The notes beneath the pieces were generated by a model. That model was not told where the DNA came from and did no database searches. It was given only the letters and a program-made list of their open reading frames with translations. This document shows, piece after piece, positions 1 through 37,587 of a DNA stretch of 37,587 bases. This DNA comes from Propionibacteriales bacterium (GTDB lineage: Bacteria; Actinomycetota; Actinomycetes; Propionibacteriales; Nocardioidaceae). A program made the translations under genes and the position numbers. Location: contig WHTB01000007.1 in assembly GCA_009379735.1 (NCBI GenBank), forward strand, positions 1 through 37,587, given 5' to 3'. Each line of letters opens with the position of its first letter. Position 1 is the first letter of the stretch.

Positions 1-1910
1 ATCGCGGCCGGCTCGACCACCACCACGTGGTCGAACTCCAGCCCTTTGGCGAGGGCGGCCGGCACCAGGTCGACCCGGGCGTCGACGTCGTCCTCGTCGC
101 CGAGCCGGCTGAACTCGACCCCGGCCCGCTCCAACGCTGCGGCCGCCAAGGACACCAGGGCGTCGGGCACGATCAGGCCGATCGAGCCCTCTCGCGCGTG
201 CGCCGCGAACACCGACTCCACCGCCCCGGCCACGGGGTCACCGGTCGCGGTGACGACCAGGTCCCCGCGGGTACGCCGAACCGACGTCGGTGGTGCCAGG
301 TCCGGCGCGATCTGAGGCAGCAGCCTGGCGGCGAACTCGATCACGTCCGCCGGGACCCGGAACCCCAGCGTCAGCTCCTCGAGGTGCGCGTCCGGCTTGC
401 CCAGGTGGCTAAGCGCGTCGGTCCACGAGCGGGTCGCCCACGGGGTGGTGGCCTGGGCCAGGTCGCCGAGAACCGTCACCGAGCCGGTCGAGCAACGCCG
501 CCCGACGGCCCGCAGCATCATCGGCGACAGGTCCTGCGCCTCGTCGACCACCACATGCCCGAGACTCGGCGTCCGCTCGAGCAGGTCGGTGATCTCGTCG
601 ATCAGCACCGCATCGGCGAGCGTCCACTTGACGGTGCCAGCGGAGCGGGGCGGACTCTCCCATCCCAGCAGGGAGATCTCGTCGTCGCTGAGCAGCCCGT
701 CGGCGTGCTTGGCCAGCTGCGAGCGGTCGGACAGCAGGGAGTGCAGCAGCTTCGCCGGGTCCACGGCGGGCCACAGCGCGTCGGCGTACGCCTTCACCGG
801 TCGGCTGCGTGCTACCGACGCCTGGACCCGGTCGTCGGGTGAGTCACCGGCGAGCTCCATCTTCACCAGGACGCGGTGTGCGAGCCGCTGCGGCAGCATC
901 GCGCGGGCCGCGCTGTACCGCACTCCGCGCTCCCGCAGCTCGGTCGTCAGCTCGGCCGCCTCGTACGCCGGGACCCGGTGCCGCGACGCCCCGCGCGGCA
1001 CGACGAGACCCTCGGTCGGCTCGGTGGGGTGTGACCAGACGGCGCGGCGCAGCACCTCGGCCAGCCGTGCATCACCCTTCAGCCGCGCGACGTGGGCGGG
1101 CTCGGTGCCACGGATCCGTACCCGGGCACCCACCAGCTCCTCGACCGTCGTCTGCTTCGCATCGATCTCGCCGAGCGCCGGCAGCACGTCGCCGATGTAG
1201 CGGAGGAAGGAGGCGTTCGGCCCGACCACCAGCACGCCCTGGCGGCTGAGCTGGTCGCGGTGTGCATACAGCAGGTACGCCGCGCGGTGCAGCCCGACCG
1301 CGGTCTTGCCCGTGCCGGGCGCGCCCTGCACGCAGACCGACGTGTCGATACCGCCGCGCACGATGACGTCCTGCTCGGGCTGGATGGTGGCGACGATGTC
1401 GCGCATCGGCCCGACCCGGGGACGCTCGATCTCGGTCTCGAGGATCTGCGAGTGCGCCTCCTGCTCGCCGGCCGTGAGGTGCTCGTCCTCGTACGCCGTG
1501 AGCTCACCGTGCGAGAAGCCGAACCGGCGCCGCAGCTCGACCCCCATTGGCTCGGCCCTGCTGGCCCGGTAGAACGCCCGCGAGATGTCGGCCCGCCAGT
1601 CGATCACCATCGGGTCGCCGACCGGGTCGGTCACATGCCGGCGCCCGATGTAGAACCGTTCGCCCTGCCCGTCGGCGTGCGTGGCGTCGTAGTCGAGCCG
1701 GCCGAAGAACAGGGCGACCGTCGGGTCGTCCTCGAGCTGCTTCATCCGCAGCCAGAGCGCCGACGCGAGGTACTTCTGCGACACCCAGTCCCCGGCGGTG
1801 TTGCGGTCCAGCCTGGCGGTGCGTTCCCGCATCCGGGCCAGGTTGGCCCGGGAGTCGGCGAGGTGTGCGCGTTCGGCGGCGAGGTCGGGGGCGGGTGTGG
1901 CGTCGGGCAC
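1..1910 (-). CDS. helD: HelD-like UvrD/Rep-superfamily ATPase (3' end outside window)
   Basis: Superfamily 1 helicase-like ATPase of the HelD type, known in other Gram-positive bacteria to bind RNA polymerase and release stalled or drug-inhibited complexes. About 636 residues are visible and the C-terminus lies outside the window. The first ~65 residues look like the helical N-terminal arm. A short motif IQPEQD (~176-181) precedes Walker A GAPGTGKT (~196-203). A Walker B motif VVVDEAQD is near residue 455, and the visible end reads ...LEFDHVVVVEP, as in UvrD motif V. The GTG start at 1910 was chosen because GGAGG lies six bases upstream. The gene is alone on this strand here and is divergent from the PLP-enzyme gene. 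HelD variants in actinobacteria can give rifamycin tolerance. That role cannot be read from the sequence, and I saw no obvious rifamycin-associated palindrome upstream. Confidence 0.9.
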   Translation of the reverse strand, partial: MPDATPAPDLAAERAHLADSRANLARMRERTARLDRNTAGDWVSQKYLASALWLRMKQLEDDPTVALFFGRLDYDATHADGQGERFYIGRRHVTDPVGDPMVIDWRADISRAFYRASRAEPMGVELRRRFGFSHGELTAYEDEHLTAGEQEAHSQILETEIERPRVGPMRDIVATIQPEQDVIVRGGIDTSVCVQGAPGTGKTAVGLHRAAYLLYAHRDQLSRQGVLVVGPNASFLRYIGDVLPALGEIDAKQTTVEELVGARVRIRGTEPAHVARLKGDARLAEVLRRAVWSHPTEPTEGLVVPRGASRHRVPAYEAAELTTELRERGVRYSAARAMLPQRLAHRVLVKMELAGDSPDDRVQASVARSRPVKAYADALWPAVDPAKLLHSLLSDRSQLAKHADGLLSDDEISLLGWESPPRSAGTVKWTLADAVLIDEITDLLERTPSLGHVVVDEAQDLSPMMLRAVGRRCSTGSVTVLGDLAQATTPWATRSWTDALSHLGKPDAHLEELTLGFRVPADVIEFAARLLPQIAPDLAPPTSVRRTRGDLVVTATGDPVAGAVESVFAAHAREGSIGLIVPDALVSLAAAALERAGVEFSRLGDEDDVDARVDLVPAALAKGLEFDHVVVVEPAA

Positions 1911-1952
1911 GACGAACCTCCGCGGCAGCGGTCGGGTAGGGGCGGCCGAGCG

Positions 1953-1982
1953 ACTCTACGCCGAGGGTGGGTCCGCTGTCAC
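1953..1982 (-). promoter_or_regulatory. Putative SigA-type promoter of the helD-like gene
   Basis: On the minus strand GTGACA (1982-1977) and TAGAGT (1958-1953) are separated by 18 bases, about 43 bases upstream of the GTG start at 1910. They resemble the actinobacterial -35 and -10 boxes. Motif match only. Confidence 0.4.
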
Positions 1983-2048
1983 ACGACTTGTTCCGGTCGC
2001 CCAGTCCGTCCGAGGACGCTCCGGCCACACGCGTCGCCGAGGTGAAAC

Positions 2049-2213
2049 TAGGGTGTGTCTCTTTACTCCGCTGACCTGCTGCGCGACCCTCGGAGGGCGC
2101 CTCGCGGCGTTGTCGTCGTCGCACGATGCTGCGCATCGCGCCTCCTCCTCCGCCTTGCGATGCATCCCACCGAGCGCCGCTCGCGACGGTCGGGAGTAAG
2201 GAGACACACCCTA
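2049..2213. mobile_element. MITE-like element with 22-bp terminal inverted repeats in a CTAG site
   Basis: Near-perfect inverted repeats lie at 2048-2069 and 2193-2214, 22 bases with one mismatch and outer core AGGGTGTGTCTC. They bound about 161 bases of non-coding DNA. The ends read C-TA[GGGTG...CACCC]TA-G, so the element body is 2051-2211 flanked by a duplicated TA inside a CTAG target. The interior has a perfect 6-bp hairpin at 2124-2138 and no transposase gene. This is what a non-autonomous element mobilised in trans looks like. Target CTAG with TA duplication is typical of IS630/Tc1-mariner and some IS5-group elements, so the family is not settled. With its flanks it accounts for most of the 314-base gap between the helD-like gene and the PLP-enzyme gene. 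Confidence 0.65.
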
Positions 2214-2224
2214 GCGACGTCACA

Positions 2225-3397
2225 ATGGTGGGCATGCCTGCTGACCCGCTCGCGATGTTCGACCTCGACCCGTCGTGTGCGTACCTCAACCACGGTGGGT
2301 TCGGCGTCGTCCCGCGCGCGGTGAGCGAGGTGCAGAACCGCTGGCGACTCGCGGAGGACACCAACCCGCACCGGTTCAACAGGCTGGAGCTGCACGAGGC
2401 GATCGCGAAGGCGCGCGGTGCCGGCGCGGAGTTCCTCGGCGTGCCGCCGGACGAGATGGCGCTGGTGCGGAACGTGTCCGAGGGTGTCTCGACCGTGTTG
2501 TCGTCTCTCGGCCTCGGCACCGGTGACGAGATCGTCGTCAGCAACCACGGGTACGGCTCCGTGCGGATGGCGGTCGAGCGCTGGAGCACCCGCTCCGGTG
2601 CCCGGCTCGTCGAGGCCAGGCTCAGGATGGACGACGGACCGACGGCCGTGGCGGCGGCGTTCGCCGAGGCTGTCGGGGCGCGCACCCGGCTCGTGGTTGT
2701 CGACGAGATCACCTCGTCGACGGCCTGGCGGCTGCCGGTCCGCGAGGTCGTCACTGCGTTACGCGACCGCGGTCTCGATTTCGCGGTGCTCGTGGACGCC
2801 GCCCACGTACCCGGTCAATGTGACCCGGACATCGCGGGGTCGGGCGCCGACGTCTGGGTCGGCAACTTCCACAAGTGGGCGTTCACGCCGCGGGGTACGG
2901 CAGGGATGTGGCTCGCGCCGTCCTGGCGGACGCGGGTGCATCCGCTGGTGGTCTCGTGGGGCTCGGGTGACCCGTACCCGGTGAACTTCGACCACCTGGG
3001 GACGCTCGACTACTCGAGCTGGCTGAGCCTCCCGGCCGCGCTCGACTTCTGGGCCGGAATCGGTGGGTGGGAGCAGGTCCGCCGCAGCCAGGAGCTCGTC
3101 GCGGCCGGGCAGCGACACGTCGCCGACCGACTCGGTACGTCGCTCGACGGGCTGCCGACCACACCGGCGCCCGCCATGCGCCTGGTGCGGTTGCCGGCCG
3201 GGCTGCTCGACGGCCTGGCGTCGGTCGACACGCTGCAGGGCCGGCTCAGCGCGGAGTTCCGGGTCGAGGTGCCGCCGATCTGGTTCGAGGACGAGGGGTA
3301 CGTCCGGATCGCCGGGCAGGTGTACAACACGGCGTCAGACTACGAGCGGCTCGCCGACGCCCTGCTCGCCCTTCACCGGGAGAGGGATGCAGCCTAG
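2225..3397 (+). CDS. Class V aminotransferase-fold PLP enzyme, isopenicillin-N epimerase-like
   Basis: PLP-dependent enzyme of fold type I, class V, 390 residues. The N-terminus AYLNHGGFGVVPRAV and the NPHRF motif (~47-51) are typical of the CefD/isopenicillin-N epimerase-like subgroup. VDAAHVPGQ (Asp191, His194) is the cofactor-ring contact. Lys217 in GNFHKW is the expected Schiff-base lysine. No clear Shine-Dalgarno sequence precedes ATG 2225. An in-frame ATG at 2234 sits seven bases after a CACAAT -10-like box and may be the true, leaderless start. The subgroup includes epimerases, desulfurases and C-S lyases. Because egtABCD lies 2.2 kb away without egtE, and EgtE is also a PLP beta-lyase of this fold, this is a candidate for that step. 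It is not in the operon and is read from the other strand, so no symbol is assigned. Confidence 0.85.
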   Translation: MVGMPADPLAMFDLDPSCAYLNHGGFGVVPRAVSEVQNRWRLAEDTNPHRFNRLELHEAIAKARGAGAEFLGVPPDEMALVRNVSEGVSTVLSSLGLGTGDEIVVSNHGYGSVRMAVERWSTRSGARLVEARLRMDDGPTAVAAAFAEAVGARTRLVVVDEITSSTAWRLPVREVVTALRDRGLDFAVLVDAAHVPGQCDPDIAGSGADVWVGNFHKWAFTPRGTAGMWLAPSWRTRVHPLVVSWGSGDPYPVNFDHLGTLDYSSWLSLPAALDFWAGIGGWEQVRRSQELVAAGQRHVADRLGTSLDGLPTTPAPAMRLVRLPAGLLDGLASVDTLQGRLSAEFRVEVPPIWFEDEGYVRIAGQVYNTASDYERLADALLALHRERDAA

Positions 3398-3633
3398 GCG
3401 CTGCGGGCGGCGTCGCTGATCCGGGGGAAGGGCCTGGTCGAGAAGATCGCCTCGACCGGAAGGCCGAAGAAGTCCGCGATGCGCAGGGCGAGATGCAGGC
3501 TGGGGTTGTACTCGCCCCGCTCGAGATAGCCCACCGTCTGGTAGTGCACGCCGAGGGCGTCCGCCAGCTCGCGCCGGGTCACGCCCTGCTCCGCACGCAG
3601 CAGTGCAATGCGGTTGTGCACGGCGTCGCTCAT
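3394..3633 (-). CDS. Small Xre-family HTH transcriptional regulator
   Basis: A 79-residue protein that is almost entirely a Cro/CI-type helix-turn-helix: the segment from GVTRRELADALGV to YQTVGYLERGEY holds helices 2-3, followed by NPSLHLALRIADFF. Such short Xre proteins often sit at the end of exporter or membrane-protein operons and control them. It is last in the minus-strand ABC operon, starting 25 bases after the permease stop. Its stop overlaps the stop of the convergent PLP-enzyme gene by 4 bases. The ATG at 3633 was chosen; a GTG at 3642 is in the same frame and would add three residues. There is no effector domain. No toxin partner was found next to it, so a toxin-antitoxin role is unlikely. 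Confidence 0.85.
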   Translation of the reverse strand: MSDAVHNRIALLRAEQGVTRRELADALGVHYQTVGYLERGEYNPSLHLALRIADFFGLPVEAIFSTRPFPRISDAARSA

Positions 3634-3658
3634 CGTCGCCACCGACCGAGCGCCGCCA

Positions 3659-4513
3659 TCATCGGATCCACTGAGCGGCGGTCTCCCGAGCGGCCTCGAC
3701 CTGCGACCCAGTCTGCCGCCGTGCCATCCGGCGCAGCACGACGGGAGTCACCAAGATCCCGACGACCGCCCAGGCGCCGAGCACCAGGATCGTCCATCCC
3801 GTGCGCCAGGACTCGCCCACCTCGAGCATGGCCGCCGAGTCGGGCAGGAACGCCGAGCGCATGCCCAGACCGAGCCAGTACATCGGGAAGATCTGGGCGA
3901 TCACCTGCACCCATCCCCACAGCTGCTGGATCGGGTAGAAGATGCCCGAGATGCCGGCCAGCACCATGATCGGCAGCATGCCCCAGGTGCCGACCTTCTG
4001 CGCGTTCGGCACCAGCGAGCCGATGACCATCCCGATCGGCATGGTGGCGAGCAGTCCGAGCACGAGGACCCAGACCACGGTGACCCAGCCGCTCGCGCCG
4101 TTGGACATCACGTCGTCGAAGATCAGGAAGCTCGGGATCAGGATGATCAGCAGCTGCGGCAGAAGGCTGATGCTGTGGAAGAGCAGCTGGCCGGTGAAGT
4201 ATCCGGTGAGGCCGTGCGGCGCCGCCTTGAGCCGGAGCAACGTGCCATCCTCGCGCTCCATCGCCAGCGCATACGCCGGCCCGATCACCACACCGAACGT
4301 CACCAGGCCACCGATGATGCTCGGCATCGCCACGGTCGGGATGAGCAGGTCCGTGCCCTCGACCTCGGTGTTGCGGCGAATGATCAGATAGCCCAGCACC
4401 GCCAGGCCGGTGAAGATGTAGAAGCCCTGGTCCTGGGTGCTGCGCACGCTCTGCACGAACTCGGTCCAGCCGCGGCGCACCCCCATCCGGATCGCATGAG
4501 TCGTGGGTTTCAT
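3659..4513 (-). CDS. ABC-2 type transporter permease
   Basis: Integral membrane subunit of an ABC-2 exporter, 284 residues. About six hydrophobic segments are visible: GFYIFTGLAVLGYLII near residue 35, IIGGLVTFGVVIGPAYALAM, QLLFHSISLLPQLLIILI, VVWVLVLGLLATMPIGMVIG, MLPIMVLAGISGIFYPI and ILVLGAWAVVGILVTPVVL near the C-terminus. The layout, with a long loop after the first segment, is that of DrrB/NodJ-like permeases. The ATG at 4513 overlaps the ATPase stop (ATGA), so the two subunits are translationally coupled in equal ratio. Substrate is unknown: drug, lipid and peptide exporters all share this form. Confidence 0.9.
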   Translation of the reverse strand: MKPTTHAIRMGVRRGWTEFVQSVRSTQDQGFYIFTGLAVLGYLIIRRNTEVEGTDLLIPTVAMPSIIGGLVTFGVVIGPAYALAMEREDGTLLRLKAAPHGLTGYFTGQLLFHSISLLPQLLIILIPSFLIFDDVMSNGASGWVTVVWVLVLGLLATMPIGMVIGSLVPNAQKVGTWGMLPIMVLAGISGIFYPIQQLWGWVQVIAQIFPMYWLGLGMRSAFLPDSAAMLEVGESWRTGWTILVLGAWAVVGILVTPVVLRRMARRQTGSQVEAARETAAQWIR

Positions 4514-5475
4514 CGCGCCGCCTCCTCGAACAGCCGGGCCGCGGCGCCGGTGCCGCCGGCCTCGTGTTGCTGCACCAGCGTCATGTAGGTGTCCTCCAGG
4601 CTGGCTCGATGCACCTCGAGGTCGGTGACGTCCTCGCCGTACTGGGTGAGCAGCTGACGAACGAACGCGGTCGCGTCGGCGGTCGAGTGCACGAACCGCT
4701 CGCCGTCGCGGGACCACTTCACCTCCGACTCACCCGCCACCTGGCGGGCCAGCTGCTCGGCACTGCCGTCGGCCACGAACCGCCCGCCGGCCAGGATCAG
4801 GATCCGGTCGGCGAGCTTCTCGGCCTCGTCGAGGTCGTGCGTGGTGAGCATGATCGTGGTGTTCTCGAGGTCGGAGAGCCGGTGTACGAGGTGGTGGAAC
4901 TCGCGCCGCGCGTGCGGGTCGAAGCCGGCGGTCGGCTCGTCGAGGAACAGCAGCTCGGGCCGACCGACGATCCCGACTGCGACGTCGAGCCGGCGCCGCT
5001 GGCCGCCGGACATGGTGGCGATCTTCTGGTCGGCGAGCTCGGTGAGCCCGACCGTGTCGAGCAGCAGGTCGACGTCGTACGGGCGGGTGCGTTCCGGGGT
5101 GGAGTACGGCTGGTAGAAACCGCCGAGGTGGGTGAGCAGGCGGCGTGGTGTCCACCGCGGATGGTCGCGCCAGGACTGCAGCACCACGCCGGTGCGGGCC
5201 CGCCAGTCCTCGCTGGCGTGCAGCGGGTCGGCGCCGAGCACCCGGACCTCGCCCGATGTCCGGGACCGGAACCCTTCCAGGATCTCGATCGTCGTGGTCT
5301 TGCCGGCGCCGTTCGGTCCGAGCAGGCACATCACCCCGCCGCGGTGGACCTCGAGGTCGACGCCGGTCAGCACATCCTTGGTGCCGTACCTCATGTGCAG
5401 GTCGTGCACCTCGATGACGACGTCGGTGTCCGCGCTGGTGGCCCCGGCCGACCCCGGTTGGTCGTTCGTCTGCAT
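4510..5475 (-). CDS. ABC transporter ATP-binding protein (DrrA-like)
   Basis: Cytoplasmic ATPase of the exporter whose permease follows, 321 residues. Walker A GPNGAGKT is at 53-60, the Q-loop Gln at 100, the signature MSGGQ at 155-159, Walker B LLFLDEP at 175-181 and the switch His at ~213. All catalytic elements are intact. After ~residue 225 comes an extra C-terminal region like that of DrrA-type ATPases, ending with LEDTYMTLV. The ATG at 5475 is preceded by AGAGGGGGG, a serviceable ribosome site. It is first in a three-gene operon with the permease and an Xre regulator. Nothing nearby reveals the substrate. Confidence 0.93.
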   Translation of the reverse strand: MQTNDQPGSAGATSADTDVVIEVHDLHMRYGTKDVLTGVDLEVHRGGVMCLLGPNGAGKTTTIEILEGFRSRTSGEVRVLGADPLHASEDWRARTGVVLQSWRDHPRWTPRRLLTHLGGFYQPYSTPERTRPYDVDLLLDTVGLTELADQKIATMSGGQRRRLDVAVGIVGRPELLFLDEPTAGFDPHARREFHHLVHRLSDLENTTIMLTTHDLDEAEKLADRILILAGGRFVADGSAEQLARQVAGESEVKWSRDGERFVHSTADATAFVRQLLTQYGEDVTDLEVHRASLEDTYMTLVQQHEAGGTGAAARLFEEAAR

Positions 5476-5565
5476 CCGAACCCCCCTCTGTCAGGCCATC
5501 ACAGTACTGCTACATCGACAGCAGGTGTATAACAATGCGCCGACCGTCAGCCCAGAGCGATCCGG

Positions 5566-5622
5566 TGAGTGTGACGAGTTGGCGCGACACGCCGGCGTGT
5601 CGCCACCAAAACGTCACACTCA
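5566..5622. repeat. 57-bp interrupted palindrome between egtD and the ABC operon
   Basis: Outer arms TGAGTGTGACG (5566-5576) and CGTCACACTCA (5612-5622) are perfect 11-bp complements. Inside them TTGGCGCGACACGCC (5579-5593) pairs with 5594-5609 apart from one small bulge. The whole segment can form a long hairpin or cruciform. It lies about ten bases after the egtD stop and before the ABC ATPase start, both genes on the minus strand, so it is well placed as a transcription terminator or mRNA-end stabiliser. No U-run follows the stem, so it is not a textbook intrinsic terminator. It could also be a copy of a dispersed palindromic repeat. Confidence 0.6.
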
Positions 5623-5632
5623 TCGGGGCGGG

Positions 5633-6619
5633 TCAGTGGGCGCGGGCCAGCGACAGGGCGAACCGGTCCCCGCTGTCGGTCCACCACGACTGCAGCGCGA
5701 ACCCGGCGGCAGCCAGCTCGGTTTCCACCACCTCGCGGCGGAACTTCGCCGACACCTCGGTGCCCAGCTCCTCACCCTTGGCGAACGTCGCCACCAGGTC
5801 GAGCTCGGGGATCCGTACCCGCATCTCCCGCATCGCCCGGAGCCGCATCTCGATCCACTCCTGCTCGGCGTTCCACACCGCCACATGGGTGAACGCGTCG
5901 ACGTCGAAGTCGGCGCCGAGCTCACGGTTGAGCACCCGCAGGACGTTGCGGTTGAACTCGGCGGTCACGCCGGCGGCGTCGTCGTACGCCGGGACGAGCA
6001 CGTCGGGTGACTTGACCAGGTCGGTGCCGAGCAGCAGGTACTCGCCGGGCTCGAGTACGTCGCGGATAGAGCGGTAGAACACGGCCCGTTCGGCGGGGAT
6101 CAGGTTGCCGATCGTGCCGCCGAGGAACGCGACCAGCCGTGGCGCCTCGCCCGGCAGGTCGTCGAGGTGGGCGGTGAAGTCGCCGACCACGCCGTGCACC
6201 GTCAACTCGGGATAGTCCTCGGCGATGGCCGAGATCGCGTCGCGCAGGGCGGACTCCGACACATCGAGGGGTACGAACTGCCGCAGCGTGCCGTGATCGT
6301 GCAGCGCGTCGAGCAGCAGCCGAGTCTTCTCCGACGACCCCGACCCCAGCTCGACCAGCGTGTGCGCGGAGGTCTGCGCCGCGATGTCGGCGGACCGGGT
6401 GTGCAAGATCTCGCGCTCGGCCCGAGTCGGGTAGTACTCCGGCAGCCGGGTGATCTCCTCGAACAGCTCGCTGCCACGGGTGTCGTAGAACCACTTCGGG
6501 GCCAGCCACTTCGGGCTTGCCCGCAGCCCCGACGCGGCGTCGGCACGCAGCGCGCGGGCGGCGTGGTCGGGTGTCAGTAGTACGTCGACCGTCACGTCGC
6601 GACGAGCGGTTTCCGGCAT
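5633..6619 (-). CDS. egtD: Histidine N-alpha-methyltransferase, ergothioneine biosynthesis
   Basis: SAM-dependent enzyme that methylates the alpha-amino group of histidine three times to give hercynine, the first committed step of ergothioneine synthesis. It has 328 residues, close to the usual ~320. Family landmarks are visible: PKWFYDTRGSELFEEIT near residues 37-53, LPEYYPTRAE just after, and the SAM-site segment VELGSGSSEKTRLLL near 88-102. The ATG at 6619 lies four bases after the egtC stop, and GGAGGG inside the end of egtC serves as ribosome site. It is last in the egtABCD operon. A long palindrome follows it. Confidence 0.96.
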   Translation of the reverse strand: MPETARRDVTVDVLLTPDHAARALRADAASGLRASPKWLAPKWFYDTRGSELFEEITRLPEYYPTRAEREILHTRSADIAAQTSAHTLVELGSGSSEKTRLLLDALHDHGTLRQFVPLDVSESALRDAISAIAEDYPELTVHGVVGDFTAHLDDLPGEAPRLVAFLGGTIGNLIPAERAVFYRSIRDVLEPGEYLLLGTDLVKSPDVLVPAYDDAAGVTAEFNRNVLRVLNRELGADFDVDAFTHVAVWNAEQEWIEMRLRAMREMRVRIPELDLVATFAKGEELGTEVSAKFRREVVETELAAAGFALQSWWTDSGDRFALSLARAH

Positions 6620-6623
6620 CTGG

Positions 6624-7379
6624 TCATCCCTCCATCGGCTTGATCGGGTGCAGGTCGAGCCTGCGTCGGTCGCCGGTCACGACGTGTCCGTCGGGCACCG
6701 CCTGCCAGGCATCGCCGTCGTCCCAGGGCTCGGAGCTGACCGCCAGCGCGCCGGCCGCCCGGCGGGTCCACAGCGAGTGCGTCCAGGTGGTCGCCGCGAG
6801 AACCGACCCGTCGGTCAGCAGCAGGTTGAGCCGGGACCCGGGCGCCGCGGCCGCCACCTCGGCGGTCACGGTCGCCAGCGCGCTCCCGGCGCTGTCGCCG
6901 GCCCGGAGCCGATGTCGCACCAGCGCCCACAGCAGCGCGGAGTCGGTCGGCGCGTCGAGCGTCATCAGGTCGAGCACCGGGAGCCGGGCGGCCAGCTCGC
7001 CGACCGACCCCGGCCAGCCAGTGACGAGCCCGTTGTGGCTGAACAGCCATTGGCCGTCGGTGAACGGCGCGCACGCGGTCTCGACCACCGGTAGGCCCAC
7101 GGTGCCGTTGCGGGCGGCCGCGAGCACGGCGGTCGAACGGATCGTGCCGGCCAGCCCGGGCAGCGACGCATCGGCCCACATGGGGCAGGCGCGGCGGTAG
7201 ACGACCGGCGGTCCGCCGGTGTCGGGGACCCAGCCGACGCCGAACCCGTCGGCGTTGACCGAGCCGCCGCCGCACATGTCGGACGGCGCCCAGGTCTGCC
7301 GCAGCAGCGAGTGCGGCGAGTCGAGCAGCAGCTCGCTCAGCGTCACGGCCGGACCGAGGTAGGCGAGATGACGGCACAC
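6624..7379 (-). CDS. egtC: Gamma-glutamyl-hercynylcysteine sulfoxide amidohydrolase
   Basis: Class II glutamine-amidotransferase-fold enzyme (Ntn hydrolase) that removes glutamate from the gamma-glutamyl hercynylcysteine sulfoxide made by EgtB. It has 251 residues. The start was set at GTG 7379 so that the protein begins V-C-R-H-L-A-Y-L-G, with Cys2 as the N-terminal nucleophile after removal of the initiator methionine. Any longer reading would bury this cysteine. The fold is further supported by NADGFGVGW, GTIRSTAVLAAARNGTVG and FSHNGLV. The gene starts 14 bases after the egtB stop in the four-gene operon. Confidence 0.95.
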   Translation of the reverse strand: MCRHLAYLGPAVTLSELLLDSPHSLLRQTWAPSDMCGGGSVNADGFGVGWVPDTGGPPVVYRRACPMWADASLPGLAGTIRSTAVLAAARNGTVGLPVVETACAPFTDGQWLFSHNGLVTGWPGSVGELAARLPVLDLMTLDAPTDSALLWALVRHRLRAGDSAGSALATVTAEVAAAAPGSRLNLLLTDGSVLAATTWTHSLWTRRAAGALAVSSEPWDDGDAWQAVPDGHVVTGDRRRLDLHPIKPMEG

Positions 7380-7393
7380 GGCGGGTGTCCTGG

Positions 7394-8722
7394 TCAGCGC
7401 AGCTCGTCGGCACGCGGCGTGCGCGCGCAGCGGAAACCGGCGAAGATCTGCCCCCGGATCGGGGAGTCCCAGTTGCGGAACGTGCCGCGGCACGCGACCG
7501 CATCCGTCCCGAACGAGCCGCCCCGCAGCACCTTGTAGCCGGGGCCGAAGAAGGCCAGGGAGTACTCGTCGTACGGGAACGCCGTGAACCCGGGGTAGCC
7601 GCCGAAGTCGCTGCTGGTCCACTCCCACACGTCGCCGATCAGCTGCTGCACCCCGAGCGGTGAGGCACCGGCCGGGTACGCACCGACGGGCGCCGGGTGC
7701 AGGTGTCGCTGGTCGAGGTTGGCGTGCTCGGGGCCGGGGTCTTCGTCGCCCCACGGGTAGCGGCGCGAACGCCCGGTCGCCGGGTCGAAGCGGGCCGCCT
7801 TCTCCCACTCGACCTCGGTCGGCAGCCGCTTGCCCGCCCAGGCGGCGTACGCCTCGGCCTCGTAGAAGCACACGTGGACGACCGGCTCGTCGGCAGGCAC
7901 CGGCTCACGGACGCCGAAGCGGGTGCGGACCCAGCCTGAGCCGTCGCGCTCGAAGAACCGCGGCGCGCCGAGGTCGGCCTGCTGGCGGTGCGCCCACCCG
8001 GCTGCGGACCACCACCGCTGGTCGTCGTAGCCGCCCGCGTCGATGAAGGCGAGGAAGTCGCCGTTGGTCACCGGCGCGGTGTCGATGAAGAACGGGTCGG
8101 TGTGTGCGGTGTGCGCCGGCCGCTCGTTGTCGAGGGCCCACGGCTCGGTCGAGGTGCCCATGGTGAACGCCCCGCCGGGTACGAGCGCCTCCGCCGCGGC
8201 CAGCCGTCGACCTGCCGGGGGATCGGGCGCGTGCAGCACCGGCCCGCCGGAGCGCAGCTGGTGGGTGGCCAGCATGGTCTCGTCGTGCTGCTGCTCGTGC
8301 TGCGCGATCATGCCGAACGCGAAGGCGCTCTCCACCAGCTGCCGGCCCTCGAGCGGGGTGTGGTCGAGCACGTCGAGCACCTTGTCGCGCACCTCGCGGA
8401 CGTAGCCGCGCGCCTCGGCGGGGTTGAGCAGCGGCAGCGCCGGACGGTCGGCCCGGGCATGCTGGAACGCGTCGTACAGCTTGTCGATGTCCTGCCGTAC
8501 GGGCTCGCGGTGCCCGACGTCGCGGACGAGCCACAGCTCCTCCTGGTTGCCGACGTGGGCGAGGTCCCATACCAGCGGCGACATCAGCCGGGAGTGCTGC
8601 CGGACCAGGTCGTCGTCATCGACGGCGTCGGTCAACAGCTCACTGCGCCGGCGGGCCCGCACCAGCTGCTCGGCCACCCGGCTGCGCAGCTGCTCCTGGG
8701 TGAGGTCGGGTAGCGAGGTCAT
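7394..8722 (-). CDS. egtB: Hercynine oxygenase (sulfoxide synthase)
   Basis: Non-haem iron enzyme joining gamma-glutamylcysteine to hercynine with oxygen. It has 442 residues. The N-terminal DinB-like domain carries the iron ligands: His56 in WDLAHVGNQEELWL, and the pair His142 and His146 in QHEQQHDETML. The C-terminal half is a formylglycine-generating-enzyme-like domain, with PGGAFTMGTS (~190), LPTEVEWEKAARFD and GDVWEWTSSDFGGYPGF. The ATG overlaps the egtA stop by four bases. Use of gamma-glutamylcysteine rather than cysteine is inferred from the presence of egtA and egtC. Confidence 0.97.
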   Translation of the reverse strand: MTSLPDLTQEQLRSRVAEQLVRARRRSELLTDAVDDDDLVRQHSRLMSPLVWDLAHVGNQEELWLVRDVGHREPVRQDIDKLYDAFQHARADRPALPLLNPAEARGYVREVRDKVLDVLDHTPLEGRQLVESAFAFGMIAQHEQQHDETMLATHQLRSGGPVLHAPDPPAGRRLAAAEALVPGGAFTMGTSTEPWALDNERPAHTAHTDPFFIDTAPVTNGDFLAFIDAGGYDDQRWWSAAGWAHRQQADLGAPRFFERDGSGWVRTRFGVREPVPADEPVVHVCFYEAEAYAAWAGKRLPTEVEWEKAARFDPATGRSRRYPWGDEDPGPEHANLDQRHLHPAPVGAYPAGASPLGVQQLIGDVWEWTSSDFGGYPGFTAFPYDEYSLAFFGPGYKVLRGGSFGTDAVACRGTFRNWDSPIRGQIFAGFRCARTPRADELR

Positions 8723-9918
8723 GCGGAGTGCCTCCTCATCGAGTGGCCGTCGATCCGGCGCTGCAGGTGGTCGGTGGTGTGCGCGACCTGGGCCGCGTCG
8801 ACATCGAGCCGCGTCATTGCCGCGCAGCCCAACTCGACGAGCCCGCTGGCGGCCTCGAGCACCGGCTCGTCGTCGAGCCCCTGCTGGGCCGCCGGGAGCC
8901 AGCGGTCCGCTGCCCGCTCGGCGGCGTCGGTCGCGGCGTCGACGGTCGCCGGGTCGGCCATCAGCGCGGTCAGCAGCAGCACCGGGTCACGCCAGCGATC
9001 GGCCGGCTGGCTGTCGAGATAGCGCACCTCGAGGTAGCCCCGCGGGCGCACCGGCGGGAACAGCGTCGAGAGGTGGTAGTCGAGGTCGCCGAAGGTCGGC
9101 CGGAGTCCGAGGGCGCCGTCGGCCCACGCGCCGAACGTCAGGCCGGGTGGCGCGTGCCACGAGGCACCGTCGCGCCGCAGGCAGATCACCGGAGCCTCCA
9201 TCGCAAGGGCAGCCCATCGATGCGCCGGGTCGCCGTCGAGGGCCGGGGGACCGGTCTGCGGCGGGCAGGTGTCGAGCGTGGACCTGACCCGGGACGAGGC
9301 CCAGCCGGTGTCGCGGCCGGCGAGCCGGCGGGAGTTGGCGAACAGGGCGACGAGGGCCGGGCCGACGGTGTGCAGCGCGGTCCAGCGCGCCGCGGCGGCC
9401 TCCGCCTCGCCGGCATCGAGACAGACCTGGAGGGCGGCGGTGCTGCACATCATCTGCGAGCCGGCCGGGCCGAGGGCGTCGAAGGCATCCTGCATCGCGG
9501 CGTAGCGGGCGACCTCGAGGATGCGGCGGGGTGGCCGGTGGGCGTCGCTGCCGTGCTCGCCGAGCACCAGGTCGTCGGGAGCCAGGAGCGCGGTCAGCGC
9601 CGCGATGTCGGCATCGACGGAGGTCAGCAGGGTGGCCACGGACTGCTGGGGCGGCGGCGAGATCTCTACCTGGCCGCCGGGCTCCACGGTGAGTGCGGAG
9701 CCGCTAGGGAGCGGGAGATGCGGGCTGTCAGGGGTCAGGGTCGCCGGGGCGTACGCGCCGAGCGCCCGCTGCAGGTCGGCCGGCTCGATCGGGCGGGTGG
9801 GGTCGTCGGCGTGGTGCACGGTCCACTCGAGCTCGACGCCGACGTGGCGTGGTGGACCGTGCTTGAAACAGATCATCGCGACGTAGCGCTCCGCGTCGTC
9901 ACGCGAGCAGATCGGCAT
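8719..9918 (-). CDS. egtA: Glutamate-cysteine ligase of the ergothioneine pathway
   Basis: ATP-dependent ligase making gamma-glutamylcysteine, the sulfur donor for EgtB. It has 399 residues and belongs to the GCS2-like family: HVGVELEWTVHH near residue 30, LPSGSALTVEPGGQVEISPPP near 80-100 and a late RPRGYLEVRYLDSQPADRW. The ATG at 9918 (MPICSRDD...) was chosen because GGGAG lies six bases upstream. The frame stays open upstream to 10008, but that extension has low-complexity composition and no ribosome site. It is the first gene of the operon. The ~190-base gap to the divergent GNAT gene must hold the promoter, but I could not single one out. Confidence 0.94.
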   Translation of the reverse strand: MPICSRDDAERYVAMICFKHGPPRHVGVELEWTVHHADDPTRPIEPADLQRALGAYAPATLTPDSPHLPLPSGSALTVEPGGQVEISPPPQQSVATLLTSVDADIAALTALLAPDDLVLGEHGSDAHRPPRRILEVARYAAMQDAFDALGPAGSQMMCSTAALQVCLDAGEAEAAAARWTALHTVGPALVALFANSRRLAGRDTGWASSRVRSTLDTCPPQTGPPALDGDPAHRWAALAMEAPVICLRRDGASWHAPPGLTFGAWADGALGLRPTFGDLDYHLSTLFPPVRPRGYLEVRYLDSQPADRWRDPVLLLTALMADPATVDAATDAAERAADRWLPAAQQGLDDEPVLEAASGLVELGCAAMTRLDVDAAQVAHTTDHLQRRIDGHSMRRHSA

Positions 9919-10111
9919 CGAGGACTCCCTGTCCTCGTCGCCGGCCGCAGCACCACTCAGAGCCATCGCCATGTCGCAGCCATCATTACCCAGGCCTCCG
10001 ACAATCACACGGCCAGCGCCGAAAGTTCAGTCTCGGTTCACTCTGTGCGGCCGGCTCGGGTGTCGCTCGGCCAGGTCGCGTGGAAGGCTGGGCTGCGGTT
10101 GGGGAGGCGCC

Positions 10112-10675
10112 ATGACGACAGCGGACCGCGACGCGATGCCGCCGCAACGGCTCGCGCTGCCGTCTGACGCACCGCGGATCTCCGCGCTGATGCGCGCTTC
10201 GGTTCTGGACCTCTTCCCGCACTTCTACGACGCCCGCCAGACGGCCAGCGCCGCGGTCTACATCGCGCACCTCGACCAGCAGGTGATCGACGACGGCACG
10301 TTCTTCGTGCACGAGTCCGGCGACGAGATCGTGGCCTGCGGTGGCTGGTCGCGGCGGGCCAAGCTCTACACCGGCTCGGGCGGTCGCGAGGACGACGACC
10401 GGCTGCTCGATCCCGGTATGGAGCCGGCGCGGATCCGGGCCATGTTCGTCCGCCCTGACTGGGCCCGGCGTGGTCTGGGACGAGCCATCCTGGAGTCCTG
10501 CGAACGAGCCGCTCGCGCTGAGGGGTTCCGGTCGATGACTCTGATGGCCACCCTGGCCGGGGAGCCGTTGTACCGCGCGTTCGGGTTCACCGAGGTCGAG
10601 CGGCTGGTGCTGTCGATGCCGGACGGTGTGACGGCGGCCGGTGTCGCCATGGAGCGACCCATCGACCCGCAGTAG
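10112..10675 (+). CDS. GNAT-family N-acetyltransferase
   Basis: Acetyl-CoA-dependent acyltransferase fold, 187 residues. The acetyl-CoA site is visible as MFVRPDWARRGLGRAILESCERAARAEGF (about 110-138), with the RRGLGR pyrophosphate loop. It is followed by LMATLAGEPLYRAFGF, the usual last strand and helix. The ATG at 10112 has GGGGAGG seven bases upstream. The gene is divergent from egtA and convergent with the LysR gene 15 bases downstream. The acceptor is not predictable. Adjacency to egtA may be chance. Confidence 0.9.
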   Translation: MTTADRDAMPPQRLALPSDAPRISALMRASVLDLFPHFYDARQTASAAVYIAHLDQQVIDDGTFFVHESGDEIVACGGWSRRAKLYTGSGGREDDDRLLDPGMEPARIRAMFVRPDWARRGLGRAILESCERAARAEGFRSMTLMATLAGEPLYRAFGFTEVERLVLSMPDGVTAAGVAMERPIDPQ

Positions 10676-10690
10676 CCGCCCGACACCTGC

Positions 10691-11620
10691 TCAGCTCGAC
10701 GTGCTGCCGCGCAACAGCGACGGCGACCCCGCGATCTCGACCAGCAGCTGGCCCATCCGGCTCTCGGCCTCGGTCGGACGGCGGCCGGCGAGCCGGGCGA
10801 GCAGCACTCGCCGAGACGGCACCTGGGCGCCGAGCGACAGCACGCGAACATCGTCGCGGAGGCCGGCCAGGGCCAGTCTCGGCACCATCGCGACGCCGAG
10901 CCCGACGGCCACCATGGCCTGTGCCTCCTGGTAGTCGTTGGCCTCGAAGGCGATGGTCGGCCGGAATCCGGCGGTGTGCGCGCTCCGCAGCAACAGCTCG
11001 CCGACCGGATGCCCGTCGGCCCGGATGATCCACGGCTCTTCGGCCAGCTCGGGGATGCGCACGGCGCGCCGGTCCGCCAGCGGGTGCGTCGCCGAGACGA
11101 TCAGCGCGGTGGGGTCGTCGAGCAGATGGGTGATCTTCAGGCCCGGGTTGGCGATTCGCGACCAGCTGTAGTCCCAGAGCAGGGCCAACTCGACCGCGCG
11201 GCTCTCCAGCATGTTCAGCAGGCCCCGCAGCCGCGAGCTGCTGACCGACAGATGCACGCCGGGGTGCTCCTGCCGGAACCGCGTCACCGCCAGCGGCAGC
11301 AAGGACGAGCCGGCCGTCGGGAACGTACCGAGCCGCAGCGACCCGGCCCTCAGCCCGGCGATGTCGTCGAGGCGCGCCCGCAACGAGTGCAGCTGCCGGT
11401 CGATCAGCTCGGCGTGCTCGGCCACCGCCCGACCCGCGTCGGTCAAGGTGACGCCCCGGCTGTGCCGCTCGAGCACCGGCTGGCCGACCTCGGCCTCCAG
11501 CTTGCGCACCTGCTGCGACACCGCCGAGACCGTGTACCCGAGGGCTTCAGCGGCTCCGGACATGCTGCCGTGCTGCGCCACCGCCGCCAGCACGCGCAGC
11601 CGGTGGACGTCGAGGGTCAT
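10691..11620 (-). CDS. LysR-type transcriptional regulator, likely controlling the divergent carboxylate operon
   Basis: LTTR of 309 residues. The N-terminal winged helix reads LRVLAAVAQHGSMSGAAEALGYTVSAVSQQVRKLEAEVG (about 8-46), followed by the linker helix and a substrate-binding-like domain starting at GSLRLGTFPTAGSSLLP. It is transcribed away from the PrpF/TTT operon across a 138-base intergenic region, the standard LTTR arrangement with control of the divergent neighbour. A 17-bp dyad of LTTR-box size lies 20 bases before its start. The ATG at 11620 has AAGGCGAAG upstream. The inducer is presumably the transported carboxylate or an intermediate (inference). Confidence 0.92.
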   Translation of the reverse strand: MTLDVHRLRVLAAVAQHGSMSGAAEALGYTVSAVSQQVRKLEAEVGQPVLERHSRGVTLTDAGRAVAEHAELIDRQLHSLRARLDDIAGLRAGSLRLGTFPTAGSSLLPLAVTRFRQEHPGVHLSVSSSRLRGLLNMLESRAVELALLWDYSWSRIANPGLKITHLLDDPTALIVSATHPLADRRAVRIPELAEEPWIIRADGHPVGELLLRSAHTAGFRPTIAFEANDYQEAQAMVAVGLGVAMVPRLALAGLRDDVRVLSLGAQVPSRRVLLARLAGRRPTEAESRMGQLLVEIAGSPSLLRGSTSS

Positions 11621-11639
11621 CGCTTCGCCTTTAGCACCA

Positions 11640-11656
11640 CTTAAGTATGCCTTGAG
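11640..11656. promoter_or_regulatory. Candidate LysR box (CTTAAG-N5-CTTGAG)
   Basis: CTTAAGTATGCCTTGAG is an imperfect dyad (CTYAAG-N5-CTTRAG, 10 of 12 arm positions symmetric) that contains the T-N11-A pattern of LTTR sites. It sits 20 bases upstream of the lysR-type start and about 100 bases upstream of the prpF-type start, suitable for autorepression and activation. Motif only. Confidence 0.5.
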
Positions 11657-11716
11657 AAATTCGCGCTTGTGTGAACTGCCCGGGGCACGACAGGGTGGCA
11701 CCCACGTCGGGTTCAG

Positions 11717-11728
11717 ATTGCATGCAAC
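11717..11728 (+). promoter_or_regulatory. Candidate GntR operator (ATTGCATGCAAC), copy 1
   Basis: The perfect 10-bp palindrome TTGCATGCAA lies 31 bases upstream of the PrpF-type GTG start. The full 12-mer recurs exactly, in reverse complement, at 19631-19642 upstream of the second flavoprotein gene, beside a GntR/FCD regulator gene. Short palindromes of this kind are the usual FCD-type GntR sites. Regulation by the local GntR protein is inferred. Confidence 0.6.
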
Positions 11729-11758
11729 AGGTCGTACGCGAATCAGGAGGAACGGGAA

Positions 11759-12982
11759 GTGCGCATCCCAGCGGTGATCATGCGGGGCGGGACCAGCAAG
11801 GGTGTGTTCTTCCATGAGCGCGACCTGCCCCCCGCCGGCGCCGCCCGGGACCGGTTCATCCTGGCCGCGTACGGCAGCCCCGACCCCTACCGTCGGCAGG
11901 TCGACGGGCTCGGCGGCGCGACGTCCACCACCAGCAAGGTGGCCGTGATCGGCGACGGCGCCGCGCACGGCGTCCACGTCACGTACGACTTCGGCCAGGT
12001 CGGCATCGACCACCCGCTGGTCGACCGGCGGGGCAACTGCGGCAACATCTCGTCGGCGGTCGGCCCGTTCGCCGTCGACGAGGGGCTGGTGGAGGTGACC
12101 GAGCCGGTCACCGAGGTGCGATTCCTCAACCTCAACACCGGCAAGGTGATCGTCGCCCACGTGCCGGTGCACGACGGCCGCTTCGACCCGGTCGGTGACT
12201 TCGAGCTCCCCGGCGTGCCGGGGACGGGCTCGTCCATCCAGCTCGACTACCTCGATCCCTCCGGCGCCGTCACCGGCCGCCTGCTGCCGACCGGCAACGT
12301 GCGCGACGTGCTCGACGTCCCGGGTGTCGGCCGGCTCGAGGTCTCGCTCGTCGACGCCGCCAACCCGCTGGTGTTCGTACGCTGGGAGGACCTGGGCCTG
12401 ACCGGCCTCGAGCAGCCCGACGAGATCGACGCGGACGCCGGCCTGCTGGCGCGGATCGAGAAGGTACGGGCGCACGCGGGCGTACTCGCCGGCATCGCCG
12501 AGACGCCGGAGCAGGCGACCGCCGAGGTGCCGTCCGTACCCAAGCTCTCCTTCGTCGGCGCACCCCGCGACTACCAACTGAGCAACGGCGCGACGATGAC
12601 GGCCGACCAGACGACCTTGCGCGCCGCGATGATGTCGATGGGCCGGCTGCACCGTTCCTACCCCCTGACCGGAGCGATCGCGACGTCGGTCGCGGCGGCG
12701 GTCACCGGCACCCTCGTGCACGACGTCGCGACCGGTGCGAACGGGCAGACCCGGATCGGCCACCCCGCCGGTGTGCTGCCGATGGTGGCCGAGGCGCATC
12801 AGCACGACGGCGGTTGGACCGTCGAGCAGGTGTCCGGCTTCCGCACCTCCCGTCGACTCATGGAGGGGCACGTGCTGGTGCCAGACCAGATGCTTTCCGA
12901 GCGGCAGCCGAACGACGACCCACACGAGACGACGCGCGGGCCACAGGGGTCCGGCGACGACGAGGAGGCAGGCACGGCATGA
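11759..12982 (+). CDS. PrpF/DUF453-family isomerase (methylaconitate or oxalomesaconate type)
   Basis: Member of the PrpF family of diaminopimelate-epimerase-like isomerases, which shift a double bond or interconvert cis and trans forms of unsaturated di- and tricarboxylates; known members include 2-methylaconitate isomerase and 4-oxalomesaconate tautomerase. It has 407 residues. MRGGTSKGVFF at the N-terminus is diagnostic. The two expected catalytic residues are present: Lys60 in GGATSTTSKVAVI and Cys94 in RRGNCGNISSAVG. The C-terminal ~25 residues are acidic and look disordered. The GTG at 11759 has AGGAGG eight bases upstream. First gene of the TTT operon, overlapping the next by four bases. 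The substrate is likely an aconitate-like acid released by the neighbouring dehydrogenases (inference). Confidence 0.9.
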   Translation: MRIPAVIMRGGTSKGVFFHERDLPPAGAARDRFILAAYGSPDPYRRQVDGLGGATSTTSKVAVIGDGAAHGVHVTYDFGQVGIDHPLVDRRGNCGNISSAVGPFAVDEGLVEVTEPVTEVRFLNLNTGKVIVAHVPVHDGRFDPVGDFELPGVPGTGSSIQLDYLDPSGAVTGRLLPTGNVRDVLDVPGVGRLEVSLVDAANPLVFVRWEDLGLTGLEQPDEIDADAGLLARIEKVRAHAGVLAGIAETPEQATAEVPSVPKLSFVGAPRDYQLSNGATMTADQTTLRAAMMSMGRLHRSYPLTGAIATSVAAAVTGTLVHDVATGANGQTRIGHPAGVLPMVAEAHQHDGGWTVEQVSGFRTSRRLMEGHVLVPDQMLSERQPNDDPHETTRGPQGSGDDEEAGTA

Positions 12983-14106
12983 GATCTCTATTCACGCACC
13001 GAGTACGTGTGGCGCTGGTGGCCTCGGTCACGGCTGTCGGCCTGGCGGCCTGTTCGAACCCGCAGGGCGTCGGTGGTGACGACGGCAAGGCGAAGGAGGA
13101 CGCCAAGGTCCCGCCGCGCGTCGAGCTGGTGATCCCGTTCGCCGAGGGCGGCGGCACCGACACCTGGGCCCGCTTCCTCGCGCCGTACCTTGAGAAGTAT
13201 GTCGAGGGCAGCCCGACCTTCTCCCCGAAGAACGTGCTGGGTGGCGAGAGCATCACCGGCTCCAACCAGTTCGTGACGTCGGGCGGCACCGACGGCGCCC
13301 AGGTGCTGGTGACGTCGGGCACAACGTACTTCCAGGCCCTGCTCGGCCGGCCTGAGGTCGAGTTCGACTTCGCCAAGATGAAGCCGCTGATGCTCAACGG
13401 CACCGGCGGTGTCATCTACGCGTCGAAGTCCTCCGGCATCAAGACGGTCGAGGATCTCCAGGATCCACCGAAGCCGCTCGTGTATGGCGGGATCAGCGCC
13501 ACTGGCCTCGACCTGAGTCTGCTGCAGGCGTTCGACGTGCTCGGTGTCGACATCGACGCCACCTTCGGCTTCGAGGGGCGCGGGCCGGCCCGGCTGGCCC
13601 TGGAGCGCGGCGAGATCAACATCGACTACCAGACCACGTCGGCCTACCTGACCCAGGTGGAGCCGATGGTGGAGGCCGGCACCGCGGTGCCGCTGATGTC
13701 GTTCGGGGTGATCGAGGACGGCGAGATCGTACGCGACCCGAACGTGCCCGACCTGCCGACCGTCGAGGAGGTCCACGAGCAGCTGAACGGGTCGCCGCCG
13801 GAGGGTGAGGCGTACGACGCGTACCGCGCCTTCCTGGTGCCGGGATTCGTGTACCAGAAGGGCCTGTGGGCCAACGAGGGCACACCCGACTCGGTCGTGC
13901 AGGCGTACCGCGACGCGGTCGCCGCGATCAGCGACGACCCGGAGTTCAAGAAGTCCAGCGCGGAGGTGCTGGGCGGCTACCCGCTCTACTCGGGTGAGAA
14001 GGCGCAGGACGACCTGATCGAGGCGTTCGAGATCAAGCCCGAAGTACGCCAGTACACGCTCGACCTGCTGAAGACCAAGTACGAAACCACCATCGAAGGG
14101 TCCTGA
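12979..14106 (+). CDS. Tripartite tricarboxylate transporter substrate-binding lipoprotein (TctC/Bug family)
   Basis: Extracytoplasmic binding protein of a TTT carboxylate transporter, 375 residues, slightly longer than the usual ~320-330. The N-terminus has basic residues, a hydrophobic stretch VALVASVTAV and lipobox GLAAC with Cys25, so it is a lipoprotein held on the outer face of the membrane. The mature part begins with the family pattern VELVIPFAEGGGTDTWARFLAPYLEKYV. Later YGGISATGLDLSLLQAFDVLGVD and FEGRGPARLALERGEINIDY form the ligand-cleft loops. ATG 12979 overlaps the preceding stop. A palindromic repeat separates it from the permease gene. The ligand cannot be told from sequence, though a di- or tricarboxylate is expected. 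Confidence 0.92.
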   Translation: MRSLFTHRVRVALVASVTAVGLAACSNPQGVGGDDGKAKEDAKVPPRVELVIPFAEGGGTDTWARFLAPYLEKYVEGSPTFSPKNVLGGESITGSNQFVTSGGTDGAQVLVTSGTTYFQALLGRPEVEFDFAKMKPLMLNGTGGVIYASKSSGIKTVEDLQDPPKPLVYGGISATGLDLSLLQAFDVLGVDIDATFGFEGRGPARLALERGEINIDYQTTSAYLTQVEPMVEAGTAVPLMSFGVIEDGEIVRDPNVPDLPTVEEVHEQLNGSPPEGEAYDAYRAFLVPGFVYQKGLWANEGTPDSVVQAYRDAVAAISDDPEFKKSSAEVLGGYPLYSGEKAQDDLIEAFEIKPEVRQYTLDLLKTKYETTIEGS

Positions 14107-14112
14107 CCACGA

Positions 14113-14190
14113 GCCGCGGTTACGTGGCAGGTGGTCGCTCTCCTGGGGTTATACGCCTAGGGAAGTGACCACAAGCCACGGTTACGTGGC
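14113..14190. repeat. 78-bp palindromic repeat, copy A (REP/BIME-like)
   Basis: Two small hairpins, GCCGCGGTTACGTGGC (14113-14128) and GCCACGGTTACGTGGC (14175-14190), flank a central stem made from GGTCGCTCTCC and GGGAAGTGACC. A second copy of identical length lies at 28150-28227, and the two agree at 63 of 78 positions. Several differences fall in loops or keep wobble pairs. This copy sits between the binding-protein gene and the permease gene of one operon, where it could shield the upstream message or lower permease expression, as REP sequences do between E. coli malE and malF. Confidence 0.75.
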
Positions 14191-14244
14191 AAACGGCGCC
14201 GGCGCGAAACGACGTCGGGTACGAGGAACGCGGGAGGTTGGGCC

Positions 14245-16236
14245 ATGCTGGACGCTGCGACCAGCGCGCTGGCCGCGTTCCTCGACCCGGCGATGCTGCT
14301 CTTCTTGATGGCCGGCATCCTCGCCGGCCTGGTGGTCGGGATCATCCCGGGTCTCGGGGGCACCGGCGCGGTGGCGATCCTGCTGCCCTTCGTCTTCGTG
14401 CTCGAGCCGGAGCAGGCGCTCGCGCTGATCATCGGCGCGGTCGCCGTCGTCCACACGTCCGACACCATCTCCTCGGTGCTGATCGGCATCCCCGGTTCGG
14501 CGTCCGCGACGGTGCTGATGCTCGACGGCCACGAGATGGCCAAGCAGGGGCAGGCCGCCCGCGCCCTCGCGATCGCGTTCCTGTCGTCGATGGCCGGTGG
14601 CCTGCTCGGTGCCATCGGGCTGACACTGTCGATCCCGATCGCCCGGCCCCTCGTCCTCCTGTTCGGCTCTCCCGAGCTGTTCATGCTGACCGTGCTCGGC
14701 ATCTCGCTGACGGCCCTGCTCTCCAGCGGCAACATGCTGAAGGGCCTGCTGGCCGGCGCGTTCGGCCTGCTGCTCGGCCAGGTCGGCGCGGCGCCGGCGG
14801 CCGCCGAGTACCGCTACACGTTCGGCTCGCTGTACCTCACCGAAGGCCTCGACCTGGTGGCGGTCGCACTGGGCATCTTCGGCATCGCCGAGGTGGTCTC
14901 CCTGGTCGCCCGCAAGACGAGCGTCGCGAGTGGGTCGGGCATCGGGACCGGCTGGGGAGACGGCGTCCGCGACTTCTTCACCCACTGGCGGCACGTCCTG
15001 CGTGGCGCGCTGGTCGGCATCTGGGCCGGCGTGCTGCCCGGTCTCGGCGCGACCGCCGGCACCTGGATGGCGTACGGGCAGGCCCGGGCCACCGCCCGCG
15101 GCAAGGACCGAAAGAAGTTCGGCAAGGGCGACCCCCGCGGCATCGTCGCGCCCGAGAGCGCCAACAACTCGGTCGAGGCCGGCGACCTGATCCCCACCCT
15201 GCTGTTCGGCATCCCGGGAGGCGCACCGGCCGCCCTGCTGCTCGGCGCGTTGCTGGTCTTCGGCATCGAGCCGGGCCCCCGCATCATCACCGAGGACCTC
15301 GACATCGTCTACACGATCGTGTGGTCGTTCGCGATCGCCAGCGTCGTCGGCGCCGGTCTCTGCTTCCTGCTCAGCGTGCCGCTGGCCAAGCTCAGCTACG
15401 TCCGCTTCCCCGTCCTGGCGGCCGGCCTGATCGTCATCATGTTCACCGCCGGCTACCAGGAGTCCCAGCAGATCTCGGTGCTGCAGGTCATGCTGCTGCT
15501 CGGCGCCGTCGGCTGGCTGATGAAGATCAGCCACATCCCCCGGGCGCCGTTTCTGATCGGCTTTGTGCTGAGCATCCCGTTGGAGCGTTACTACTACCTC
15601 ACCGCGAACCTGTACACGTTCGGCGAGTGGGCCGTACGTCCTGGCGTCCTGGTGATGGCCGGGGTGCTCGTGCTGCCGGTCGCGCTGAACCTCGTGAAGC
15701 GGCTCCGGGCGCGGACCGATGCTGATGTCCCCGAGCCGAGCGACGACGACCAGGACCTCCTCGAGGCCGAGCCACCGCGCAGCTGGCCGCTCGCGCTGAC
15801 CGCCGTCTTCCTGGTGCTGTTCGTCGCGGCCTTCGTGGTGGCGCAGGGCTACAGCACCAACGCCCGGCTGGTGCCGTCGCTGGTGACGGCCTGCGGCGCC
15901 CTGCTCGCCTCGGCGGTGCTCGTGCTCGGCGTCCGCGACCTGCGGCGGGGTGAACGGTGGCAGACCGACGACGAGCAAAAGGCCTGGCGGGTCGAGCTCA
16001 GGTGGGTGCTGCTCGCCTTCGCGTGGTTGGCCGGGTTCGTCGTCGGCGTGTTCATCGTCGGCGCCCTGATCGCAGCGGCGCTTTACGTACCACTGTTCCT
16101 CTGGCGGGTGGCGCAGCTGCGCTGGCCCGCGATCGCGATCTACACGGTGGCTGTACTCGCCGTACTCCTGCTGCTGCAGGAGTTCGCGGGCATCGTGCTG
16201 CCGCTTGGCTACCTCACCCCGAGAGGACTGATGTGA
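14245..16236 (+). CDS. Fused TctA-TctB permease of a tripartite tricarboxylate transporter
   Basis: Membrane subunit of the TTT transporter, 663 residues. Residues 1 to ~495 are TctA, with about twelve hydrophobic segments and the duplicated family motif: GLVVGIIPGLGGTGAVAILLPF near 31-52 and GIWAGVLPGLGATAGTWMAYG near 255-276. LIGIPGSASATVLMLDGHEMAKQG and LLFGIPGGAPAALLLG are also typical. After an acidic linker (~495-512) come four more hydrophobic segments, starting LALTAVFLVLFVAAFVVAQGY, which match the size and layout of TctB, the small subunit normally made by its own gene. No separate tctB was found nearby. The ATG at 14245 has GGGAGG upstream, and the stop overlaps the next start. Confidence 0.9.
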   Translation: MLDAATSALAAFLDPAMLLFLMAGILAGLVVGIIPGLGGTGAVAILLPFVFVLEPEQALALIIGAVAVVHTSDTISSVLIGIPGSASATVLMLDGHEMAKQGQAARALAIAFLSSMAGGLLGAIGLTLSIPIARPLVLLFGSPELFMLTVLGISLTALLSSGNMLKGLLAGAFGLLLGQVGAAPAAAEYRYTFGSLYLTEGLDLVAVALGIFGIAEVVSLVARKTSVASGSGIGTGWGDGVRDFFTHWRHVLRGALVGIWAGVLPGLGATAGTWMAYGQARATARGKDRKKFGKGDPRGIVAPESANNSVEAGDLIPTLLFGIPGGAPAALLLGALLVFGIEPGPRIITEDLDIVYTIVWSFAIASVVGAGLCFLLSVPLAKLSYVRFPVLAAGLIVIMFTAGYQESQQISVLQVMLLLGAVGWLMKISHIPRAPFLIGFVLSIPLERYYYLTANLYTFGEWAVRPGVLVMAGVLVLPVALNLVKRLRARTDADVPEPSDDDQDLLEAEPPRSWPLALTAVFLVLFVAAFVVAQGYSTNARLVPSLVTACGALLASAVLVLGVRDLRRGERWQTDDEQKAWRVELRWVLLAFAWLAGFVVGVFIVGALIAAALYVPLFLWRVAQLRWPAIAIYTVAVLAVLLLLQEFAGIVLPLGYLTPRGLM

Positions 16237-17762
16237 CCGGGACTGCCGTTTCCACCGAACCCGACCGGACCGACGGCTGGGACGTCGACGTGGTCGTCGT
16301 GGGCGCCGGCAACGCCGCGCTGGTCGCCGCGCTGACCGCGCACGAGTCGGGCGCCCGGGTGCTGGTGCTCGAGGCCGCGCCGCACGCCGAGCGTGGCGGC
16401 AACAGCCGCTTCAGCGGCGGCATCTTCCGCTGTGTCCATGATGGCCTGGAGAGCCTGCTGCCGCTGGTCACCGACGAGTCGCGCCAGTGGGCCGAGCACG
16501 TGCAGGTGGACCCGTACCCGGCGACGCGCTACCGCGACGAGCTCGACCGGGCGACCGACGGCCGCAGCGAGCCCGGCCTGGCCGACCGCCTGGTCGACGA
16601 CTCCTTCGCCACAGTGCGGTGGATGGCCGAGCACGGCGTGCGCTGGGAGCTCACCGTCGGCAAGCTGATCGACCCGGAGCGGATCCCGGCGGGGGAGCGG
16701 TACTCGCTGCCGCCGGGTGGCGCGCTCAGGTCGGCGAACGAGGGCGTCGGCCTGGTCGAGGACCTGTTCCGCATCGTCGAGGCGGCCGACATCGAGGTCT
16801 GGTACGACGCCCCGGTCGTCGACCTGGTGATGAGCGGGTCGACCTGCCAGGGCGTCACGGTGCGGCGACCTGACGGCGACATCGAGGTGCGCGGGGTCGT
16901 GGTGCTGGCGGCCGGTGGCTTCGAGGCCAACCCCGAGCTGCGGCAGCGCTGGCTCGGTCCCGGGTGGGACCTGGTCAAGGTACGAGGCACCCGCTTCAAC
17001 ATGGGTACGGTCCTGGTCGCGGCGCTGGACGCCGGTGCGCAGCCGACCGGGCACTGGGGCGGCTGCCACGCGGTGCCGTTGGACGCCGCGGCGCCGGCGG
17101 TCGGCGAGCTCCGCCTGACCGACCGGATGAGCAGGTACAGCTACCCGTACGCGCTGCTGCTCAACCGGGCCGGCGAGCGCTTCGTCGACGAGGGCGAGGA
17201 CGAGGTCTGGCTGACGTACGCCAAGACCGGGACCGCCGTCCGGGCCCAGGACAAGGCGTGGGCGTTCCAGCTGTTCGACGCCAAGACCACTCATCTGCTG
17301 GAGCCGCGGTACTCCACCGGCACCCCGCTGACCGCCGACGACCTGCCGACCCTCGCCGGGCTGCTCGGCGTTGACCCGCAGGCGCTGGTGGACACGGTCG
17401 AGACGTTCAACGCGGCCTGCCCCGACGGCGACTTCGACCCGTTCCGCACGGACGGGCTGCGGGCGGCGCCGCCGGGCCAGCCGGCGAAGTCGAACTGGGC
17501 GCAGCGGATCGACACCCCGCCGTACGTGGCGTACCCCGTGACCTGTGGGATCACGTTCACCTACGGCGGCCTGAAGATCGACGACTCCGGTCGGGTGCTC
17601 GACGTGGCCGGTCGGGTGATGCCGGGGCTGCACGCCACCGGCGAGATCACCGGTGGGTTCTTCTTCCACAACTATCCCGCGGGCGCCGGCCTGACCCGCG
17701 GCGCCGTCTTCGGCCGGTTGGCCGGGCAGGGTGCGGCGGCCGAGTCGCTGGCCCGGAGGTGA
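16233..17762 (+). CDS. FAD-dependent TcuA-type (tricarballylate dehydrogenase-like) flavoprotein 1
   Basis: Flavoprotein of the fumarate reductase/succinate dehydrogenase fold, 509 residues, closest in appearance to TcuA, which oxidises tricarballylate to cis-aconitate. The FAD-binding GxGxxA motif is VVVVGAGNAALVAAL at about 20-34, then RGGNSRFSGG near 52-61. Later landmarks are GVVVLAAGGFEAN, RFVDEGEDEVWLTYAKTG, VTCGITFTYGGLKID and the C-terminal GLHATGEITGGFFFHNYPAGAGLTRGAVFG. GTG 16233 overlaps the permease stop, so uptake and oxidation are translationally coupled. TcuB, the usual electron-transfer partner, is absent from the window. A paralog follows at 19674. The substrate is probably a saturated di- or tricarboxylate (inference). 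Confidence 0.9.
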   Translation: MTGTAVSTEPDRTDGWDVDVVVVGAGNAALVAALTAHESGARVLVLEAAPHAERGGNSRFSGGIFRCVHDGLESLLPLVTDESRQWAEHVQVDPYPATRYRDELDRATDGRSEPGLADRLVDDSFATVRWMAEHGVRWELTVGKLIDPERIPAGERYSLPPGGALRSANEGVGLVEDLFRIVEAADIEVWYDAPVVDLVMSGSTCQGVTVRRPDGDIEVRGVVVLAAGGFEANPELRQRWLGPGWDLVKVRGTRFNMGTVLVAALDAGAQPTGHWGGCHAVPLDAAAPAVGELRLTDRMSRYSYPYALLLNRAGERFVDEGEDEVWLTYAKTGTAVRAQDKAWAFQLFDAKTTHLLEPRYSTGTPLTADDLPTLAGLLGVDPQALVDTVETFNAACPDGDFDPFRTDGLRAAPPGQPAKSNWAQRIDTPPYVAYPVTCGITFTYGGLKIDDSGRVLDVAGRVMPGLHATGEITGGFFFHNYPAGAGLTRGAVFGRLAGQGAAAESLARR

Positions 17763-18295
17763 ACCGCCGCGCGGTCTCCGACGCCGCCTTGCTGCTGGCC
17801 GGTGGGACGGTCGGCGCGGCTGCCCTGACGCTCGCCAAGGTGCCCGCCGGCACCCTGGTCGGTGCGGTCGTCGGCAGCGCCGTCGCCAACCGGCTGAGCG
17901 CCCGGAGGTCGGAGCTGCCGGCGGAGGTGGCGCAGCGGTCGCTCCCGACCCCGGTACGCGTGGTCGGCATGGTGCTGCTCGGCTGCGTGGCCGGCGTCCG
18001 GCTGGACCGGGGCACGCTGCACAACCTGGCCGAGGTGGCGCTGCCGCTCGGGATCGGGGTGCTGCTGCTGCTGGCCGTGAACGTGCTGGTCGCCGCCGTG
18101 CTGGTGCGCCGGTACGGCATCGACCCGCTGACCGCGGTGCTGGCCTGCGCACCGGGCGGGGTCAGCGAGATCGCGGTGACCGCGTCGCAGCTGGGCGCCC
18201 GGACCGGCGTCGTGCTGTCGGTGCACATGGTGCGGGTGCTTGCGGTGGTGCTGGTCGTGCTCCCGCTGCTGGTCGCGGTTCTGGGGCGTCCGTGA
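17759..18295 (+). CDS. Half-size AbrB-duplication-domain membrane protein, first half
   Basis: Integral membrane protein of 178 residues with one copy of the AbrB duplication domain; despite the database name this family is not the Bacillus AbrB DNA-binding protein. Hydrophobic segments run through DAALLLAGGTVGAAALTLA, VVGMVLLGCVAGV, LPLGIGVLLLLAVNVLVAAVLV and VVLSVHMVRVLAVVLVVLPLLVAVL. The conserved core is ACAPGGVSEIAVTASQLGA. Typical family members, such as the E. coli protein of ~350 residues, hold two such domains in one chain. Here the second domain is the next gene, overlapping by four bases. GTG 17759 also overlaps the flavoprotein stop. The function of the family is uncertain, but a transport-related role in the operon fits its place. 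Confidence 0.85.
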   Translation: MNRRAVSDAALLLAGGTVGAAALTLAKVPAGTLVGAVVGSAVANRLSARRSELPAEVAQRSLPTPVRVVGMVLLGCVAGVRLDRGTLHNLAEVALPLGIGVLLLLAVNVLVAAVLVRRYGIDPLTAVLACAPGGVSEIAVTASQLGARTGVVLSVHMVRVLAVVLVVLPLLVAVLGRP

Positions 18296-18813
18296 GCCCG
18301 GGGGAGATGGCGCTGCTGCTGGCCAGCGGTGCGGCCGGGGCAGCGGCCGGTCGGCTGCTGCGGCTGCCGATGTGGCCGATGACCGGCGCGCTGGCCGGGG
18401 CCGCGCTGATGCACCTGATGGTCGGTGGGCACTTCGTGGCCCCGGGCTGGTGGAGTGTCCTGGCGCAGGTGCTGGTCGGCACCGCGGTCGGTGCCACGGT
18501 CGCTCCGAACCTGCTGCGCGAGTTCAGGTCTGTGCTGGTGCCGGGCGCCGTCGCCGTACTGGCGATCGTCGGTATCGGCGTCGGCTGCGGGCTCGCGATC
18601 GGTGCCCTGCACCTGCTGGACCCCACCGTCGCGGTGTTCGGCATGGTGCCGGGCGGGGTCGGCGAGATGGTCGCCGCGGCGACCGCACTAGACGTGGACA
18701 GCGCCCTCGTCGCGGCGATGCACACCGTCCGGCTGCTCGCGGTGCTGTGGCTGCTGCCGGTCCTGGTGCGGTGGGCGCGACGCTGGCCGGCCGGAGGCGA
18801 CGACGATGTCTGA
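18292..18813 (+). CDS. Half-size AbrB-duplication-domain membrane protein, second half
   Basis: Membrane protein of 173 residues with the partner AbrB duplication domain. Its core GMVPGGVGEMVAAATALDVDSALVAAMHTVRLLAVLW aligns directly with the corresponding part of the preceding gene. The two proteins are therefore equivalents of the N- and C-terminal halves of a normal family member and probably assemble. The GTG at 18292 overlaps the previous stop as GTGA, a clean coupled junction rather than an obvious frameshift scar. Last plus-strand gene before the convergent GntR gene, whose stop lies 19 bases on. Confidence 0.85.
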   Translation: MSPGEMALLLASGAAGAAAGRLLRLPMWPMTGALAGAALMHLMVGGHFVAPGWWSVLAQVLVGTAVGATVAPNLLREFRSVLVPGAVAVLAIVGIGVGCGLAIGALHLLDPTVAVFGMVPGGVGEMVAAATALDVDSALVAAMHTVRLLAVLWLLPVLVRWARRWPAGGDDDV

Positions 18814-18832
18814 CCGCCTCCGTGGCTTCGGC

Positions 18833-19570
18833 TCAGGTGCCGAGCACCATCGCCAGCCTGATCTCCCGGGCCCGGTGCATGTGCTCCTTGGCGGCGCGCT
18901 CGGCGGCCTCGCCGTCGCGTGCCTCGACCGCCCGGACGATCGCGTCGTGCTCGTTCGCGACCTCCTCGGGCCGGCCGTGATGGGCGAATGTCGTCACCGG
19001 CAGTCGGCGGACGGCATGCTCCACCTGGCCGAGGAAGCGAGACAGGTACGGGTTGGCGGCGGCCTCACGCAGCGCCCGGTGGAACGTCAGGTTCTGCCGC
19101 GCCAGTGCTGCTGTGTCGCCGCCGGCTCCGGAGGTCGCCATCTCGGCCTGGATGCGGTCGAGCTCCTGCACCAGCCCCGGTGGGCAGCGCACCGCGGCGA
19201 GCCGAGCGGCCAGTCCCTCGAGGTTCTCGCGGACGACGTACAGCGCGAGCACGTCCTCCAGCGACAGCGGCGCGACCACGGTGCCGTGGTGTGCGGTCTT
19301 CACCGCCAGCCCCTCGTCCGCGAGCCGGCGCAGGGCCTCGCGTACGGGCGTCCGGCTCACCTCGAACGCGCCGGCCAGCAGGTCCTCGCGCAGCCAGGTG
19401 GACGGCGCCAGCACGCCGTCCAGGATCGCCTCGCGCATGGCGTCGGTGACGGCGTCGGTCGTCCGCCCACGGGCCGTACCCGGCGGCAGGTAGCTCCGCA
19501 GTGCCTCGGCCGGGTCGGACGACGGGCCGGTCGCGGCGGCGTCGTCGGCCTGCGATCCATGGGTCGTCAC
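18833..19570 (-). CDS. GntR-family (FCD/FadR subgroup) transcriptional regulator
   Basis: A 245-residue regulator. The N-terminal winged helix spans about residues 36-98, with LREDLLAGAFEVSRTPVREALRRLADEGL containing the recognition helix (SRTPVREAL). The C-terminal all-helical FCD domain has the metal/ligand-site pattern of this subgroup: RENLEGLAARLAA, FHRALREAAANPYL and NEHDAIVRAVEARDGEAAERAAKEHM. FCD proteins usually sense organic acids and repress their catabolic genes. The gene lies between the two catabolic units and is divergent from the second flavoprotein. GTG 19570 has no clear ribosome site and may be leaderless. Its likely operator is TTGCATGCAA (see 11717 and 19631). Confidence 0.92.
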   Translation of the reverse strand: MTTHGSQADDAAATGPSSDPAEALRSYLPPGTARGRTTDAVTDAMREAILDGVLAPSTWLREDLLAGAFEVSRTPVREALRRLADEGLAVKTAHHGTVVAPLSLEDVLALYVVRENLEGLAARLAAVRCPPGLVQELDRIQAEMATSGAGGDTAALARQNLTFHRALREAAANPYLSRFLGQVEHAVRRLPVTTFAHHGRPEEVANEHDAIVRAVEARDGEAAERAAKEHMHRAREIRLAMVLGT

Positions 19571-19594
19571 GAGGGTGAGCGTAGTGCAGATTTC

Positions 19595-19642
19595 TTGGAC
19601 ACGAAACAGTTTGGGTACAATTCCTAGTGAGTTGCATGCAAT
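19595..19642 (+). promoter_or_regulatory. Promoter with overlapping GntR operator, copy 2
   Basis: TACAAT at 19616-19621 is a good -10 box, with TTGGAC at 19595-19600 or TCTTGG two bases earlier as -35 (spacing 15 or 17). GTTGCATGCAAT at 19631-19642, the exact reverse complement of the site at 11717-11728, lies nine bases after the -10, at the expected transcription start. A repressor bound there would block the flavoprotein-2 promoter. Promoter call from motifs only. Confidence 0.55.
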
Positions 19643-19673
19643 CTTGCCCGGGACATGAGGGAGCTGAGGTCAC

Positions 19674-21164
19674 GTGACACGGACGGTCGTGGTGGTGGGA
19701 GCCGGGAATGCGGCGTTGTGTGCGGCGCTCGCGGCGCGGGACCAGGGCGCCGAGGTCACCGTCCTCGAGCGGGCGCCGAAGCACCTCCGCGGCGGCAACA
19801 CGGCCTTCACCGCGGGTGCGATGCGGGTGGCGTACGACGGGGTGGACGACCTGCGGCGGCTGATGCCCGACCTCAGCGACGAGGAGGTGGCCGTCACCGA
19901 CTTCGGCAGCTACCCGACCGAGGCGTTCCTCGACGACCTGGCCCGAGTGACGGAGTACCGCACCGACCCCGAGCTGGCGGGCATCCTCGTCGAGCAGAGC
20001 CTGCCGACCGTGCTGTGGATGCGCGACAAGGGGGTGCGGTTCGTGCCGATCTACGGCCGCCAGGCGTTCAAGGTCGAGGGCAGGTTCACATTCTGGGGCG
20101 GCCTGACGGTCGAGGTCTCCGGCGGTGGCCCCGGTCTGGTCGAGTCGCTGACGGCCGCCGCCGAGCGCGAGGGCGTCACCGTCGAGTACGGCGCGCATGT
20201 GCTGTCGCTGCTGCACGATGACGACGGCGTGCACGGCGTACTCGTGCGGCAGGACGGACGTAGCCGCGAGGTGCGCGCCGACGCGGTGGTGCTGGCCAGC
20301 GGCGGCTTCCAGTCCAACACCGAGATGCGCACCCGCTACCTGGGGCCGTCCTGGGACCTCGCCAAGGTGCGCGGCACGATGTACAACACCGGCGACGGCA
20401 TCACGATGGCGCTGGCGATCGGCGCCAGCCCGACCGGCAACTGGTCCGGCTGCCACGCCGTCGGCTGGGAGCTGAACGCCCCTGAGTTCGGCGACCTGGC
20501 GGTGGGCGACCTCTTCCAGAAGCACAGCTACCCGTGGGGGGTGATGGTCAACGCCGAGGGCCGGCGGTTCGTCGACGAGGGTGCGGACTTCCGCAACTAC
20601 ACCTACGCGAAGTACGGCCGCCGGATCCTCGAGCAGCCGGGTCACTTCGCGTGGCAGGTCTTCGACGCCAAGGTCACGCACCTGCTGCGCGACGAGTACC
20701 GGATCCGGCAGGTTACGAAGGTGACCGCCCCGACGCTGGAGCAGCTGGCGACCAAGCTGGACGGCGTGGACGCCGATGCCTTCCTGGGCGAGATGGCCGC
20801 GTACAACGAGGCCGTCGACACCGCGACCGCGTTCAACCCGAACGTCAAGGACGGTCGGGCGACCCACGGCCTCGACGTCGACAAGACCAACTGGGCGAAC
20901 CCGATCGACGAGGGCCCGTTCGAGGCGTACGCCGTCACCTGCGGCATCACGTTCACCTTCGGCGGCCTCCGGATCGACCCGAGCGCCAGGGTGCTGGACA
21001 CCGACCTGCAGCCGATTCCCGGGCTGTATGCGGCCGGGGAGCTCGTCGGCGGCATCTTCTACTTCAACTACCCGGGTGGCAGCGGGCTGACCAACGGGTC
21101 GGTGTTCGGGCGGATCGCCGGGACCGGGGCGGCGACGCCGGCGCGTAGGACTGCCGATGTCTGA
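19674..21164 (+). CDS. FAD-dependent TcuA-type flavoprotein 2
   Basis: Second TcuA-like flavoprotein, 496 residues, clearly homologous to the one at 16233 along its whole length but far from identical. Shared landmarks are VVVVGAGNAALCAAL (5-19), RGGNTAFTAG, VVLASGGFQSN, SYPWGVMVNAEGRRFVDEG, NYTYAKYG, AVTCGITFTFGGLRID and AGELVGGIFYFNYPGGSGLTNGSVFG. It is more compact at the N-terminus, starting directly with the Rossmann strand. GTG 19674 is preceded by GAGG. It is divergent from gntR and shares its stop region with the next gene (8-base overlap). Two paralogs under one regulator suggest two successive or stereochemically different oxidations (inference). Confidence 0.9.
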   Translation: MTRTVVVVGAGNAALCAALAARDQGAEVTVLERAPKHLRGGNTAFTAGAMRVAYDGVDDLRRLMPDLSDEEVAVTDFGSYPTEAFLDDLARVTEYRTDPELAGILVEQSLPTVLWMRDKGVRFVPIYGRQAFKVEGRFTFWGGLTVEVSGGGPGLVESLTAAAEREGVTVEYGAHVLSLLHDDDGVHGVLVRQDGRSREVRADAVVLASGGFQSNTEMRTRYLGPSWDLAKVRGTMYNTGDGITMALAIGASPTGNWSGCHAVGWELNAPEFGDLAVGDLFQKHSYPWGVMVNAEGRRFVDEGADFRNYTYAKYGRRILEQPGHFAWQVFDAKVTHLLRDEYRIRQVTKVTAPTLEQLATKLDGVDADAFLGEMAAYNEAVDTATAFNPNVKDGRATHGLDVDKTNWANPIDEGPFEAYAVTCGITFTFGGLRIDPSARVLDTDLQPIPGLYAAGELVGGIFYFNYPGGSGLTNGSVFGRIAGTGAATPARRTADV

Positions 21165-22224
21165 CGACGCTCTCGAGCTGGCCGTGATCCGCGGCGACGG
21201 CATCGGTCCCGAGCTGGTGGACAGCGCCCTCGAGGTGCTGGCGGCGGTCTGCGCCGCGGAGTCGCTGACGCTGCGCGTACTCGACGAGCCCGGGGGCGCG
21301 GCCCACTACCGCTCGACGGGGGAGCCGTTGCCGCCCGGGGCGCTGGAGCGGTTGCGGCGGGCCGACGGCATTCTGAAGGGCCCGGTCGGGCTCCCGGAGG
21401 TCCGGCACCCCGACGGCACGGAGGCCGGCCTGCTGGGCGGGGTGATGCGGATCGGGCTGGACACGTACGCCAACGTACGACCGATCCGGCTGCTGCCGGG
21501 CGTCACCGGCGCGACCCGCCACGAGCCCGGCCAGATCGGCTACGTCATCGTCCGGGAGAACACCGAGGGGCTGTACCTCTCCCGCGGGGCCGGCGTGGCC
21601 ACCCACCACGCCGCGTGCGACCAGCTGCTGGTCACGCGCGCCGGCACCGAGCGGGTGGTGCGGCACGCGTTCGAGCTGGCCGTTGGTCGGGCCGGCGCCC
21701 CGTCCGACGGCGTCAGCCGGGTGACGTGCGTCGACAAGAGCAACGTGCTGCGCAGCTTCGCGCTGTTCCGCGAGGTGTTCGACGAGGTGGCGGGCGAGTA
21801 CGCCGAGGTGGCGGCGGAGCACCTGTACGCCGACGCGGCGGCCTACGAGCTGGTCGCCCGGCCCGAACGGTTCGACGTGCTGGTGATGGAGAACTTCCTC
21901 GGCGACATCCTCAGCGATGTCGGCGCCGCGACGGTCGGCGGCCTCGGCATGTGCCCCTCTGGCAACATCGGTGCGTCGGCCGCGTACTTCGAGCCGATCC
22001 ACGGCAGCGCGCCGTCGATCGCCGGCCGCGACCTGGCCAACCCGGTGTCGCAGCTGTTGAGCGCCGGAATGCTGTTGAGGCACGCGCAGCAGCCGGCCGC
22101 CGCGGACCGGCTGGAGCGAGCCGTCGAGGCGGCGTTCGCCGACGGCGCGGTGCGGCTGCGGGGGGACGGAACTCCTGAGCTGGGCACGCGCGCGGTGACC
22201 CGAGCAGTGGTCGCGCGGGTGTGA
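21157..22224 (+). CDS. Isocitrate/isopropylmalate-dehydrogenase-family beta-decarboxylating dehydrogenase
   Basis: NAD(P)-dependent oxidative decarboxylase for (2R)-2-hydroxy acids carrying a 3-carboxylate, 355 residues. Family landmarks are AVIRGDGIGPE (9-19), VRENTEGLY with catalytic Tyr140, CVDKSNVLR with catalytic Lys194, metal ligands Asp226, Asp250 and Asp254 (MENFLGDILSD), and FEPIHGSAPSIAG near 278-290. Length and motifs fit the isopropylmalate/tartrate/homoisocitrate branch rather than the large isocitrate dehydrogenases. No leu genes surround it, so leucine synthesis is unlikely. Its ATG overlaps the flavoprotein stop. In context it probably oxidises and decarboxylates a hydroxy-tricarboxylate made by the island. 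How the hydroxy acid arises is not explained by any gene here. Confidence 0.88.
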   Translation: MSDDALELAVIRGDGIGPELVDSALEVLAAVCAAESLTLRVLDEPGGAAHYRSTGEPLPPGALERLRRADGILKGPVGLPEVRHPDGTEAGLLGGVMRIGLDTYANVRPIRLLPGVTGATRHEPGQIGYVIVRENTEGLYLSRGAGVATHHAACDQLLVTRAGTERVVRHAFELAVGRAGAPSDGVSRVTCVDKSNVLRSFALFREVFDEVAGEYAEVAAEHLYADAAAYELVARPERFDVLVMENFLGDILSDVGAATVGGLGMCPSGNIGASAAYFEPIHGSAPSIAGRDLANPVSQLLSAGMLLRHAQQPAAADRLERAVEAAFADGAVRLRGDGTPELGTRAVTRAVVARV

Positions 22225-22254
22225 GGCGCCCTGGCGATATGCATGGCGACGAGG

Positions 22255-22629
22255 TCAGCGGACCACGAGGCAGAACGGGTGCCCGGCCGGGTCGCGGTAG
22301 GTCCGCCACGGCACCGGCGCTCCGTCCGCCCCGGGACGTGGCGACGTACGCGCTTCGACGAAGGTCGCGCCGGCCGCGAGTACCGCCTCGTGCGCGGCCG
22401 TGAGGTCATCGACGAGTACGTCGAAGTGCGTCCCGGTCTCGGGTGGCGGGTCGTCGCTGGCCTGGAACGACAGCCGCTGGCCGTGCGGTGGCGGCTCGAG
22501 GGTGACCCAGCCGGGGTACCACTCGGTCGGCCTGCCCCCGAGCAGCGCCGCCCAGAACGCCGCCAGGGCGGGTGGGTCGGCACAGTCAAGGACGATCTCG
22601 CGGATCCACCCGATCGGCGCGCCGCTCAC
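22255..22629 (-). CDS. VOC (glyoxalase-like) superfamily protein
   Basis: A 124-residue single-module VOC protein, like the many glyoxalase-like proteins of actinobacteria. IREIVLDCADPPALAAFWAALLGG is the first beta-alpha unit, and THFDVLVDDLTAAHEAVLAAGATFVEARTSP with WRTYRDPAGHPFCLVVR is the second. GTG 22629 overlaps the stop of the DUF2236 gene (GTGA). Function is unknown: relatives include isomerases, dioxygenases and binding proteins for toxic compounds. Confidence 0.85.
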   Translation of the reverse strand: MSGAPIGWIREIVLDCADPPALAAFWAALLGGRPTEWYPGWVTLEPPPHGQRLSFQASDDPPPETGTHFDVLVDDLTAAHEAVLAAGATFVEARTSPRPGADGAPVPWRTYRDPAGHPFCLVVR

Positions 22630-23510
22630 GAGGCACGAGCGGTGTCGGGCGGCGGGGTCAGCGCCCAGCGGATCGTGCCGGTGGCGACCGTGCCGAGCAC
22701 CCGTACGACGGTCGCCTCCGAGAGCGGGAGGTACGGCAACCTCAGCGGACGTCGGCTCCACGGCGGCATCAACCCGACCGCGGCGGCGGCGAGCACGCCG
22801 TACGCCGGTCGCGCGACCCACGGCAGCGGTGGGCTCCAGAGCACGAACCGGATGGCGTCGCGGGCCTCCGGCGTGCTTGCCAGCTCGGGCCGGTAGGCCT
22901 CGATCTGGTCGCGCAGCTCCTGCTCGGTGGTCGGTGGGTCGGTGACGCCGAGGGCCCGTGCGACCAGCGCGGTGTCGATGATGTACCCGTCACGCTCGGC
23001 CTGGTCGAGCGGCGCCGAGCCGTAGCGCACGTACGCACGCAGGAAGCTGTCGACCTCGGCGATGTGCACCCAGCGGAGCAGGTGCGGATCGGACGCCGCG
23101 TACGGCACACCCACGGCCGTCGTGCCGGTGACCGCCTCGTGCACGGCGCGGACCCGATCGACGGCGGCCTGCGCGTCCTCGGCGGTGCCGAACGTCGTCA
23201 CCGCGAGGAACCGGCTGGTGCGGGCGATGCGTCCCCACGGGTCGCCGCGGAACCCCGAGTGCGCGCTGACGGCGGCCATCGCGAGCGGGTGCATCGACTG
23301 CAGCATCAGCGCCCGGATACCGCCGATGAACATCGACGCGTCACCGTGCACGCGACGGATCGGACGGTCGTCGGCGAACCAGCGCGGTCCGGGGGTGTCG
23401 TGGATGCGGGACCGGTGCATCGGCCCATCCGGACCGGCGACCTTGAGGAAGAGGGCACGTCCGATCCGGGTACGCAGGTCGCCGACGGCCGGGAGGCTCA
23501 CGTCTCTCAT
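22626..23510 (-). CDS. DUF2236 / MpaB-family oxygenase-like protein
   Basis: A 294-residue protein of the DUF2236 family, which includes latex-clearing protein and MpaB-type haem oxygenases. Visible pattern: MFIGGIRALMLQSMHPLAMAAVSAHSGFRGDPWGRIARTSRFL near 61-103, a histidine- and arginine-rich helix pair, then LLRWVHIAEVDSFLRAYVRYG, which contains the conserved His expected to contact haem. The ATG at 23510 was chosen because GAGG lies four bases upstream; ATG 23513 and GTG 23522 are in frame. Coupled to the downstream VOC gene. Whether it is a true oxygenase is not known for most members. Confidence 0.87.
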   Translation of the reverse strand: MRDVSLPAVGDLRTRIGRALFLKVAGPDGPMHRSRIHDTPGPRWFADDRPIRRVHGDASMFIGGIRALMLQSMHPLAMAAVSAHSGFRGDPWGRIARTSRFLAVTTFGTAEDAQAAVDRVRAVHEAVTGTTAVGVPYAASDPHLLRWVHIAEVDSFLRAYVRYGSAPLDQAERDGYIIDTALVARALGVTDPPTTEQELRDQIEAYRPELASTPEARDAIRFVLWSPPLPWVARPAYGVLAAAAVGLMPPWSRRPLRLPYLPLSEATVVRVLGTVATGTIRWALTPPPDTARAS

Positions 23511-23556
23511 CATGCCTCGCACCCGTCGAGTCGGCCTGAAGTCGGTGCCGGAGTGG

Positions 23557-25197
23557 TCAGGTCAGGATCTGGTCGGCGTCGATGATGGAGTACGCGTACC
23601 CCTGCTCGGCCAGGAACCGCTGCCGGTGCTGGGCGAAGTCGGCGTCGACGGTGTCGCGGGACACGATGCTGTAGAACCGAGCGGTCCTCCGGTCGGCCTT
23701 GGGGCGCAGCAGCCGACCGAGCCGCTGCGCCTCCTCCTGCCGTGAGCCGAAGGTGCCGGACACCTGGATGGCGACCGAGGCCTCCGGCAGGTCGATGGAG
23801 AAGTTCGCGACCTTGCTCACGACCAGCAGCGACAGCTCGCCGGTGCGGAACGCCTCGTACAGCCGCTGCCGCTCCTTCACGCCGGTCTCGCCCTTCACCA
23901 CCGGCGCGTCGAGCAGCTCCGCGAGCTCGTCGAGCTGGTCGATGTACTGGCCGATCACCAGCGTCGGCTCGCCGGCGTGCTGCTCCACCAGCCGGGAGAC
24001 CACGCGGTTCTTCACGTCCGTGGTCGCCGCGAGGCGGTAGCGCTCGTCGGTCTCCGCGGTGGCGTACGCGAACCGCTCGGCCTCGCTGAGCGTCACCCGC
24101 ACCTCGATGCAGTCGGCCGGGGCGATCCAGCCCTGGGTCTCGATGTCCTTCCACGGCGCGTCGAATCGCTTCGGCCCGATCAGGCTGAACACGTCGCCCT
24201 CGCGGCCGTCCTCGCGGATCAGGGTCGCGGTGAGCCCGAGCCGGCGCCTCGCCTGCAGGTCGGCGGTCATCCGGAAGATCGGCGCCGGCAGCAGGTGCAC
24301 CTCGTCGTAGATGACCAGCCCCCAGTCCTTCGCGTCGAACAGCTCCAGGTGGTTGTAGACGCCCTTCCGGCGCGCGGTCATCACCTGGTACGTCGCGATG
24401 GTGACGGGCCGGATCTCCTTGCGCGCACCGGAGTACTCGCCGATCTCGTCCTCGGTCAGCGACGTGCGGCGGATCAGCTCGTCGCGCCACTGCCGGGCCG
24501 CAACGGTGTTGGTCACCAGGATCAGCGTGGTCGCCTGCGCATGTGCCATGGCAGCGATGCCGACCAGCGTTTTCCCTGCCCCACAAGGGAGTACGACGAC
24601 GCCGGACCCGCCGTGCCAGAACGACTCGGCGGCTTCGCGCTGGTACGGGCGGAGCTGCCACTCGGTCTCGTCGAGGGCGATCGCATGCGCCTCGCCGTCG
24701 ACGTACCCGGCCAGGTCCTCGGCGGGCCAGCCCAGCTTGAGCAGGGCCTGCTTGAGGTTGCCGCGCTCCGACGGGTGGACGATCACCGTGTCGTCGTCGA
24801 CGCGGTCGCCCAGCATCGGCTTGACCCGCTTGCTGCGCAGGACCTCCTCGAGCACCGGTCGGTCGGAGCTGACGAGCACCAGCCCATGACTCGGGTGCTT
24901 GCTGAGGCGGAGCCGGCCGAACCGGGCCATCGTCTCGGCGACGTCGACGAGCAGCGTGTGGGGTACGTGGTAGCGCGAGAACTCCAGCAGCGTGTCGACG
25001 ACCTGCTCGGCGTCGTGCCCGGCGGCGCGGGCGTTCCACAGGCCGAGCGGGGTCAGCCGGTAGGTGTGGATGTGCTCGGGGGACCGCTCGAGCTCGGCGA
25101 ACGGCGCGATCGCCTTCCGGCAGGCGACAGCTTGGGGATGGTCGATCTCAAGCAGCAGGGTCTTGTCCGACTGGACGATCAGCGGTCCGTCGTTCAC
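23557..25197 (-). CDS. Bacterial XPB-type DNA helicase
   Basis: Superfamily 2 helicase of 546 residues, homologous to the eukaryotic/archaeal XPB (ERCC3). An N-terminal ~180-residue domain is followed by WQLRPYQREAAESF. Walker A LPCGAGKT is at 203-210, DEVH box YDEVHLLPAPIF at 298-309, RLGLTATLIREDGREGD is motif III/RED, and motif VI is QEEAQRLGRLLRPK. All motor motifs are intact. XPB homologs unwind 3'-5' and act in repair or transcription; the bacterial role is less clear. GTG 25197 overlaps the CGNR gene stop, so both are cotranslated, and a helicase-associated gene lies just upstream on the same strand. Confidence 0.95.
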   Translation of the reverse strand: MNDGPLIVQSDKTLLLEIDHPQAVACRKAIAPFAELERSPEHIHTYRLTPLGLWNARAAGHDAEQVVDTLLEFSRYHVPHTLLVDVAETMARFGRLRLSKHPSHGLVLVSSDRPVLEEVLRSKRVKPMLGDRVDDDTVIVHPSERGNLKQALLKLGWPAEDLAGYVDGEAHAIALDETEWQLRPYQREAAESFWHGGSGVVVLPCGAGKTLVGIAAMAHAQATTLILVTNTVAARQWRDELIRRTSLTEDEIGEYSGARKEIRPVTIATYQVMTARRKGVYNHLELFDAKDWGLVIYDEVHLLPAPIFRMTADLQARRRLGLTATLIREDGREGDVFSLIGPKRFDAPWKDIETQGWIAPADCIEVRVTLSEAERFAYATAETDERYRLAATTDVKNRVVSRLVEQHAGEPTLVIGQYIDQLDELAELLDAPVVKGETGVKERQRLYEAFRTGELSLLVVSKVANFSIDLPEASVAIQVSGTFGSRQEEAQRLGRLLRPKADRRTARFYSIVSRDTVDADFAQHRQRFLAEQGYAYSIIDADQILT

Positions 25198-25748
25198 GCG
25201 GTCCCTTCGGTCGGCTCGTCGATGGCGGCTGCCTCCGCCTTGCGACGGGCGCGGTAGGCCGCGACGTTGGCACGTGAGGAGCATCGGTCGGAGCAGTAGC
25301 GGCGCGACTGGTTGGGCGAGGTGTCGACGAAGACGTTGGTGCACTTCTCGTCCTGACAGACACCCAGCCGGGTGGCACCGAGGTCGCAGACCAGGATAGC
25401 CAGGCCCATCAACGCCTCGGCGGCGAGCAGGTCGGAGACGCTGGACTGGCGGTCGGAGACGTGCAGGTGCCATGACTGCGAGTCATGACCCGCGATGTAC
25501 GGCGTGACCGGGTGCTTGGCGAGCAGGTCGTTCAGCAGGTCGACGACGTCGGGTTCGGAGCCGGCCTCGGACGCCTCGAAGATGGGGCGGAGCTCGCGCT
25601 GGAACCTCCTCAGCTGGCCGGCGTCCCGGTCGACCACCAAGTCGGTCAGCCAGGAGCGCTCGGTGAGGAAGTCGCGCACGGCAGCGGCGTCGCCGATCGG
25701 CGTGTTGAGCAGCGTGGCAGCGCGCTCTGCGTAACGGACAAAGTCCAT
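25194..25748 (-). CDS. CGNR-type zinc-finger (ABATE-like) protein
   Basis: A 184-residue protein. The C-terminal ~50 residues form the treble-clef zinc finger of the CGNR family: CQDEKCTNVFVDTSPNQSRRYCSDRCSSRANVAAYRARRK, with four cysteines spaced CX4C...CX3C. The usual CGNR tetrad reads C-S-S-R here. The N-terminal region, with ERSWLTDLVVDRDAGQLRRFQRELRPIF, is the ABATE-like domain. Family members are predicted DNA-binding regulators. ATG 25748 lies exactly six bases after a TAAGAT -10, so the message is probably leaderless; GTG 25754 is an in-frame alternative. Operon with the XPB helicase. Confidence 0.88.
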   Translation of the reverse strand: MDFVRYAERAATLLNTPIGDAAAVRDFLTERSWLTDLVVDRDAGQLRRFQRELRPIFEASEAGSEPDVVDLLNDLLAKHPVTPYIAGHDSQSWHLHVSDRQSSVSDLLAAEALMGLAILVCDLGATRLGVCQDEKCTNVFVDTSPNQSRRYCSDRCSSRANVAAYRARRKAEAAAIDEPTEGTA

Positions 25749-25754
25749 CCGCAC

Positions 25755-25782
25755 ATCTTACCGATGCTCCCTGACGTGTAAG
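25755..25782 (-). promoter_or_regulatory. Promoter of a leaderless CGNR-XPB transcript
   Basis: On the minus strand CTTACA (25782-25777) and TAAGAT (25760-25755) are 16 bases apart. Six bases after the -10 the ATG at 25748 begins, the geometry of leaderless actinobacterial genes. Confidence 0.5.
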
Positions 25783-25841
25783 GGACGATGTGGGTAACCG
25801 TGCTCCTTACCGCTCCGCGCGTGCCGCTGGCCGGGGGTTGG

Positions 25842-28091
25842 TCAGCGCGCTGCGACGGTCGAGACCGCGCTGATCCGGTGTACGGCGAACGTGCGCGTGC
25901 CGTCGGCCCGGTGGTCGTGTGCCGTCAGCCAGCCGCCGTCGACCCGGATCGGGTCCACCACCCGCTCGGTCAACGAACCGTGCTGGTCGACGTAGCGCAG
26001 CCACACGCTGGCCCCGGCCTCGGCCGCCGTACGCAGGTCGGCGAGCACCCGGGCCGGCTCGGCGCGGCCGCCCAACGCCGCAGCCGGCGGCCGCGCGTCC
26101 GCCGCGACGTCGCCCGCGCGCAGCGCCGCCACGGCACGGTCGAGGTCGGTCGGATCCGGCATCACCACCTCGTGCGCGCGCCGGCCGTGCCGACGGGGGG
26201 AGCGGACCCGGCGGCGCGTCGCACGGACGCCCGCCAGCGACCCGTCCGCCGCCTCCGCGACCGGCGACTGGCCCCACTCCCGCAGCCCGGACAGCACGAC
26301 GTCGACCGGCAGGTCGGTCACGAGTACGGTGTCGCCGACCCGTCGGAGCCGGAGCGTCGCCGACCGCGGGTCAGCCAGCACTGCCGCGAGTGTCGCGGGG
26401 TCGTCGCAGCGCAGGTAGCTCTCCGCCACCCCGACCCGGAGGTGGCCGTGACGGCGCGCGACGTCGTCGACCAGGTAGCTCAGCGGCTGGGGCACCGGCG
26501 TCCGTGACCGGGCGGCCAGGAAGGCATGCAGGTCACCCGCCGACCACCCGGCGTCGAGGGCGCGGCGCACGGAGCCCTCGGTGAACCGGTAGACGGTGGC
26601 TCCGCCGCGCGACTCCACCTCGGCCGCCAGGGCGAGGTCGCTCGACAGGTCGGTGTCGAGCGGACCAGGTGCCACCGCGGTCAGGTCGGCCTGCAGTAGT
26701 ACATGGTCGACGGTGTCCGGCAGCAGCGGGGACAGCGACCGAGCAGCGTTATCGCCGGCGAGCAGGGCGAGCCCGTGCGCCGCCAGCGCGCCGAGGCCGG
26801 TCAGGCCGACGATCGCCGCCTCGTCGAGGGTCCAGCCGACGACGCTGTCACGCAGCACGGCGCGCCGCGGCCGCTGCCACGACACCCGCGCGACCACGTC
26901 CTCGACGGCCGGCGCCGCCCCGGGGCCGGCCTGCGCCAGCACCCCGAGGGTGAGCCGCCGGACCTCGGGGGTCAGCGTGCGTTCGAGGTCGGGTGCGAGC
27001 GCGTTGACGAGCCGGTCGCGGTCGTCACGGCGGCCGACCAGGCCATGCGTACGCAAGGTCGACAGCCATCCGCCGGCGAGCACCAGCCAGCGGTCCGCCG
27101 CAGGGCGCGCCAGCCAGCCGTCGAACGCGTCGGTCGGCGCCCAGACCTCGTCCAGCTCCCGGTCGTCGTCGGTGTCGAGCAGCCCGGCCTCGCGGGCGAG
27201 CTCGACGTGCAGGGCAGCGCTCGCCTCGCCGACACCGAGCAGCCGCGCGGTCGCCCGCAGGTCGCGCACCCCGACCCCGCCGCCACGGAGTACGCCAGGC
27301 GGGTCGACCGCCCAGCTGTCCAGCAGCAGCTCGACCCGACGTACCAGGTCGAACGCCGCGCCGGCGGCGGTGCGGTCGACCAGCGCCGTCGAGCGGTCGG
27401 TGCTGGTCAGCGGCGGCGGCTCGTGCACCGGCTCGGCGGTAAGCCGGCCGCCGCGCAGGTGCAGGCCGACCTCGCGAGGGAGTACGACGGTGCGGGGGTC
27501 GGGGGACTGCAGCAGCCCCCCGGCCACGAGCTGCTCGATGGCGGAACCGGCGGCGGTCTCGCGGCCGGACCCGAAGTGGCCGGTCGGCGGGCCCCAGGTC
27601 AGCCGGTCGAGCACCTGTCGGGCGTTGTCGTCGACCGCCTCGACGGCGGCGGCGAGTGCCGTCGGGTCGGACAGCCGCAGGTCGCGGGACCACGGACCGA
27701 GGCCGGCGGGATGCGGACCCAGCACCTCGCCGACGGCACGGACCAGCCGCCAGCGCGTGCCGTCGCGCCACACCAGGGCCAGACCGCAGAGCCGCTGGAG
27801 CACCTCGTCGGCGGCTGCGGTCGGAGCCTGGACGAGCCGACCGACCTCGGCGGCGGTGGCCGGGTCGGCCAGTACGGCCAGCGCCTCGATCGCGGTCAGC
27901 GCGAATCGGTCCAGCCGGTCGAGTGCCCGGGTCAACGACGCCCGCGTGCCGGCCCGGGACACCAGCTGGGTGGTGTCGCTCGGCAGCGGGCTGGCGAGGT
28001 CGGGACGGGCCTGCAGCAGCGCGAGCAGGGCGGTGTCGTCCCAGCCGCGGATCGTGTCGGCGAGACTCCCGGGTGACTTGCTGGTGGGCAT
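25842..28091 (-). CDS. Large helicase-associated protein with C-terminal WYL-like domain
   Basis: A 749-residue protein of the actinobacterial family annotated as helicase-associated (helicase C-terminal-like/XPB-N-like) and regularly found beside XPB. The N-terminus, SLADTIRGWDDTALLALLQARPDL, is typical. The long middle is rich in Leu, Ala and Arg, with winged-helix-like stretches. PQPLSYLVDDVARRHGHLRVGVAESYLRCDD near 595-625 is the conserved helicase-associated segment. The last ~70 residues (VWLRYVDQHGSLTERVVDPIRVDGGWLTAHDH) look like a WYL/Sm-like ligand-sensing fold. It has no Walker motifs, so it is not itself a motor. ATG 28091 lies seven bases after TACCGT, perhaps a leaderless start. 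Role inferred: partner or regulator of the XPB helicase. Confidence 0.85.
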   Translation of the reverse strand: MPTSKSPGSLADTIRGWDDTALLALLQARPDLASPLPSDTTQLVSRAGTRASLTRALDRLDRFALTAIEALAVLADPATAAEVGRLVQAPTAAADEVLQRLCGLALVWRDGTRWRLVRAVGEVLGPHPAGLGPWSRDLRLSDPTALAAAVEAVDDNARQVLDRLTWGPPTGHFGSGRETAAGSAIEQLVAGGLLQSPDPRTVVLPREVGLHLRGGRLTAEPVHEPPPLTSTDRSTALVDRTAAGAAFDLVRRVELLLDSWAVDPPGVLRGGGVGVRDLRATARLLGVGEASAALHVELAREAGLLDTDDDRELDEVWAPTDAFDGWLARPAADRWLVLAGGWLSTLRTHGLVGRRDDRDRLVNALAPDLERTLTPEVRRLTLGVLAQAGPGAAPAVEDVVARVSWQRPRRAVLRDSVVGWTLDEAAIVGLTGLGALAAHGLALLAGDNAARSLSPLLPDTVDHVLLQADLTAVAPGPLDTDLSSDLALAAEVESRGGATVYRFTEGSVRRALDAGWSAGDLHAFLAARSRTPVPQPLSYLVDDVARRHGHLRVGVAESYLRCDDPATLAAVLADPRSATLRLRRVGDTVLVTDLPVDVVLSGLREWGQSPVAEAADGSLAGVRATRRRVRSPRRHGRRAHEVVMPDPTDLDRAVAALRAGDVAADARPPAAALGGRAEPARVLADLRTAAEAGASVWLRYVDQHGSLTERVVDPIRVDGGWLTAHDHRADGTRTFAVHRISAVSTVAAR

Positions 28092-28149
28092 CAGACCAAC
28101 GGTAGCGGTCGGTCCGCAGACCCGCTGCCGTGTCGGTCTTGCGCCGTTT

Positions 28150-28227
28150 GCCACGGAACCGTGGCTGGTGGTCGCTCTCCCGGGGTAATGCGCCACGGGA
28201 AGCGACCGTTTGCCACGGTTACGTGGC
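28150..28227. repeat. 78-bp palindromic repeat, copy B (REP/BIME-like)
   Basis: Same element as at 14113-14190. Hairpins GCCACGGAACCGTGGC (28150-28165) and GCCACGGTTACGTGGC (28212-28227) flank a central stem from GGTCGCTCTCCCG (28170-28182) and CGGGAAGCGACC (28196-28207). The flank GCGCCGTTT at 28141-28149 also occurs, inverted, just outside copy A, so the repeat is longer than 78 bases on one side in each copy. It fills most of the gap between the DUF445 and helicase-associated genes. No coding potential. Confidence 0.75.
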
Positions 28228-28267
28228 GCGTGGCGCACGGGCCCATGCCGTTCCAGGAGGGACCAGC

Positions 28268-29491
28268 TCAGTGGGTGAGCAGCAGGACCTGCAGCTCACC
28301 CATCAGGCCGCCGAGGATCGCCCCGACCGAGATCAGGATCCACTCGTCCTGACGGAACGCCGGCCGCAGCAGCTCCTCGAACTCCTCCGGCTCGAGGTCG
28401 CGCATCTTCGTGGTGAGCGTGTTGCGGATGTCGAGCGCCTCCTCGGCGTACGCCTCGACGTGCCGCATGGTCTCGGGCAGCTCGGCCATCACCCGGGTGG
28501 CGACGAACCGCTTCATCTCCTGGTAGCGGGTGCTGCCGACCGTGAGTACGACGAGAGGCCGGGCCAGCCCGGACTGGCTGTCCACGATCTGCTGGACATG
28601 CCGCTGCACCATCGCGAACACCCGGTCCGACAACGGCCCCTTCAGCAACGCCTCGAACAGGTTGCTCGGCGTGAGGATCTCCTGCGCGATCAGCGCGCCG
28701 TACTTCTCCGAGACCTCCTGGCGCCGCTTGAGGAACAGGCCCTGCCACTCGATGATCCCGAGGTAACGCGTCGGGTGCTTCGGATGGAAGATCATCTTCA
28801 GCGCCAGCCAGTCGGTGAACCAGCCGGTGAAGATGCCGAACAGCGGCATCACCAGCGGGTTGTGGGTGAGCGCCCACGCCGCCACCTGGACCAGCCCGAT
28901 CAGGAAACCGAAGACGATGCCCGAGCGGGCGATGAAGCGGAACTCCTGGTCGCCGGCCTCGCGGAAGATCCGGTTGAGCAGCTCCTTGTCGCGGACCAGG
29001 TTGGTGACGATCATGCTCTTGATGTCGAGCACGTTCTCGACGTTGCGCCGGATGTCGCCGACCACCTGCTCCACCAGCGCGGGGGCATCGTCTTGCACCC
29101 GGCGGATCAGCATCCGACGGGCTGCCTCCGGCAGCGACTCCCACAACCCCGGCTGGTACGTCGACGCGACCTCCCGGGTGATGTCGTCGACGGTGTCGAG
29201 TAGCGGCTGCCGCATCTCCTCGGCGATGCGGACGGGGTCGAGCCGGGAGATGATCTGCTGCGGGTCGATCAGCTCGCGGGTGAGTGTCTCGGTCGCGATC
29301 GACGCCATCCGGGCGGCCCGCCGCGGGATGATGCCCTGCCAGCCGAGCCGGCCGACGCCGTGGAACTCCAGCGGCTGGAACATCATCCGGATCGCCACGA
29401 TCTTGGTGACGTAGCCGATCAACGCGGCCGCCAGCGGCATCGCGGCGTAGAGCAGCCAGTGCTCGCGCAGCTCGTCCAGCAGGGCGGTCAC
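28268..29491 (-). CDS. DUF445-family membrane protein
   Basis: A 407-residue membrane protein of the DUF445 (YheB-like) family, function unknown. It contains an internal duplication. GYVTKIVAIRMMFQPLEF followed by WQGIIPRRAARMA near the N-terminus is echoed by GWFTDWLALKMIFHPKHP followed by WQGLFLKRRQEVS near residues 220-260. Membrane segments are near 12-35, 170-190, 205-225 and at the C-terminus (WILISVGAILGGLMGELQVLLL), and the rest is helical and probably cytoplasmic. The GTG at 29491 has no strong ribosome site. It lies 15 bases after the disrupted small gene and may have been in one operon with it before the IS inserted. Confidence 0.9.
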   Translation of the reverse strand: MTALLDELREHWLLYAAMPLAAALIGYVTKIVAIRMMFQPLEFHGVGRLGWQGIIPRRAARMASIATETLTRELIDPQQIISRLDPVRIAEEMRQPLLDTVDDITREVASTYQPGLWESLPEAARRMLIRRVQDDAPALVEQVVGDIRRNVENVLDIKSMIVTNLVRDKELLNRIFREAGDQEFRFIARSGIVFGFLIGLVQVAAWALTHNPLVMPLFGIFTGWFTDWLALKMIFHPKHPTRYLGIIEWQGLFLKRRQEVSEKYGALIAQEILTPSNLFEALLKGPLSDRVFAMVQRHVQQIVDSQSGLARPLVVLTVGSTRYQEMKRFVATRVMAELPETMRHVEAYAEEALDIRNTLTTKMRDLEPEEFEELLRPAFRQDEWILISVGAILGGLMGELQVLLLTH

Positions 29492-29506
29492 CGCGGGGGG
29501 TCCGGG

Positions 29507-29737
29507 TCAGCTCTCGAGCTCGGGGGAGGCCGGCGTGCAGGCGCTCCACAGCTGCTGGCCGAACGGCGAGATCTGCAGTGTGCGGCGCTGCACGTGGGAC
29601 GCCAGCCGGCCGGCGTGCTGCGCTTCGGTGAGGGCGAGCTGCACCATCGACTCCGAGAGCAGGATGTCGTACTCGTCGCCGAGGTCGGTGTCCTCAGGCA
29701 GCACCTGCGCCAGGCCGAGGTCGCGCAGCCGGTTGAC
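29507..29737 (-). pseudogene. Truncated small gene, 5' end cut by the IS200/IS605 element
   Basis: An open frame of 76 codons ending in TAG at 29507 runs upstream exactly to the inferred left end of the insertion element at 29737 and has no start codon of its own at that point. It begins VNRLRDLGLAQVLPEDTDLGDEYD and contains SESMVQLALTEAQHAG and RRTLQISPFGQQLWSACTP. An internal GTG at 29704 could at most give a 65-residue product. Joining base 29737 to 31494 across the element keeps the frame open for at least 13 more codons, to a GTG at 31532. I do not recognise the family. The start of the intact gene is uncertain. Confidence 0.6.
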
Positions 29738-29742
29738 CGAAC

Positions 29743-29758
29743 CCGCTCGTCAGAGCGG
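29743..29758. repeat. Left-end hairpin of the IS200/IS605 element
   Basis: CCGCTC, loop GTCA, GAGCGG: a perfect 6-bp stem six bases inside the inferred left boundary, overlapping the tnpA stop codon. Subterminal hairpins here are what TnpA recognises. Confidence 0.7.
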
Positions 29759-30169
29759 TCGGGCCTGGTTCTCGATGTACTGCTTGATGATCGACAGCGG
29801 TGCTCCGCCAGCGGAGACGGCGAAGTAGGAGGGTGTCCAGAAGGGTCCGTGCATGCGGGCTCGGTTGCAGCGTCCGGTGTAGTCCGCACGCATCGTGCGG
29901 GCGGACGCGCCCTTCAGTCGGCGTACGAGTTCGCTGATCGGCAGGGCCGGTGGGTAGCGGACGAGCAGGTGCATGTGGTCGGTTTCGCCGTTGAACTCGA
30001 CCAACTCGGCTCCCAGCCTGTCGCACACGGTTCGGAGGGTGGTCTCGCAGTCGGTCAGCATGGCGTTGTTGGAGACCCGCCTGCGGTACTTGGTCACGAA
30101 GACCAGGTGGGCGTAGAGCAGCGATACCGAGTGCCCGGATCGTCGGTAGTCCGGCTGCGTCTTCGCCAA
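29750..30169 (-). CDS. tnpA: IS200/IS605 family Y1 transposase TnpA
   Basis: HUH single-strand transposase of 139 residues. It starts near SVSLLYAHLVFVTKYRRRV, the usual first strand. HMHLLV (His65, His67) is the metal-binding HUH motif. Tyr131 in IIKQYIENQ is the nucleophile that forms the 5'-phosphotyrosine link. The start appears to be TTG at 30169, 32 bases from the divergent tnpB start. Length and motifs are intact. Confidence 0.93.
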   Translation of the reverse strand: MAKTQPDYRRSGHSVSLLYAHLVFVTKYRRRVSNNAMLTDCETTLRTVCDRLGAELVEFNGETDHMHLLVRYPPALPISELVRRLKGASARTMRADYTGRCNRARMHGPFWTPSYFAVSAGGAPLSIIKQYIENQARPL

Positions 30170-30201
30170 GAGTGTCGGTCTTCTCGCTTAGCGTTGGTGT
30201 C

Positions 30202-31452
30202 GTGAGTATTCGGCAGCGTCTCTACCCCGCCACTGTGCAGGTGGCTGGGCTTGTGGAGCACTGTCATCACGCCCGGTTCGTGTTCAACATCGGTCTGGAG
30301 CAGCGGTCGATGTGGCGACCCTCGAAGCACGACCGGGGCACCCACCCCGAACTTGGTCCGCTCGATGCTGCCCGGGTGAACACCGCAACCCAGATGCGCG
30401 AGTTGGCCCAGTTGCGGGCCGAGTTGGACTGGCTCCGTGCCGGGTCATCAGTCGTGCAGCAGGCCGCGCTGCGGGACCTGGACCGGGCATTCGCGAACTT
30501 CTTTTCAGGGCGGGCGAAGTACCCGACGTTCAAGCGCCGCAGCGAGCGCGAGGGGTCATTCGTTGTCCGCGACCTCACCGTGCGGCGGTTGAACCGCAAA
30601 TGGGGTGTGGTCACGGTCCCGAAGGTCGGGGCCGTGCGGTTCCGTATCTCCCGGCTCTGGGCCGAGATCGAAGCCGCGAGCAGCGCACGGGTTACCCACC
30701 GCAACGGACGCTGGCACATCGCCTTCACCACCCCCGCAGCGGCCAAGATCATTGCCGGAACGGCTGCCGTGGTTGGGGTCGACCGGGGTGTGAAGAACAC
30801 ACTCGCCACCAGCGACGGGCGCATGATCCAAGCCCCAGCCATGTCGGCTGGCGAGCAGACACGGTTCCTGGCATTGCAACGCCGTCTAGCGCGGCAACAG
30901 AAGGGCTCCGCCCGCCGGGCCCAGACCCTGGACAGGTTGGCTGTCCTGCGCCGGAGGTTGGAGGACCGCCGGACCAACTGGGTTGAGCAGGTCACCACCG
31001 ACCTGGCCCGAACCTACGATGTCGTGGCGGTCGAGGACCTCCGGGTGCGGAACATGGTCCGCAGACCGGCACCGAAGCCAGACCCAGACCAGCCAGGTGC
31101 ATTTCTCCCGAACGGGGCACGTGCCAAGGCAGCGCTGAACCGGGCGATCCTCGCCAGCGTGTGGGGGCGGTTCCTCACCCGACTCGAACACAAGATGCCC
31201 GAAGGCACGGTCCTGAGGGTGGACCCACGCAACACCAGTCGAACCTGCGCGGCCTGCGGGCACTGCGCACCCGGGAACCGCGAGAGCCAAGCGGTCTTCG
31301 AGTGCGTTGCCTGCGGACATGCCGCGCACGCCGACACCAACGCCGCGGCCGTCATCCTCGACCGCGCGCTCAGCACTCAGGCCCCGGGACACGGGGTGTC
31401 AGGGCGCGGAAGCCCAGCACTCGCTGGCAACGCCAACCAACCGGCTGCGTAG
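30202..31452 (+). CDS. tnpB: TnpB RNA-guided nuclease of the IS200/IS605 element
   Basis: TnpB of 416 residues, the transposon-encoded ancestor of Cas12 that cuts DNA next to the target sequence using an RNA made from the element's right end. The N-terminal part (RLYPATVQVAGLVEHCHHARFVFNIGLEQR) is the usual wedge region. The RuvC triad is intact: Asp194 in VVGVDRGVKNTLA, Glu279 in VVAVEDL and Asp378 in AHADTNAAAVI. The zinc ribbon has Cys349, Cys352, Cys368 and Cys371 (CAACGH...CVACGH). GTG 30202 (VSIRQRLYP) was chosen; the frame is open to GTG 30172. The stop lies about 40 bases from the element end. Confidence 0.93.
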   Translation: MSIRQRLYPATVQVAGLVEHCHHARFVFNIGLEQRSMWRPSKHDRGTHPELGPLDAARVNTATQMRELAQLRAELDWLRAGSSVVQQAALRDLDRAFANFFSGRAKYPTFKRRSEREGSFVVRDLTVRRLNRKWGVVTVPKVGAVRFRISRLWAEIEAASSARVTHRNGRWHIAFTTPAAAKIIAGTAAVVGVDRGVKNTLATSDGRMIQAPAMSAGEQTRFLALQRRLARQQKGSARRAQTLDRLAVLRRRLEDRRTNWVEQVTTDLARTYDVVAVEDLRVRNMVRRPAPKPDPDQPGAFLPNGARAKAALNRAILASVWGRFLTRLEHKMPEGTVLRVDPRNTSRTCAACGHCAPGNRESQAVFECVACGHAAHADTNAAAVILDRALSTQAPGHGVSGRGSPALAGNANQPAA

Positions 31453-31493
31453 CAGCCGAGAATCCCCGGACTTCAGTCCGGGGAGGATGTCAA
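31330..31493 (+). ncRNA. Probable omega RNA (reRNA) scaffold of TnpB
   Basis: TnpB proteins are guided by an RNA covering the 3' end of tnpB and the right end of the element, with the guide read from DNA just outside. The interval here covers the last ~120 bases of tnpB and the right-end hairpin. Its 5' limit is a guess. The guide would begin at 31494 with ACTGCTGGTGTCACGACAGT. This is a family-based prediction. Confidence 0.5.
31464..31483. repeat. Right-end hairpin of the IS200/IS605 element
   Basis: CCCCGGAC, loop TTCA, GTCCGGGG: a perfect 8-bp stem, 10 bases before the inferred right boundary. It serves TnpA recognition and probably the end of the guide-RNA scaffold. Confidence 0.75.
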
Positions 31494-31501
31494 ACTGCTG
31501 G

Positions 31502-31517
31502 TGTCACGACAGTGACA
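31502..31517. promoter_or_regulatory. Palindrome TGTCAC-GACA-GTGACA upstream of the alcohol dehydrogenase
   Basis: A perfect 6-bp inverted repeat with a 4-base spacer, about 95 bases upstream of the dehydrogenase start and 8 bases beyond the IS right end. It may be an operator for the dehydrogenase or for the interrupted minus-strand gene. It also falls inside the predicted TnpB guide. Confidence 0.35.
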
Positions 31518-31612
31518 GTGTGTGTGGCGCACCTCCAGATGTCTGGCCGCTCGGTCGGTCGCCGCCCGTCCGCCGGATCAGGCCGGCCGGCGGGTGTGAG
31601 AGGTTGGGCGGC

Positions 31613-32743
31613 ATGCGCACCAGGGCTGCCGTACTCCGTGAGATGGGCCGCGCCGGCCCGTATGCCGACACCCACCCGCTGTCCGTGGAGGAGGTCGACC
31701 TCGACCCGCCGGGTCCCGGCGAGGTGCTGGTCCGCAACGCGGCCGCGGGACTCTGCCACTCCGACCTGTCCGTGGTCGACGGCGCGCGGCCACGGCCGAT
31801 GCCGATGGTGCTCGGCCACGAGGCCGCGGGCATCGTCGAGGAGGTCGGCGCGGGTGTCACCCTGGTGCGGCCCGGCGACCACGTCGTCTACTCGTTCGTC
31901 CCGATGTGCGGCGCCTGCGTGCCCTGCCAGTCCGGTCGGGTCGTGCTCTGTGAGGCCGGCGCTGCCGCCAACGCGAGAGGCGAGCTGCTCGGCGGGGGCC
32001 GCCGGCTGTCGGCCGACGGCGCACCGCTCAACCATCACCTGGGCGTCTCGGGGTTCGCCGAGCGCAGCGTGGTGTCGGCCGCTTCCCTCGTGCCGGTCGG
32101 CGACACCATCCCGCTCGCGAAAGCGGCGTTGTTCGGCTGCGCCCTCGCCACCGGCGTCGGGTCGATCGTCAACACCGCCGGGGTACGCCCGGGCGAGTCG
32201 GTCGCCGTCTTCGGGCTCGGCGGCGTGGGACTGTCCGCGGTGATGGGCGCCGTGCTCGCCGGTGCCTCCACGGTGGTGGCGGTCGACGCCGTGCCGGCCA
32301 AGCTCGAGCTGGCCACGCAGGCCGGTGCCAGGCACACGGTGCTGGCGGGCGAGCACACGGTCGAGCAGGTCAGGGACCTGACCGGCGGTGGGGTCGACTG
32401 GGCCGTCGAGTGCGTCGGGAGCGCGGCCGTGCTCGCCCAGGCGTATGCCTCCGCCCGGCGTGGCGGTGCGGCCGTCGCGGTCGGCCTCCCGCATCCGTCG
32501 CAGGTGCTGGAGATCCCGGCCGTTTCCCTGGTGGCAGAGGAAAAACGGATCATCGGCTCGTACATGGGGTCGGCGGTGCCGCGGCGCGACGTGCCACGGA
32601 TGATCGCGGCGTACGAGGCCGGTCGGCTGCCCGTGGACCTGCTCGACTCCGGCTCCCTGGAGCTCGACGAGGTCAACGTCGGCCTCGACCGGCTGGCGTC
32701 GGGCGCGGCCGTACGCCAGATTCTCCGGCTGTCAGTCGACTGA
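31613..32743 (+). CDS. Zinc-dependent alcohol dehydrogenase (MDR family)
   Basis: Medium-chain NAD(P)-dependent alcohol dehydrogenase, 376 residues. The catalytic zinc site is visible as GLCHSDLS (Cys near 47) and [12 protein letters not shown] (His near 69). The structural zinc lobe is complete: [16 protein letters not shown] gives four cysteines. The Rossmann motif [18 protein letters not shown] lies near 199-216, followed by VVAVD, the acidic residue that favours NAD over NADP. The overall form is that of class III-like or NDMA-type actinobacterial enzymes. ATG 31613 has GAGAGG ten bases upstream. It ends inside a 12-bp palindrome shared with the convergent subtilase gene. Substrate unknown. 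Confidence 0.92.
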
Positions 32744-35611
32744 CACCGGCGTGAGCGCGCCGTCGGACGCGTCGCCGAACTGCACCACACCGAACCACCG
32801 CAGGCTGGTGTCGAGCCGGGTCCACGACGCGCGGACGGCGAACTCCCGTGCACCGAGCAGCTGGGCGCGCCGCGTCGACAGCTCCAGCGTGCCGGTGTCG
32901 CGCCGCGGCACGACCCAGCCGGTGAACCGCGCACTCGCGACGGCCCGGCCGGCGGACCGCTGAGCGTGCGTGTAGACCTCGTACGCGCCGGGCTCCGGCG
33001 ACAGCAGGGTGACCGTCTCGCTGCCGTCCACGCCGGTCTCGCTGCTGACGAGGCGGCCGTCGCGGTAGACGTACAGGTCGAAGTCGGCGCCCTCGGCGTA
33101 CGCGTTGACCGCGAACCGCAGTGCCGCCGTGCCCGCTGGCACGGTGTAGGTCGAGCGCTTCGTCGACGGCCCCGGCTCCGGGTCACGCCGGTCGAAGTCG
33201 CCGGGCGACAGCGCGAGGCGCTGCGGCTCGGCGCCGACCAAGCCGAACGGGCGCACGCCGATCCGGCCGCGCATGCCACCCTTGCCGGCGAGCCGCACGG
33301 TGCCGGTGTTGCCGATGCCGCGGACCTCCCGCGGCGCCACGACCCGGACGGCGCGCGCGACGACCGGGACCCGGGCCGCGTGGCCGCGGTTGCCGTGCCA
33401 GGTGACGTGACCGGTGACGAAGCGCTCGAAGCGGGCGTTCTTCTTGGCGACGAGCCGCACCCGGAAGTCCGCGGACTGGCCGGGCCGTAGCCTCAGCGTG
33501 GCGGGTACGACACTGACGCTCAGCCCGCGCAGTCCCTGCACCGACGCGTTGTAGGTCTCGGTGCGGGTCGACACGTTGGTGACGGTGCGGCGCGCGACCG
33601 AACCGCCGGCCAGCCGGTTGACCGCGATCGAGGGCGTGTTGACCGCGAACGGCCGCACCCGGCCACCTGGCGGCTGCGCGTCGAACACCAGGCCGGGGTC
33701 GAGGAACCGCTCGGGGTCGACGTGGCCGGCGCCCTGGACCCAGGCCGAGCGCGGCCGCCGCACGTCGTACGCCGTCGTCATCATCGCCGACCGGACCGCG
33801 GTCGGTGACCAGTCGGGGTGCACGTCGCGGACGACCGCGGCCAGCCCGGCGACGTGTGCCGCGGCCATCGACGTACCCGACATCGCGTCCCACAACCGGC
33901 CGGAGTCGGTGGGTGGTGGGACCGCGGCGATCACGCTGACGCCGGGGGCGGTGAGGTCGGGCTTGAGTACGTCGACACGTCCGGTGGCCGGGCTGTGGCC
34001 GGAGAACGACGCCATCCGGGGTGGCGTGTGGGCCGGCTCGCTCGCGGCCGGGTCGAACGAGACGGTCGCGGCGGGCCCGGCGATCCGCAGGTAGGCGCGG
34101 ACCCGACGCCCGTTCCTGGTGTTGAGGTGCACGGTCGGCACCGCGTGGAAGTCGGCCGCGACCGCGCCCGGCTTCGGGTTGACCAGCAGCATCGCGGCGC
34201 CGCCGGCCTGCTTGACCGCCCGGCTCTTGTCCACCCGGGCGTTGCCGCCGCGCTCGCAGACGACTGCCTTGCCGGAGACGGCAGTGGCGTCGAGTGACCG
34301 CGGCTCACAGCGCGCGGCCGCGCGGGAGTCGGCGTCTCGGGCCGGGGCGTCCCGGCCACGGACGAGGGGGGTCTTCGGGAGCGCACGCTCGGACACCATC
34401 GCGCCCACCAGCCGGGTGCCGTTGCCCAGCACCGCGGCGCCTTCGAGCAGCCGGAACGACGACGCGCCGACGGTCGTGACGAACGGGCTCGACGGTGTCA
34501 CGCCCGAGCCGGCCGCGTTGCCCGCCGAGGTGACCACGAAGACCCCGGCATCGGCCGCCCCGCGAAACGCCTGCTGCATCGCCCGGCCGGACGCCGCCGG
34601 CCCGGAGAGCGGATAGCTGAGTACGTCGACACCGTCGGCGACCGCCTGGTCGACCGCCTTCACCGTGTCGGCGCTCGCACAGCCGTCGTGATCCGGGTCG
34701 GGTGCTGCCCAGCACGCCTTGTAGGTGGCGATCCTGGCGCCCGGTGCCATCCCGGAGCTGGTGCCGAGCTTGGCGCCGCCGATCTCGACGCGCACCGCGT
34801 GGTTGCCGGCCGCGGTCGAGGCGACATGCGACCCGTGCCCCTGGGCGTCGCGGGCGGACAGATACTCGGCCGACGCGACGCCGTCCGCGCCGAATCCGTC
34901 GACGAACCAGCGTGCCGCGACCACCTTCTGGTCGCACGTGTCGGCGCGCCAGCGCTCGCCCTCCTGGCAACGGCCGGTGAACCCGGGCAGGTCCGCGTTG
35001 ATGCCTCCGTCGCCGGCCGGGGGACCGGTGAAGGACGGGCTCTCCGGCCAGAGGCCGCTGTCGACGAAGCCGATCACGACGTCCTTGCCGGCCTGCGCGG
35101 CGCCGCCGGCGTCGGCCCAGGTGCCGCCCGCGCCGGTGAGCCCGAGGAAGTCGGGGGAGTCGACGCTGTCGAGCCGCGAGATTGTGCTGCGCTCGACACT
35201 GCGGACCGCTCGGATGTCGCGCAGCTGCTTGACCTGCCGGGTGTCGAGCACGACGGCCATGCCGCTGACGACCGTCGTATAGCGGTACAGGAGGTGCGGG
35301 CGGCCGACCCGGTCGAGCACCTCGTCCTGTCGCTCGCGCAGGTGGTCGCGGTATCGGCGTACCTCAGGGCGGGCGTTGTCGAACCGGCTGCCGGCCGCCG
35401 GCTGCGTCGCGGCGTACCCGCTCACGTCGCCGCGGTAGGACGCGACCGGGGTGTCGCGCAGCGTCACGAGGTAGACGCCCGGCTCGAGGGCCGCTCCCGC
35501 CGGCGGCGCATCGGCGAGGGTCGGGCCGCCGAGGCTCACGCTCACGACGACGGTGGCGGTCGACGCGGCGACGGCGCGCAGCATCCATCGTGCGCGACGC
35601 TGGACCAGCAT
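32732..35611 (-). CDS. Secreted S8 subtilisin-like protease with PA insert (cucumisin-like)
   Basis: Exported serine protease of 959 residues. An Arg-rich N-terminus and hydrophobic AVAASTATVVVSVSLGG form a signal peptide. An I9-type propeptide follows, roughly 45-145. The triad is Asp184 (GFVDSGLWPESPSF), His259 (AQGHGSHVAST) and Ser581 (SGTSMAAAHVAGL), with oxyanion Asn365 (TSAGNAAG). A protease-associated domain is inserted between Asn and Ser (~400-520), and a fibronectin-III-like domain follows (~625-730), as in plant subtilases. The end holds a pre-peptidase-like beta domain (TYTVPAGTAALRFAVNAY...FDLYVYRDG). ATG 35611 was preferred over ATG 35635 because GAGAGG lies nine bases before it. 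Probably scavenges extracellular protein. Confidence 0.93.
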   Translation of the reverse strand: MLVQRRARWMLRAVAASTATVVVSVSLGGPTLADAPPAGAALEPGVYLVTLRDTPVASYRGDVSGYAATQPAAGSRFDNARPEVRRYRDHLRERQDEVLDRVGRPHLLYRYTTVVSGMAVVLDTRQVKQLRDIRAVRSVERSTISRLDSVDSPDFLGLTGAGGTWADAGGAAQAGKDVVIGFVDSGLWPESPSFTGPPAGDGGINADLPGFTGRCQEGERWRADTCDQKVVAARWFVDGFGADGVASAEYLSARDAQGHGSHVASTAAGNHAVRVEIGGAKLGTSSGMAPGARIATYKACWAAPDPDHDGCASADTVKAVDQAVADGVDVLSYPLSGPAASGRAMQQAFRGAADAGVFVVTSAGNAAGSGVTPSSPFVTTVGASSFRLLEGAAVLGNGTRLVGAMVSERALPKTPLVRGRDAPARDADSRAAARCEPRSLDATAVSGKAVVCERGGNARVDKSRAVKQAGGAAMLLVNPKPGAVAADFHAVPTVHLNTRNGRRVRAYLRIAGPAATVSFDPAASEPAHTPPRMASFSGHSPATGRVDVLKPDLTAPGVSVIAAVPPPTDSGRLWDAMSGTSMAAAHVAGLAAVVRDVHPDWSPTAVRSAMMTTAYDVRRPRSAWVQGAGHVDPERFLDPGLVFDAQPPGGRVRPFAVNTPSIAVNRLAGGSVARRTVTNVSTRTETYNASVQGLRGLSVSVVPATLRLRPGQSADFRVRLVAKKNARFERFVTGHVTWHGNRGHAARVPVVARAVRVVAPREVRGIGNTGTVRLAGKGGMRGRIGVRPFGLVGAEPQRLALSPGDFDRRDPEPGPSTKRSTYTVPAGTAALRFAVNAYAEGADFDLYVYRDGRLVSSETGVDGSETVTLLSPEPGAYEVYTHAQRSAGRAVASARFTGWVVPRRDTGTLELSTRRAQLLGAREFAVRASWTRLDTSLRWFGVVQFGDASDGALTPVSVD

Positions 35612-35702
35612 GCGGGCAAGCCTCTCAGGTGACATGACGTAACCACGCACCGGTCTGGTGATCGTGGGTGCAGTCCCACGTTGCGACGAGCAGCGTCCCG
35701 TA

Positions 35703-35732
35703 GTCAACGTCCTTGGCCGGGACGAATACGCT
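35703..35732 (+). promoter_or_regulatory. Promoter of a leaderless HAD-LarE transcript
   Basis: TACGCT (35727-35732) lies exactly six bases before ATG 35739, with GTCAAC (35703-35708) 18 bases further up as a weak -35. There is no ribosome site in front of the ATG. Confidence 0.5.
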
Positions 35733-35738
35733 CGCCTC

Positions 35739-37160
35739 ATGACGTCACCCGACCCCGCCGCGCCGTTGGTGGTCGGGTTCGACCTGGACATGACGCTGAT
35801 CGACTCCCGGCCCGGGGTGCGTGCGGCCTTGGAGCTGCTCGCCGCCCGGACGGGTACGCCGATCGACGCCGCGCTGGCCGTGTCTCGGCTCGGGCCACCG
35901 CTCGAGCAGGAGCTGGCCGAGTGGTTCCCGCCGGACCGGGTCGCCGCGACGGCCGACCTGTACCGCGCCCTGTACGCCGACGCCGCGATCGAGCCCACCG
36001 AGGCGATGCCGGGGGCCCGCGAGGCGCTGGACTCGCTGCGCCGGCGCGGCGCCGCGTCACTCGTTGTGACGGCGAAGAACGAGGCGGACGCCCGTCGGCA
36101 CGTCGACCACCTCGGCCTCGACGTCGACGCCGTCGTCGGTGGGTTGTGGGGAGCCGGCAAGGGCGTCGCGCTGGCGCAGCACGGTGCGACGGTCTACGTC
36201 GGCGACCACGTGCTCGACGTCGCCGGGGCGCACTCGGCCGGTGCCCTCAGCGTGGTCGTCACGACCGGTCCATGCTCGGCCGACGAGCTGGCGGCCGCCG
36301 GTGCCGACGTCGTGCTGCGCGATCTCACCGAGCTCCCCGGCTGGCTCGACGAGCACGTACTCCTGCAGCGGATGCGGCCGCTGGGGTCGGTGCTGGTCGC
36401 GTTCAGCGGCGGCGCCGACTCCGCCCTGGTGCTGGCCGCCGCGGTCAAGGCCCTCGGCCCCGACAACGTGGCCGCGGCCACCGCGGTCTCGGACTCGCTG
36501 GCCGACGCGGAGCTGGCCGATGCCCGGGCCTTCGCCGCCGAGCTCGGGGTGCGCTGGCTGTCGCCGCGGACGTACGAGATGCAGCGAGCCGGCTACCGGG
36601 CCAACGACGGCGACCGTTGCTACTTCTGCAAGGCCGAGCTGCTTGACGTACTCACGCCGCTGGCTGCCGAGCACGGGCTCGCGTACGTCGCGACCGGCAC
36701 CAACGCCGACGACGTCCTCGCCGGGTTCCGGCCCGGGATCAGGGCGGCGTCGGAGCGCGGTGCGGTCACGCCGCTGGCCGACGCCGGTTTGGCCAAGGCA
36801 CAGGTGCGCGCCCTGTCTCGGGCCTGGGGCCTGCGTACGTGGGACAAGCCGGCCGCCGCCTGCCTGTCGTCGCGGATCGCGTACGGCGTCGAGGTGACTC
36901 CGCACCGGCTGGCCCGGGTCCAGCGTGCCGAGGCGGGGGTGCGGGCGGCGCTCGGGGCCCTCGGCCATCCGGTCCGCGACCTGCGGGTGCGCGACCTCGG
37001 CGACGAGGCTCGCGTCGAGGTCGAACCGGCGCTCGTCCAGGTGGCGGGCGAGGCGCCTGAGGTGGAGGCGGCGGTGCGGTCGGCCGGGTTCACGGTGCTG
37101 CAGGTCGCGGTGTTCCGGTCCGGCTCGATGAACGCGGTGCTGGACGACCGGTTCCGCTGA
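35739..37160 (+). CDS. HAD-family hydrolase fused to LarE (ATP-dependent sacrificial sulfur transferase)
   Basis: A two-domain protein of 473 residues. Residues 10-210 are a phosphoglycolate-phosphatase-like HAD domain with all four motifs: DLDMT (Asp15, Asp17), VVTAKN, Lys141 and VGDHVLD. Residues 213-473 are LarE: PP-loop SGGADS (223-228), RCYFCK (Cys294, Cys297), GTNADD (320-325) and PAAACLSSR with Cys375. LarE turns a carboxylated nicotinate mononucleotide into the dithio precursor of the nickel-pincer cofactor. L. plantarum LarE sacrifices one cysteine, whereas relatives with three cysteines at the positions matching 294, 297 and 375 hold a 4Fe-4S cluster; this one has all three. LarB and LarC are not in the window. 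LarE is usually a stand-alone ~270-residue protein, so the fusion is unusual. Confidence 0.9.
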   Translation: MTSPDPAAPLVVGFDLDMTLIDSRPGVRAALELLAARTGTPIDAALAVSRLGPPLEQELAEWFPPDRVAATADLYRALYADAAIEPTEAMPGAREALDSLRRRGAASLVVTAKNEADARRHVDHLGLDVDAVVGGLWGAGKGVALAQHGATVYVGDHVLDVAGAHSAGALSVVVTTGPCSADELAAAGADVVLRDLTELPGWLDEHVLLQRMRPLGSVLVAFSGGADSALVLAAAVKALGPDNVAAATAVSDSLADAELADARAFAAELGVRWLSPRTYEMQRAGYRANDGDRCYFCKAELLDVLTPLAAEHGLAYVATGTNADDVLAGFRPGIRAASERGAVTPLADAGLAKAQVRALSRAWGLRTWDKPAAACLSSRIAYGVEVTPHRLARVQRAEAGVRAALGALGHPVRDLRVRDLGDEARVEVEPALVQVAGEAPEVEAAVRSAGFTVLQVAVFRSGSMNAVLDDRFR

Positions 37161-37191
37161 GCGGGCGCCGCGCTCCGCACCGTAGGCTGGT

Positions 37192-37216
37192 CCTCGCCCC
37201 TGCACCGGGGGTGAGG
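37192..37216 (+). promoter_or_regulatory. Hairpin in the cold-shock gene leader
   Basis: CCTCGCCCC (37192-37200) pairs with GGGGTGAGG (37208-37216) across a 7-base loop, with one G-U pair. It lies 27 bases upstream of the cold-shock start. It may terminate the HAD-LarE message or regulate the cold-shock leader. No U-run follows. Confidence 0.4.
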
Positions 37217-37243
37217 GGACTCTTCGACACTCGTGAGGTCAGC

Positions 37244-37587
37244 GTGCCGACAGGCAAGATCAAGTGGTACGACGCCGAGAAGGGTTTCGGCTTCATCTCC
37301 CGCGAGGACGGCGACGACGTGTACGTCCGGGCCGACGCGCTGCCCGCCGGCGTGACCTCGCTGAAGGCCGGCACGCGGCTGGAGTTCGGCGTGGTCCAGG
37401 GCCGCAAGGGCGACCAGGCGCTGCAGGTGCGCGTGCTCGACCCGACGCCGTCGGTGTCGAAGGCGATGCGCAGGCCGCCGGAGCAGATGGTGGAGATCGT
37501 CGAGGACCTGATCAAGCTGCTCGACGGGCTGGAGCAGACGTTCCGCCGCGGACGGCACCCCGACGCCAAGACGGCCAAGCCGACGGC
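37244..37587 (+). CDS. Cold-shock domain protein with C-terminal helical extension (3' end outside window)
   Basis: Single-strand nucleic-acid-binding cold-shock protein; 114 codons are visible and the frame runs off the edge. The OB-fold starts PTGKIKWYDAEKGFGFISREDGDDVYVRADAL, with RNP1 (KGFGFI) and RNP2 (DVYVRA, where most members have VFVH). The C-terminal ~45 residues (EQMVEIVEDLIKLLDGLEQTFRRGRHPDAK) form an amphipathic helix and basic tail, as in the ~127-residue actinobacterial group. GTG 37244 has GAGG six bases upstream. Transcribed in the same direction as HAD-LarE, 83 bases downstream. Confidence 0.92.
   Translation, partial: MPTGKIKWYDAEKGFGFISREDGDDVYVRADALPAGVTSLKAGTRLEFGVVQGRKGDQALQVRVLDPTPSVSKAMRRPPEQMVEIVEDLIKLLDGLEQTFRRGRHPDAKTAKPT

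Follow-up and report, generated by a model that had tools for sequence, protein, structure and literature searches.

A palindrome at two promoters as candidate operator of a local GntR regulon in an actinobacterial tricarboxylate catabolic cluster

In a 37,587-nt stretch of Propionibacteriales DNA (hereafter the window), two catabolic transcription units are preceded by the same short palindrome, and a GntR-type and a LysR-type regulator are encoded beside them. Which protein reads the palindrome, and how would each unit be controlled?

The first unit spans 11759-18813 and the second 19674-22224. The LysR gene is divergent from unit 1, and an FCD-type GntR gene is divergent from unit 2 (Table 1). 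The first-pass annotation had placed such a GntR gene between the units, and its product matches both Pfam domains (GntR 55 bits, FCD 99 bits). Among the catabolic proteins, the PrpF-like protein falls short of the NCBIfam thresholds for prpF and OMA tautomerase, and the isocitrate/isopropylmalate-dehydrogenase-family enzyme of every NCBIfam equivalog threshold. The TctC-like protein is 54-73% identical to its counterparts in seven orthologous loci, and the two TcuA-like dehydrogenases are 45% identical to each other.

Table 1. Genes and proposed control sites of the cluster, in window coordinates
Feature	Position	Strand	Basis or remark
LysR-type regulator	10691..11620	-	Pfam HTH_1 and LysR_substrate; divergent from prpF
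LysR-type box TTTAGCACCACTTAA	11630..11644	none	88 bp upstream of operator 1
Second, overlapping LysR-type box TTAAGTATGCCTTGA	11641..11655	none	11 bp beyond the first box
Operator 1 (proposed), TTGCATGCAA	11718..11727	none	31 bp 5' of the prpF-like start codon; kept at orthologous prpF promoters
PrpF-family isomerase, first gene of unit 1	11759..12982	+	Pfam PrpF, 428 bits
TctC-like substrate-binding lipoprotein	12979..14106	+	weak Pfam TctC match, under cut-off
TctA-TctB fusion permease	14245..16236	+	Pfam TctA 397 bits, TctB 30 bits
TcuA-like FAD dehydrogenase 1	16233..17762	+	NCBIfam NF006130, 489 bits (cut-off 369)
AbrB-family half permease 1	17759..18295	+	Pfam PF05145, TIGR03082
AbrB-family half permease 2	18292..18813	+	Pfam PF05145, TIGR03082
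FCD-type GntR regulator (VanR group), proposed binder of both operators	18833..19570	-	Pfam GntR and FCD, alignment, model, fold search
Predicted -10 box TACAAT, unit 2	19616..19621	+	sequence inference; first base 16 bp before the palindrome
Operator 2 (proposed), TTGCATGCAA	19632..19641	none	between gntR and the second tcuA-like gene; kept in orthologous gntR-tcuA gaps
TcuA-like FAD dehydrogenase 2, first gene of unit 2	19674..21164	+	NCBIfam NF006130, 594 bits (cut-off 369)
Isocitrate/isopropylmalate-dehydrogenase-family enzyme	21157..22224	+	Pfam Iso_dh, 290 bits

The Tcu tricarballylate system of Salmonella consists of TcuABC and the LysR-type regulator TcuR. The window likewise encodes a LysR regulator and TcuA-family dehydrogenases, here two of them. 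The cluster is not, however, a complete Tcu system: a TIGR02484 profile search of the fragmented genome assembly (483 contigs) gave no match for TcuB, and no TcuC transporter is found among the cluster genes, where TctC and TctAB are present instead. Compared with Salmonella, the cluster also adds the GntR, PrpF-like and dehydrogenase genes. A literature search for this tricarboxylate cluster found nothing.

The palindromic core TTGCATGCAA occurs at the two sites of Table 1 and nowhere else in the window, compared to none in 100 dinucleotide shuffles. The 12-mer ATTGCATGCAAC (11717-11728) and its reverse complement GTTGCATGCAAT (19631-19642) lie exactly where the annotation had reported them, and the block common to both sites extends to 14 bp, AGATTGCATGCAAC, with site 2 on the minus strand. 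The two sites had been described as lying at both ends of an island in opposite orientation. Both parts of this wording are loose. The two sites are indeed present but mark two promoters and not the ends of an island, since site 2 heads unit 2, which extends to 22224. Likewise, the flanks do differ in strand, but the direction of a palindrome is set by its flanking bases alone and carries little information.

We scanned the whole genome by pattern search (4,518,532 bases, 483 contigs, 98% complete) and found exactly two copies of the core, both in the cluster, compared to none for the reversed control pattern. Frequent random occurrence of the 12-mer, which would have spoken against an operator, is therefore not seen, with 2 sites in 4.5 Mb. 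Among 100 other genomes of the same family, nine contain the core, in one copy each; one of these copies is found in a related locus (G017, L053), where it adjoins a tcuA gene 75% identical to that of the window. Copies with one mismatch (10 places in this genome) were considered as further regulon members and rejected, being no commoner than the control (12 matches in all compared to 15 for the reversed pattern). A possible exception is the one-mismatch copy at C132:6500, with another FCD gene about 0.7 kb downstream of it.

To the window we added ten loci with orthologues of the GntR protein (54-77% identity where the proteins align), taken from Pseudonocardia, Qaidamihabitans, Prauserella, Streptomyces, Segeticoccus, Georgenia, Actinomadura and other genera; L021, whose GntR is only 33% identical, was excluded. 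All ten orthologous gntR genes adjoin related catabolic genes, and the exact or a slightly altered palindrome precedes tcuA-like, prpF-like or isocitrate-dehydrogenase-like genes. Between gntR and tcuA2, copies are found in L011, L013 and L015, and with one mismatch in L012, L014 and L018; the corresponding gap of L016 has a two-mismatch version only, TTGTATGCAG. The palindrome precedes prpF in L015, L017 and L018 and does so in altered form in L012, L014 and L019. The near relatives L012 and L014 carry the one-mismatch TTGAATGCAA and the two-mismatch TTGTATTCAA in place of the exact core.

Rearranged loci mostly retain the arrangement of palindrome and gene. In L017 the palindrome precedes a dehydrogenase gene that stands in the place of tcuA2 beside gntR, and in L013, L016, L019 and L020 a relocated dehydrogenase gene has an exact palindrome of its own. 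Conservation upstream of orthologous genes, which the annotation had named as a check, thus extends to other genomes even after rearrangement.

In total, the eleven loci, window included, hold 13 exact copies of the core compared to 0.028 expected under second-order Markov models. An occasional copy of a 10-mer may well arise in a GC-rich genome (the family averages about 0.1 copy per genome), but recurrence by chance is refuted by this excess, and both copies in the present genome fall at two promoters of one cluster; we consider the probability of this explanation negligible. Beyond the loci themselves, extra core copies in the ten orthologue genomes are about as frequent as matches to the reversed control. 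Given the two genome copies and the recurrence before the same genes in relatives, we take the palindrome as very probably the switch of the intervening GntR.

The conservation has its bounds. In L039, with a GntR 62% identical and an adjoining tcuA 50% identical, no palindrome is found within one mismatch, and near more distant GntR homologues (40-44% identical; L037, L038, L040) the palindrome is missing, altered or found in another place.

FCD operators are described with extra boxes at 7-12 nt (PMC4494728). Among the orthologues, a second palindrome copy stands out at a distance of one helical turn (folded score z = 4.4 at 11 bp); in the window this copy is weak and accordingly is not claimed as part of the cluster. 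At prpF and dehydrogenase promoters this second copy may also be a -10 box.

The structural model of the GntR protein (mean pLDDT 85) combines a winged helix-turn-helix with an FCD domain of six helices (104 to 243), the number of the VanR group, compared to seven in FadR. The best fold matches also belong to the VanR group, with Atu1419 of Agrobacterium fabrum at the top, together with PmiR/PrpR and a GntR protein of Brucella; by sequence, the PDB entry that matches best is 7xp0 (PmiR; 6.6e-23). In crystals of Atu1419, Glu34, Arg45, Thr46 and Arg49 lie on the DNA, with Arg45 reading G3 of the palindrome, while Asn137, His141, His192 and His214 hold zinc and Arg86 contacts citrate (PMC7797058). 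These residues align, in the same order, with E62, R73, T74 and R77 of the window protein (predicted DNA contacts; alignment A2), with N160, H164, H208 and H230 (an Asp/Asn plus three His metal site) and with R114 (predicted citrate contact), all invariant in 15 homologues. The G3 is present in TTGCATGCAA. The earlier suggestion that the palindrome has the size bound by FCD-type GntR proteins agrees well with these matches to a VanR-group binder of 10-bp palindromes.

Atu1419 further resembles the system described here in having a 10-bp palindrome, ATGTATACAT, at its target promoters and a pocket that citrate fits; it differs in controlling a hydroxycinnamate pathway with methylenetetrahydrofolate as effector, and in looping sites 190 bp apart as a tetramer (PMC7797058). 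By analogy, looping between the two window sites, 7.9 kb apart, would be speculation. In Pseudomonas aeruginosa, the FCD-GntR protein PrpR/PmiR (PA0797) represses the 2-methylcitrate cycle, a tricarboxylate pathway that includes a PrpF enzyme, and its predicted 12-bp operator ATTGTCGACAAT has the same frame as ATTGCATGCAAC (PMC9765439). Nevertheless, it is only about 31% identical to the window GntR, the centre of its palindrome is different, and the described prp operon is without Tct transporter, TcuA and LysR.

The operator consensus of the FCD family is TKGT/ACMA (PMC4494728). A short TKG-N4-CMA palindrome lies near the target genes in the window, and TTGCATGCAA departs from the consensus at the fourth base (C for T). 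The TTG-N4-CAA frame is, however, common to FCD operators, and this genome has many FCD paralogues (about 18), any of which might read the palindrome while the local GntR acts elsewhere. Outside this genome, exact copies do adjoin two further FCD-GntR genes (L047, L056). We nonetheless regard another FCD reader as quite improbable: the palindrome follows the orthologues of the local GntR across genomes and several rearrangements, paralogue loci in this genome have 0 exact copies, and one of them (L077) has a different perfect palindrome, TTGGATCCAA. From these comparisons we infer that both operators are bound by the local GntR rather than by another FCD protein.

Next, we considered the position of the palindrome relative to the promoters. 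The TACAAT box is found as claimed, nine bases 5' of the second 12-mer. At the tcuA2 promoters of the window, L012, L014, L015 and L018, a -10-like hexamer (TACAAT, TACGAA or TACGAT) begins 16 bp before the palindrome, which would place the latter some 4-5 bp beyond the predicted start of transcription. A consensus scanner for sigma-70 promoters found no full promoter; such scans often come back empty in GC-rich actinobacteria. The placement of operator 1 relative to its promoter is less clear than that of operator 2.

In L011, L013, L016 and L020, the dehydrogenase frame can start at an ATG within the palindrome (TTGC-ATG-CAA, in frame; the L011 copy is TTGTATGCGA). We tentatively propose, at somewhat less than an even chance, that in these four loci, which come from several genera, the palindrome is both repressor operator and leaderless start codon, derived from a parent layout in which LysR box and GntR operator, 88 bp apart, form a two-input gate. 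A palindrome at or just after the predicted start, or spanning a start codon, would fit repression.

A literature search for the motif returned as relevant match the DNase footprint of MSMEG_0535, a VanR-like protein of Mycobacterium smegmatis, on CCTTGCATGCATTCTTGCATGCAAGG (PMC4609117). This protein is also an actinobacterial FCD-GntR, and its footprint holds TTGCATGCAA and a near-copy one turn away; it is likened to the window GntR by operator, not by protein sequence, and it differs in controlling a permease and in being reported as an activator (PMC4609117). Because of this report, the sign of regulation in the window is not certain, and the GntR might be an activator or a dual regulator at both sites instead of a plain repressor. 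We consider this unlikely, since operator 2 and its orthologues occupy a blocking position, on the predicted start or immediately beyond it, and a palindrome that can hold the start codon of relocated dehydrogenase genes would have polymerase blocked, not recruited. The close structural relatives PrpR and Atu1419 also repress. Repression by the GntR is therefore our preferred reading.

The LysR protein had been proposed as a second input on the first unit. Defining a box as at most two mismatches to TTAAG-N5-CTTAA, we found that all seven aligned prpF promoters have this imperfect dyad, 88 bp (87-89) on the upstream side of the palindrome. At other offsets from -2000 to +2000 (about 4,000 tried), a box never occurs in more than one locus, and only nine such boxes are found in 162 kb. 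The strict form, TTAAGNNNNNCTTNA, has a single occurrence in the genome, in the second box of the window. No box is found at the tcuA2 promoters, nor in L016, an eighth locus outside the alignment. In L017, lysR is in tandem with gntR and not divergent from prpF, and prpF still has both palindrome and LysR box. In the window itself, lysR is divergent from its target unit, and a dyad box precedes that unit. A conserved box at fixed distance, unique in the genome in its strict form, supports the proposed LysR input, and its presence at prpF and absence from tcuA2 promoters support such an input on unit 1 only.

The palindrome itself could also belong to the LysR protein, with the GntR uninvolved, as site 1 lies within the lysR-prpF intergenic region. 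This is highly improbable: there is a separate LysR-type dyad, which keeps a fixed spacing and does not occur at the tcuA2 promoters, and in L011, L013 and L020, where GntR and palindrome are both present, the 20 kb examined contain no close relative of lysR.

The palindromes are thus very probably the operators of a local, pathway-specific regulon in which, as the sequence comparisons suggest, the GntR would repress both units and the LysR protein would activate the prpF unit. The rarity of the palindrome, its conservation at orthologous loci and the residue matches largely support the compact two-site regulon of the first-pass annotation, and point to binding by the GntR itself. The GntR would bind TTGCATGCAA as a dimer and repress both units from a position on the transcription start or immediately beyond it, as operator 2 illustrates, until a tricarboxylate substrate or intermediate fills the metal-containing FCD pocket and releases it. 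The divergent LysR protein would bind the TTAAG-N5-CTTAA box upstream of operator 1 and activate the prpF-tct-tcuA1 unit; it probably also controls itself. Unit 1 would accordingly need both GntR release and LysR activation, compared to GntR release only for unit 2. The substrate may be a tricarballylate- or aconitate-like acid, taken up by TctC/TctAB and oxidised via the two TcuA-like dehydrogenases, the PrpF-like isomerase and the isocitrate-dehydrogenase-like enzyme.

While this kind of control is familiar, the fixed geometry of two regulators and the possible start codon inside an operator are more unusual. For an uncharacterised cluster of actinobacterial tricarboxylate catabolism, our analysis provides a specific candidate operator and regulon; it also proposes binding motifs for one GntR clade and one LysR clade. 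The fixed spacing between LysR box and GntR operator makes for a two-input promoter that would be easily tested. Finally, the rearrangements in which the operator moves with the regulated gene, or is regained by it, offer a natural experiment on the upkeep of a local regulon.

Each transcription unit of the predicted tricarboxylate catabolic island encodes one TcuA-like dehydrogenase, and the two share 45% identity; TcuB was not found in a search of the genome that encodes both. The AbrB-family permease consists of two separate half-length reading frames, overlapping by four bases (window 17759-18813). Ergothioneine biosynthesis genes adjoin the island (window 5633-10008, minus strand).

At four loci with orthologues of the FCD-type GntR regulator in other actinobacteria, an ATG inside the operator palindrome can serve, in frame, as the start codon of the isocitrate/isopropylmalate-dehydrogenase-like gene. 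At one of these, L011 of Pseudonocardia acaciae, a different gene set borders the GntR cluster (10733-19710), with genes for an ABC ATPase, a binding protein of the NMT1 type, a MaoC-like dehydratase and a luciferase-like enzyme, as well as for citrate-synthase-like and acyl-CoA-ligase-like proteins.

Coordinates of dehydrogenase, candidate start and ergothioneine features
Feature	Locus	Position	Strand	Detail
TcuA-like dehydrogenase 1	window	16233-17762		unit 1
TcuA-like dehydrogenase 2	window	19674-21164		unit 2
Candidate dehydrogenase start in palindrome	L011	7253		two-mismatch copy, TTGTATGCGA
Candidate dehydrogenase start in palindrome	L013	7193		
Candidate dehydrogenase start in palindrome	L016	7275		
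Candidate dehydrogenase start in palindrome	L020	8838		
egtD	window	5633-6619	-	ergothioneine biosynthesis
egtB	window	7394-8722	-	ergothioneine biosynthesis
egtA-like gene	window	8719-10008	-	ergothioneine biosynthesis

The exact core, TTGCATGCAA, also adjoins two other FCD-GntR genes in other genomes (L047 1501, 33% identical; L056 1501, 36% identical). This sequence association suggests that the core is read by several FCD clades.
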